This document shows positions 1 through 64,000 of a stretch of 64,000 nucleotides of DNA, piece by piece. This DNA comes from Cymodocea nodosa (taxonomy: Eukaryota > Streptophyta > Magnoliopsida > Alismatales > Cymodoceaceae). A model generated the notes under the pieces. It had not been told where the DNA came from and did not search any database. It saw nothing but the letters and a program-made list of their open reading frames with translations. Each line of letters begins with the position of its first letter. Position 1 is the stretch's first letter. The stretch is from positions 12,048,001 to 12,112,000 of the forward strand of contig CM072343.1 in NCBI GenBank assembly GCA_036874045.1, written 5' to 3'. Made by a program: the position numbers and the translations under genes.

Positions 1-279
1 TCATTTTAAAATCGTGAAATTGTTAAACTCATAAAATTCAGCAACAACATAAGATACTATATCTAGATTTGTATGAATAATAAAATTTGTAGCATCTTAT
101 ATAAGATTATAAATATAACATCCAAGCAGTTACAGTTCTTAAAATAAAATTTACAGTTTCAAATATCGAATAGTTACAACAAATTCTTGTTCAAAAATTT
201 TCAATTTCCACGGATAGAACTTTTGCAGTACCATTCTAATTCCTCTAATTAACAAAATTACATGGCTGTTACTTTAATT

Positions 280-298
280 ACCTCCCCCTCATACCTAC
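280..298 (-). promoter_or_regulatory. PPT-like tract (first of two in the family)
   Basis: On the minus strand it reads GTAGGTATGAGGGGGAGG, preceded by ATTGAGGACAATGCAAAATG. The pairing of a GAGGACAATG word with a TAGGTATGGGGG word is typical of the region just before the 3' LTR in Athila/Tat elements. The same site is at 53896-53910. Confidence 0.6.
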
Positions 299-385
299 AT
301 TTTGCATTGTCCTCAATGTAAAAGATTTTACAATAAATACAGTAATTATAGCAGGCATGAATATTGTTTCGTTGACTTAGCATCT

Positions 386-412
386 AACTCAATAAACTTA
401 GTTGAAATTTAA
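386..412. repeat. 27-bp boundary palindrome, decayed copy
   Basis: Position equivalent to 53776-53802, between the F-box ORF and the first PPT-like tract. The left arm AACTCAATAAACT is recognisable and the right arm is eroded. Confidence 0.45.
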
Positions 413-740
413 ATTCAGGATAAGTAATCAATTACATACCTTGTCCTTTTGTATCTCTTTCAATATCTTTTGATTTTTGATTTTGTAAAACTTTTCATTC
501 ACACAAAAAAGCAAAGTATATAACAACATAACAATTTAACTTGTTAAATCAGTGTCTTGTGTGGAACCTAGGCTCCTATGCCTTTCGTGGCTCACAAGTA
601 AGCTAGTTGGTTTCCCAAAATAGATACTAACAAACTAGATTGATATTTTGTTATTGTTTTTTTTCTTTTTTTTTCGAAATGAAACTAAAACTATAAAAAA
701 ATGCAAAATACACACAACATTAAAAGCACAGAATCATAGT

Positions 741-1877
741 TTAAAAACATGATTGAAAAGTAGTAACAAATGGAATAAACGTGTTAGTCCATGCAAACTT
801 TTTAGGCATAATTCTTCTTGCTATTAATTCTGTTTTAATGCAATTTGTTTTCCTTTTTAGCTTGTAAACTTGTAGTATGTTATCAATACTAAATATAAGT
901 GTATTACCATTAATGAAATGAAATGTAGAAAGGGATCCTCTTGTGTTCCAAGATAATGTAGTTGTTTCTATTTCTACATCTATTTCAATATATTCTTCTT
1001 CCCACTTCCATTCATTTAGGTCTTTTATAATCCATATTTGAAATTTCTTCAATTCATCTCACCATCTTATCAAACATAAAGTAGTATCATCATATTCATT
1101 ATACCACATTCCCAATTGAATTTGATCGTATTCTAAAGTCGGTGGTTTAGCTATATCCCTCGGTATAGGTTATATTTCTATAAAATCATCATAACCGTCT
1201 ATGCTTACTATGTATAAATCAGATCTAAATGCAACTAATATATTTGTGACTAGATATATATATCCATCAAGTATGACATACATGTTGTTAATTAATGATT
1301 TCTGTCCTAGATATATTATAGTATTTTCAGTCTAAGATCTATTTAGAAAATTATACACACTTAAGCATAAATCTTCATCCCAATTTCTAGTTGGTCTCCA
1401 ATAATACAATTTTTCAGGAATGACTGAATTTTTATCAAAAAATATTAAAGTTAACCCACAATTTTCAGTTGGTACTTCATATCTATTAGGCCTTCCTATA
1501 TTTCATTCTTCTCTTGTGATAGGATTTCTAATCAAAATGTTAGGTAATAGAATTGCATACCTTGGTTTGGTTCTGTATATAATTAATCATTCATCCATCC
1601 CCATAATATGATCTATTCCTTTTAATGTATTAGGTGGAATTCCAGCAGTTTCTTCCATATTCAGATATTCATAGCAGATTGAACTACGATTAAATGACTT
1701 CCATAAAAATCCATCTCTAATCTTAGTCATTTTTGCAGCTTGTAGTCCATGAAAATATTTTTCTCTAACACAGTCTTTGATTTCCTTTGATACACAGCAC
1801 AATCTATACAGATCTTTAGCTGACAGGTTACTTAGTACTTCCCTTAGTGCATCTAGTGGTAATTTCATCAATTCCAT
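741..1877 (-). pseudogene. F-box protein ORF carried by Athila G1 (disabled)
   Basis: The ORF would encode about 378 residues from ATG at 1877 to TAA at 741. Residues ~5-45 form an F-box (LPLDALREVLSNLSAKDL followed by RLCCVSKEIKDCVREKYF), the segment that binds SKP1 in SCF ubiquitin ligases. The C-terminal ~300 residues resemble the aromatic-rich substrate-binding half of plant F-box proteins, but I recognise no kelch or LRR units. The frame is kept over the whole length against the copy at 52303; it is broken only by point stops, including a glycine codon changed to TGA just after residue 96 and tryptophan codons changed to TAG/TGA (near 1330 and 1070). It lies between the gag core and the PPT-like tract, so it belongs to the element. 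The start was chosen because MELMKLPLDAL is shared by both copies and follows a conserved splice-acceptor-like AG. Confidence 0.82.
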
Positions 1878-1963
1878 CTATTGTGATTCTGTATAAGATA
1901 AACAAAAATTTAACAGAGACAAAATTAACATAGCTATTTCACACCCTTGTGGAGTTAGGTCAT

Positions 1964-1990
1964 AACTCAACGGACTAAGTTCGTTGAGTT
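1964..1990. repeat. 27-bp boundary palindrome between gag core and F-box ORF
   Basis: Arms AACTCAACGGACT and AGTTCGTTGAGTT around a single central A; 12 of 13 positions pair, the exception being a G/T. It lies 87 bp upstream of the F-box ATG. Confidence 0.8.
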
Positions 1991-2143
1991 AAGTAATAAC
2001 TCTATGATACTGCTAACTATAATTAAACTTACATTTTTTTCTTTTTATATTTTTATGTTTACTATATTATACATAATTACTTCAGTTATACTGTTTCATT
2101 CAGCTACCCTCCTAGAGAAGGTATCAATTTCATTAACAGTTCT

Positions 2144-3645
2144 TGTTGAGTATTTTGTTTTGATGATGTGTGCTAAATGAAAATAATCATATTTGCTCAA
2201 TTACTATTGCTTGTGAAAGGAAATTAAAATCATTAATTAATACAAAAAAAGCTTACTGATATAAATACTTGTATGTATTGGATCTGAAATTATACTAAAT
2301 TAATAACTAGTCATTTCGTTGCATTAATTTCTCATTTAACTAAACGTTAAGTTAATGTGTGTTTTTATTGAAAAGCATGATATGTTTTAAAGTTATATTT
2401 TCTGTATCTTAAATAGTGAACGTTTGGACAATTCATTAAGTTAGAGTTTTATTTGTATAGAGATCACATGAGAACTCGTTAAGTTAGAGGCTTAAAGGTT
2501 AAAATAGGGCACGTGAGAACACGTTAAGTTAGTAAGTAAAAGTTTAGACAACTCATTAAGTTAGTGTTGTACACGTGGTGAAATTAAAGATTACGAATGT
2601 TATATTGTATCACGTGAGGTGCACATGTTTAACTTGTTAAGTTAACATAACTAAACGTGTTGAGTTGCTATATTGAACACTAAGGCAACGCGTTAGGTTA
2701 ACGTTATAAACTTAAGTTGTTATTTTTGCACGTGGTAAAATTCTTATTATAAAAACATTTGTATATTACTAGTTCGTTGAGTTATTCATAACACAATGGA
2801 GTTAGTTCGTTGAGTTAGCTACAGTACTTGTCACATGAGTTGGCACATGAGAAACTCGTTAAGTTAAAAATGTTAAGTTATATATATACTTGTGTTACTC
2901 GTTTAGTTAACATTAAAGTAATGACTTATTATTATACTTGATGAAAAATTTTGGGCGAGAAAATTTATTTTGAAGGAAATTTTTCAAAGATCCAGGATTA
3001 ATGATTAAATAAAATTCGAAGTGTAAACGTGGGTCAGAACGTGTGTATTTCAATGAAGGAAAAAGAAAAGACGTGAAGAAGTGGAAAATTGGTAGTGATT
3101 AAATGTGGAGGATATGAATGAAATGAAGATATAGTATAAAAGGCATAGAATTCTCGTTGATCAATCAATCCTTGCACATCAAATGAAAAATCTTTTCAGG
3201 GATCAAAAACACCTCTTCGGGGAAAAGCTCTCAAGTGAAAGAAAGATGGAAGAAAAAGTTCTATGAAGTAGAAAATGTCAGATTTACGTCACTAAAGATT
3301 CGGTGAAGCATAGAAAGACAAGATATTCGTCACTGAAGAATTACTAAAGAAGAAAGAGAAGAAGAAAAAGAAAGATATCAAACAGGGAGAAATGTTTTAA
3401 ATTCCGCAAATTAGTTTTCTCTATTTGTAGTTATGAAATTGTTTAGATGATACATGGTATCGAGATATAATTGCATCTACAATTTCTGAGGAGAATTGAA
3501 TTGTATATTGTAATTGAAACCTTGAATAAAAATGATTATATGAAAATAGTGTCTTGACTTGTTTTTGAGTTTTAAGGTTTCAATTATATTAGAAAATATT
3601 GAAAAACACAATTCACCCCCTCTTGTGGAGCCATACGATCCTACA
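2144..3645 (+). mobile_element. Solo LTR of Sire A, inserted in G1 gag
   Basis: Begins TGTTGAGTATTTTG and ends ACGATCCTACA, the termini of the Sire A LTRs, here in plus orientation. Flanking five-base repeats GTTCT (2139-2143) and ATTCT (3646-3650) differ by one base; the uninterrupted site is visible at 51990-52030. A TATAAAAG box lies at 3135-3142. It has only one copy of the 42-bp repeat found twice in the full element. Confidence 0.92.
3135..3142 (+). promoter_or_regulatory. TATA box of Sire A solo LTR
   Basis: TATAGTATAAAAGGC in the middle of the LTR, in the transcribed orientation. The same box is present in the other Sire A LTRs. Confidence 0.6.
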
Positions 3646-4938
3646 ATTCTGTTAATAGGATTAGGTGTTGCTTACTGTTAGTAGGTCTAACTTCCATTGA
3701 TTCCTTCTGTCTAGGGGGTATATTTCTATTTATATTTTGATTTTGAATTGCAACATTTCCAAATACAAGATCTAGACGATTGTTTAATTGTTGGATTATC
3801 TTTTCTAATTTCTCTATTCTAGATCCTTGTTCAATTAATGCTTCATAACTTATATTTTTGTCATTTATATTTTCTCCTCCCTGAAAATTGTTGTTTCTCC
3901 AAGATAAATTCGGGTGATTTCTCCAATTAAGGTTATAAGAATTTCCAAAGTTATCTTTATGGTTTCTAGCATAAATAATATCTAAATCATTAACGTTTGC
4001 ATTCTTTTCTGCTAACTTTTGATTTAATGATAACTCTTCTATTTTCTTTGTTAATTTAGTTAATTTAACTTCAAGCATAGTGCTTGAATCTATTTCATGC
4101 ATTCCCCTTGGTAATATTCTTTTATCTATAATAGCTTCAGCTGAGTTTTCCCACTATGCAGTTCTTTTTGCAAAGTTTTCTAAATATGCCCATGCTTCTT
4201 CACTACATAGTTTTAAAAATCCATTCTAACAAGTAGATTCTAATAAAGATTTTGTTGAAACATTTATGCCTTCATAAATTATACCTATTAATTGTGCTTT
4301 ACTCATTGCATGATGCAGACATTGAGTTAATAAATCTTTAAATCTTTCAAAATATTTCCAAAATGATTCTCCCTGTTTTTGGCTACACATTAATATTTCT
4401 TTCTTCTTTTTAATCGTTTGATGTGTTGGATAATATTTTTCTAGAAAAACAAAGCAAAATTCAGTCCATGCAGAAATTGAATCAAGCGATAGAGTATGTA
4501 ACCATCTCTTAGCTATGTCTTTTAAAGCAAAAGGGATATATCTAAGTTTAATAGCATCAATACTCATGTTCGACATTTTCATCATTTGACAAACTTCGTT
4601 AAATTCTCTAAGGAAATAATAGGCATCCTCTCTTTCTAATCCATGAAAATGTGGCAATTGACTAATATAATTAGATTTCAATTCAAACCTATCTCCCTCA
4701 AAGTTTGGCAATCGAATACATGAAGGTTCATCAACTAATTTAGGATACAGAATTTCCCCTAATGGTTCTCTACTAGAGCAGCCATATCTTCGTTCTCTTT
4801 TAAAGAAAGGTTAGCTACACCCCTAAGGATTTCATTAAAGTCTAATTCAAAATTTTTTTCAATACATCTCTATGTTGAATAATCCTGTGTAAGTGTTCTT
4901 ACTAATCGTTTAGTGCTAGGAGAACGAATCCATGTGCT

Positions 4939-5926
4939 CATAAACTCTTACATAAAGTAAACTAACATAAGATTAATTACATACCAGTCTGAAGCTTTAT
5001 ACTCAGTAAATAGTTGTTAACAGATGAAGTTGAATCAACTGCTTCTCCTTCCAGTTCTCCAACGAAGTTCCTTTTCTTTCAAAAGTACTGGTAACTCATA
5101 AATAACATTCTATTCTATATTTATAATGCACGTCCAATAAGCAAATGAATCTCGTTGCAAGAACATGTCTTGTAACGTGTAGTGAGGTTCCTATTTTTAT
5201 GGCTGTGTGTTACTTCTAATTTCAAATTTTAATAACCGCTAGACCTACGAAGTTTCGTTCGTGGCTAAAAGAATAACTATTTAGCTTAATCCATAAACTA
5301 ACCTCGTTGAGTTATAGTTAACTCAATGGACATGCTTCAGTTACTGTTGTTAACTCCACAGACTAACTTTGTTAAGTTATAAATAACTCAACGAAGTGAC
5401 CTTATATTATGTTATTGACCTCGTGGAGTTAAGGTTAACTCAATGAACTTAATTCGTTGAGTTAATACTTAGCAACTTCTAAGCTTACTCCTTGTATTAA
5501 CTTCTATATTTTTTTTTTTTCTCCTACATTTTGTTAACTTAAATAAAGTTAAATGCATGTCATTAATGAAGTGTTCTAATTAAACTCATTTAAATCTGAA
5601 CATTATATAAATATTTAACTTACAGTCATTTCATATTATGCAGAATTTACATTTTACTTTGTAGCATGCAAATATTTTCAAGCATTAACCCGTTATCTTG
5701 CATTTAATCTTGTCATTCATAAAATTTATCAATCCTTTAAACATTTTTTCACATTGTTCAAACAGTTATATAATATTCAAGATAATTCATCCATTACATC
5801 ATTTTCCAATACTAATACAAAAACATCTGAATAACATAGATTCATTTATATGAATACTGTATAGTACAATCAGTTAGATATTTTTCATACAAATATATAC
5901 AAATACAAGTAGACGAACAATACAAT
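4939..5926 (-). other. Spacer between ORF2 and gag core in Athila G1
   Basis: About 1 kb without a long ORF. Between 5300 and 5470 it is packed with TAACTCAACG / CGTTGAGTTA words, including a 27-bp palindrome. On the minus strand a TGGTATGT donor-like site lies near 4985. No PPT or LTR end is visible, so the gag core does not look like a separately inserted element. Confidence 0.55.
5437..5463. repeat. 27-bp boundary palindrome between ORF2 and gag core
   Basis: Arms AACTCAATGAACT and AATTCGTTGAGTT around one central base, with two mismatches. Confidence 0.75.
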
Positions 5927-6264
5927 TTAATCCTTTCTCCTAAGTTCATCTACTTCCTTTTGGAGTCTTTCTATTGGTTGCTCTAATTGGTTAATACTTT
6001 CTACACCTCTTGTAACTCCTCTAGGAGGTACAGCAATCTCTACAGCCGCATAATTTCTATACTCTTTCACTAAAATGGTTCTAGATCTTATCGTTTTGGA
6101 TTCCCATTTAGTGAAATCGATACAGTCCACCCTCAGTAGTCAAATCAAATCTCCGTAGAATAATTTCTTCTTCACTATTCTCAGCTTGGAGATAAAAATT
6201 GCAGACCAATTTATCTAAATTCTATTCACAACTGTATATGTGGCCCATTTGACAAATTGACTCA
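5927..6264 (-). pseudogene. Athila ORF2, C-terminal part
   Basis: Continues, after the Sire A insertion, the ORF2 that starts at 21328. Its reading (NRI-INWSAIF then LFYGDLI, ending in a charged coiled coil PIERLQKEVDELRRKD) parallels the C-terminal third of the Sire A ORF2 at 8413-9072 (LLNRIQINWFDVFTSQL, LMLFYGDVV). The stop codon is at 5927-5929. Earlier in-frame stops are present, so it is not intact. The five bases 6265-6269 (GTTCT) are the left target-site duplication of Sire A. Confidence 0.7.
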
Positions 6265-6629
6265 GTTCTTGTAGGATCGTATGGCTACACAAGATGGGGG
6301 TGAATTGTGTTTACAATATTTTTGAATATAATTGAAACTTTAAAACTCAAAAATAAGTCGAGACACTGTTTTCATAAAATCATTTTTATTCAAGGTTTCA
6401 ATTACAATATACAATTCAATTCTCCTCAGAAATTGTAAATGCAATTATATCTCAATACCATATATCATCTAAACAATTTCATAACTACAAATAGAGAAAA
6501 CTAATTTGCGAAATTTAAAACATTTCTCCCTGTTTGAGATCTTTCTTCTTCTTTTTCTTTTTCTTCTTCAACAATTCTTTAGTGATGAATATCTAGTCTT
6601 TCTCTACTTCACCGAATTTGTTTTCTTCT

Positions 6630-6758
6630 GATACTTTAAATCTTCAGTGACGTAAATCTTACCTTTTTATTCTTCACTGAACTTTCTTCCACTTGATACT
6701 TCAAATCTTTAGTGACATATATCTTACCTTTTATTCTTCACTAAACTTTCTTCCACTT
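6630..6758. repeat. Two tandem copies of a 65-bp unit in Sire A LTR
   Basis: Units begin GATACTTTAAATCTTCAGTG at 6630 and GATACTTCAAATC at 6695. They lie in the transcribed part of the LTR, 3' of the TATA box on the coding strand. Confidence 0.75.
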
Positions 6759-6786
6759 GAGAGACTTTCCTCAAAGAGATGTTTTT

Positions 6787-6870
6787 GATCCCTGAAAAGA
6801 TTTTTCTTTTGGTGTGCAGGGATAGTTTGATCCCTGAAAAAGATTTTTCGTTTGATGTGCAAGGATAGTT
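6787..6870. repeat. Two tandem copies of a 42-bp unit next to the LTR TATA box
   Basis: Units start GATCCCTGAAAAGATTTTTC at 6787 and 6829. The same doublet is in the LTRs at 17814 and 49245, while the LTRs at 2144 and 47049 have a single unit. Confidence 0.75.
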
Positions 6871-7921
6871 TGATCAACGAGAATTCTATGCCTTTTATAC
6901 TATATCCTCATTTCATGCATATCCTCCACATTTAATCACTACCAGTTTTCCACTTCTTCACGTCTTTTCTTTTTCCTTCATCAAAATACACACGTTCTGA
7001 CCTACATTTACATTTTGAATTTTCTTTAATCATCAATCCTGGATCTTTGAAAAATTTCCTGCAAAATAAACTTTCTCGTTTAAAATTTTTCATCAAGTAT
7101 AATAAGAAGTCGTTACTTTAATGTTAACTAAACGAGTAACACAAGTATATATACAACTTAACATTTTCAAATTAACGAGTTTCTCATGTGCCAATTCATG
7201 TGACAAGTACTATAGGTAACTCAACGAACTAACTCCATTGTGTTATGGATAACTCAACTAACTATCTCTGTTGTGTTACGATAACTTAACGAACCAGTAA
7301 TATACAAATGTTTTTATAATAAGAATTTTACTACATGCAAAAATAACAACTTAAGTTTATAACACTAACCTAACGCGTTGCCTTAGTGTTCAATATAGCA
7401 ACTCAACACGTTTAGTTATGTTAACTTAATGAGTTAAACATGTGCATCTCACGTGATACAATATAACATTCATAACTTATAATTTCACCACGTGTATAAC
7501 ACTAACTTAACGAGTTCATCTCTTCTTTTACTCACTAACTTAATGATCTCACGTGACCTATTTTAACCTTTAAGCCTTTAACTTAACGAGTTCTCACGTG
7601 ATCTCTATACGACTAAAACTCTAACTTAACGAGTTTTCCAAATGTGCACTGTACATGATACAGAAAATATAACTTTAAAGCATATCATGCTTTTCAATAA
7701 AAACACACGTTAACTTAACATTTAGTTAAATGAGAAATTAATGCAATGAAACGACTAGTTATTAACTTAGTATAATTTTAGATCCAATATAGACAAGTAT
7801 TTATATTAGTAAGCTTTTTCTGTATTAATTAATGATTTTAATTTCCTTTCACAAGCAATAGTAATTGAGCAAATATGATTATTTTCATTTAGCACACATC
7901 ATCAAAACAAAATACTCAACA

Positions 7922-7936
7922 ATCTCCCCCTTTTTG
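7922..7936 (-). promoter_or_regulatory. Sire A polypurine tract
   Basis: Coding strand AAAAAGGGGGAGAT directly before the 3' LTR. A second AAAAAGGGGGAGAA copy is at 8222-8236 and a looser one at 11187-11199. Multiple PPT copies are a described Sirevirus feature. Confidence 0.85.
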
Positions 7937-8412
7937 ATGATGACAAAACCATATTAAATCAATTATGAAATATATTTAACTCAACAAAGCACCTTCGTTG
8001 GGTTAACTTTTAATTCAACAAACAAGTTTGTTGACGTAAGTTCACTTAAGCTTATTTCTATTGTTTGTGTAAATTTCACCTCTCAAAACTAAAACTTTCA
8101 GATGTCAATAATTATATAAGTATCATTTCTCTAATTATCATCTATCAGATTACAATAACCATAAATATCATCTCCCTTTATATTATATACAATTAAAATC
8201 ATAATCATCTTTTTATAACATTTCTCCCCCTTTTTGTCATTAATCAAAAAGATAATTACAGAGAACATATATATAGTAAGAGATATATTTACAACAACTC
8301 TTCCTGTAAACAAGAATAAGAATTAAATACATTTACAGAAAAATGTATTATTCAATGAATCAAACAAGGAATACAAATATTACATTTTGTATTCAGATGC
8401 AAACAAAAACAG

Positions 8413-10671
8413 TTATCGACCCCTCCCAAGTATATCACTTATAGCATTACAAATTTTATCTCCTAGATGCCTAATATCATTTCTGATGTCATTAAGTACA
8501 TCATCTAGGTTAGGAGGTATTTGGGTTTGTTGTTCTACTTGAACTGAATAACTTTGTTGTTGTTGTTGTTGTTGTATATGCTCTATACAATCAGGTTGTT
8601 GTTGTTGTTGAGGTTTATGCATGACCTGGAATCGTTGCAAATCTTTTACACTAAATACTCTCATGCCTTTAGTTTTAGTGGGCCAATCAGATAAATTCAA
8701 TTGGCTTGCAAGAATTCTACATACAACATCACCATAAAATAACATTAAACTCATATGTTGTAGTTGAGAAGTAAAAACATCAAACCAATTTATTTGAATT
8801 CTATTCAGCAGGCCATAAGTTGCATATAAACAGCTTCTGTTGACTTCCAAATTGTGTCCAACTCTCTGAAATAAATTTGCATGCAACATATTTGCAATGA
8901 ACCTTGCCTCTGCATTCAGATTTTCCATTAATCTCATTTCAGAATATACATTTGGAATTTTTGATAAAGACTGAATGTTACATTCCAATTGTCTAATCAT
9001 GTCAAATCTGTTTGTAACAACAACACCTTCATTCTTTAATCCCAAAACTTCAAAAATTAACTTAGGAGACAATATAAACTCCTATTGACTTATTTGAGTT
9101 TTCAAAAAAATTTCATTCTTGACCAGATTGCTATAAAAAGCTGTAATAACCTCTATGTATTGCTTCCATTTCATTCCAACTAGCAAGAATTGAATGAGGC
9201 CTTGATACTCAAATAGATCTTTTATTTCTATCAAATTTCTAAATTTTATTGTTTGAGCATGCAAAATATGACATGTAATCAGATTAGTATATTTCTGCAA
9301 TGCTTCTTTAGATCTAAAATGAATTGAATTACCTTGAATTTTTAATATTGTACACAAAGAAGGTGATACCTGAAGCCTTGATTCAGAGTTTAATTCATCT
9401 TTAGGAACCTCTTCTTCAAAATGAATGTCATGTTGTTCCTCTATGAAAATATTTTCTTGAAACTACATATGTAAGCTTGATTCTTCAGCTTCAACATTGT
9501 AAGGAACATTGTCAATATGCTCAACATTTATCTGTTCAGTCTCTATAAAATGATCAGAGTTCAATTTTTCCACAAATTTTATAGCTGGTGTATCTGTCTA
9601 TAATTGTGCATTTTGTTCAACAGATATCTCCATTGATACATGCTGTGAATTCTCAAACTCTACTTCGATAGATTCTAAAGAAGGTTGGTTAACATTTAGC
9701 TCTTCTAGAGTCTTAACTTTTTCAATATCTGCTACTCCAAACAATTTAGCCTGTGAACTAGTTACTGCCTTAACATTTTCAATTATATCTGCAATAACTT
9801 GTTCAATGTCAAGTGCCTGATGCTCTGATTTTTCAATTTCTACATCATCAGGACTTGTACTAATAGAAAAACTTGAGCTCATATTTGACGTGTATTTCTT
9901 CGCAAGTTTTCTAGCAAGAGAAAATAAAGTCTCATTATCATTATCAGTTTCAGTATACTCGAAACTGATGAGTTTATCAGATGCACAATAAGGTACAATG
10001 TCTAGACATACATTATCCTTTGGAAATAAATTTTCATTTGATTTAGACTTTGTCTTTGAAGACATAATTTTTCTGACTTTCCTTATACTATAAAATTTCT
10101 ATTTCTCCTCTTCAAGTATTGCTATTTTCTTTTCAAATTGCTCCATAAAAGTTTTCTACTTTAATTCTTCAAAGGCACTTTCTATTGCTATAGCCTTTCA
10201 AAGACTGTCAACTTTTCTTTTATCTACAACAATATTCGATTCTATTTGTTTTGAATATAAAGGGGTAGGTATAGCAGATTCATGTTCTTCCTCAAATGGT
10301 TGTAGTTGTATACCACTAATAGGAGTTTGAGGAATTCTATTTAATGAACCTACACCTTTTTCCATATATTTTGCATACTGTTCCAAAAATGCAATTTCAG
10401 CACATTTCATACGGTATTCTTTATCATATTTACTTCGAATCCCCATGTATGTAATACTAGCATTAGTATTATGAGGCTCTAATCTAACTTCATTCAGTAT
10501 ACCTTCAGGAAAGAAGTATTCACTGTAAATTTTTGCTAACCTTTTGTCAACTTGCAAAATTTTCTTAAACCAAGTGCGTGGAACTTCATCATTCTCTATT
10601 AATTTTCCTTTTGCATCTCCTCTACTTTTGCCTTTTCCTCTACCATGACCTTTGTAGAACTTGGAGACCAT
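8413..10671 (-). pseudogene. Sire A ORF2 (putative plant-transposon-protein domain), disabled
   Basis: Reads from ATG at 10671 (MVSKFYKGHGRGKGKSRG) to the stop at 8413. The N-terminus is a basic GRG-rich tail; a middle part is acidic and serine-rich with an SKTKSKSN basic patch; the C-terminal half carries KDLFEYQGL, then FYSNL, then LGLKNEGV and LMLFYGDVV, resembling the 'putative plant transposon protein' domain that accompanies many plant retroelements. A polyglutamine stretch and a short amphipathic helix end it. Stops near 10197, 10080, 9597 and 9080 disable it. Related ORFs lie in Sire B (38177-40786) and Athila (21328-5927). Role unknown; it sits where env-like ORFs sit in Sireviruses, but I see no signal peptide or membrane anchor. 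Confidence 0.7.
8555..8611. repeat. CAA/TTG trinucleotide repeats encoding polyglutamine
   Basis: Seven TTG-type units at 8555-8575 and about five more at 8597-8611, giving two Gln runs in the C-terminal part of ORF2. Sire B ORF2 has Gln runs at the same place (38440-38490, 58635-58700). Confidence 0.8.
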
Positions 10672-10744
10672 TGTCGCAGGTTGTAACAGCAACAAGCGGG
10701 AAAGATTTTCTTAACAAAGTTTACGAATAACCTAAGTGCCTGTG

Positions 10745-10772
10745 TAATAAGTGTTTAAATAGGGTTTTAGGC
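10745..10772 (-). promoter_or_regulatory. Telobox and TATA-like box upstream of Sire A ORF2
   Basis: On the coding strand CTAAAACCCTATTTAAACAC, 80-100 bp before the ORF2 ATG: a telobox (AAACCCTA) overlapping a TATTTAAA box. The other two ORF2s in the window have the same two elements. Confidence 0.5.
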
Positions 10773-11184
10773 GAATAACTCAACGTGAAGAGAAGTCGGG
10801 TTTAGATACTAAATGAATATTGAATAAAGTTTATTCAATCAAGGTACCCGAAATATTCAAGTATAACTCGTTGAGTTAACTAACCTAATGAGTAAAACGT
10901 TGTCTAGAGGCAATTTTACACGTTACCTTATCTAACATAACGTCTAGTTAGTATACTTAAAACAATTTTCGGATGTTTCCAACTGAAACATTCCTAACAC
11001 ATCACAATATCTATACCTTAACATTTTCTTGAGAACATTGTAAACTATTCTAACATTCTTGTCCTTTGAATCTAAAATAGTTTGTTTGTCTTTGTAAATT
11101 ATTTCATCAAGCTTTTAAGAGGACATTAATTCAGATTAACCAAGATTTGTATTCTAAATTATATTAATCTGTTTTGGACATTGT
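10773..11184 (-). other. Spacer upstream of Sire A ORF2 promoter
   Basis: Noncoding. Contains LTR-like words (AACTCGTTGAGTTAACT near 10866, TTTTCGGATG near 10968) but no clear alignment to a whole LTR. Confidence 0.4.
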
Positions 11185-12060
11185 TAATCCTCCCCCTACA
11201 AATATACTTTATATATATATTCAATCAAAATACAAAATATACTTGTATAACAATAGATGTTAAGTATAACTATACTTTTAAATTTTCTTTTTAGAAACTT
11301 CTATTATTCTGACTTCATCAAAAATGATTTCCAGAATCAAGTCCTACTATATATGAATCAAAACACAACTTTTGAACTCAATATGATTAATTCAAGGACA
11401 ATAAAAGAATGTATTTCAAATAAACATTTTCAAAAGTACTAATGTTGATTCAATAACTTAGTAGTCATATTGGTAGAAACTATATTTGATTCAAAGATAT
11501 CTGTTATTAATGAAACAACTTTTTCTTTTCAAAACAGTAATTATTGATAATTTTCTTTAAAAGTTAGTTTGAAAAGCTTGAATCATACAAGAGTGTTCTA
11601 ATGTACCCGTGTAATGAGCTTTCAGTCAAATTTCCCAGATCTGATCAGGACCTTAGGTTGCCAGATTTAAAGAATCCTTATTCAGAACAACAATCCTTAC
11701 ATACTTATATGCTCAAGTACAAAAGGCTCGTGATCAAACTAATCAATAAACTCTCAAAGATTTTCACTTTGTAAGCACTTTTCATTTTAAGTGCAATATA
11801 TATGTATTCCATTAATGCAAATGCAATAAAACACAAATCTCATACAATTTTTACTTCTATGATTTTGCTGAACATATGAATCAGTTTCAATAAGCTTATA
11901 CTTTTGATTAACAGTTTAAGATGAGCTACATATAAATTATTCTACAAGTTTAATCAATTAAGTCAAATTTATGCATGATCATATGCATTGTCCTTGATTC
12001 AAAGAAAACAGTTAATCAAAATTTCAGAATTTCAAAAGTATTTAATGATTTTCATTTACA
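11185..12060 (-). repeat. 3' noncoding module shared with Athila, inside Sire A
   Basis: On the coding strand this stretch aligns with 54240-55214 of Athila G2. Easily checked landmarks are TTTGATCACGAGCCTT (here near 11732-11747), GATTCAAGCTTTTCAAA (near 11571-11586) and GAGATTTGTGTTTTATTGCA (near 11830). Both versions end in a G-run (GTAGGGGGAGGA here, TATGGGGGAAG there). It fills the space between copia pol and ORF2. Confidence 0.78.
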
Positions 12061-12261
12061 TTCCACTTAAAATCATAAAAACCATTAAAATTGATAAACT
12101 ACTTAAAATAAATAAGATACTACTATGATTTTACAATAAATATATAGTATCTTAAATAGCAGTTTAGATATTACTTTAGATATTTATGATAAGTATATAA
12201 TATCTATGAGGTGAACAACATCATCAATAATATTTATCTTTTTATGTGGAGTTTAAGCATT

Positions 12262-15200
12262 TTACACATCACATAGCCTACAAATACCCAAATTTAATCT
12301 AATGTTGCAGAATGTATTTTTGTCTAGAGGTTTTGTAAATATATCAGCTAATTGATTTTTACTAGACACAAATTCTAATTTAATTTTTCCTTTAATTACA
12401 TTATCTCTTAGAAAATGATGTCTAACCTCCATATGCTTTGCTCTAGAATGTAATACAGGATTTTTGGAAAGATTTATTGCAGAATTACTGTCACAATAAA
12501 TCTCAATTGTATCATAAGATAATCCAAAATCTTCTAAAGTTTGCCTTATCCACAAAATCTGAGTGCAACATAGTGCAGTAGCAACATATTCAACTTCTGT
12601 AATAGAAAGTACTACACAGTTTTGCCTTCTACTAAACCATGACACCAAATTATTTCCCAATAATTGACATGTGCCACTAGTACTTTTTCTATCAGATTTA
12701 GATCTTGCATAATCAGCATCAGTATATCTTATAAGATCTATTGAACTATCCTTAGAATAATACAGTCCGAAATTTTTAGTTCCTTGATTATATCTAAATA
12801 TTCTTTTAACTGCAATTGAGTGTGATTCTTTAGGATTAGATTGAAATCTAGCACAAACACACACAGAAAACATAATATCAGGTCTACTAGCAGTCAAATA
12901 AAGTAAAGAACCAATCATACTTCTGTATTTTCTTTGATCTATTGATTTTCCTATGTCATCAATATCTAACTTTAAAGAAGTACTCATAGGAGTTCCTCAA
13001 ATCCTTGTATCATTAAAATTAAATTTCTTAAGCATTTCATCTACATATTTTTCCTGATTCAAAAATATACCTTTATCCATTTGCTTAATTTGAAGTCCTA
13101 GAAAATATGAAAGTTCTCCTATCATACTCATTTCAAACTGATTAGTCATCTCTTCAGAGAATATTTTTATCAGCTTATCAGAAGTTGCTCCAAAGATTAT
13201 ATCATCCACGTATATTTGAACAACAATCTGATTTTTACCATCTCTCTTGATAAATAGAGCATGATCCACTTTTCCCATGATATAGCCTTTTTCTATTAAA
13301 AAAGTAGATAATCTTTCATACCATGATCTAGGTGCTTGCTTCAAACCATATAAGGCTTTCTTCAATTTATACACAAAGTCAGGATTTTTAATATCTTCAA
13401 ATCCAGGTGGTTGTTTTACATATACTTCTTCATTAATTAAACCATTTAGAAATGCACTCTTTACATCCATTTGAAATAATTTAAAATCCATATAACAAGC
13501 ATAGGCCAATAATATTCTAATACTTTCTAACCTAGCTACAAGAGCAAATGTTTCATCATAATCTAGTCCTTCTTCCTGTGTATACCCTTGTACAACTAAT
13601 CTAGCTTTGTTCCTTATAACTTGACCAGTTTCGTTAGTTTTGTTTCTAAAGATTTACTTTGTACCTATTATGGACTGATTTTCTGGTGGAGAGACTAATT
13701 CCCAAACATCATTTCTGATGAATTGATTTAGTTCTTCTTGCATTGCCACTATCCAATTTTCATCAGATAATGCTTCTTGTATATTCCTTGGTTCCACCAT
13801 AGAAACAAACATACACATACTATTTAAATTTACTGAAGCTCTAGTTTTAACTCCCTCATTGATATTACCAATGACTTGAGTAATGGGATGTGATGAAGAA
13901 TAACGCCAATTTCTCTGATTTTCCTCAATATTCTCATCAACATCTGAAAGTCCATCACATTCATCATTAGTTTGATCATTTAAGTTCATATTTTTGATTT
14001 TCTCAGATAAATCATCAATCTCTCTATTGATCTCTAACTCATTTGGAAAATTGATCATATCATCATTATCAGCTTTAGATTGAGATTCTCTAAGAGAATT
14101 TTCATTGAAGCTTACATGGAGGGTTTCTTCAATAGTCCTAGAAGTTTTGTTATATACTCTATAGGCTTTACTTCTAGCAGAGTAACCTACAAAAATTCCT
14201 TCATCCGATTTGGCTTGAAATTTATCCCTTTTATCCTTAGTATTAAGAATAAAACACTTGCAGCTAATGGTTTCATGTAGGTTATTTTTGGAACCCTATT
14301 AAACATAATTTCAAAAGGAGTTTTATTAACATGAGGTCTTAAATGACTTCTATTAATAACATAACAAGCTGTATTTACTGCTTCAGCCCAAAGATTTTGA
14401 GGTAACTTACGTTCATTCAACATAGTTCTGGCCATTTCTTGAAGTGATCTATTCTTCCTCTCAACAACACCATTTTGACATGGTGCTCTTGGAAAAGAAA
14501 ATCTTTGATCAATGCCATGCTCATTACAATAATTATCCATTTGATCATTATCAAATTTAGTACCATGATCACTCCTAAGTTTTTGAACAGAGACACTTTG
14601 TTCATTTTGAACAAGTTTGCAAAACATTTTAAACTTTTGAAAAACTTCTGTCTTAGATGCTAGAAAATATACCCAAGTATATCTAGAGAAGTCATCTACT
14701 AAAACAAATACATACCGTTTACCACCAAGACTCATGATTCTTGTTGGTCCAAATGGATCCATATGTATAAGTTCTAAGACTCTCTTGCTTGAAATATCAA
14801 TTTTGGATTTAAAAGAGTTTTTGTGAAGTTTACCTAACTCACATGCATCACACATAAAGTCATTTGAGTATTTAATCTTTGGTAAACCTCTCACTAAATG
14901 TTTTCTAGATAGTTTATGTAATAGTTTCATATTTATATGCCCAATCCTTCTATGCCACAGATATGCATCACTAGTTTTAGCTAGCAAATATGAATTTAAA
15001 TCAACTGCACCAGAAGGTAAAGATAAAATACATACAGAACATTTTCTTTTAGCAATAAACTTAATTTCGGCTGTATTTTTATCAATAATTTTGCATACAT
15101 TATCTTCAAACACTACATAATATCCATTTTCAGTTAGTTTTATAACACTCAGCAAATTAAATCCTAGGTTTTCTACATATAGTACATTCAAAATAACACA

Positions 15201-15371
15201 AGTCGGAGTTATTTGAACATTACTCATATCTATGATTTTATCTTTGCTTTTGTTTCCAAATGTTATACTTCCTTTCATGGTATTTGTAAAATTTTGTAGT
15301 AGACTTTTTTGTCTAGTCATGTGACTTGACACTCCACTATCCAAGATACATTTTGATGTTGTTTCCTCCTA
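12262..15371 (-). pseudogene. pol: Sire A pol: protease, integrase, reverse transcriptase, RNase H
   Basis: Domain order PR-INT-RT-RH is Ty1/copia. Protease has the LDSGVSSHMT active site. Integrase has the pre-integrase WHRRIGH plus CDACELGK zinc-binding pair and the D, D, E residues (HMDPFGP, SDHG, VERKNR). RT has QMDVKSAFLNG and the YVDDIIFG catalytic motif near 13200. RNase H ends with HSRAKHMEVRHHFLRD and DIFTKPLD. The frame is interrupted near 14187, at 13654 (a conserved Trp of GTKW is a stop) and near 13000 (TGA). Catalytic residues themselves are retained, so the damage is mostly stops and shifts. The stop is at 12262. Confidence 0.93.
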
Positions 15372-15380
15372 CAAAACAAA

Positions 15381-17613
15381 TTAAGAAAGACTTTTTCTTG
15401 GTACCCAATGTTGTTGAGGACCAAGTTCATTAAATGCATATTTCTTCTTTTTGTTTAAAAACAGTTTAACATTTTCATTTACATTCCTATTAGTTGTAAG
15501 TACTATTGATTTATCATTTGCATGATACTTACTTATAACATTATTGCTCTTATAATCATTCTTTTCGTTTTCAGATGTAGTATAACCAAGACCAAACCGA
15601 TTTTTATCAGATGTTAATTTATTTTGGTCATGCTCATACATTTCAGTAAGTTCATACCAAGATTTTTTACTAGCATTAACATTTTCAGTACATACAAAAT
15701 CTTTTTCTACACAAGAATTTTCAGTTTTATCACATGCAGAATGAGTGATTAGTCTAACACTAGTGTTTTGAATTACATGCTCAAGTTTCTGAATTTTCAG
15801 TTTACTACAATTGTTTGAAATTTTAGAAACATTAGAAACTGAATTTCCAGAACAAGAAACAAGATTTCTAGAAACATTAATAGTCACATTGATTTATATT
15901 ATTACTACATGATTCATCCCTTGAAGTACCTACTTCTACATATTTATTACCTTGTTTCATGATAAAAGGAATTTTAGTCTTAGATTTACTTGAACTACAA
16001 CTAATAAATCCTTTATTGGCTTGAGATTCAGGATATTCAGGATAATCAAATCCTAAGCCAAATTTATATAACACCACAAGGGTACTAGTTAGTTTGTCTA
16101 ACTTAGTTTGACTTAAATTCCATCTCTCAATGGTAGAATTTAAATCTAGCTCTCTTAGTTTTAATTTATCAATCTCTAATTCAAGTTCATTTATATTTTT
16201 TCTCAAGATTTCATTTTCAAATTCTATCTTTAATTTTTCAGCATTTGTATTCTGTATTTGTTCATACAAGACACATTCATTAAATCTGAATTTATGAAAA
16301 TCTCTAGCATGATTTTCATTATCACCTTTAAACTTTTCTAAAGTAGTAGACAGGAAACAATTTTCTTGTTCCACAACGGATAAAGAGTTTCTAATATTCT
16401 TATTTTCCAGTTTACAAACTTTAAGTTTTTGTAATAATGCATGATAAGCACATAATAATTCATCAAAGTTAAAATTTGAATGACTTTCAGGATCAGATAT
16501 TACCTCAGACTCATCTGCCATGAAACACACATGAACAACGTCTTCTAACTCTTGTTCTCCTTTTGAATGTGAAGATTTTGATGATGATTCCATAGATTCA
16601 AACTCTTCAAACATGTCATCCCAAGTGACCTTCAAAGCCTTTTTCTTGTAAAACTTTTTCTGAGTTTTCTAAGGCGTATTCTTCTAATTTGTCCTACTTT
16701 GCTTTTCATTTTTCCTTATAGGACAATTTGGAGAAAGATGTCCAGGTTTCTTACAATTGTAACATACATACTTTTTGGATGAAGAATTCTTGTCATTTAA
16801 TGATTTTGACATTGAGGGTTTGTCATTTTTGTTCCTTTGTTGTTTCCTAGCTTTCCATGCTTTCTTGAATTTCCTAGTTAGTAAAATCAAATCCTCATCA
16901 GAATCAGTAGATATATCAGAATTTGAATTAATTTTGAAGGCTATTTCTTTCTTCATTTTTGGTTTGTTGTGACTCAGTAGTTCATTTAATTGAACTTCAT
17001 AAGCTGTTAAGTTTCCTATAAGTTCATTCATAGTATAAACATTTAAATCTCGTGATTCCTCAATTGATGTTACTTTTTTAGACCATTTAGAACTTAGGGA
17101 TCTAAGAATTTTCCTCACCAAATCCTTTTGTTCAAAATTCTTTCCTAAGCATTTTAAAGAGTTTATGATATCAAGAAATCTAGAAAACATCTCAGAAATA
17201 CTTTCGTCTTCATGCATCTTAAAGAGTTCATACTTATGAATTAACATGTTTATTTTAGTCTCTTTAACTTGAGAAGTACCTTCATGTGAAACTTCTGTTG
17301 TATGCCACACCTCATAAGTAGATTTATATGCCAACACTTTACTGAAATGTTCATAACTCAATGCACAAAATAAAATATTTAAGCCCTTAGCATTCAGAGT
17401 TTCATTTTCTTTTTTAGTAATTGTCCAAGTATTATAAGGGGTAGATAATGGAGTATATGGTTTAGAAATCATGAACCACAACTTATGATCTATACTTTGA
17501 AGAAAAACAGTCATCCTATATTTTCAATATTCAAAATGAATTCCATCAAATAAAGGAGTACGATTAAGATTTTGGCCTTCATATAAAGAAAAATTACCAT
17601 TTCTAGTAGCCAT
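15381..17613 (-). pseudogene. gag: Sire A gag with CCHC knuckle and long coiled coil
   Basis: Start ATG at 17613 (MATRNGNFSLYEGQ). The N-terminal half is a copia-type gag domain (UBN2-like: NTWTITKKE, LNILFCALSYEHFSKV, then ESISEMFSRFLDIINSLK), followed by the zinc knuckle CYNCKKPGHLSPNC near 16755. The C-terminal half is a long heptad-rich coiled coil typical of Sirevirus gag, ending NELGPQQHWVPRKSLS and TAA at 15381. A Trp-to-TGA stop near residue 30, a stop near 16682 and one near 15888 disable it. Gag and pol are separated by a stop plus a short in-frame gap, so they were expressed by readthrough or another recoding, or the stop is a mutation. Confidence 0.9.
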
Positions 17614-17795
17614 CTTACCTTAGATTTTTCAACCTATTTGATTTTAAACAGTCTAAAAACATTAAAACAACTTGAGCCTTAAATCAAGAAAGTTAAACGT
17701 ATGCTCAGATATTAATGTCTGTTTAAAAACAAGGAAGGCAGAATAAGCAATGATATTAAATAAGTTGGTATCGATTTTATATCAAAAATTATTAA

Positions 17796-17811
17796 CCTGG
17801 CTCTGATACCA
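17796..17811 (-). promoter_or_regulatory. Sire A primer binding site (initiator tRNA-Met)
   Basis: Coding strand TGGTATCAGAGCCAGG, two bases from the 5' LTR end; this is the usual plant copia PBS. Confidence 0.95.
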
Positions 17812-17813
17812 CT

Positions 17814-19455
17814 TGTAGGATCATATGGCTACACAATAGAAGGGTGAATTGTGTTTTTCAATATTTTCGAATATAATTGAAACTTTAAAACTCAAAAACA
17901 AGTCGAGACACTATTTTCATAAAATCATTTTTATTCAAGGTTTCAATTACAATATACAATTCAATTCTCCTTAGAAATTGTAGATGCAATTATATCTCGA
18001 TATCATGTATCATCTAAATAATTTCATAACTACAAACAGAGAAAACTAATTTGCGGAATTTAAAACATTTCTCCCTGTTTGAGATCTTTCTTCTTCTTTT
18101 TCTTTTTCTTCTTCAGCAATTCTTCAATGACGAATATCTAGTCTTTCTCTACTTCACCGAATTTGCTTTCTTCTGATACTTTAAATCTTTAGTGACATAA
18201 ATCTTACCTTTTTATTCTTCACTGAACTTTCTTCCACCTGATACTTCAAATCTTTAGTGACATATATCTTACCTTTTATTCTTCACTGAACTTTCTTCCA
18301 CTTGAGAGATTTTCCCCGATGAAGTGTTTTTGATCCTTGAAAAAATTTTTCTTTTGGTGTGTAGGGATAGTTTGATCCCTCAAAAAGATTTTTTGTTTGA
18401 TGTGTAGGGATAGCTTGATCAACAAGAATTCTATGCCTTTTATATTGTATCTTCATTTCATGCATATACTCCATGTTTAATAACTACCAATTTTCCACTT
18501 ATTCACATCTTTTCTTTTTCCTTTATTGAAATACACACGTTCTCACCCACATTTACATTTCAAATTTTCTTTAATCATCAATCCTAGATCTCTGAAAAAT
18601 TTCCTGCAAAATAAACTTTCTCGTCCAAAATTTTTCATCAAGTATAATAAGAAGTCGTTACTTTAATGTTAACTAAACGAGTAACACAAGTATATATATA
18701 ACTTAACGAGTTTCTCATGTGCCAATTCACGTGATAAGTGTTGTAGCTAACTCAATGAACTAACTCCATTGTGCTATGGATAACTCAACGAACTATCTCC
18801 GTTGTGTTACGATAACTTAACGAACTAGTAATATACAAATGTTTTTATAATAAGAATTTTACCATGTGCAAAAAATAACAACTTAAGTTTATAACACTAA
18901 CCTAACGCGTTGCCTTAGTGTTCAATATAGCAACTCAACGTGTTTAGTTATGTTAACTTAACGAGTTAAACATGTGTATCTCACGTGATACAATATAACA
19001 TTTGTAACTTATAATTTCACCACGTGTATAACACTAACTTAACGAGTTCATCTCTTCTTTTACTCACTAACTTAACGAGTTCTCACGTGACCTATTTTAA
19101 CCTTTAAGCCTTTAACTTAACGAGTTCTCACGTGATCTCCATACAACTAAAACTCTAACTTAACGAGTTTTCCAAACGTGCACTGTACATGATACAGAAA
19201 ATATAACTTTAAAACAAATCATGCTTTTCAATAAAAACACATGTTAACTTAACGTTTAGTTAAATGAGAAATTAATGCAATGAAACGACTAGTTATTAAC
19301 TTAGTATAATTTCAGATCCAATACAGACAAGTATTTATATCAGTAAGCTTTTTCTATATTAATTAATGATTTTAATTTCCTTTCACAAGCAATAGTAATT
19401 GAGCAAATATGATTATTTTCATTCAGCACACATCATCAAAACAAAATACTCAACA
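17814..19455 (-). repeat. Sire A 5' LTR
   Basis: Same ends and internal layout as the 3' LTR at 6270. The 42-bp doublet is at 18332 and 18374, and the U3 cassette shared with Athila is near 18895-19055. Confidence 0.93.
18437..18444 (-). promoter_or_regulatory. TATA box of Sire A 5' LTR
   Basis: Coding strand TATAAAAG preceded by AT-rich sequence. It would start transcription roughly 30 bp further into the LTR. Confidence 0.6.
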
Positions 19456-19460
19456 GTTCT

Positions 19461-21328
19461 ATATTATGGCATTGTCGTTGGTAGACATTCTTAATCAAAA
19501 TGTTAGCTATCATGTGTGCTTTACCATTTAATTGCTTTAGTCTATTTAATAATGGCACACCAGGATTGATAGCTAAACAATCCTTTATGGTCTATTCTGT
19601 CCACTCGACTATAGTTGTGTTTTCCAGAATTTCTTGCCCTTGATTTTTCAATCCTAAAATGTTGTGGAGAAGCTCTGGTGTTATCTGTACATCAGCTTCC
19701 TCCACGTTGGAAATTAATCCTCTTTCTCCTTCTCTTAAGTTTGCATAAAAGCAAGGCACTAGATTTTCATATACTGCATGCCCTCTTTCTTGAGAAATAA
19801 ACTACAGTAGACCTCAGAACTCAAATAAATCTTTAATTTCTTGCATTTCGTCCCAATTTACTAGTCTACTATAAATGATATCACAACCCCTTATCTCTTG
19901 GTATTTATTGTAAGCTTCCTAACTCCAAAAGTATACTTCATTTAAAACTATTGTTTCAATCGGGTCAGGAATGTGAATTTGTTGCTCTAGAGGGGTTTGT
20001 TCTTGAACTTCCTCTTCCATAAGCTGAACTTGAACTGACTGAAAATGCTCCGTAGATTCTTGCATTTTTACTTCTACTTTTGTCTGTGGTGGTGAGTTGG
20101 CAGAACTCTCCACTCTGTCTTGAATACTGTCCAAAATTTGTTGAAGAGTTCTTTGCTCTTCAATGGAATCTGTCGAGTCATCTCTTTCCATATGTAATTG
20201 TTTAACTTCTTGTTCATTTTCTTCTTTTTCTTCTTCCTCCTGACTACCAATTTGCAATGTCACTGTTCTTTCTGATTCTGTGGCAGATTGGGATGGAGTT
20301 ACGGGCAAGTCAACTTATACCCTAACTTCTGTTTCTTCTGCTTGTATAGGCTGCAGACTAGTTTCAACTTGTTTTTCTTCTTCTCTTTGCTCTTAATGCT
20401 GCTGCTCCTACTCCTCTTCAGAATCGGATAACAGGTTTACAAAAATCAACTCTACAAGCCCTACTAATCTTGGTATTTTAGATTTAATCTCCTCTTGATA
20501 TTCAGGCACTATCTCTTTTCCTTTCCTTCTTTTGATTAATTGTGCTTGGTTTTCCTCTTCTTCTTCTAAGATTAAATCTACAAAAATGGGCTTTGTAGGC
20601 CTTTGAGCCACAAGTATTGGCTCTTCTTGTTTAACTTTTTCATAATTACTGGTCTCGAAGGACTAGCTTCATCTCCTTTTGTAGTAGATCTAGCAACAGC
20701 TTCTTGATGCTGTTCCACTTTGATTTTATATTGGGCTTTCAACTTTTCTACAGCCCTCTTTTTGCACCGTGCATCAAACACCAGATGTGCTATAGCTACT
20801 GCCAATTCTTCTAGTTCTCCTTGGTCTTTTCCTATTTGAACCAGTTCTTGAAATTCTCCTCTTTCTTCCTTAGTAGAAGGCCCCACAATTGCTGCTTGTT
20901 CCAACGACCTTGGTGGTGGAACTGAAGGTCCTGGCTGCTATTCCTTAGGAACAAGTCTTTCAGCAGTCGATTCCTCTTGTTCCTCTATTGCCTTCCTTTG
21001 TTGCTCCCGCCTAATTTCTCCCCTTGCACAACCAACAATGTGCCTTTTGAACCATAGTCGAGACTTCATTGTTTGGCCTAATTCTTCTTTCTCTATTTAC
21101 AGTAATTTCCGTAGCAACCTTGATTCTAGTTTCCATTATCTGAGGATTTTGTATACCCAAATCTACTAACTCTTTCCTCCAATAGAAAAGGTTAGATTCT
21201 ACCTTTTGTAGCTCTTTTTCCCTTGTCGTATTCCTGATTTTCTACCTCGTGTGCCATTCCTCTGATTCTTTAAGAAATTCTGATGTGTCAACTGCATTTT
21301 CCTAGAACTTGGGTGTCATCTTCCTCAT
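19461..21328 (-). pseudogene. Athila G1 ORF2, N-terminal part (putative plant-transposon-protein domain)
   Basis: Starts at ATG 21328 (MRKMTPKF, then a stop) and continues, broken by several stops, to the Sire A insertion at 19460; the C-terminus resumes at 6264. The N-terminal third is charged and helical (VQIGKDQGELEELAVAIAH), with a basic LIKRRKGKEIV patch that could be a nuclear localisation signal. A glutamate/glutamine-rich acidic middle follows. The C-terminal part has KDLFEF-GLL, FYANLREGERG and ITPELLHNILGLKNQG, matching the equivalent domain in Sire A and Sire B ORF2. It lies 3' of integrase, the position of env-like ORFs in Athila, but shows no membrane segments. The start is placed by the matching ATG at 48910 in G2. 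Confidence 0.7.
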
Positions 21329-21403
21329 CGTGGAATTACACAACGGAACGGAATCGCTCTGATCTCTACTGTTCTAAGTTCTAAATGATTCTGTGGATAA
21401 TGC

Positions 21404-21433
21404 CCCCAAACCCTAGGTTTAGTATAAATAAGC
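21404..21433 (-). promoter_or_regulatory. TATA-like box and telobox-type palindrome upstream of Athila ORF2
   Basis: Coding strand TTATTTATAC about 100 bp before the ATG, followed by AAACCTAGGGTTT (a telobox, AAACCCTA, in reverse). G2 keeps TTATTTATAC at 48802-48811, the same distance from its ATG. Confidence 0.5.
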
Positions 21434-21604
21434 CCTATGTTTAGGTGGGTAATCGAGTCACTTTCCACGCAAAACTCTCGCTCTCTCATCCATCGAATTA
21501 CGGTTAACTCCACAGACTAACCACGGACTTAGTCCATGGACTTAACTACAGTACTCTATTGAGTTAGAGTTAACTCAACGGGGTAAGTTCGTTAACTTAT
21601 CCTA

Positions 21605-21631
21605 CACTCAACAGAGTAAGTTCGTTGAGTT
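21605..21631. repeat. 27-bp boundary palindrome upstream of ORF2
   Basis: Arms CACTCAACAGAGT and AGTTCGTTGAGTT around one central A. Several further CGTTGAGTTA / GACTTAGTCC half-sites lie at 21500-21600. Confidence 0.65.
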
Positions 21632-21689
21632 ACGTGTAACTTAACAGACTTCTCTTAAAGTTATATCTAATAAAAATGCATATAATAAT

Positions 21690-22010
21690 AATTTTTACTT
21701 CGGTCAAGACCGAAGAATTTCCAATCTAGCCGAACCTACTTTTTCAACAGTTTAAAATTTTTTGATCAAACCGTTATATTCCTCAGTTGAACCTAAATTA
21801 CATATTTTTCTTTCTTTTTCTTTCGATTGAACTAATACTATACTTCGGTAACACCGACATTAAACTAAATCTAATATAAATATCTTTTTATATTTTTTTG
21901 CATTTCAGTCAGACTGATGCATCCTGTCAGTTAAATCGCAACAATTTTTTCTTTTTTTAAAATATATTTCAATAAAACCGATAATCCTTTTGATTTAACC
22001 GTGATTATAT
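21690..22010. repeat. Array of short degenerate inverted repeats between INT and ORF2
   Basis: Successive self-complementary words: CTTCGGTCAAGACCGAAG (21698-21715), CTTCGGTAACACCGA (near 21843), TTCAGTCAGACTGA (near 21904), with CCGTTATA, AACCGATAAT and AACCGTGATT half-sites between them. The stretch is otherwise AT-rich and noncoding. Confidence 0.55.
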
Positions 22011-22071
22011 TTAAATAAAATTTTTTTGTTTTTGTTTTTTATTTTTTTTTTGTACCTTAGAAAATTTCTTA

Positions 22072-25000
22072 CTAAGTGAAACTCGAGTAATCCTCTACTC
22101 TTACTTCTTCTATAATTTCATAAGAACTTTTTGGTATTTTCAAAATAGGCCTAAGTCTTTGCCCATTTACTTTAAATATATTCTGATTTTTAGGATTTTC
22201 AATTTTAATAACTCCATAGGGATAAATATTTTGAACTGTTTAAGGTCCTGCCCATATAGATCTTAATTTTCCTAGATGGTTATGGAGTCTAGTCATGTAA
22301 AGATATACTTCTTGTCCTATTTCAAAGGTTTTTGAAATAATTTTCCTATCATGCCAAAACTTCATTTTCTATTTTTCTTTTACAAATTTTGAATAAGCTT
22401 CACTCCTAAATTCTTCTAATTCAATCAATTGTATTTTCCTATTTTCAGCAACTTGATTTAAATTAGTGTTCAGAGTTTTTAATGCCTAATAAGCTTTATG
22501 TTCAATTTCAACCAGTAAATGACAACTTTTTCCATATACTAGCCTAAAAGGTGACATACCTAAGCTTGTCTTATAAGCAGTTCTATAAGCCCAAAGTGCA
22601 TCTATCAATCTATTAGCCCAATCTATTCTAGTAGGATTTACTATTTTTTCTAAGATTAATTTAATTTGTTTGTTTGCACTTTCTACTTGTCCACTTGTTT
22701 GTGGATGATATGATGTTGCAATTTTGTGGTTTACTCCATATTTCTTCATTAAGGCTTCAAAACTTCTATTACAAAAATGATTTTCTCTATCACTGATAAT
22801 AGCTTTAGGTATTCCAAATCTGGCAAATATATTGGTTCTTATAAATTATATTACCACTTTGTTGTCATTAGTTTTTATAGGAATAGCTTCTATTCATTTA
22901 GATACATAATCCACCCCCAACAATATGTAATTAAATTGATTAGACATAGGAAATGGACCCATAAAATCTATTCCCCACACATCAAAGATTTCAACCTCAA
23001 CAATAGGATTAAGAGGCATCATATTCCTCTTTGATATTCTTCCTATTTGTTGACATCTTAAACAACTTAAGCAATATTTATGAGCATCTTTGAATAGTGT
23101 TGGCCAATAAAACCCACATTGCAAAATTTTTGCAGTAGTTTTTCCTAAACCAAAATGCCCTCCACAAGCTTAGTCATGACAGAAAGACAATATGCTCGGA
23201 TATTCAGTTTCTAGAATACACCTCCGTAAAACCAGATCAGGACATTTCTTAAATAAGTATGGGTCTTCCCAATAGTAATATTTTACTCTTGAAAAGAACA
23301 ATTTCTTATCCTGTCTATTCAAATCTTTAGGTGTTAAACCAGTAACTAAGTAATTAACTATGTCTGCATACCAAGGCATTGTGTTGATGGTCATTAATTG
23401 TTCATCAGGAAAATTATCCTTAATTTCAATATTTGATTTTTCTATTTGTTATCTTGATAAATGATCTGCTACTACATTCTCACAACCTTTTTTATCTTTA
23501 ATTTCTAGATCAAATTCTTGTAATAATAATATCCACCAGATCAATCTAGGTTTGGTCTCTTTTTTTGCTATTAGGTGTTTTAAAGCTGAATGATCCGTGT
23601 ATACTATCACTTTAGCTCCAATCAGATATGATCTAAACTTTTCTAAGGCAAACACAACAGCTAACAATTCTTTTTTAGTAGTTGTATAGTTAACTTGAGC
23701 ATCATTTAAGGTTTTGCTTGCATAATGAATCACTCTAGGAGATTTTTCTATCTTCTATCCCAGCACTACTCCTACAGCAAAATTAGATGCATCGCACATT
23801 AATTCAAATGGATGGCTCCAATCAGGTGCTTGAATTATAGGAATTGAAATTAAGCTAGTTTTAAGTTTGAAAAATGTTTCTTTGCAATTTTTATCAAAAT
23901 TGAATGGGACATCTTTTAATAGATTGGTTAAAGGTCTAGCTATTTTGCTAAAATCTTTAATAAATCTTCTATAAAATCCAGCATGTCCTAGAAATGATCT
24001 AATATCTTTTACTGATTTAGGTTTTGGTAGATTAGAAATTACTTCAATTTTAGCTTTATCTACTTCCAACCCTTTCTTTGAAACAATATGTCCTACGACT
24101 ATTCCTTATTTAACCATAGAGTGACATTTTTCCCAATTTAGAACCAGACTTTTTTCCACACAGGGTTTTAATACTTGGTCTAAATTGTTTAAACATACTT
24201 CATATGAAGTTTCATAAATAGTAAAATCATTCATAAATATTTCTAAAAAATCTTCAGTCATTCCAATGAATATGCCTTGCATACACCTTTAAAAGGTGGC
24301 TGATGCATTGCATAGTTTGAATGGCATTCTCTTAAAAGCATAAGTTCCATTAGGACAAGTGAAAGTTGTTTTCTCTTGATCCTATAATGCTACTGGGACT
24401 TGGTTATATCTTGAATACTCGTCTAGGAAACAAAAATATTCTTACCCTACTAACTTTTCTAACATTTGATCTATGAAAGGTAAGGGAAAATGATCTTTCC
24501 TAGTCACTACATTCAGCTTTCTATAGTTTATACACACTCTCCAACTAGATTGAATTCTAGTAGGAATCAAGTCTTGATGTTCATTCCTAATAACTGTTAA
24601 TCCTGATTTCTTGGGAACAACATGGATTGGACTAACCCATGAGCTATCAGAAATCGGATAAATTATGTCATTATCTAACCATTTAACTATTTCCTTCCTG
24701 ACTACTTCTTTAAGGTTTGAATTTAGTCTCCTCTCAGGAATTCTAACAAGTTTAGCATTCTCTTCTAAATATATGTGGTGACAGCATAAAGTTGCACTTA
24801 ATACTTTTATATTAGTCATAGTCCATCCTATTGCTTCTTTATAAGTTTTGACTACATCTTTTAATTTAGCAATTTGATCCTCTTTTAAATCTAAAGAATA
24901 ATAATTAGACATGTTCGTTTTTCTTCTAGAAATATATAGGTTAATTCAGGAGGTAAATGTTTTAATTCTAATTGTTGCTCATCAGAAGCTAGAGCTCCTA

Positions 25001-25785
25001 ATTGAACATCATCATTATCTAAATTAATTTCTTCCTAATATCCTTCTGTATTTATGCTTTCACTTTCCTTTAAAGTTTCAGAATTGAGTTGCCTATTTAA
25101 TTCTTCTTGAATCACATCATCTAGCATATCTTCTTCATCCTCTAAAAAGTCTAGTATGTAAGGACATTTCTAACTCTTCAAACTTTTTTGGTTTGAAAAT
25201 ATTTAGTTGAGTATCCTCATTACCATATGCTAACTTCATTACTCCAGTTTTACAATTAATAACAGCCCCTGATGTTGCTAAAAATGGTCTTCCCAAAATT
25301 AAAGATGTATCACTATTTTTATGCTTAATTTGTTAGGAATCCAAAATTACAATATCAATAGGATATATGAAGTTTTTTATTTTAATTAAGACATCCTCTA
25401 TTTTTCCTCTAGGGTATCTTATACTTCTATCAGCTAATTGAATAACAGTCCTAGTAGGGATTAAGCCTTCTAATCCTAAGGATGCAAATATATCACTTGG
25501 CATAACATTTATACCTACACCTAAGTTTATTAAAGTTCTTTCTAAAATGGTATTTCCTGTAGTGCATGATATAATAGGGATTCCAAGATCAGATAACCTT
25601 TTAGGAATTTGTGGTAGAAATAGGGAACTACTTTGCTTAACTAAAAGGACTTTCCTTAAAACTTTTCACTCTCTTTTCTTAGTACACCAATCCTTAAGAA
25701 ATTTAGCACAATGTGGCATTTTCTACAATAAATCTAACAAAGGAATGTTAACTTGTACTTTTTCAAAAATTTCTCTAATTTTTTC
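22072..25785 (-). pseudogene. pol: Athila G1 pol: PR, RT, RNase H, INT (catalytically dead)
   Basis: Order PR-RT-RH-INT is Ty3/gypsy. Protease lies near 25540; its active site reads NLGVG where G2 has DLGAS, so the catalytic Asp is lost. RT covers about 24900-23950, and its catalytic box near 24220 is FMND where G2 and G3 have FMDD. RNase H is at 23733-23449 ([21 protein letters not shown]). Integrase follows with ACGGHFG plus CLRCQQIG zinc ligands (23190-23040), WGIDFMGPF, and the chromatin-side C-terminus FKVNGQRLRPI near 22180. Many stops are present (for instance near 24460, 24110, 23168). The end is the TAG at 22072-22074. Confidence 0.92.
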
Positions 25786-26721
25786 TTATTTTCCAGGAAA
25801 TGTTTGTTGTAATCTTTTAGGATAGGGTGCTAATAATTGTGATTTCAAAGATTCTTTTTCTTTCATTTGATTTGTTTGATCATTTTTAGTCTCATTTGCA
25901 GATTCAGATTTTTCTTCATTGATTTCTATATTTTCAGATATTACATTTTCATTATCATTTTGGTTTTTGTTCTTATCCATCTTCATATTATTTTTGTTTT
26001 GAATTCTTGATGGTATATCAGTTCCAGATCTTAATGTTATACATACATCTTCTAGATTTTCATTACTTTCTTGATGTTCTTATATATGATTTTCGTGATT
26101 ATGATCTTCAACTGTTTTTAGTCTTAAATTGCACTCTTTAAATTTTCTTGCATTGGTATTTTCTTTTATTTGTATGTCTTGTAAATTATGCAATTTTATA
26201 ACATTATAATTTTCATTTGTGTTGTCCTGTTGCATAACTTGTAATTTCATTGTATATTCGTCTAATGCTTTTAGTTTTCTTTCCAAATCATCTAATCTCA
26301 TTGCATTCAATTTTTGATCAATTTTCATTATGGTTTTTTCAGTTTCATAAATGATATCAATTTTAGGTTCTGAATATAATACCTTATAGTTTAATTGGTT
26401 AACTTCTTGTTGTTGACACATAAATTGTTCCAGTTTGTCCATGTTTTGCTCTATACTACGCTCTAGTTTGTCAAACCTATCCCAAACTTCCTTGTCTCTC
26501 AACATGTTACACATTCTAAGCTAACCATTAGTTGGGTAAACCATAGGATTCTCATACTCAGATCTATTATAGTGAAGATAATTCATTTGTTGTTCATGTG
26601 ATCTAACCATCTGCAATCATTTCAGTTTCAAACAATCAGAAATGTCATGACCTTTCAAATTGTAGATTTCACATATGCTAACTACAGGTTTCAGAAATCT
26701 TTGAGCATAAGCATATGCCAT
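25786..26721 (-). pseudogene. Athila G1 gag-like ORF: defective zinc knuckle and coiled coil
   Basis: First ORF after the PBS, ATG at 26721 (MAYAYAQRFLKPVVSICEIY). The CCHC motif reads CEIYNLKGHDISDC, so the second Cys is Tyr; G3 has the same change (CEFYNSEGHNISDC), hence it predates both. Then come about 140 residues of coiled coil (WDRFDKLERSIEQNMDKLEQ and further heptads) and an acidic linker leading into LLAPYPKRLQQTFPGK, the usual Athila gag-PR junction. The gag core domain normally at the N-terminus is absent here; a gag core lies instead at 4938. Stops near 26620 and 26518 interrupt it. Confidence 0.75.
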
Positions 26722-26800
26722 ATTCTCAATTATAGAAGAAAACACACAACACTTTTGCTATTAAAATAAAACAGCACTTACAGTTGCTTAGCTACTCAAT

Positions 26801-26894
26801 TCTTCGGTAATGGCGCTAGAAAAACTTGTTCGGTTGCTTTAGGTAGCACTAGAGAACTTGCTTGGCTCTCTGATGACACCAAATAACTTATATT
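26801..26894 (-). promoter_or_regulatory. Triplicated primer-binding-site-like array of Athila G1
   Basis: Between LTR and first ORF, three consecutive units each have an AAGTT-T-T spacer and a TGGYGCC-like core: TTGGTGTCATCAGAG (26882-26868), TAGTGCTACCTAAAG (26851-26837) and TAGCGCCATTACCG (26818-26805), 30 and 33 bp apart. The last is nearest to the tRNA-Asp-type PBS (TGGCGCCGTTGCC) of Athila. Confidence 0.7.
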
Positions 26895-27152
26895 TGTTAA
26901 CTTCTATTTTAACTTGGTTAATTTGTCTTTATGCTTATATCAATAATTTCTTTTTAGAAGTAAACAAACAACCTTTCACACAAAATAGATATTAAGTCCA
27001 ATTTGTATTTTAACTGCAAGTGCATAGTGTATAATGTATTTGTATGCAAGTACAAGTCAATTCCATAGAGAATTGATGTAAGAATTGTGTACTATTTCGT
27101 TTTTTTATATTATACTTAATGTGTTTAGTAATTACTTCGTTGAGTTACAGTT

Positions 27153-27179
27153 AACACAACGAACTAAGTTCGTGGAGTT
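27153..27179. repeat. 27-bp palindrome in Athila G1 LTR
   Basis: Arms AACACAACGAACT and AGTTCGTGGAGTT around one central A. Its counterpart in the G2 LTR is 56900-56926. Confidence 0.7.
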
Positions 27180-28121
27180 ATGGCTAACTCAACAGACTAA
27201 TCTCATGGACTTAAGTTAACTCCACGAGCCTATCTTTCCAATTTAATATTACTATTTACAAAGGAATTCGGCCAACCATTGGGTGGTTCTACAAATTGTA
27301 AATAACATCAATTAAGCTCTTCAATGCTAGTTAATATTAGATTTATCATTAAGCAACACTAACATTCAAATATTTCAAATAGTAACCATTAAAAGCTTGA
27401 AGTACCTAGAACAAATCAATTTCAATAAATTGTAATACTATTTTCTATTTTCTGAATCAAACAAACATAAAACATTCACAATACTGACAATGATAACTTT
27501 AATCACGATACAAAACAAACAATACAACACTTAAATACTAAATATAAACATAGATAAGTTGTTGTTTTTGGTATTTTTGTTTTAAGATGTTAATGAAAAT
27601 GGGCGAAAGGTGAAATGTAAAAATCTCTATCGATAGTAAATACTTTTGTCACTACATGCTACACGATTACACCACTGAAAACTTAATCACTTACAATTCT
27701 GACTCATCTCCCTATAGAATCGCGAGTCTAGAATTGCAAGATGATCTCCTCTTCAACATATTGGCATCAACCCGAAACTAAGGCTAGAAGCTTTACGATC
27801 TCATGAGATATGAGTCGGTGCTTGGTGAAAATGGCTTCCCTTCCTGTGATGCGATCACTTATCACAGTGGTTGTCAAGCAGTGTGTTTGGCTCAGAATCA
27901 ACCTGACATCAGGAAAGTATCCTCACAAACCTCTGATGGTTGGTGATTACGGTAATGTTGGTGATGTTGGTGAATTGTTGGTGAATTGTTGGTGATAGTG
28001 TGGATGCTTCAGTGATCTTCCGACATTGTTTGCAGTTAGCGCGGTCCTCCACCTTTACACACACTGCCACACACCTCCAACCACACCTTCAACCACACCT
28101 TCTTCGTTTTTTCTCCTCTTC

Positions 28122-28129
28122 TTTTATAT
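28122..28129 (-). promoter_or_regulatory. TATA box of Athila G1 LTR
   Basis: Coding strand ATATAAAAGAAGAGGAG; the same box is at 56031-56038. Confidence 0.65.
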
Positions 28130-28936
28130 TTCTTCAATAGTAATTGCTTCTACTTTAGATGATCGGTTGGATTTCCTTCATTCAAATCAACGATGGTGAT
28201 TTCTTCTCCCTTCCACGAGTGAATTCCTATGTGATACGTGCAATCATGGTTTTCCTTCGAATGACCTATTTCTATAACCGCTATAGTGGCATATTAGAAA
28301 TTAAATGGTCCATGGAGTTACAGATAACTCAACGGACTTACTTCATTGATTTAACTATAAAACACGTGCACTAAAGAAATAAGCTACTAACATAACGCGT
28401 TACCTTAGTGTGTATTCATATAACTCAACGCGTATAGTTATGCTAACTTAACGAGTTAAACATGTGCATCTCACGTGATATACTAAAGCATTTAAATTCA
28501 ACACGTGCATAATTCTAACTTAACAAGTTCAAATATTTTAGACACTTACAAACCTAACTATCTGATGCCTAGATGCATTTCGGATAGTTAATAGATAACT
28601 TACCGAAAATCCACTTAAGTCATGCATTATGGTTTCAATACATGTACTTCAAGAAATAATAAAATATTCTTAAAACATAACTGTCCGGTACATTAAAAAT
28701 AACCCTCCAAAATAACAGAAAATTCAGATACTTAAGAATTTCATAGCCTACAATTTACCGACAGTTTAGACATATACTAAATTAACATTAATTCCCTAAA
28801 ATTATGCAGATTCTTTCATTAAAGCATATAACAGTGCAAGTATAACATAATGGCTTAATTCTCATATGATAAGCTAAATATTATGCAATTAACCATCATT
28901 TAACCGTTAATATTATGCACTTTTTCATTCTAAACA

Positions 28937-29245
28937 ATGCCATATCTCATATGTAGTTTGATATGCAAAAACTTTGTTAAATTGATCATGAGATAAAGCA
29001 CAAAACAAGATATTTAAACCTTTAGCATTCAGTGTCATTTGCTCCTTTTCATCAAAAGTCCAAGTATCATATGGAGTCGTAACTAACACTATAAGATTGC
29101 TAATTATATGCTGTAATTTGAAATTAATTGATTGGAAGAATACTTTCATCTTATATTTTCAGTAACCATAATTACTACCTTCGAACATAGGAGGACGATT
29201 AGTAGTATGTCCTTCAGTCATAACTAAGATTTCAATATTATCCAT
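28937..29245 (-). pseudogene. gag: Sire B copy 2 gag, N-terminal fragment
   Basis: About 100 residues of copia-type gag (TTPYDTWTFDEKEQMTLNAK, LNILFCALSHDQFNKV), highly similar to 44735-44400. It ends at the Athila LTR boundary, and a Trp-to-stop change precedes MKVFFQ. Confidence 0.8.
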
Positions 29246-29318
29246 TTTAAATAGATGATCCTAAGTAAATGATAGGAAAAATTGATTCCTATATAGAAAA
29301 ATGAAAGCTCTTAATTAT

Positions 29319-29331
29319 GCTCTAATACCAG
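29319..29331 (-). promoter_or_regulatory. Sire B copy 2 primer binding site
   Basis: Coding strand TGGTATTAGAGC, an initiator tRNA-Met type site with one change from TGGTATCAGAGC. Confidence 0.85.
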
Positions 29332-29332
29332 T

Positions 29333-30574
29333 TGTAAGATCGTTGTATCACAAGAGGTGGGGTGAATTGTGTCTTTAGTAATTAAAATTACCAGTAGATA
29401 AAACAAGAGCACAAAACACTCAAATAAAATTCTATTCTTTATAAACTTTAAAGAAAGAATTTACACTATCTTTTCAACTCAATTCCCTTCTTGTCAATTT
29501 TGATACAATAATGTCAGATATACAATTCAAATAGAAAATGAAGTCCTTATTCAAAGCTAATTTCAAATTGTATAAAACCTGATCTTTATGCACGTAGCTC
29601 TTTTTCCTTCTTTTTGCTCAGCTTCTATATCTCTTCTTCTCTAATTGTCGAATTTCCAAACTTCTTGTGTTTGCAACTCCTTTTTTTGAAATTGCTTGGA
29701 ATTCCAAACTTCTTCTAATGTTGGAGAATTTTTTTGGATTTGATATGCAATTGAATATTCAAATTTGATATTTGAGATTTGGGATTGAATATTCAGACTT
29801 GATCTTTTAGTTTATGATTGAGATCAGGATGATCGTAATGTAGCTCATACCCTCTATTAGTAGTCGAACTCTGACTTCACATTCAACACATTCATCCACT
29901 TAATCTATAATCCATGTACTAATTTTAAATTCAAATTATCCACAATTTCCACTATCTTTTTGAATTTCCACTATGTCCACTATCATTTTGAAATTTCCAC
30001 TTTCTCCACTATCATTTTGAATTTCCACGATTTCCACTCGTAGATTCACCGAAATTTTATCTTCCTTGGAGATTTGTAGAATATCTTCTAAGTCACCGCT
30101 TTAGTCGAACACTTATCCTTTAAGTCCTGTAAAAACTCGAACACTTATTTGTAACTCTTCGAGTTTTTGCACTTGCAAAACACGTGATTGAACAAAGAAA
30201 ACTTATCTATTCGTTAGTCATTTTATAAAACTCGAACAATTATCTAACTCTTTGATTTTCATTACCGAACACACATGGAAAACACGTGACAACTTAAAAC
30301 ATTAAAAACACACGTGTAGCTAACTTAACTATACGAGTTTTTAACATAACTCTTCGACTAAATCGAAATGTTAACTTTTCGAAAGTTTAACTATCCAAAA
30401 ATCTAACTATCCAAAAACCTTAACTATCTGAAAGTTAACTATCCAAAATTTTAAATGAAACTTTCTAATAACTTGTCAACATTTAATTACGTGACTATTA
30501 TGCTTAGAAAATATTATTTAGACTTATTTAAAAATGTTAATAAAGCATTTATCCTCAAAACAAAATTCCTAACA
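29333..30574 (-). repeat. Sire B copy 2 5' LTR
   Basis: About 1.24 kb. Homologous to 36695-37886 and 44779-45972. Rich in AACTCGAACACTTAT / CTCTTCGAGTTTTT words. Confidence 0.88.
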
Positions 30575-31481
30575 GTAGTAATTGCTTCTACTTAAATGAT
30601 CAATTGAATTTCCTTCATTCTTATCAATGATGGTGATTTTTTCTTCATTCCACGATTAAAATCTTACGTGATACGTGCAATCGTGATTTTCCTTTGAATT
30701 TCCTATTCTTGCAATTGTTCACAATAGCATATTAGAAAATAACTGGTCCGTGGAGTTAGTGTAACTCAACGGACTTACTCCATGGACTTAACTGTTAACT
30801 CAATGGACTTCCCTCATTGAGTAAAACTTAACTCAACGGACTTAATATAAAACATGTGCAACTCATGTGACATAATAAAACATTTAAATTTACACGTGCA
30901 TAATGCTAATTTTATGATGGTAAGAAGACTTTTTGGATAGTTACGAACTGTAACTATTCGAAACTTATATGTCTTTCAGATAATTAGCATCTAACCTTCC
31001 AAAAGATAACTTAAGTCAAGTTTCCAAGTCACAACATGTGTCCTTAGTAGTTTTTACGATAAAAGGTATTTTGGATACTTGCAAACATAACTATCCAATG
31101 CTTAAACACATTTTGGATAGTTAGCCTCTAACCTTTTGAAATACAACTTAAGTCATGTATTAAGGTTTCAACACGTGTCCTTCTTGAAATAATAATAAAA
31201 TAATCTTTAAGCGTTCAAAACACAACTATCCAGTACATAAAATGTAACTCCTCGAAATAACAGACATTTTAGATACTTAGGAATTAAAAAACCTATAACT
31301 CATCGACAATTCAAAAATATACTTAATTAACACTAATTCACTGAAATTATGCACATTTAATAATTAAGGCATATAATCACGTAATTATAATATAATGGTT
31401 TAATTCTCATGCGGTAAAATAAATATTATGCAATTAACAATTATTTAACCATTAATATTATGCACTTTTTCATTCTAAACA
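30575..31481 (-). repeat. Athila LTR remnant, U3 part
   Basis: Coding strand starts TGTTTAGAATGAAAAAGTGC at 31481 and matches 28936-28141 of the G1 LTR. It stops where Sire B copy 2 is inserted. Confidence 0.8.
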
Positions 31482-31835
31482 AGCCTCACTAGTAACTTCC
31501 AATTAAATTTGTTGTTCATAGAGGAATTCAGTTATCCATTGGTGGTTCCACATAATGTAAATAACATCCATTAAACTTTTAATGTTAGTTTATACAATAT
31601 TTATCATTAATAAATACTAACATTCAAATATTTCAAATAGTAACTATATTAATCAGGATTTTAGAATTGCATACGAACTAATTTCAGTAATTAGTAAAAT
31701 GATTTTCTATTTTCTAGAATGAAATAAACATAAAACATTCAATAATACTAACAATACTAAACAAATGATACAACACTGATTTGATAAATATAAAAACATA
31801 TAATGAGTTTTTGGTTTGTTTTTGTTATGAAGTTA
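31482..31835 (-). repeat. Athila LTR remnant, R/U5 part of another copy
   Basis: Matches 27235-27590 of the G1 LTR (GAATTCAG-TATCCATTGG-TGGTTCCAC). It lies upstream of, and in the same orientation as, the U3 remnant, so it comes from a different LTR copy. Confidence 0.65.
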
Positions 31836-33436
31836 AAACCTATACTAGTTCTATCACCAAAGACTTTATAACTATTAATAATATTGGTCAGTTTCTTATC
31901 TCCTTTGGTAAAAGCTCCTAGTTTAAATTTTAGTCTACCAATTTCTTATTCTAATTTTTCTATATCAGAATTAGAACTAGATTTTTCTACACATTGATTT
32001 TTAAATTTTTCATTCAATTTTTCAGATTCATCTTGTAGCCTTTTGTTTTCTAAGAATTTATCCTTCAGATCTTTAGTAAGTTTTGAATTATATTTTTCAA
32101 GTTCAGAAATTTTATCATGCATATGAGAACTATCAACAACAAATTTATTCTTCTTTAATGTAGAATTTTCAGTTTTTAATGTAGTAATTTTCTTTTCTAA
32201 CTTAGCAGCGGTTTTATTACTATTTGATAATTTCCTTTTTAACATAGAATTTTCCAAACTAACATTTTTCAGTTCTTCCAATAACTCATTATAATCATCT
32301 TAATTTATATCTGATACATCAGAATCATTATCAGAAATCATTTCATCAGCTATATTTGAATCAGAATGTACCTCATTGGTATTAGCCATAAAACAGACAT
32401 TGGCTAGCTCTTCAGACTTGGACTCAATTTGTGTACCATTAGTACTGGTACCTTCAGATACTTCAGTTTCTATAGAATCATCCTAGGTAACTTGGAATGC
32501 TTTCTTCTTTCTTTGATTAAATCTTCTCTAATGAAACTTCTATTTTCCATGAGATTTCTTCTTGTCAAAGTTCTTTCTTTCATCCTTCTTTTGATATGTG
32601 CATTGGCTCTGAAAATGCCCATATCTGTTGCAGTTGAAGCATTTTGTAGCAGATTGCTTCCCTTTATCATGATTTTTTCCTTTCTTCCAGAATTTTCTAT
32701 ATTTTCTGATAATACACGCTAATTCTTCTAGAAACTCATTAACAGGCTCCTCAGATGGTTGTTGAGCCTTCAGTGCAAGCTCCTTTTTCTTTTCAACCTT
32801 CCTTGAGGTTTCTCCTTCCTCTTCTTTCCAATCTTTCAGTTGAGTCTCATAGGCTAACAAATTGCTAGTGAGATCTTCCAGAGTGAAAGTCCTCATATCC
32901 TTTGAATCTTGTAGGGAGGTAGCCTTAGCTTTCCAATCTTTGTTCAGGCTTCTCAAGACTTTGATAACCTATTCTTTCATGGAAAATTCTTTCCTGAGAT
33001 TTTTCAAACCATTTATAATCTCAATGAAACGAGAAATGAGATCAGTGATACTCTCATTCTCTTTCATTTTAAACATTTCATATTTCCTCAGTAGGATACT
33101 TATTTTTGTATCTTTCACCTCATTTGTTCCTTCATATGTAATTTCTAAAGCACGCCAAGCTTCATGTGCAGTAGAATAAGCAGAAATCTTGTTGTATATA
33201 TCAACAGTGATTGCACAAGTTAGTGCATTCATTCCTCTTGCATCCATTCAAATTTTCTTCTCATCTTCATCATTCCACATGTCTTCAGGAATATTTGGAA
33301 GTTGTATTCCACTAACCACTACTCTCCATACCTTCACATCCATAGATTTTAAAAAATTAGTCATTTTATTTTTCCAAAAGCCATAATTATTTCCATCAAA
33401 GAGTGGAGGTCGGTGTACACGCTAACCCTCTACCAT
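31836..33436 (-). pseudogene. gag: Sire C gag, truncated
   Basis: ATG near 33436; PPLFDGNNYGFWKNKM opens the copia gag domain, and MDARGMNALTCAITVDIYNK and NESITDLISRFIEIINGLK follow. The zinc knuckle CFNCNRYGHFQSQC (near 32640) is intact. The C-terminal part is a long coiled coil with FMANTNEVHSDSN before it, as in Sire A and B. Interrupting stops lie near 33420, 33248, 32958, 32535 and 31945. Truncated at its 3' end by an Athila LTR piece. Confidence 0.85.
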
Positions 33437-33474
33437 TGATCTCAGATTGATTAAATCTATTACAGAGATAACAT

Positions 33475-33488
33475 TGCTCTAATACCAC
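33475..33488 (-). promoter_or_regulatory. Sire C primer binding site
   Basis: Coding strand TGGTATTAGAGCAA next to the LTR end. Confidence 0.85.
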
Positions 33489-33489
33489 T

Positions 33490-35223
33490 TGAAATGATCG
33501 AATAGCACACTAGAGGGGGGCTGAATAGTGTCCTAATAAAATTTATTTTGCTTTTAAAACTTTGGAAGCTGTTGACACTAATGAACACTGATTAATTGAT
33601 TTTAGAATTAAAACTTGCAGTGTAGAAAGTAAAGAACACAAAGAGATTTATAGTGGTTCCCCAAACTAGGGTGTCCACTCCTCAAGGCCACAACCTCAAG
33701 AATTCCACTAAGTACTTTTAAGGCTAAGCACAAACCTTAAACAAGTTACTTTTGCAAGCTAAGCAACAACCTTACAGATGTTTTTTTAAGGCTAAACAAA
33801 AACCTCACACAAAGCACCAACTTTGTGTACTCAAGACCCCAATCTTGAGCAAGTGAAGTATCACACTTCACTCTCTTCACAAAGGCCCCAACCTTATGAA
33901 GGTATACTCACAACACCCTTGTGAGTTAAGGTTTTAAAGAAAATGAGAAAACGATTTAAAACTAGGAGTCACAGACTCAAAATGAAAATGACACACAAGA
34001 CCAGATCAACTCCAATGAAGAGTTGACAAAGAAGCTCTGAGGAGAATTCTTGATTGATCTACAGCTGTTGATCTTCTAGGCTTTATTGCAAAGGAATCTT
34101 TAGAATGTTTGCAGAAATGCTAAGCAAGCAATTTCTCCTCTCGAGTGTTAAACAAAAATGTGTGTATCTATTTTAGTCTTCTACAAATCCTTTTTATTTT
34201 TCCTTCGAGACTTGCATAGGTGGAAAGAATTCTGAAATGTCAGATGCCTTAAGCAGTAATTCATTTTCGATAACCTTCAATCATAATAAAGTCGAGATCT
34301 GCAATCAAAAGATATCTTGCCACAAAGATTAGTCAATTAATAATAGTTGCAGTTTCTATAAAAATAAAATCTTCGGAGGCTTTTAGAAAATCGGAGACTT
34401 AAACAAATAACCTACCGAAACTTCAAAATCATTTCGGATAGATAGAACTAACATACTGAAAGACCACTTATGTCATGTATTAAAATTGAAACACGTGTCC
34501 TTTTGAAACAGCATCATAAAATATTAAAAATAAACTATCCGATAAAGAAGGCATGTTATGAATACTTATAAAAGATAACTCTCCGATCCTTAAGTCATTT
34601 CAGATAGTTACACAGGTAACCTTCTGAAAAGTCACTTAAGTCAGAAATAATAGAAAACTCAACCATCAGAAGCTTAAAAATATTTTCGGATACTTACTGA
34701 AGGTAACTCTCCGATTCTTAAGAGTTTTCGGATAGTTACATCGTAACCTTCTGAAAAGTCACTTAAGTCAAGCGATGAGAGACTGACATGTGTCCTTCAA
34801 AAGAAAGTAACTGAAAATACATTAAATCAGAGAAACTGGTAACTATCCGAAAAGAAAAACCTTAACTATCTGAAATTGAAGGGATTTCAGATACTTACCA
34901 TAAAAATCATATCCGAACATAAAAAGACTTAACTCACCAAAGATAAATATTTTTCAGATAGTTACTGATATAACTATCCGAAAAGCTAGGAGAAAGAGGC
35001 TTAACCATCCGATTTGTCCTATTTTGTTCGGTGACTTATAAAATAACTCTCCAATCAATACACTGTAGACAAAATAACTTGCCAAATTCTAATTTAGAAG
35101 ACTTTGAGTACAAAACAGTTAGCTAAGATTCATTTGAATAAAAGGGCAGCTAAAATATGGCAGAAATAATTAAACCACACGTTTTTCATCATCAAAATTA
35201 ACTAATAAATAATTGAACTAACA
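33490..35223 (-). repeat. Sire C 5' LTR
   Basis: Plus-strand ends TGAAATGATCG and TTGAACTAACA, with the Sirevirus-like tract CTAGAGGGGGGCTGAATAG near the start. From 34380 to 35060 it holds at least ten copies of TTTCGGATAGTTA / AACTATCCGAAA-like words. Confidence 0.85.
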
Positions 35224-36689
35224 ATACAAACAAAAGAAAATACCAATGCAATAGAACTTAAAGAATGCAATTTAAGACTAAAAATAGTTGAAGATCATAA
35301 TCATGAAAATGAAATACAAGAACATCATGAAAGTATTGAAAATCTAGAAGATGTATGCATAACATTAAGATCTAGAACTGATATACCACCAAGAATTCAA
35401 AAAGAAAATAATATGAAGGTGGATAAGAACAAAAATCAAAATGATAATGAAAATGTAATATCTAAAAACATAGAAATCAATGAAGAAAAATCTAAATCTT
35501 AAAATGAGACTAAAAATGATCAAACAAATCTAATGAAAGAAAAATAATCTTTTAAATCACAATTATTAGCACCCTATCCTAAAAGATTACAACAAACATT
35601 TCCTGAAAAAAAAGAAAAAATTAGAGAAATTTTTGAAAAAGTACAAGTTAACATTCCTCTATTAGACTTATTGCAGAAAATGCCACCTTGTGCTAAATTT
35701 CTTAAGGATTAGTGTACAAAGAAAAGAGAGCGAAAAGTATTAAGGAAAGTCTTTTTAGCTGAGCAAAGTAGTTCCCTATTTCTGCCACAAATTCCTAAAA
35801 AGTTATCTGATCCTAGAATTCCTGTTATATCATGCACCATAGGAAATACCATTCTAGAAAGAACCTTAACAGACCTAGGTGCAAGTATAAATGTTATGCC
35901 AAGTGATATATTTGCATCCTTAGAATTAGAAGGCTTAATCCCTACTGGGACTGTTATTCAATTAGTTGATAGAAGTATAAGATACCCTAGAGAAAAAATA
36001 GAGGATGTCTTAATTAAAATCAAAAACTTCATATATCCTATTGATATTGTAATTTTGTATTCCCAACAAATTAAGCATAAAAATCGTGATACATCTTTAA
36101 TCCTGGGAAGACCATTTTTAGCAACATCAAGGGCTGTTATAAATTGTAAAACTGGAGTAATGAAGTTAGTATATGGTAATGAGGATACTCAATTAAACAT
36201 TTTCAAACCAGCAAAGTTTGAGGAGTTAGAAATGTCCTTACATACTATAGACTTTTTAGAGGATGAAGGAGATATGCTAGATGATGTGGTTCAAGAAGAA
36301 TTAAATAGGCAACTCAATTCTGAAAATTTAGAAGAAAGTGAAAGCATAAATATAGAAGGAGATCAAGAAGAGATTAATATAGAAAATGATGATGTTCAAT
36401 TAGGAGCTTCTGAAGGGCAACATTTAGAATTAAAACCTTTACCTCCTAAATTAACTTATATATTTCTAGAAGAAAAACAAACATGTCCAATTATTATTGC
36501 TTCAGATTTAAAAGAGGATCAAATTGCTAAATTGAAAGATGTAGTAAAAACTTATAAAGAAGCAATAGGATGGATTATGGCTAATATAAAAGGGTTAAGT
36601 GCAACTTTATGCTGTCACCACATATATTTAGAAGAGAATGTTAAACCAGTTAGAATTCCTGAGAGAAGATTAAATCCAAACCTTAAAGA
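35224..36689 (+). pseudogene. pol: Athila G2 gag-like C-terminus, protease and RT start
   Basis: Starts inside the coiled-coil linker after the Sire C LTR. Protease near 35860-36200 has an intact TDLGASINVMP active site and LILGRPFLATSRAVI flap region. It continues through the acidic spacer into the RT N-terminus (VRIPERRLNPNLKEVV), where Sire B interrupts it. Stops occur near 35500, 35546 and 35710. The last five bases (AGTAG) are duplicated after Sire B, and coding resumes at 45978. Confidence 0.9.
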
Positions 36690-36694
36690 AGTAG

Positions 36695-37886
36695 TGTAGG
36701 ATCGTCTGTATCACAAGAGGGGGGTGAATTGTGTCTTTAGTAATTAAAATACCAGCGGATAAAATAAGAGCACAAAACACTTGTAAACGAAATTCTATTC
36801 TTTATAATCTTTAAAGACAGAATTTACAATATCTATTCAGCTCAATTCCCTTCTTGAAAGTTTTGATACAGTAATGTTCGATATACAATTCAAATAGAAA
36901 AACAAAGCTCTTATTCAAAACTAATTTTGAATTGTATAAAACCATATCTTTATGTACACAGCTTCTTTCCTTCTCTTTGCTCAGCTTCTATATCTCTTCT
37001 TCTCTAGTTGTCGAATTTCCAAACTTCTTGCGTTTGCAGCTCCTTTTCTAAAATAGCTTGGAATTTCGAACCTCTTCTAATGTTAGAGAATTTTTCAGAA
37101 TATGAATATTCAAACTTAACTTTTCAATTAGGGATCCAGATTGAATATTCAGACTTGGTTTTTAAGATTGGTATCCTCTTGTTGTAATGTAGCTCGTACT
37201 CTCTATTAGTAGTCAAACTATGTTTTCACGTTCAGCATGTTCATCTACTTAATCTACAATCCACGTACTAATTTTTTCTTTAATCCAAATTACTATCTTT
37301 TTGAGTTTCCACTTTCTCCACTATAATTTTGAATTTCCACGATCTCCACTTGTAGATTCACCGAGACTTTATCTTCCTGGATCTTGTAGAATATCTTCTA
37401 AGTTTTTGATTTAGTCGAACACTTATCCTTTAAGTCCTGTAAAAACTCGAATATTGATCTGTAACTCTTTGAGTTTTTGCACCTACAAAACATGTGACTA
37501 AACATAGAAAACTTATCTTTTCGTTAGTCATTTTATAAAACTCGAAGACTTATCTATCCATGCGTATAAAAACTCGAACAGTTATCTAACTATTCGATTT
37601 TCATTACCAAATGAATATGGAAAACACGTGACAACTTAAAACATTAAAAACACACATGTAGATAACTTAACTATATGAGTTTTTAACATAAACTATTTGA
37701 CAAAAACGAAACGTTAATTATCCGAAAGTTTAATTATCGAAAATCTAACTCTTTAGAAAACTTAACTTATCCGACATAAAAATGAAACTTTCCCATAATC
37801 TGTTAACTATTATACTTAGAGAATATTATTTAGACTTATTTAAAAACTTTAATAAAGCATATATCATCAAAACAAAATTCCTAACA
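36695..37886 (-). repeat. Sire B copy 1 3' LTR
   Basis: Plus-strand ends TGTAGGATCGTCTG and AATTCCTAACA. Over the first ~260 bases it differs from its partner at roughly one base in 20. Confidence 0.93.
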
Positions 37887-37900
37887 ATCTCCCCCTTTTT
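37887..37900 (-). promoter_or_regulatory. Sire B copy 1 polypurine tract
   Basis: Coding strand AAAAAGGGGGAGAT next to the 3' LTR; an AAAAAGGGGGAGAA repeat lies at 37932-37946, as in Sire A. Confidence 0.85.
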
Positions 37901-38176
37901 GATGATGTCAAAACCTAATAAGTCAAATAATCTCTCTTCTCCCCCTTTTTGGCATTATAAAAAAGTAAATAAAATGTAAGGAAGAAAAATATTCTAAGTA
38001 CATATCGTTCAAAAAGATATTTTTAAATATGCATAACTGTCATGGATTAAGCATAAACTGTTTAAATAAAAACTGTGAAAAATAATCACATGAGTATTAA
38101 ATGTAGTAAACAGTTTACATAATATTTTTGGTAACAAATTACAATACATAAATCATGTAATACATAATTTGTATAA

Positions 38177-40786
38177 TCACAAGCCTCTTTGTCTTTGAAA
38201 AATACTAATCAGAGTGTCTGAAATTTGCTTTGCAATTTCTGTACTTACTCTGTTTATCTGACCAATTACTACTTGATCTAAATCATTTTGTGAAACTTGT
38301 GATGGTTGCTGTAAAAATTCAGTATGGATGTCTGTATGTATACCTGTATTTGTATCTGTCTATATACCTATATTTATATCTGTATGTATACCTGTATTTA
38401 TATTTGTATGTTGCTATTGTTCTGAAAATTGTGTTGATTGTTGTTGTTGCTGTTGTGACTTTGTTTGCTTATCCTTTTGTTGTTGTCGAACTACAGGTAT
38501 ATCTACTTCCTAGTATTTTTGGAGTTCCTTTGCAGAGAAAGATCTTGACTTTAATCTTTTTTGTGGCCAAGGTGTAATATCTGTTTGACTTGCCACAATT
38601 CTCAAAATCGTATCACCATAAAATAATTTACTCTACAAATGTAAGATATGAGAAACAAAAATATCATACCAGTTCACTTGTATATGATTAATTAATGCAT
38701 ACATAGCACAAAGACAACATCTGCTAACTTCTGCACCATGACCAAACCTTTAAAACAATGAAGCATGTAGTATTTTTGCAATAAAATGTGTTTGGCCATT
38801 TAAATCATTTAGTAATCTCATTGGTTTGTTGGCAGTTGGATCTTTGGCTAAACTTTGAATGTCCCATCCCAATTGATAAACGTGTTTTCTTTTTGATAAT
38901 TTAACCCCTTCATTTATCAGACCAAGTATTTGATAAAGTAAATCTAGAGTTAAATATATGTCATTTTCTTGTATATTGGAAACATGAATACCTTTTTCCA
39001 CTGTTAAGTTTGAGTAAAAACAACTGATAAGTTCGGGTATAACAAGATGGCCTAGCTATTGTGGAAGTAAAGTCAACAAGCCTTGAAATTCAAACATTTC
39101 TCGTATATGTGCCGTCCCTTCAAACTTAATTGGTCTTGAGTATAAAACAGTAAAAGTTCTATATGTTTGAAATTTTTCATAACAGGAACTATTTCTGAAC
39201 CATAATAATGTATTTTCATGTAAACTCTATTCAGGATTAGGTATTTTCCTGTCATGATGTTCTGATCTGGGACTGGTTTCAAAATTATCAATAGTATCTA
39301 TATTTCCAGAGCTTTCAGAATTGGTGGAATTTCTATCAAAGCTAGTATAAATGTCTGAAATATCTGTTATTATCGTATCAATAATCTGCTGAAATTCTTC
39401 TGTTTGTTCTTCTTGAGACATATGAGTAGCAATAGTCTCTATATCAATCTGTCTATCAGCAACATTTATATCTATGATTGATCTATACAACAATTGTCTC
39501 TGTAGGAAAGAATATTCTATAATAGATTCATTCTGTATTTCTAAAATTTCTATACTTGAGACATTGGTAGTGTGATATTCAATCTGTAACTATGTATGTT
39601 GTTGATTATATACATTTATCAACAAGTATATTATATATTGTAACAGACATAACCATATGTATAAACTGTAGTATAAGCAACTATACCAAAAATCAAAAGT
39701 TTCTATCCGAGATACAGTTAGAGGAAGAATATCTGTGTATTCCTCTTCAGATGAAATATCTTCAACATTCATAGACTCAGTGTCTATATCATTAAAAATA
39801 TCATCAAAATTGATATCATCTGTATATGTATCATCAAAATTTCCTACATGTTCTCTTTCTGTAGGAAAAGAATGTGTTCTTGCAGCATGATGTGAAAAAC
39901 TATCCATTGTATTAAAAGATACATTATGCACTAATGTGACACAATACCTTAGAGTGTATGCATGTAATCCAATATTTGTCACATCTGTTGGGATTCCTAA
40001 CACAAATGTCTGTCTAGCTTCTGCAATGGAACATAGTTTTCCATTTTTCAATGATTCTTCTTTTTGCTGCATTATTCCTTCTACACCTATAGTTAGTCCA
40101 AAATATTCTAATGTCTTTTTCTTTTTCCGACTATATGTCTATAGTGTTTCTGGTTGTTCAGAAGGTTCTAAAATTTTCTTAATTTTTCTTATTAAAGGCA
40201 CCTGTGGTCATGATGGTCCTTCACCATGATGCCTAGGTGGTAATAATGGAATATAGAGTTTTAAGCTCTCAACCTCTGCCATTTTTAGTTGATAAACTTT
40301 TTGTCCTTCACTTCGAAGACCCATTTTCCTAATGGCAGTTTTCTGTTCATCTATATATTGTTGAATGTCATCTAAAATAGCTGGGGGAAAATAATGTTGG
40401 GAATACAAAGATTCTAATTCCCTGTTTACATTTTCTATCATTGGTCTTCATTTCTTTCCATAGTAAGTGATAGATTGTACTGATTTTTCAGGTATATGTC
40501 TAGAACTTGTAACAACTACAGGGTTAGGTTGTAAAGTTCATTTCCATAGTTATAATGCGGAAAGTTCAGTCTGTTTTAGTCTAAACTATGTTTCAACATA
40601 ATTGCAAATAAACTTCCAACAGAAATTTTTCTTGTCTTGAAAAGCTTTTCTAATTTCATGCAGTATTTCATTTGTAAAAGTGTACCTTGAGTAGATGTCG
40701 TTTATTTCACTTTGCATTTTCTAAAGTTCCAGCTCTCTTTTCTACACTTTTGTCATTCTACCGCGTCCTCTTCCATGTCCTGACAT
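38177..40786 (-). pseudogene. Sire B ORF2 (putative plant-transposon-protein domain), disabled
   Basis: Begins MSGHGRGRGRM at 40786, the same GHGRG-K/R start as Sire A ORF2, and ends QRQRGL with TGA at 38177-38179. Recognisable parts are YSQHYFPPAILDDIQQYI (Sire A: YSEYFFPEGILNEV), an acidic Ser/Thr-rich middle (DISDIYTSFDRNSTNSESSG), MFEFQGL, FYSNLTVEKGIHV and LLYQILGLINEGV, then polyglutamine and a C-terminal helix. It contains many stops (near 40740, 40205, 39590, 39225, 39055). A minisatellite at 38325-38410 lies in the low-complexity part. A second, more damaged copy is at 58399-59911. Confidence 0.7.
38325..38410. repeat. TATACCTGTATTTATATCTG-type minisatellite
   Basis: About five imperfect units of TGTATGTATACC / TGTATTTATATC. 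It lies in the ORF2 low-complexity region; the copy at 58555-58610 has a shorter version. Confidence 0.7.
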
Positions 40787-40839
40787 TGTCGATTAATCTT
40801 CGCTGTGCACTATAGAACTTAGTGGAAGTAAAGATTGTG

Positions 40840-40896
40840 AAGCTAGGGTTTTACCAAGGTAGAAACACGAAAGGTTGATAGTAAAACATTTATAAC
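40840..40896 (-). promoter_or_regulatory. TATA box and telobox upstream of Sire B ORF2
   Basis: Coding strand GTTATAAATG (40895-40888) about 105 bp and AAAACCCTAGC (40851-40843) about 60 bp before the ORF2 ATG, a spacing compatible with a TATA box and a 5' UTR. Confidence 0.5.
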
Positions 40897-41294
40897 TCTT
40901 CGAGTTTATAAACGGATAAACAAATTCAATCATTGAAATCATAAATATAAGATCCGTTATTGATAAATAACTCGAGTGCTTACAATAACTGTATGAGTTT
41001 TACAACTAACAAAAGCAGAATACTTAGCATAACTGTTTGTGAAAAAAAAATAACTTCGGGCTAAGTGAAAAGTGAGAAAACTCGAATACTTATGATAACT
41101 ATTCGAGTTTTGTGAGCAATAAAGCACATAATTATACGACAAACGAGAATAGTTATTGTCAGAGATTAAGTCTTTCAAAAAAATATAATAATATTATGTT
41201 AAATGTTCGAGTTTCTCAAATGGATAAGTGTGAAAGTCGAAGAGTTAAACATAACTATTCGAGTTTCAACTAAGACATAATAAAGCAATGAAAT
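40897..41294 (-). other. LTR-like motif cluster upstream of Sire B ORF2
   Basis: Noncoding. Holds repeated AACTCGAATACTTAT / ACTATTCGAGTTT words like those of the Sire B LTR itself, next to the Athila U3 piece. Confidence 0.5.
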
Positions 41295-41690
41295 TCAACA
41301 CGTGCATAATTCTAACTTAAGGTGTTCAGAGATTTTCAGATACTTATAAACCTAATTATCCGATGCTTAGATGCATTTCGGAGAGTTACTAAATAACTAA
41401 CCGAACATTCACTTAAGATATGCATTTAGGCTTCGACACGTGTACTTCAGGAAATAATAAAATATTCTATTGATCATTTAAAGCATAACTATGCGATATA
41501 CAATATAGTCTTCCGAGATCACAGAAAATTTGAATACTTAAGAATTAAAAAGCTTGTATTTTACCGATAGTTCAGAAATGTACTGAATTAATGTTAATTT
41601 CCTAAAATTATGCAGATTCTTTCATAAAAACATATAATAGTTCATAAGGGTTGAATTATTATATGAGAAATTTCTCCCCCTACATAAATG
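41295..41690 (-). repeat. Athila PPT-U3 fragment inside Sire B
   Basis: Coding strand: a G-run GTAGGGGGAGAAAT at 41675-41690 followed by sequence that aligns with Athila U3 28490-28870 (landmarks ATGAAAGAATCTGCATAATT, ACCGATAGTTCAG, GACACGTGTACTTCAGG, AATTCTAACTTAA). It keeps the PPT-then-U3 order of a retrotransposon 3' end and the same orientation as ORF2. Confidence 0.78.
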
Positions 41691-42722
41691 TAGTGTAAAG
41701 AATCTCTAGCTTACTTAAACTAGGTTGCCAAGCCCTTAATTGATTTGAGTCTCTCTAATATTTTTTTATTTTTTTATTTTAAATATGAATTAAATACAAA
41801 AATAAGTAGTAGATTTAACAATTTAGACTTTCTGGATTTTATCTAATTCAGTTTACAAAAGATAATTCATAGAGATATATACCTTCAGGAACTTAAAAGA
41901 ACTTAATAATGAGTACACGAACTTAAGACAATAAATATCGTACATTATGTGTAAAGAGTAGATAATAACAAGGAAAAATAACAAAGATTATATGCACAAA
42001 TTATGGCATGATTGTTATAACACCTTGAAAATAAATTAAGCTTGAGTACATTGCCCTTTTTTTTTATATTTATATATTATGTATTACCTCCCACAATATT
42101 ATCTTTTTACGTAATCATAATCCCTTGCTTAGGGGAAAGATAACCAGTTACTTAATGACAAGTGAGAACAGGTAATTTTTTTTTTTTTTAATTGTAATTT
42201 GAATTACTTGCAAAATGAGTTTTCAGTCAGCACATCCCAAACCAGTTGGTTTAAGTGACTAGGGTTTAAGATCCCCCAACGGACTTAATTACTCAAGTAA
42301 TTGCAGAAAAAAAAAAGAAACAAGATAGTAAATTAAATTAGAGGCAACTGCAAGACTTAATTTTTCTAACAGAATGTTAATAACTTTCCTTTAATAAACA
42401 ATACATACTTTCTATGTATTTTCCTATTAAAATCTTTGTAATAGCATATACATAAGTAACAAAAATACAATTGACACTCACATTGAATTAAATTAACTTT
42501 CCTTAAGTAATCTTTTCTAAATTTTTCTTAAATAAATTGACTTTAATAAAATCAGAAATTCATAAATTCTTAACTACCAAAAAATGTTAATTCGAAAATA
42601 GATATTTTGTTTTGTTTTGTTTTTTTTAAAATAATAAAGACATTAAATTCTAAAACTACCTTTATAACAAACCAAAATGCAATGAACAAGATAATTTAAA
42701 CATCAGATAACCTACAAAATAG
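41691..42722 (-). other. Unidentified 1-kb stretch replacing pol in Sire B
   Basis: AT-rich, with T-runs at 42052 and 42178 and no ORF or domain I recognise. It begins directly after gag, where PR-INT-RT-RH would be expected. Confidence 0.5.
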
Positions 42723-44735
42723 TCAAAAAGAGATTTTATCTCTTGGAACCCATTTTTGAGTAGGTCCAAGAATTTTAGAGAGAGTCATATCAAAATAATC
42801 TGTATTTTTAGACTTCAACTTATCTATTTTCTGATAATTATTTTTTCGTTTCTTTCTCTTAGTGTTATAATTATCAGAACATTTATCTCTATGTAAACCA
42901 GAGTTGAAATTTTCATTTCTAACATTATTTGATTTCCAATATCCGATATTCTTTAAATATGAAGAAAATTGATCAAGAATATTAAGATTCTTAAATGACT
43001 TAGCTTGATTTTTCTGAAAATTTTTTTTGACATTCTTGCATCATATGCTATCATTTATATGCTGCACTTTATCAATTTGCACATATTTTTCTCCCTTTTT
43101 AATTACACACGGAATAGTTTTTCTCTTACTATTCTTAGTATTGGAAATAAAGACATTATTTTTAGTAGTACCATCATGCAATACATAATTTTCAGAAGAT
43201 GCATCGTGTAAACCAATACCATGTTTTTCTACATTTGATATTTTACTACTAAGTTCATTTGTTATAGTTTGACTATTATTCCATTTACTTAATATAGTCT
43301 TTTGATCGCAGACCTTAATCTTTAACATATCAATTTCTGAATTTAAATCAGTAAGAGTCAGTTCTAGTTTTTCAATTTCATAGATCATTTTCTTCTTACC
43401 AGCAATTAAATTTTCACAATTAGCATGCAATTTTCTTTCTATTGTAGTAAACTTTAAAATTTCCTGTGCATGTCTTTGATTTTCTTCTTTAAATTTATTC
43501 AACATAGAGTTCAAAAAATCAACCTTATTTTCAGATTCATCTAGCATTTTCCTAGTGTTCTTTCCTTCTATTTTTACTTTCTTATATTTTCTGGCCAGTC
43601 TATTGTATTCAACAAGTAATCCATCAAAACTATCAAAGTTAGCATTTTGATCAGAGGATACCTCACTGGATTTTTCCATGAAGCATACGTTTGCCAAATT
43701 TTCTTCTGAATCTGATGTTGTTGAGGATTCATTGTTTGATGTTGAATCCTTTGTTTCTTCACTTTGTGAAGCTGAAGAGTCATCCCATATCACTTTAAGT
43801 GCCCTTCTCTTTCTAAATTTCTTACTCCTAAAATTCCTCCTCGAATTCTTCTTATCTTTGTTGAGCGAACAATCAGTTTGAAAGTGACCCACTCTGTTGC
43901 ACTTGTAGTATATGATTTTGTCTTTCATGAATGACTTCTTCTCCATATCTCCAGATGTCTTTGCTAACCTGAAGTTCCTACATTTCTTCAACAGATTTCT
44001 AAATTTTCTAGTCAACAACAGTAAATCATCATTAGAATCACTAGTGACTTCTGAGACTTTATCAACCTCAAAAGCTAGATCCCTTCTAGGATTTTTCCCT
44101 TTTGGATCTCAATGTTGTACTTCATAGGCTGTCAGATTTCCTATGAGATCATCAAGAGTATATGTATTTAAATCATTGGACTTTTCAATAGATGTTGTCT
44201 TTTGAGACCAAATTTTAGTTAAAGATCTAAGGATCTTTCTTACCAAGTCTTTTTCCTCGAATTTCTTGCCTAAAGATTTTTATGAATTTATAATCTCAAG
44301 AGAATGGGAAAACATGTCAAAGATACATTCATTTTTGTGCATTTTAAAAAGCTCATATTTATGTACTAACATATTAATCTTAGATTACTTGACCTAGTTA
44401 GTACCTTCATTGGCAACCTCTAATGCATGCCATATCTCATATGCAGTTTGATATGCAGAAACTTTATTAAATTGATCACGAGATAAAGCACAAAACAAGA
44501 TGTTTAAACCTTTAGCATTCAGTGTCATTCGCTCCTTTTCATCAAAAGTCCAAGTATCATATGGAGTTGTAACTAACACTATAGGATTGCTAATTATATG
44601 CCATAGTTTGAAATCGATTGACTAAATGAATACTTTCATCATATATTTCTAGTAGCCATAATTACTACCTTCGAACATAGGAGGACGATTAGTGGTCTGT
44701 CCCTCAGTCATAACTAAGATTTTAGTATTATCCAT
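42723..44735 (-). pseudogene. gag: Sire B copy 1 gag
   Basis: ATG at 44735 (MDNTKILVMTEGQTTNRPPM). The N-terminal copia gag domain (DTWTFDEKERMTLNAKGL, ALSRDQFNKVSAYQTAYEIW) is followed by a zinc knuckle reading YYKCNRVGHFQTDC, in which the first Cys is Tyr. A Ser/Glu linker and a ~200-residue coiled coil follow, ending PTQKWVPRDKISF and TGA at 42723, the same terminus as Sire A gag. The reading is open for 325 residues at 44018-43041; stops lie near 44660, 44393, 44280 and 43040. Confidence 0.88.
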
Positions 44736-44778
44736 TTTAAACATATGATCCTTAGAAAATGATAGGAAAAATTGTAGT

Positions 44779-45972
44779 TGTAGGATCGTTTGTATCACAA
44801 GAGGGGGGGTAAATTGTGTCTTTAGTAATTAAAATACTAGTGGATAAAACAAGAGCACAAAACACAAATAAACGAAATTTTATTCTTTATAATCTTTAAA
44901 GACAAAATTTACAATATCTTTTCAGCTCAATTCCCTTCTTGAAAGTTTTGATACAGTAATGTTCGATATACAATTCAAATAGAAAAATAAAGCTCTTATT
45001 CAAAACTAATTTTGAATTGTATAAAACCTGATCTTTATGCACACAGCTTCTTTCCTTCTCTTTGCTTAGCTTCTGTATCTCTTCTTCTCTAGTTGTCGAA
45101 TTTCCAAACTTCTTGCGTTTGCAACTCCTTTTCTAAAATAGCTTGGAATTTCGAACCTCTTCTGATGTTAGAGAATTTTTCAGAATATGAATATTCAAAC
45201 TTAACTTTTCAATTAGGGATCCAAATTGAATATTTAGACTTGGTTTTTAAGATTGGTATCCTCTTGTTGTAATGTAGTTCGTACTCTCTATTAGTAGTCA
45301 AACTATGTTTTCACGTTCAGCATGTTCATCCACTTAATCCACAATCCACGTACTAATTTTTTCTTTAATCCAAATTACTATCTTTTTGAGTTTCCACTTT
45401 CTCCACTATAATTTTGAATTTCCACGATCTCCACTCGTAGATTCACCGAGACTTTATCTTTCTAGAGTCTTGTAGAATATCTTCTAAGTCTTCGATTTAG
45501 TCGAACACTTATCCTTTAAGTCTTGTAAAAACTCAAATACTTATCTGTAACTCTTCGAGTTTTTGAACCTACAAAACATGTGACTAAACATAGCAAACTT
45601 ATCTGTTTGTTAGTCATTTTATAAAACTCGAAGACTTATCTATCCATGTGTATAAAAACTCGAACAGTTATCTAACTATTTGATTTTCATTACCGAACGC
45701 ACATGGAAAACACATGACAACTTAAAACATTAAAAACACACGTGCAGATAACTTAACTATACGAGTTTTTAACATAAACTATTTGACAAAAATGAAACGT
45801 TAATTATCTGAAAGTTTAACTATCGAAAATCTAAGTCTTCGGAAAACTTAACTTATCCGACATAAAAATGAAACTTTCCCATAATCTGTTAACTATTATA
45901 CTTAGAGAATATTATTTAGACTTATTTAAAAACTTTAATAAAGCATATATCATCAAAAAAAAATTCCTAACA
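44779..45972 (-). repeat. Sire B copy 1 5' LTR
   Basis: Plus-strand ends TGTAGGATCGTTTG and AATTCCTAACA, followed by AGTAG. No PBS lies next to it. Confidence 0.93.
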
Positions 45973-45977
45973 AGTAG

Positions 45978-47048
45978 TTAGGAAGGAAATAGTGAAATGA
46001 TTAGATAATGTCATAATTTATCCGATTTCTAATAGCTCATGAGTTAGTCCAATCCATGTAGTTCTCAAGAAATTAGGATTAATAGTTATTAGGAATGAAA
46101 GTTAGGACTTGATACCTACTAGAATTCAATCAGGCTGGAGAGTGTGTATAGACTATAGAAAGCTGAATGTTGTGACTAGGAAAAATCATTTTCCCTTACC
46201 TTTTATAGATCAAATGCTAGAGAAATTAGTAGGGCAAGAATATTTTTGTTTCGTAGATGGGTATTCAAGATATAAACAAGTTCCAATAGCATTAGAGTAT
46301 TAAGAGAAAACAACTTTCACTTGTCCTAATGGAACTTATCCTTTTAAGAGAATGCCATTTGGATTACGCAATGCACTAGCCACCTTTCAAAGATGTATGT
46401 AGGGCATATTCACTAGAATGACTGAAGATTTTTTAGAAATATTTATGGATGATTTTACTGTTTATGGAACTTCATATGAAGTGTGTTTAAACAATTTAGA
46501 TCAAATATTAAAATGCTATGTGGAAAAAGGTCTGGTTCTAAATTTGGAAAAATGTCACTTCATGGTTAAACAAGGAATAGTCTTGGGACATGTTTTAGAA
46601 AAAGGGTTGGAAGTAGATGAAGCTAAAATAGAAGTAATTTCTAATCTACCAGAACCTAAATCAATAAAAGATATTAGATCATTTCTAGGACATTCTGGAT
46701 TTTATAGAAGATTTATTAAAGACTTGCAAAATAGCTGACCTTTAACTAATCTATTAAAAGATGTCTCATTCAACTTCGATAAAAATTGCAAAGAAGCATT
46801 TTTCAAGCTTAAAATTAGCTTAATTTCAACTCCTATAATACAAGCACCTGATTGGAGTTGTCCATTTGAATTAATGTGTGATGCATCTAATTTTGATATA
46901 GGAGTAGTGTTGAGACAGAAGATAGACCAATCTCCTAGAGTGATTCATTATGCAAGTAAAACTTTAAACGATGCTCAAGTTAATTACATAACTACTAAAA
47001 AAGAGCTGTTAGTTGTTGTGTTTGCCTTAGAAAAGTTTAGATCATATC
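45978..47048 (+). pseudogene. pol: Athila G2 RT and RNase H (truncated)
   Basis: Continues pol after Sire B. RT has the intact catalytic box EIFMDDFTVYG near 46440 and thumb-region [18 protein letters not shown]. RNase H begins with [10 protein letters not shown] and ends at [10 protein letters not shown], where a Sire A LTR starts at 47049; the remaining RNase H and all integrase are gone. Stops are near 45996, 46300 and 46400, and a small frame change occurs near 46725. Confidence 0.9.
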
Positions 47049-48632
47049 TGTAGGATCGTATGGCAACACAAGAGGAGGGGTGAATTGTGTATTTTTAATA
47101 TTTTCTAAAATATAATTGAAACTTTAAAACTCAAAAACAAGTCGAGACATTGTTTTCATAAAATCATTTTTATTCAAGGTTTCAATTACAATATATAATT
47201 CAATTTTCCTTAGAAATTGTAGATGCAATTATAACTCGATATCATGTATCATCTAAACAATTTCATAACTACAAACAGAGAAAACTAATTTGCAGAATTT
47301 AAAACATTTCTCCCTATTTAAGATCTTTCTTCTTCTTCTTTTTCTTCTATAGCAATTCTTCAATGATGAATATCATGTCTTTCTCTACTTCACCAAATTT
47401 GCTTTCTTTTGATACTTTAAATCTTCAATCACATAAATAATACCTTGTTCTGCTTTACTGAATTTTCTTCCACCTAATACTTCAAATCGTCAACGACATA
47501 AATTTAACCTTTTCTACTTCACTGAATTTTCTTCCACCTAAGAGATTTTCCCCGAAGAGGTGTTTTTGATCCTTGAAAAAGATTTTTCTTTTGGTGTGTA
47601 GGGATAGTTTGATCAACGAGAATTCTATGCCTTTCAAACTGTATCTTCATTTCATGCATATCCTTCACGTTTAATCACTACCAGTTTTCCACTTCTCCAC
47701 GTCTTTTCTTTTTCCTTCATCGAAACACACACATTTTGACCCACATTTATATTTTGAATTTTCTTTAATCATCAATCTTGGATCTCTAAAAAATTTCCTA
47801 CAAAATAAACTTTCTCGTCCAAAGAATTTTCCATCAAGTGTAATAATAAGTCGTTACTTTAATGTTAACTAAACGAGTAACACAAGTATATATAACTTAA
47901 CGTTTCTAACTTAACAAGTTTCTCATGTGCCATTTCACGTGACAATTACTGTAGCTAACTCAACGAACTAAGTTTGTGGTGTTATGCTAACTCAACGAAC
48001 CAGCTTAACCTTTCTTTCGGAAGGTTAAACGATAATTCACCGAAAACAATTTAAGTTTCGGATAGTTACGGTTGTAAGTCACCGAAAAACTCTTTATACC
48101 ATAAAACTAGTGAGACACGTGTCAAGACTTGAAAACATTACTTAAGTTACCTTTCAGATAGTTACGACTGTAAGTCTCCGAAAAAACTTTAACTCACCGA
48201 TTCAGTAATAAATAAATGTTTTTATAATAAGAATTTTACCACATGCAAAAATAACAACTTAAGTTTATAATGCTAACATAACGTGCGAAAAACTCTTTAT
48301 ACCATAAAACTAGTGAGACATGTGTCAAGACCTGAAAACATGACTTAAGTTACCTTTCGAATAGTTACGATTGCAACTCTCTGAAAAAACTTTAACTCAC
48401 CAATTCAATAATAAACAAATGTTTTTATAATAAGAATTTTACCACGTGCAAAAATAACAACTTAAGTTTATAACGTTAACATAACGCGTTGCCTTAGTGT
48501 TCAATATAGCAACTCAACGCATTTAGTTATGTTAACTTAACCAGTTAAACATGTGCACCTCACGTGATATAATACAACATTCGTAACTTATAATTTCACC
48601 ACGTGTATAATACTAACTTAACAAGTTCATCA
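47049..48632 (-). repeat. Sire A LTR, variant 2, truncated at one end
   Basis: Starts TGTAGGATCGTATGG; the other end (last ~400 bp including TGTTGAG) is missing, and it is joined to the spacer upstream of Athila ORF2. It carries an extra TTTCGGATAGTTAC-rich segment absent from the LTRs at 6270 and 17814, duplicated in tandem. Confidence 0.82.
48083..48487. repeat. 203-bp tandem duplication inside Sire A variant LTR
   Basis: Two copies begin CGAAAAACTCTTTATACCAT at 48083 and 48286 and run through to TTTATAA-GCTAACATAACG. The single-copy version is at 50085-50285. Confidence 0.8.
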
Positions 48633-48692
48633 CAGTTAACTGTGACTTAACGAATTTACCCCATTGAGTAAACTCAACGAAGTACTGTAGTT

Positions 48693-48719
48693 AAGTCCAC
48701 AAACTAAGTCCGTGGAGTT
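48693..48719. repeat. 27-bp boundary palindrome upstream of G2 ORF2
   Basis: AAGTCCACAAACT and AGTCCGTGGAGTT around one central A; a partly decayed copy. Confidence 0.5.
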
Positions 48720-48801
48720 AACCGTAACTCCATAGAGAACTAAGTGAGAATGCAAGAGTTTTACGTGCAAAATGACCTGATTACCCGTTTAAACCTAGGG
48801 C

Positions 48802-48811
48802 TTATTTATAC
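48802..48811 (+). promoter_or_regulatory. TATA-like box upstream of G2 ORF2
   Basis: TTATTTATAC about 100 bp before the ATG at 48910, with AAACCTAGGG just upstream and AAACTTAGGTTTT just downstream. Conserved with 21404-21433. Confidence 0.45.
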
Positions 48812-48909
48812 TAAACTTAGGTTTTGTGGGCATTATCTATAGAATCATTTAGAACTTAGAACAATAGAGATTAGAGCGATTCCATTCCGTTCCATTTTGT
48901 AACTCCACG

Positions 48910-49244
48910 ATGAGAAAGTTGGCACCCGAGTTCTAGGAGGAAGCAGTTGACATGTCAGAATTTCTTAAAGATTCGGAAGAATAGCACACGAGGCAAAAGA
49001 TCATAAATACAACATGAGAAAAAGATCTACAAAAGGTAAAAGCTAACCTTTTCTACTAGAGGAAAGTGTTAGTGGATTTAGGTATACAAATACCTTAGAT
49101 TATGAAAACAAGAATCAAAGTAGCTACAGAAGTTGCATTAAATAGAGAGAAAAATTAGGCCAAATAATGAAGTTGCCTTAGAATTGATCCAACGTAAGTC
49201 CTGACTCTGGTTCAAAACACGCATAGGTAGATGGGCTTAGCGGG
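48910..49244 (+). pseudogene. Athila G2 ORF2, N-terminal part
   Basis: MRKLAPEF at 48910, then SEFLKDSEE and RIKVATEVALNREK, matching the translation from 21328 in G1 (SEFLKESEE, RIKVATEITVNREK). Multiple stops. Interrupted by a Sire A LTR at 49245. Confidence 0.65.
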
Positions 49245-50834
49245 TGTAGGATCGTATGGCTACACAAGAGGGGGGTGAATTGTGTTTTTCAATATTTTCG
49301 AATATAATTGAAACTTTAAAACTCAAAAACAAGTCAAGACACTATTTTCATAAAATCATTTTTATTCAAGGTTTCAATTACAATATACAATTCAATTCTC
49401 CTTAGAAATTGTAGATGCAATTATATCTCGATACCATGTATCATCTAAATAATTTTATAACTACAAATAGAGAAAACTAATTTACGAAATTTAAAACATT
49501 TCTCCTTGTTTGAGATCTTTCTTCTTCTTCTTCTTTCTTCTTCAGCAATTCTTCAGTGATGAACATCTTGCCTTTTTATGCTTCATCGAATTTGCTTTCT
49601 TCTGATACTTCAAATCTTCAGTGACAAAAATCTTACCTTTTTATGCTTCACTGAATTTTCTTCCACTTGAGAGTTTTTCCCAAAGAGGTGTTTTTGATCC
49701 CTAAAAAGATTTTTCTTTTGGTGTGTAGGGATAGTTTGATCCTTGAAAAGATTTTTCTTTTTGTGTGCAAGGATAATTTGATCAATGAGAACTCTATGCC
49801 TTTTATACTATATCTTCATTTCATACATATCCTCCACATTTAATCACTACCAGTTTTCCACTTCTCCACGTCTTTTCTTTTTCCTTCATCGAAACACACA
49901 CGTTCTGACCCACATTTATATTTCAAATTTTCTTTAGTCATCAGTCTTAGATCTCTGAAAAATTTCCTACAAAATAAACTTTCTTGTCCAAAAATTATCA
50001 TTAGTGTAATAAGAAGTCCTTTCGGAAGGTTAAATGCTAACTCACCGAAAATAGTTTAAGTTTCGGATAGTTACTGTTGTAAGTCTCTGAAAACTCTTTT
50101 TACCATAAAACTAGTGAGACACGTGTCATGACCTGAAACCATGACTTAAGTTACCTTTCGGATAGTTATGACTGTAAGTCTCCAAAAAACTTTAACTCAC
50201 CAATTCAGTAATAAATAAATGTTTTTATAATAAGAATTTTACCACGTGCAAAAATAACAACTTAAGTTTATAACACGAACCTAACGCGTTGCCTTAGTGT
50301 TCAATATAGCAACTCAACGCGTTTAGTTATGCTAACTTAATGAGTTAAACATGTGCACCTCACGTGATACAATATAACATTCGTAACTTATAATTTCACC
50401 ACGTATATAACACTAACTTAACGAGTTCGTCTCTTCTTTTACACACTAACTTAACGAGTTCTCACATGACCTATTTTAACCTTTAAGCCTTTAACTTAAC
50501 GAGTTCTCACGTGACCTCTATACAAATAACACTCTAACTTAATGAGTTGTCTAAACGTGCACTGTTCATGATACAGAAGATATAACTTTAAAACATATCA
50601 TGCTTTTCAATAAAAACACATGTTAACTTAACGTTTAGTTAAATGAGAAATTAATGCAATGAAACTAATAGTTATTAACTTAGTATAATTTTAGATCCAA
50701 TACAGATAAGTATTTATGTCAGTAAGCTTTTTCTGTATTAATTGATGATTTTCATTTCTTTTCACAAACAATAGTAATTGAGCAAATATGATTATTTTCA
50801 TTCAGCACACATCATCAAAACAATAAACTCAACA
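49245..50834 (-). mobile_element. Sire A solo LTR, variant 2
   Basis: Complete LTR from TGTAGGATCG to AAACTCAACA. Flanking fives GCGGG (left) and GTAGG (right) could be a duplication separated by two transitions. Contains the 42-bp doublet (49696, 49738), the shared U3 cassette (50275-50430) and one copy of the TTTCGGATAGTTAC segment (50020-50220). Confidence 0.9.
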
Positions 50835-51118
50835 GTAGGGAATCTGGGAGCAACAAAGGAAAGGAAATGAAGAACAGGCAACTGAAGAACAACAAAAGGA
50901 ACTGACTGCTGAAAGACCTGTCCCTGAGGAACAATAGCCTAGACCTTCAGTTCCACCACCAAGGCCGTTAGAAAGAGCAGCATTTTTGGGGCCTTCTACT
51001 AAGGAAGAATTAAGAGAATTTCAAGAACTGGTTCAAGTTGGAAAAGACCAAGGAGAACCAAAAGATTTGGTAGTAGCTATAGCACAATTGGTGTTTGATG
51101 CATGTCGCAAAAAGAGGG
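50835..51118 (+). pseudogene. Athila G2 ORF2, middle fragment
   Basis: Resumes after the solo LTR; GPSTKEELREFQELVQVGKD and AIAQLVFDACRKKR match G1 (GPSTKEERGEFQELVQIGKD). It stops abruptly at 51118, where gag sequence begins, so the acidic middle and the C-terminal domain of ORF2 plus the gag start were deleted. Confidence 0.7.
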
Positions 51119-52066
51119 TTGCATATCCCTTTTGCTTTAAAAGACAACTAAGAGATGGTTATATACTCTATCGCCTGATTCAATTTCTGCATGGACTGAA
51201 TTTTGCTCTATTTTTCTGAAAAAATATTATCCAACTCATCAAATGATTAAAAAGAAAAAGGAAATATTAATGTGTAGCCAAAAATAGGGAGAATCATTTT
51301 GGAAATATTTTGAAAGATTTAAAGATTTACTGACTCAATGTCCACATCATGCAATGAGTAAAGCACAATTAATAGGTATAATTTATGAAGGCATAGATGT
51401 TTCAACGAAATCTTTATTAGAATCTACTTGTCAGAATGGATTTTTAAAACTGTGTAATGAAGAAGCATGGGCATATTTAGAAAACTTTGTAAAAGAACTA
51501 CATAGTGGGAAAACTCAACTGAAGCTATTACAGGTAAAAGAATATTGCCAAGGGGAATGCATGAAATAGATTCAAGCACTATGCTTGAAGTTAAATTAAC
51601 TGAATTAACAAAGAAAATAGAAGAGTTATCATTAAATCAAAAGCTAGCAAAAAAGAATGTAAAGGTTAATGACTTAAATATTATTTATGCTAGAAACCAA
51701 AAAGATAACTTTAGAAATTCTTATAACCCTAATTGGAGAAATTATCTAAATTTATCTTGGAGAAACAACAATTTCCAGGGAGGAGAAAATATAAATGATA
51801 AAAATATAAGTTATAAAGCATTAATTGAGCAAGGATCTAGAATAGAGAAATTAGAAAAGATAATCCAACAATTAAATAATCGTTTAAATCTTGTATTTGG
51901 AAATGCTGCCAGTCAAAATCAAAATATTAATAGAAATATACCTCCTAGACAGAAGGAATCAATAGAAGTTAGACCTATGGGAGGATTGCCAATGCAAGCA
52001 GTACTTAACCCTATCAACAGAATTGTCAATGAAATTGATACCTCCTATAGGAGGGAAGCTGAATGA
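51119..52066 (+). pseudogene. Athila G2 gag core, N-terminally deleted
   Basis: Enters the gag domain at the equivalent of 4530 in G1 (the YIPFALKD region) and continues through the ESFWKYFERFKDL, AMSKAQLIGIIYEGIDVS and SYNPNWRNYLNLSWRNN segments to a stop at 52066. The last 173 residues (51545-52066) are open, so this copy shows the true C-terminus, NEIDTSYRREAE, that the solo LTR splits in G1. A frame change near 51170 and stops near 51285 and 51569 are present. Confidence 0.8.
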
Positions 52067-52105
52067 AGTAGTATCACTAAAGTAACTATGTATAATATAG
52101 TAAGT

Positions 52106-52109
<4 letters not shown>

Positions 52110-52140
<31 letters not shown>

Positions 52141-52158
52141 AAATATATATATATATAA
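52110..52158. repeat. TA dinucleotide microsatellite
   Basis: About 14 and 9 TA units with an AAGAAA interruption, in the gag to F-box spacer. Confidence 0.9.
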
Positions 52159-52188
52159 GTTTAATTATATATCGTAGAGTTATTACTT

Positions 52189-52215
52189 AATTCAATGAAC
52201 TTAATCAGTTGAGTA
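52189..52215. repeat. 27-bp boundary palindrome between gag core and F-box in G2
   Basis: AATTCAATGAACT and AATCAGTTGAGTA around one central T; position equivalent to 1964-1990, more decayed. Confidence 0.6.
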
Positions 52216-52273
52216 ATGTCTTAACTCCACGAGGGTGTGTAAGTAGCTATGTTAAGTTTGTCTCTATTAAATT

Positions 52274-52291
52274 TTTGTTTATGTTATACAG
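52274..52291 (+). promoter_or_regulatory. Splice-acceptor-like site just upstream of F-box ATG
   Basis: Polypyrimidine-like TTTTTGTTTATGTTATACAG ends 11 bases before the ATG. G1 keeps TTTTTGTTTATCTTATACAG at the same distance. A GTAAGT at 52239 is only 53 bases upstream, too near for a usual plant intron, and is not kept in G1. Confidence 0.45.
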
Positions 52292-52302
52292 AATCACAAC
52301 AG

Positions 52303-53441
52303 ATGGAATTGATGAAATTACCACTAGATGCACTGAGGGAAGTACTGAGTAACTTGTCAGCTAAAGATCTATGTAGATTGTGTTGTGTATCAAAGGAAAT
52401 CAAAGACTGTGTCAGAGAAAAATATTTTCATGGACTACAAGTTGTAAAAATGACTAAGATTAGAGATGAATTTTTATGGAAGTCATTTAATCGTAGTTCA
52501 ATCAGCTATGAATATCTGAATATGGAAGAAACTACTGGAATTCCACCCAATACATTAGAAGGAATATATCATATTATGGGGATAAATGAAGGATTAATTA
52601 TTTACAGATCCAAACCAAGGTATGCAATTCTGTTACCCGATATTTTGATTAGAAATCTTATCACAAGAGAAGAATGGAATATAGGAAGGCCTAATAGATT
52701 TGAAGTTCCAACTGAAAATTGTAGGTCAGCTTTAATCTTTTCTGATAAAAATTCAACCATTCCTGAAAAATTATATTATTGGAGACCAACTAGAAATTGG
52801 GATGAATATTTATGCTTAAGTGTGTATAATTTTCTAAATAGATCTTGGACTGAAAATACTATGATATATTTAGGACAGAAAGCATTAATTAACAACATAC
52901 ATGTTATACTTGATGGATATATATATCTAGTCTCAGATATATCAGTTGCATTTAGATCTAATTTATACATAGTAAGCATAGACAGTTGTGATGATGATTT
53001 TGTAGAAATATTACCTATACCTAGTAATATAGCTAAACCACCGTCTGTAAAATATGATAAAATTCAATTAGGAATGTGGTATAATGAATATGATGATCCT
53101 ACTTTATGTCTGATAAGATGGTGGGATGAATTGAGGAAATTTCAAATATGGATTATGAAAGACCTAAATGAATGGAAGTGGGAACAGGAATATATTGAAA
53201 TAGATGTAGAAATAGAAACAGTTACATTATCTTAGAACAGAAACGGATCCCTTTCTGCATTTCATTTCATTAAAGTAATACACTTATATTTAGTATTGAT
53301 AACATACTACAAGTTTACAAGCTAAAAAGGAAAATGGACTGCATTAAAACAGAATTAATAGCAAGAAGAATTATGACTAGAAAGTTTGCATGAATTGACA
53401 CATTTATTCCATTTGTTACTACTTTTCAATCATGTTCTTAA
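52303..53441 (+). pseudogene. F-box protein ORF carried by Athila G2 (C-terminally disabled)
   Basis: The best-preserved F-box copy: open from the ATG at 52303 for 310 residues to a Trp-to-TAG stop at 53233, then one more frame change near 53270 before the family stop at 53439-53441. Residues 5-45 are the F-box (LPLDALREVLSNLSAKDL, RLCCVSKEIKDCVREKYF). The remaining sequence has scattered Trp, Tyr and IYLVSD/LYIVS-type beta strands suggesting a beta-propeller-like substrate domain, which I infer and cannot prove. Roughly nine in ten residues match G1 over the first 96. It is preceded by the gag core and followed by the PPT-like tract, so it travels with the element. An upstream in-frame ATG at 52249 also exists but is not supported by G1. 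Confidence 0.85.
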
Positions 53442-53895
53442 ACTGTGATTTTGTACTTTTAATGTTGTGTATTTTGCATTTATTTAAAAACAAAAAAAAA
53501 ACAAAATATCAATCTAGTTTGTTGGTATTTGTTATGGGAAACCAACTGGCTTGCTTGTGAGCCACCAAAGGCATAAGAGCCTGACTTCCACACAAGACAC
53601 TAATTTAACAAGTTATGTTTTGTTATTTTGTTATATATTCTGCTTTTCTTTGTGAATGAAAAGTTTTTCAGAATAAAAAATCGAAAGATATAGAAGGAGA
53701 TACAAAAGAACAATATATGTAATTGATTACTTATCTTGAATTTACATTTAAACTCAATTTGCAGAGTTATTTAATAACTTAACGAATTAAGTTCATTGAG
53801 TTAGGTGCTAAGTCAAAAAAACAATATTCATGTCTGCTACAATTACTGTATTTACTGTAAAATCTTTTACATTGAGGACAATGCAAAATGTAGGT
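53442..53895 (+). other. 3' noncoding stretch between F-box and first PPT in G2
   Basis: No ORF. Matches 299-740 of G1. Contains one 27-bp palindrome and the GAGGACAATG word that precedes Athila PPTs. Confidence 0.6.
53776..53802. repeat. 27-bp boundary palindrome downstream of F-box in G2
   Basis: Arms AACTTAACGAATT and AGTTCATTGAGTT around a central A, with paired changes in places. Confidence 0.7.
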
Positions 53896-53910
53896 ATGGG
53901 GGGGGGAGGT
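53896..53910 (+). promoter_or_regulatory. First PPT-like tract of G2
   Basis: TATGGGGGGGGGAGG after TGAGGACAATGCAAAATG, 1.3 kb before the LTR. Confidence 0.6.
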
Positions 53911-54239
53911 AATTAAAGTAACAACCATGTAATTTTGTTAATTAGAGGAATTAGAATGGTACTGCAAAAGTTTTGTGAAAATTGAAAATTTTTTATGAAT
54001 TTGCTATAACTATTAGATAATTGAAACTGTAAAATTTTTAAGAACTGTAACTGCTTGAATGTTAGATTGAAAATCTTATATAAGATGCTACAAAATTTTA
54101 CTATTTGTACAAATCTAGATATAGTATCTTATGTTTTTGTTGAATTTTATGAGTTTAACAGTTTCACGATTTTAAGAAGAAATTAGAATATTTAATTGAA
54201 ACTCAGTAAATTATTTGAAATCCTGAACGAGCTGAAATG

Positions 54240-55203
54240 TTGATTTTTAGCCTAAATGAAATACATATGATCAAGGATACATTTAATTTGATTGATTAAA
54301 CTTGTAGAATGATTTATGTGTAGATCTTATTAAACTATAGAAAAAGTATGAGCTTATTGATATGGATTCATATTTTCAGTAAATAATAGAAGCAAGATTA
54401 TATGAGATTTGTGTCTTATTGCATTTGTATTAATGAAATACGTATATATACTGTGTTGAAAAAAAAAAAAAGAGAGAAAAACTTTAAGAGTTTATTGACT
54501 TGTTTGATCACGAGCCTTGTGTACTTGAGCAGATAGGTATGTAAGGATTGTTGACTTGAAAAAAGACTCTTTAAATCTGGTAACCTAAGATCCTAATCAG
54601 ATCTGGGATTGTTAACTAAAAGCTCGATACATGGGTACACTAGAAAGCTCTTGTATGATTCAAGCTTTTCAAATTAACTTTTAAAGTACAAATATGCATA
54701 TATTGTTCTGAAAAGATAAAAGTGTTTTGTGAAATACAGATATCTTTTAAATCGAGTATATTTTCTGTTATCTAAGATTATTGAAGTATGAATCTAGAAT
54801 AGACTTTTGAAGTTGTTTATTTGAGATACAATTCTTTATTCTATTTGTTTTAATCATATTGAATTGGATTGTATTTTGATTCGTATGTAGTTGAAATTTA
54901 TTCTGAAAATCATATTGGAAAATTCAGGATAACAGAGGCTGAAAAGAAGAAAAAATGATAATATAATTAACACCTATATGATGCTGATATATTTTGTATG
55001 TAATTTACATATGTTTTAAATATATTTGCAAATTGAAGAGGAGAAAACAATGTTAAAATAGATTACTGAAAAATACAGAATATCTATATAGTAATCTAAA
55101 TTTATGTATTCTCAAGAAGAACAAAATGAAGAATTAATTCCAGCAACTTTAGAAAGACCAACTAGTTAGATCTTAGTTTGCAAAGGGACTAGCAAAATTT
55201 AAG
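54240..55203 (+). repeat. 3' noncoding module of Athila shared with Sire A
   Basis: Aligns with the coding strand of 12060-11185. Landmarks: GATTAAACTTGTAGAATGAT, TATGAGATTTGTGTCTTATT, TTTGATCACGAGCCTTGTG and GATTCAAGCTTTTCAAATT. No coding potential seen. Confidence 0.78.
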
Positions 55204-55214
55204 TATGGGGGAAG
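55204..55214 (+). promoter_or_regulatory. Polypurine tract adjacent to G2 3' LTR
   Basis: TATGGGGGAAG directly before the LTR start; preceded by AAAATTTAAG as usual in Athila. Confidence 0.8.
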
Positions 55215-56030
55215 TATTTAGAATGAAAAAGTGCATAATATTAACGGTTAAATGATGGTTAATTGCATAATATTTAGCTCATCATATAAGAATTAAGCCA
55301 TTATGTTGTAATTGCACTGTTATATGCTTTAATGAAAGAATCTCCATAATTTCAGGGAATTAACTTTAATTTAGTACATTTCTGAACTATCAATGAATTG
55401 CAGGCTTTGAAATTTCTAAGTATCCGAATTTTCTATATTTCAGAGAGTTATATTGCATGTACTGGACAATTATGTTTTTAACGATAGAAGAATATTTTAT
55501 TATTTCGTAGAATACACATGTTGAAACCTTAATGCATGACTTAAGTGGATTTTCAGTAAGTTATCTGCTAACTATCTGAAATGCATCTAGGCATCAGATA
55601 GTTAACGTTTCCTTTTTGTTGAAGAGTTATATTAAAAACTTGTATAGTTAAGTTATAATTATGCACGTGTTGAATGTAAATCACATGAGATGCACATGTT
55701 TAACTCGTTAAGTTAGCATAACTGTAGGCATTGAGTTACATGAATACACACTAAGGTAACGCGTTATGTTAGCAACTTATTTCTTTATTGCACGTGTTTT
55801 ATAGTTAAATCAACGAAGTAAGTCTGTTGAGTTGTCTGTAACTCCACAGACCATTTATTTTCTAATATGCCACTATAGTAGTTACAGAAACAGGACATTC
55901 GAAGAAAAACCATGATTGCACGTATCACGTAGGAATTCACTCGTGGAATGGAGAAGAAATTACTATTGTTGATATGAATGAAGGAAATCTAACTGATCAT
56001 CTAAGTAGAAGCAATTACTACAAGAAGAAA

Positions 56031-56038
56031 TATAAAAG
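56031..56038 (+). promoter_or_regulatory. TATA box of Athila G2 LTR
   Basis: GAAATATAAAAGAAGAGGAG; matches the G1 LTR box. Confidence 0.65.
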
Positions 56039-56899
56039 AAGAGGAGAAAGATGAAGAAGGTGTGTGTGTAGAGGTGGAGGACCGCACTAACTACAGGTAG
56101 CATTGGAAGTTCCCTGAAGCTCCACACCACCACCAAAATCAGCAACAATCGAAGGTCTGTGAGGATACTTTCCTGATATCGGGTCGATTCTAAGCCAAAC
56201 TAGGTGACTGACAACCACTGTGAGGAGTGATCGCGTCGCGGGAAGGGAAGCCATTTTCACCAAGCACCGACTCATATCTCAAGAGATCGTAAAGCTCTAG
56301 CCTTAGTTTCGGGTTGATGCCAGTATGTTGAAGAGGAGATCATCTTGCAATTCTGGACTCAAGATTCTATAGGGAGAGGGGGTAGGATTGTAAGTGATTA
56401 AGTTTTCAGTGGTGTAATCGTGTCACATGTAGTGATGGAAGTTTTTACTATCGATAGAGATTTTTACATTTCACTTTCCATCCATCTTTAGGAACATATC
56501 AAAACAAAAATACCAAAAACAACAACTTATCTGTGTTTACATTTAGTATTTAAGTGTTGTATTGTTTGTTTTGTATCGTGATTAATGTTATAATTATTAG
56601 TATTATGAATGTTTTATGTTCGTTTGATTCAGAAAATAGAAAATAATTTTACAATTTACTGAAATTGATTCGTTCTAGATACCTAAAGATTTTAATGGTT
56701 ACTGTTTGAAATATTTGAATGTTAGTGTTGCTTAATGATAAATCTCATATTAACTAACATTAAAGAGATTAATTGATATTATTTACAATCTGTGGAATCG
56801 CCCAATGGTTGGCCGAATTCCACTGTAAATAGTAGTATTTCACTAGAAAGATAGGCTCATGGAGTTAAGTCCACAAGGTTAGTCCGTTGAGTTAGCCAT

Positions 56900-56926
56900 A
56901 ACTCCACGAACTTAGTCCGTTGTGTT
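56900..56926. repeat. 27-bp palindrome in Athila G2 LTR
   Basis: Arms AACTCCACGAACT and AGTCCGTTGTGTT around one central T. Confidence 0.7.
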
Positions 56927-57202
56927 AACTGTAACTCAACAGAGTGCTTACTAAACACATATACTCTAATATAAAAATCGAAACAGTACACAATTCTTAC
57001 TCAATCTCTATGGGATCGACCTGTACTTGCACACAAATACAATATACACTGTGCACTTGCAGTTAAAATATAAATTAGAATTAATATCTAATATGTGTGA
57101 AAGGCTGTTTGTTTACTTCTAAAAGTAATTATTGATATAGCCATAAAGACAAATTAAAACAAGTAAAAATAGAAGTAACAAACATCAATACAAGCAATTT
57201 TT

Positions 57203-57222
57203 GGCACCATTGCCAGCGATCA
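57203..57222 (+). promoter_or_regulatory. Athila PBS downstream of G2 LTR
   Basis: TGGCACCATTGCCAGCGATC, close to the tRNA-Asp-type Athila PBS. Only one unit is present before the sequence jumps, near 57255, to an LTR scrap. Confidence 0.75.
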
Positions 57223-57254
57223 GTTGTTTGATCTAACCTTTCACATCAATACAG

Positions 57255-57433
57255 CACCTAACCTTCCAAAAGATAACTTAAGTCAAGTTTCTAGAATGCG
57301 ACACGTGTCCTCAAGCAGTTTTATGATAAAAAGCTATTTCGGATACTTAAAAATCTAACTATCCGATGCTTAGATGCATTTCAAATAGTTACCAGATAAC
57401 TTATCGAACATTCACTTAAGTCATGCATTATGG
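57255..57433 (-). repeat. Athila LTR U3 scrap, opposite orientation
   Basis: Matches 30985-31165 on the same strand (CTAACCTTCCAAAAGATAAC, then GACACGTGTCCTCAAG). Confidence 0.7.
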
Positions 57434-58088
57434 TTGCTGTCCAATTACTATCTTTTTGAATTTCCACTTTCTCCACTATCACTTTGAATTTCCACGATCT
57501 CCACTCATAGATTCACCGAAACTTTATCTTCCTGGAGTTTTGTAAAATATCTTCTAGCTCTTCGTTTTAGTCGAACACTTATCTTTTAAGTCTTGTAAAA
57601 ACTTGAACACTTATTTGTAACTCTTCGAGTTTTTGCACCTGCAAAACACATGACTAAACAAGGAAAACTTATCTATTCGTTAGTCATTTTATAAAATTCA
57701 AATAGTTATCTATCCATGCATATAAAAACTCAAATAGTTATCTAACTCTTCGATTTTCATTACCGAATGCACATGGAAAACACATGACAACTTAAAACAT
57801 TAAAAACACACGTGCAAATAACTTAATTATATGAGTTTTTAACATAACTCTTTGACTAAAATGAAACATTAACTATCCGAAAGTTTAATTGTCTGAAATT
57901 CTAACTATCCGTAAACTTTAACTATTCAAAAATCTAACTATCCGAAAGTTAACTATCCAAAATTTTAAATGAAACTTTTCGATAACCTGTTAACATTTAA
58001 TTACGTGACAATTATACTTAGAGAATATTATTTAGACTTATTTAAAAACTTTAATAAAGCATATATCATCAAAACAAAATTCCTAACA
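57434..58088 (-). repeat. Sire B copy 3 partial 3' LTR
   Basis: Corresponds to roughly the last 650 bp of 36695-37886 on the plus strand; the other half is lost. Confidence 0.85.
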
Positions 58089-58398
58089 ATCTCCCCCTTT
58101 TTGATGATGTCAAAACCTAATAAGTCAAATAATCTATCTTCTCCCTCTTTTTGGCATTATAAAAAAGTAAATAAAATGTAAGGAAGAAAAATGTGCTAAG
58201 TACATATTATTCAAAAAGATATTTTTAAACATGCATAACTTTCATGGATAAGCATAAACTGTTTTAAACATAAACTATCAAAAACAATCATATGATCATT
58301 AAGTGCAATAAACAGTTTACATAATGCGATTTCTTTACATAAATAATTTTTGGTAACAAATTAAAAGAAAGAAATCATGCAATACATAATTTGTATAA

Positions 58399-59911
58399 TC
58401 ACAAGCCTTGTTGTCTTCGAAAAATATTGATTAGAGTATCTGAAATTTGCCTTGCAATTTCTATACTTACCCTGTTTATCTGATCAATTACTACTTGATC
58501 TAAATCATTTTGTGAAACTTATGATGGTTGCTGTAAAAATTCAATATTTATGTCTGTATTTAAATCTGTATGTATATTTGTATTTATACCTATATTTGTA
58601 TCTGTATGTTGCTGTTGTTCTTAAAACTATGTCGATTGTTGTTGTTGTTGTTGCTGTTGTGACTGAGTTTGCTAATCCTGTTGTTGTTGTTGTTGTCGAA
58701 TTACAAGTGCATCTACTTCCTAGTATTTCTGTAGTTCCTTTGTAGAGAAAGATCTTAACTTTAATCTTTTTTGTGGCCAAAGTGTAACATCTGTTTGACT
58801 TGCCACAATTCTCAAAAGCGTATCACCATAAAATAATTTACTTTACAAATTTAAGATATGAGAAACAAAAATATCATACCAGTTCACCTGTATATGGTTA
58901 ATTAATGCATATGTAGCATAAAAACAGCATCTGCCAACTTCTACCCCATGATCAAACCTCTAAAAGAGTGAAGCATGCAGTATTTTTGTAATAAAATGTG
59001 CTTGGCCATTTAAATCATTTAGTAATCTCATTGGATTGTTGGTAGTCGGATCTTTGGCTAAACTTTTAATGTCTCATCCCAACTAATAAACCTATTTTCT
59101 TTCTGATAATTTAACTCCTTCATTTTTTAGACCAAGTACTTGATAAAGTAATTCTGGAGTTAAATATATATCGTAGTCTTGTATATTGGAAACAAGAATA
59201 CCTTCTTCCACTATTAAGTTTGAGTAAAAATAACTTATAAGTTTTGGTATAACAAAATGGCCTGGCTGTTGTGGAAGTAGAGTCAACAAGCCTTGAAATT
59301 CAAACATTTCTCATATATGCGCCATCCCTTCAAACTTAAATGGTCTTGAATATAAAACTGTAAAAGTTTTATATGTCTGAAATTTTTCATAACAAGAGTT
59401 ATTTCTGAACCATAACAATGTATTGTCATCTAAATTCTGTTTAGGATTAGGTAATTTCATGTCATGATGTTCTAATTTGGGACTTGTTTCAATATTATCA
59501 GTAGTATCTATATTTTTAGATCTTTCAGAACTAGTGGAATTTCTATCAAAGCTAGTATAAATGTCTGAAATATCTGCTATTGTCGTATCAATAATCTGTT
59601 GAAATTCCTCTATTTGATCGTCTTGAAACATATCAGTAGCAACAATCTCTGTATTAATCTGTCAATTAGCAACATTTATCTCTATGATTGATCTATACAA
59701 CTGTCTCTGTATGAAAGAATGTTCTTTAATAGAGTCATTCTGTATTTCTAAAATTTCTATATTTGAGACATTGGTAGTGTTATATTCTATTTGTAACTGT
59801 GTAGTTGTTGATTATATACATTTATCAACAAATATGTTGTATACTGTAATAGACATAACCATATGTATAAACTGTAGTATAAGAACCTATACCAAAAATC
59901 AAAAGTCTCTA
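58399..59911 (-). pseudogene. Sire B copy 3 ORF2, C-terminal part
   Basis: Matches 38177-39700: DISDIYTSFDRNSTSSERSK, MFEFQGLLTLLPQ, YLTPELLYQVLGLKNEGVKL, polyglutamine and the terminal QQGL with TGA at 58399. Several stops. Cut at 59911 by the G3 LTR, so the N-terminal half is missing. Confidence 0.72.
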
Positions 59912-60855
59912 TTTAGAATGAAAAAGTGCATAATATTAACGGTTAAATGATGGTTAATTGCATAATATTTAGCTTATCATATGAGAATTAAGCCATTTTG
60001 TTATAATTGCACTGTTATATGCGTTCATGAAAGAATCTGTTTACTCGCGATTCTATAGGGAGAGGAGACAAAATTGTAAGTGGTTTAATTTTCAGTGGTG
60101 TAATCGCGTCGCATGTAGTGACGGAAATATTTACTGTCGACTGAGATTACTTTACATTTCACCTTTCGCCCATTTTCATGCTCATATCAAAACAAAAATA
60201 CCAAAAACAACTTATCTGTGTTTATATTTTGTATTTGGGTATTGTATTGTTTGTTTTGTATCGTGATTAATGTTATCTTTGTCAAAGTTGTGATTGTTTT
60301 ATGTTTGTTTTAGTTTTACAGTTTACTAAAATTGGTTCGTTTAATAGACTTAAAGATTTTAATGGTTAGTGTTTGAATTATCTGAATGTTAGTATTGCCT
60401 AATGATAAATCCAGTGTTTACTAACATTAAAGAGCTTAATTGATGTTATTTATAATCAGTTGAACAACCCAATGGTTGGTCGAATTTCTCTGTAAATAGT
60501 AGTATTAAATAGGAAAGACAGACTCATGGAGTTAACTTAAGTCCATGAGGTTAGTTCGTTGAGTTAGCCATAACTCAACGGACTAAGTTCGTTGAGTTAA
60601 CTGTAACTCAATGGAGAGCTTATTGAATATATAAATTTGATTGTTAAAAATGAAACAATTCACAATTCTTAAGCAATTCCCTGTGGGATTGACCTGTACT
60701 TGCACACTAATACAATAGACACTGTGCACTTGTAGTTAAAATACAAATTGGAATTAATATGTAATTTGTGTGGAAGGTTGTTTGTTTACTTCTAAAAAGG
60801 AATTCAGTGATATAGGCATAAAGATAAATTAAGTAAATAAAAACAGAAGTTAACA
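59912..60855 (+). repeat. Athila G3 5' LTR with ~1-kb internal deletion
   Basis: Starts TATTTAGAATGAAAAAGTG and ends GTTAACA. After 126 bp of U3 it jumps near 60038 to the equivalent of 56358, losing the U3 cassette and the TATA box. Palindrome at 60572-60598. Confidence 0.85.
60572..60598. repeat. 27-bp palindrome in Athila G3 LTR
   Basis: Same arms as 1964-1990 (AACTCAACGGACT, AGTTCGTTGAGTT, central A); identical over all 27 bases. Confidence 0.85.
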
Positions 60856-60861
60856 AATCCA

Positions 60862-60955
60862 AGTTTTTTTGGCACGTTGCTAGGTAACCAACCAAGTTTT
60901 CTGGTGCCGTGCTGGAGATCCAAACAAGTTTTCTGGCGCCATTGCTAGGGAATTC
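60862..60955 (+). promoter_or_regulatory. Triplicated primer-binding-site-like array of Athila G3
   Basis: Cores TGGCACGTTGCTAGG (60870), TGGTGCCGTGCTGGAG (60902) and TGGCGCCATTGCTAGGG (60934), exactly 32 bp apart, each preceded by AAGTTTT-T/C. The third best fits the Athila tRNA-Asp-type PBS. Confidence 0.72.
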
Positions 60956-61027
60956 ATATAAGCAACTGTTAGAGCTATTTCATTTTAATAGCTAGAGTGT
61001 TGTGTGTTTTCTTCTGTAATTGAGAAT

Positions 61028-61190
61028 ATGGCATATGCTTATGCTCAAAGATCCCTGAAACCTGTAGTTAGCATATGTGAATTCTACAATTCTGAAGGAC
61101 ACAACATTTCTGACTGTTTGAAACTGAGACGTTTGTAGATGGCTAGATCTCATGAACAACAAATGAATTATCCTCAATATATTGAGGGGA
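61028..61190 (+). pseudogene. Athila G3 gag-like ORF, truncated
   Basis: MAYAYAQRSLKPVVSICEFY start as in G1; knuckle CEFYNSEGHNISDC lacks the second Cys; a stop follows DCLKLRRL. Internal deletion near 61190 removes the coiled coil and the protease active site. Confidence 0.7.
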
Positions 61191-61214
61191 TTATCCTCAA
61201 TATATTATCCCCTG
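61167..61214. repeat. Palindromic duplication at a deletion junction
   Basis: The perfect palindrome CCTCAATATATTGAGG (61172-61187) is followed by a second ATTATCCTCAATATATTAT, then pol sequence. It looks like filler DNA made by template switching at the deletion. Confidence 0.6.
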
Positions 61215-61215
61215 A

Positions 61216-64000
61216 TTAGAAGGCTTAACTCCTACTAGTACCATTATTCAATTAGCTGATAGAAGTATAAGATACCCTAGAGGAAAAATAGATGATGTCT
61301 TAATTAAAATCAAAAACTTTATATATCCTATTGATATTGCAATTTTGGATTCCCAACAAATTAAGCATAAAAATAGTGATACATCTTTAATTTTGGGAAG
61401 GCCATTTTTAGCAACATCAAGGGTTGTTATAAATTGTAAAACTGGAGTAATGAAGTTAGCATATGGCAATGAGGATACTCAATTAAACATTTTCAAACCA
61501 GAAAGGTTTGAGGAGTTAGAAATGTCCTTACATACCATAGACTTTTTAGAGGATGAAGGAGATATGTTAGATGATGTGATTCAATAAGAATTAAATAGGC
61601 AAATCAATTCTGAAACTTTAGAGGAAAGTGAAAGCATAAATATAGAAGGAGATCTGGAAGAAATTAATTTAGAAAATGATGATGTTCAATTAGGAGCTCT
61701 AGCTTCTGATGGGCAACATTTAGAATTAAAACCTTTACCTCTTGAATTAACCTATATATTTCTGAAAGAGAAACGAACCTGTCCAATCATTATTGCTTCA
61801 TATTTAAAAGAGCATCAAATAGCTAAATTAAAAGATGTAGTGAAAAGTTATAAAGAAGCAATAGGATGGACTATGATTGATATAAAAGGATTAAGTTCAA
61901 CTTTATGCTGTCACCACATATATTTAGAACAAAATGCTAAACCTGTTAGAATTCCTGAGAGGAGATTAAATCCAAACCTTAAAGAAGTAGTCAAGAAGGA
62001 AATAATTAAATGGTTAGATAATGATATAATTTATCCGATTTCTTATAGCTCGTGGGTTAGTCCAATCCATGTAGTTCCCAAGAAATCAAGATTAACAGTT
62101 ATTAGGAATGAAAGTCAAGACTTGATACCTACTAGAATTCAATCAGGCTAGAGAGTATGTATAGACTATAGAAAGTTGAATGCTATGACCAGGAAAGATC
62201 ATTTTCCTTTACCTTTTATAGATCAAATGCTGGAAAGATTAGCAGAGCAAGAATATTTTTGTTTCCTAGACAGGTATTCAAGATATAACCAAATTCCAGT
62301 AGCATTAGAGGATCAAGAGAAAACAACTTTCACCTGTCCTAATGGAACTTATGCTTTTAAGAGAATGCCATTCGAATTATGCAATACACCAGCCACCTTT
62401 CAAAGGTCTATGTAAGGCATATTTACTGGAATGACTGATGATTTCCTAGAAATATTTATGGATGATTTTATTGTTTATGGCAATTCATATGAAGTTTGTT
62501 TAAAAAATTTAGACCAAATATTAAAACGCTGTGTGGAAAAAAATCTGGTTCTAAATTGGGAAAAATGTCACTTCATGGTTAAACAAGGAATAGTCTTAGG
62601 GCATGTTGTTTCAAAGAAAGGGTTGGAAGTAGATAAAGCTAAAATAGAAGTAATTTCTAATCTACCAGAACCTAAATCAGTAAAAGATATTAGATCATTT
62701 CTAGGACATGTTGGTTTTTATAGAAGATTTATTAAAGACTTTAGCAAAATAGCTAGACCTTTAACTAATCTATTAAAAGATGTCCCATTTAACTTTGATA
62801 AAAATTGTAAGGAAGCATTTTTCAGACTTAAAACTAGCTTAATTTCAACTCCTATAATTCAAGCACTTGATTGGAGTCATACATTTGAATTAATGTGTGA
62901 TGCATCTGATTTTGCTGTAGGAGCAATGTTGGGACAAAAGATAGAAAAATCTCCTAGAGTGATTCATTATGCAAGCACAACCTTAAATGATGCTCAAGTT
63001 AATTACACAACTACTGAAAAAGAACTATTAGCTGTTGTGTTTGCCTTGGAAAAGTTTAGATCGTATTTGATTGGAGCTAAAGTAATAGTATACACGGATC
63101 ATGTAGCTTTAAAACACCTAATAGCAAAAAAAGAAACTAAGACTAGATTGTTCCGATGGATATTATTATTACAAGAATTTGATCTAGAAATTAAAGATAA
63201 AAAAGGTTGTGAGAATGTAGTAGTAGATCATTTATCAAGATTACAAATAGAAAAATCAAATATTGAAATTAAGGATAATTTTCTTGATGTACAATTAATG
63301 ACTATCAACACAATACCTTGGTATGCAAACATAGTTAATTACTTAGTTACTGGTTTAACACCTAAGGATTGGAATAGACAGGATAAGAAATTGTTTTTCT
63401 CAAGAGTAAAATATTACTATTGGGAAGACCCATACTTATTTAAGAAATGTCCTGATCTGGCTTTAAGGAGGTGTGTTCCAGAAATTGAATATCAGAGCAT
63501 ATTGTCTTTCTGTCATGACCAAGCTTGTGGAGGGTATTTTGGCTCAAGGAAAACTGCTGCAAAAATTCTGTAATGTGGATTTTATTGGCCAACACTATTC
63601 AAAGATGCTCATAAATATTGTTTAAGTTGTTTAAGATGTCAACAAATAGGAAGAATATCAAAGAGGAATATGATGCCTCTTAATCCTATTGTTGAGGTTG
63701 AAATCTTTGATGTGTGGGGAATAGATTTTATGGGTCCATTTCCTATGTCTAATCAATTTAATTACATATTGTTAGGGGTGGATTATGTATCTAAATGGAT
63801 AGAAGCTATTCCTACAAAAACTAATGACAACAAAGTGGTAATACAATTTATAAGAACCAATATATTTACTAGATTTGGAATACCTAAAGCTATTATCAGT
63901 GATAGAGGAACTCATTTCTATAATAGAAGTTTTGAAGCCTTAATGAAGAAATATGGAGTAAACCACAAAATTGCAACATCATATCATCCGCAAACAAGTG
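61216..64000 (+). pseudogene. pol: Athila G3 pol: PR remainder, RT, RNase H, INT (partial)
   Basis: One frame from 61216 to the window end, broken only by four stops: 61585 (Glu codon to TAA), 62149 (Trp to TAG), 62413 and 63571 (Gln to TAA). Protease keeps ILGRPFLATSR but has lost the DLGAS active site to the deletion. RT has [11 protein letters not shown] (near 62450) and [18 protein letters not shown]; RNase H has [15 protein letters not shown] and VYTDHV. Integrase begins after [16 protein letters not shown], where the usual second zinc-ligand His is Tyr, and runs through CLRCQQIG, WGIDFMGPF and SDRGTHFYNR to the window edge. It is the most complete Athila RT-RH-INT here. Confidence 0.92.

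What the first reader, a model, noticed from the sequence alone, without database searches (positions are those of the whole stretch)
52303..53441. An F-box protein ORF travels as cargo of an Athila retrotransposon family
Seen: two copies (741-1877 minus, 52303-53441 plus) both lie after the gag core and before the same PPT-like tract, with matching flanks on both sides. Known: F-box proteins recruit substrates to SCF ubiquitin ligases, and the P0 protein of poleroviruses is an F-box suppressor that targets AGO1. Inference: an element-borne F-box protein could degrade a host silencing factor or aid the element in another way, which would make it a retrotransposon counter-defence gene.
Basis: partly seen in the sequence, partly recalled or inferred. 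Interest (0 to 1): 0.87.

Follow-up and report, generated by a model that had tools for sequence, protein, structure and literature searches.

The report
F-box gene carried by plant retrotransposon
Two copies of a plant jumping gene carry, beside an oddly placed capsid gene, a gene for an F-box protein that has changed about as slowly as the element's own genes, which suggests that the element kept it for a use that is still unknown.

Summary
Two F-box frames (A, 52303-53441 +; B, 1877-741 -; 92.4% identical) sit in two copies of one Athila-like Ty3/gypsy family. A is open for 310 codons; B has five in-frame stops. The F-box domain is clear (PF00646, E 6e-11); the F-box-associated domain is below cut-offs. 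The F-box gene diverges like gag and pol (7.6%; transversions 1.9%) and less than the LTR (12.0%; 4.2%). Its F-box domain has 6 synonymous to 1 nonsynonymous change, the rest 15 to 42. This favours a retained accessory gene over a passenger, but rests on two copies; the whole-ORF test alone is not significant (P 0.136), nor is overall divergence against the 3' region (P 0.14). The counter-defence role is plausible and untested; no target is known. Twelve requests to search the host genome did not complete, so copy number is unknown. Verdict: new variant of a known kind (LTR element with an extra ORF). Interest 0.6.

The parts
52303..53232 (+). Copy A: F-box reading frame, open for 310 codons (F-box at codons 4-42); TAG at 53233
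53233..53441 (+). Copy A: decayed 3' end of the F-box frame (stop, 1-nt shift near 53273)
741..1877 (-). Copy B: F-box frame; 5 in-frame stops in codons aligned to A 1-310; last 103 codons (1052-741) open
51122..52066 (+). Copy A: gag core and C-terminal part, joined to ORF3 by a deletion at 51121/51122
3646..4941 (-). Copy B: gag core (PF03732, E 3e-19, in 4711-4229) with its upstream ATG; frame disrupted; its 3' end continues below 2144 after a solo copia LTR (2144-3645)
48632..51121 (+). Copy A: ORF3 leader and N-terminal part, interrupted by a copia LTR (49245-50834)
19456..21610 (-). Copy B: ORF3 leader and ORF3 (Transposase_32-like, E 2.4e-4, below cut-off, at 19798-19592); continues at 6264-5930 beyond a nested copia (6270-19455)
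22072..25665 (-). Copy B: protease, RT, RNase H, integrase, with stops
35224..36694 (+). Copy A: end of the gag-pro linker, protease and start of RT (nested copia follows, 36695-45972)
45973..47048 (+). Copy A: RT and RNase H; integrase lost
26620..26721 (-). Copy B: ATG and zinc-knuckle remnant directly after the leader; no gag core here (same in C at 61028-61129)
26891..28936 (-). Copy B: 5' LTR, inserted in a copia gag
55195..55214 (+). Copy A: PPT abutting the LTR
55215..57184 (+). Copy A: 3' LTR (followed by a PBS-like site at 57202-57219)
53880..53915 (+). Copy A: internal purine-rich tract shared with B (about 262-310, minus)
59910..64000 (+). Copy C: LTR (59910-60859), PBS-like sites, zinc-knuckle remnant, protease to integrase; cut by the window end

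Best explanation
The F-box gene is a host-type gene that has become an accessory gene (extra ORF) of an Athila-like Ty3/gypsy family. Before copies A and B separated, the family carried gag plus F-box 3' of pol and ORF3, probably put together by recombination during reverse transcription, and multiplied with the order LTR, PBS, (zinc knuckle)-PR-RT-RH-IN, ORF3, gag, F-box, purine tract, 3' region, PPT, LTR. The protein would be made from the element's transcript, would bind host SKP1/ASK through its F-box, and its C-terminal F-box-associated-like part would bring some protein to the SCF ubiquitin ligase; a host factor that limits the element is the likeliest target. Shown: two copies, shared order, F-box domain, divergence at the level of gag and pol. 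Inferred: capture from the host, expression, SKP1 binding, target, benefit.
For: Two colinear copies with different nested insertions. PF00646 in both; TIGR01640 at 6e-7, below cut-off. F-box divergence 0.076 against gag 0.075, pro-RT 0.073, RT-RH 0.096, LTR 0.120, ORF3 leader 0.164, spacer 0.149. Transversions 22 in 1136, 48.3 expected from the LTR (P 4.4e-4); pro-RT 30 against 62.4, RT-RH 21 against 45.7. F-box domain 6 synonymous to 1 nonsynonymous change, rest 15 to 42 (Fisher P 0.004; permutation P 0.013). Two indels in the frame against nine in the 695-site 3' region.
Against: Only two copies, both broken. Whole-ORF permutation 0.72, P 0.136; the last 69 codons 1.57; pol comparisons with copy C show stronger constraint (0.30-0.58) than the F-box. 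Ka/Ks 0.48 (0.29-0.87) is undermined by wrong-frame controls of 0.28 and 0.68. Against the adjacent 3' region alone overall divergence is not lower (P 0.14) and transversions only marginally (P 0.033). Amino-acid changes only marginally conservative (P 0.052). No structural match at E up to 0.001. No expression data.
Confidence: 0.6

Rival explanations
1. Passenger: a host F-box gene was picked up by chance and multiplied with the element without being of use to it.
For: Whole-ORF permutation not significant (P 0.136) and C-terminal part unconstrained (1.57); both copies broken; chance capture of genes by LTR elements is known (PMC7264820, part 1 of 3).
Against: Divergence and transversions at the level of gag and pol, half the LTR rate for transversions; 6 to 1 in the F-box domain.
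Confidence: 0.25
2. Nested or chimeric element: gag-F-box is a separate non-autonomous element (LTR-gag type) fused to the 3' part of a pol-ORF3 element, so the unusual order is a local accident and not a family layout.
For: Athila elements with only gag, or gag plus env, are common in Arabidopsis and recombine with pol-bearing families (PMC2410132, passages). A has a deletion at the ORF3-gag junction. No complete copy is in the window.
Against: A and B share the order pol, ORF3, gag, F-box; the 981-nt ORF3-gag interval of B holds none of the PBS or PPT words looked for and only short motif-like matches to LTRs; tblastn finds the gag core only at these two places, while B and C share a 5' end without it.
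Confidence: 0.15
3. Segmental duplication of a locus where a host F-box gene happens to lie among retroelements.
For: Only two copies seen, on opposite strands of one 64-kb window.
Against: Homology is that of one element from pol to the 3' region; A, B and C pol are about equally distant (A-B 0.096, A-C 0.099 over RT-RH; B-C 0.072 over pro-IN), LTR-bounded insertions of the family occur in different surroundings, and nested insertions differ between A and B.
Confidence: 0.06
4. The F-box protein is retained but acts on the element itself (for example turnover of Gag or ORF3 protein) or on host cell-cycle regulators, not on a defence factor.
For: The gene lies next to gag in both copies; nothing in the data points to any particular target.
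Against: No direct evidence either way; plant-virus and transposon precedents favour host defence targets (listings).
Confidence: 0.3

Closest known systems
Athila / Calypso / Diaspora lineage of Ty3-gypsy elements (PMC1142308, PMC2410132: passages)
   Same: PR-RT-RH-IN order, tRNA-Asp-like PBS, gag core of the PF03732 family, an ORF3 after pol
   Different: gag core lies 3' of ORF3 instead of 5' of pol; F-box gene present. RT phylogeny not tested
Orchid Ty3/gypsy elements with an AlkB-type RNA demethylase (PMC9289625: abstract, section 12, passages)
   Same: A host-type gene fixed as an extra ORF in a plant Ty3/gypsy family, with a proposed role against host control
   Different: Different protein; there many consensus sequences (38 and 23 in two species) and an enzyme assay, here two copies and no assay
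F-box 'LTR-gene' of Thlaspi arvense (PMC8764390: passages)
   Same: An F-box-family gene flanked by LTRs
   Different: Described as a host gene (non-retrogene flanked by LTRs); not reported as a conserved gene of an element family in the passages read
Polerovirus P0 and host FBW2 (PMC8875975, PMC9035678, PMC2914764: search listing only; P0 acting on AGO1 is recalled)
   Same: F-box proteins tied to RNA silencing
   Different: No P0 family among Pfam matches at E up to 1; the F-box here is of the common PF00646 type with an F-box-associated-like C-terminal part
VANC anti-silencing proteins of VANDAL DNA transposons (PMC5735166, PMC10398659: search listing only)
   Same: Would be an accessory gene of a plant transposon that counters host silencing
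   Different: VANCs are sequence-specific and belong to DNA transposons; this would work through ubiquitin ligases

Membership tests
F-box protein | F-box domain above the curated Pfam cut-off | tested here: met
   PF00646 42.2 bits in A, 41.1 in B, cut-off 20.5
F-box protein | F-box fold like solved SKP1-bound F-boxes | tested here: inconclusive
F-box protein | Binds SKP1/ASK | not testable with these tools
   needs a binding assay
F-box protein with F-box-associated domain | C-terminal FBA domain above cut-off | tested here: inconclusive
   TIGR01640 E 6e-7, 29 bits, cut-off 37.9; PF07734 E 0.012, 15.9 bits, cut-off 21.1
Athila lineage | RT places it in the Athila clade | not tested
Athila lineage | Polyprotein order GAG-PROT-RT-RH-INT (PMC6317226, section 6) | tested here: not met
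   PR-RT-RH-IN order met, but the gag core was found only 3' of ORF3 in A and B and not 5' of pol in B or C; hence called Athila-like only
Athila lineage | tRNA-Asp PBS next to the 5' LTR | tested here: inconclusive
   TGGCGCC-type sites after the LTR in C and degraded ones in A and B; the tRNA-Asp sequence itself is recalled, its use in this lineage is from PMC1142308
Athila lineage | Extra ORF after pol related to Transposase_32 / Athila ORF-1 | tested here: inconclusive
   PF20167 E 2.4e-4, 21.5 bits, cut-off 45
LTR element with a conserved extra ORF | Extra ORF at the same place in several copies | tested here: met
   2 of the 2 copies whose 3' half is in the window; copy C is cut before that point
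LTR element with a conserved extra ORF | Extra ORF under purifying selection | tested here: inconclusive
   For. Not significant: P 0.136; 3' region reference, P 0.14
Polerovirus P0 family | Sequence homology to P0 | tested here: not met
   no P0 family among Pfam matches at E up to 1 for A or B

The most novel reading that the evidence does not exclude
A lineage of retrovirus-like plant elements has split and reordered its genome, moving the capsid gene behind pol and the env-like gene, and in that same 3' block keeps a captured F-box protein that degrades a host silencing or restriction factor: a retrotransposon counter-defence gene acting through the host's own ubiquitin system.
Probability: 0.2. 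Interest if true: 0.87.

Novelty: new variant of a known kind. Interest (0 to 1): 0.6.

Why it matters
If the F-box gene is a working accessory gene, a plant LTR retrotransposon would be enlisting SCF ubiquitin ligases as some plant viruses do, and the protein would be a handle for finding host factors that restrain retrotransposons. The order pol-ORF3-gag-F-box, if confirmed genome-wide, would show that the gag-first layout of Ty3/gypsy elements is not fixed; a large published survey removed elements with unexpected domain order (PMC6317226, section 6), so such families could have been missed.

Tried and rejected
Segmental duplication with a host gene: judged unlikely. Homologue searches: F-box against 5.8 billion proteins at E 0.001 and at E 10 gave none (444 candidates each); this says little, since the gag control found only 3 proteins, so plant proteins appear sparse there. 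Related loci: F-box in viral contigs (1 pattern stretch) and in bacterial/archaeal contigs (13 stretches), gag in viral contigs (1 stretch): none confirmed. Solved-structure sequences: for 310 aa two unrelated hits at E 0.61 and 1.6; for 60 aa F-box only protein 4 at E 0.3. The 310-aa single-sequence model was useless (pLDDT 38.7) and was not searched. Literature: ten searches. In the listings and passages read I saw no F-box gene reported as a conserved gene of an Athila element and no gag 3' of pol; supplements and most subscription papers were not searched. The nearest precedent is an F-box 'LTR-gene' in Thlaspi. Ka/Ks was demoted because wrong frames gave similar values. Splicing was looked at only by a crude rule.

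Full report
WHAT IS THERE. The window is 64 kb of nested plant LTR retroelements. A self-comparison resolves three members of one Ty3/gypsy family and an LTR fragment of a fourth (near 31483, minus). Copy A (plus): 35224-36694, a nested copia (36695-45972), then RT-RH 45973-47048, a truncated copia LTR (47049-48631), ORF3 pieces with another copia LTR in them (to 51121), gag 51122-52066, F-box 52303-53441, 3' region, PPT, LTR 55215-57184. Copy B (minus): 5' LTR 28936-26891, running to beyond base 1, interrupted by a complete SIRE-like copia (6270-19455) and a solo copia LTR (2144-3645). Copy C (plus): from 59910 to the window end. Short direct repeats flank three nested insertions (read by eye): GTTCT/GTTCT for the copia in B, AGTAG/AGTAG for the copia in A, GTTCT/ATTCT for the solo LTR in B.

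THE F-BOX GENE. A has a 310-codon open frame with an F-box (PF00646, E 6.1e-11); B's first 96 codons match at 1.3e-10. The rest of A matches TIGR01640 (6e-7) and PF07734 (0.012), both below curated cut-offs. A and B differ at 86 of 1136 sites with one 3-nt and one 1-nt gap. Within A codons 1-310, B has no frameshift but five in-frame stops, three of them at tryptophan codons of A. A ends at a TAG and then has a 1-nt shift. Neither copy is intact. A 60-residue model of the F-box (pLDDT 66) is helical as expected; its best structural neighbours are F-box proteins in SKP1 complexes, with weak scores.

GAG IS IN AN UNUSUAL PLACE. tblastn of the B gag core finds it in B and in A only, both times 3' of pol and ORF3. 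B and C share the start LTR, PBS-like sites, ATG and zinc-knuckle remnant with no gag core; C has a deletion soon after, and A's 5' end is not in the window. The ORF3 frame of B continues across the empty site of the nested copia, with one stop before and two after the join in the 178-residue stretch printed; this ties the pol-ORF3 block to the gag-F-box block. The 981 nt between ORF3 and gag in B contain none of the PBS words (TGGCGCC, TGGCACC) or purine words (GGGGG, GGGGA) looked for and only short matches (up to 76 columns) to LTRs, mostly over a repeated motif. In A the order is the same, with integrase and the ORF3-gag junction deleted. I read the family order as (zinc knuckle)-PR-RT-RH-IN, ORF3, gag, F-box, purine tract, 3' region, PPT, LTR; no single complete copy is in the window. 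A search for 'gag downstream of' with 'LTR retrotransposon' returned 0 papers, and the survey PMC6317226 states that elements with domains in unexpected order were removed (section 6).

IS IT KEPT BY SELECTION? A-B divergence by region: F-box 0.076, gag 0.075, pro-RT 0.073, RT-RH 0.096; LTR 0.120, ORF3 leader 0.164, spacer 0.149, 3' region 0.096, ORF3 N-part 0.235. With LTR rates by methylation context, the F-box shows 86 differences against 120.6 expected, and 22 transversions against 48.3 (P 4.4e-4); pro-RT 30 against 62.4, RT-RH 21 against 45.7, gag 8 against 37.8. With the 3' region alone as reference the overall contrast is not significant (P 0.14) and the transversion contrast is marginal (P 0.033). 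In the PF00646 stretch there are 6 synonymous and 1 nonsynonymous change, in codons 43-310 15 and 42 plus 5 stops (Fisher P 0.004; permutation P 0.013). Against: whole-ORF permutation 0.72 (P 0.136), last 69 codons 1.57; gag 0.62 and 0.68 and A-B pol 0.73 and 0.75 are alike, but pol comparisons with C are lower, 0.30-0.58. Ka/Ks 0.48 (0.29-0.87) meets wrong-frame controls of 0.28 and 0.68. Conservative nature of the changes is marginal (P 0.052). Fair reading: constrained about as much as the element's own genes between the same two copies, as far as two decaying copies can show.

MECHANISM. The simplest account is an element-made F-box protein that brings some protein to a host SCF ligase. 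An acceptor-like tract ends 11 nt before the F-box ATG in both copies and is the only one in each spacer by a crude rule; the same rule gave 5 in 1977 nt of LTR, 1 in 1769 nt of the 3' region, 1 in the ORF3-gag interval and 1 between pol and ORF3, so splicing is only a suggestion. The target is unknown. A silencing factor is attractive because the host F-box protein FBW2 targets AGO1 and P0 proteins of poleroviruses are silencing suppressors (PMC9035678, PMC2914764, PMC8875975; listing), and because VANC proteins show that plant transposons can carry anti-silencing genes (PMC5735166, PMC10398659; listing). I put about one in three on a host antagonist as target if the gene is kept, less on silencing in particular.

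COMPARISON. Extra and captured ORFs in plant LTR elements are known (PMC7264820, part 1 of 3). A screen of 121 angiosperm genomes found 15 uncommon domains in LTR elements; its section 12 names nine, F-box not among them, and its full chart is in a supplement not seen (PMC9289625, abstract, section 12, passages). 'F-box' has 0 occurrences in the main texts of PMC9289625, PMC6317226 and PMC11963269. In Thlaspi one F-box-family gene is flanked by LTRs, classed as a non-retrogene LTR-gene (PMC8764390, passages). Recombination among Athila families, with gag-only and gag-env non-autonomous ones, is documented (PMC2410132, passages) and offers a route to the block structure here. I therefore call this a new variant of a known kind. 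Because the RT tree was not made and the gag-first order is not met, I call the element Athila-like, not Athila.

LIMITS. The whole genome could not be searched. The host species is unknown. The protein and contig collections appear to hold few plant sequences, so negatives carry little weight. The confidences of the rivals are not exclusive: the last one (other target) is a variant of the best explanation.

Noticed in passing
54077-55115 (+) and 12158-11115 (-): About 1 kb of copy A's 3' region is 74% identical, sense to sense, to a stretch of the SIRE-like copia between its pol and 3' ORF: a possible exchange between copia and gypsy elements, or an insertion in both.
   Followed up: partly
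19798-19592 (-); 59277-59101, 39052-38897, 9159-8983 (-): The ORF3 fragment of this gypsy element is 44-45% identical in protein to pieces of two other copia elements' 3' regions and 27% to the SIRE-like copia: env-like ORFs shared across superfamilies.
   Followed up: partly
window-wide; in copy B e.g. 1963, 1982, 5305, 5384, 5455, 21571, 21623: TAACTCAACG and its reverse complement occur 24 times (about 0.12 expected from base composition), in LTRs of both superfamilies and in copy B before ORF3, gag and the F-box.
   Followed up: partly
26801-26890 (-) and 60860-60951 (+): Copies B and C have up to three PBS-like repeats after the LTR; copy A has one.
   Followed up: no
50837-51121 (+) / 21035-20751 (-): The N-terminal part of ORF3 differs by 23.5% between A and B without indels, more than the LTR (12.0%): relaxed, fast or recombinant.
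   Followed up: no
55215-57219 (+): Copy A's right-hand LTR is followed by a PBS-like site, so it may have been the shared LTR of a tandem pair.
   Followed up: no
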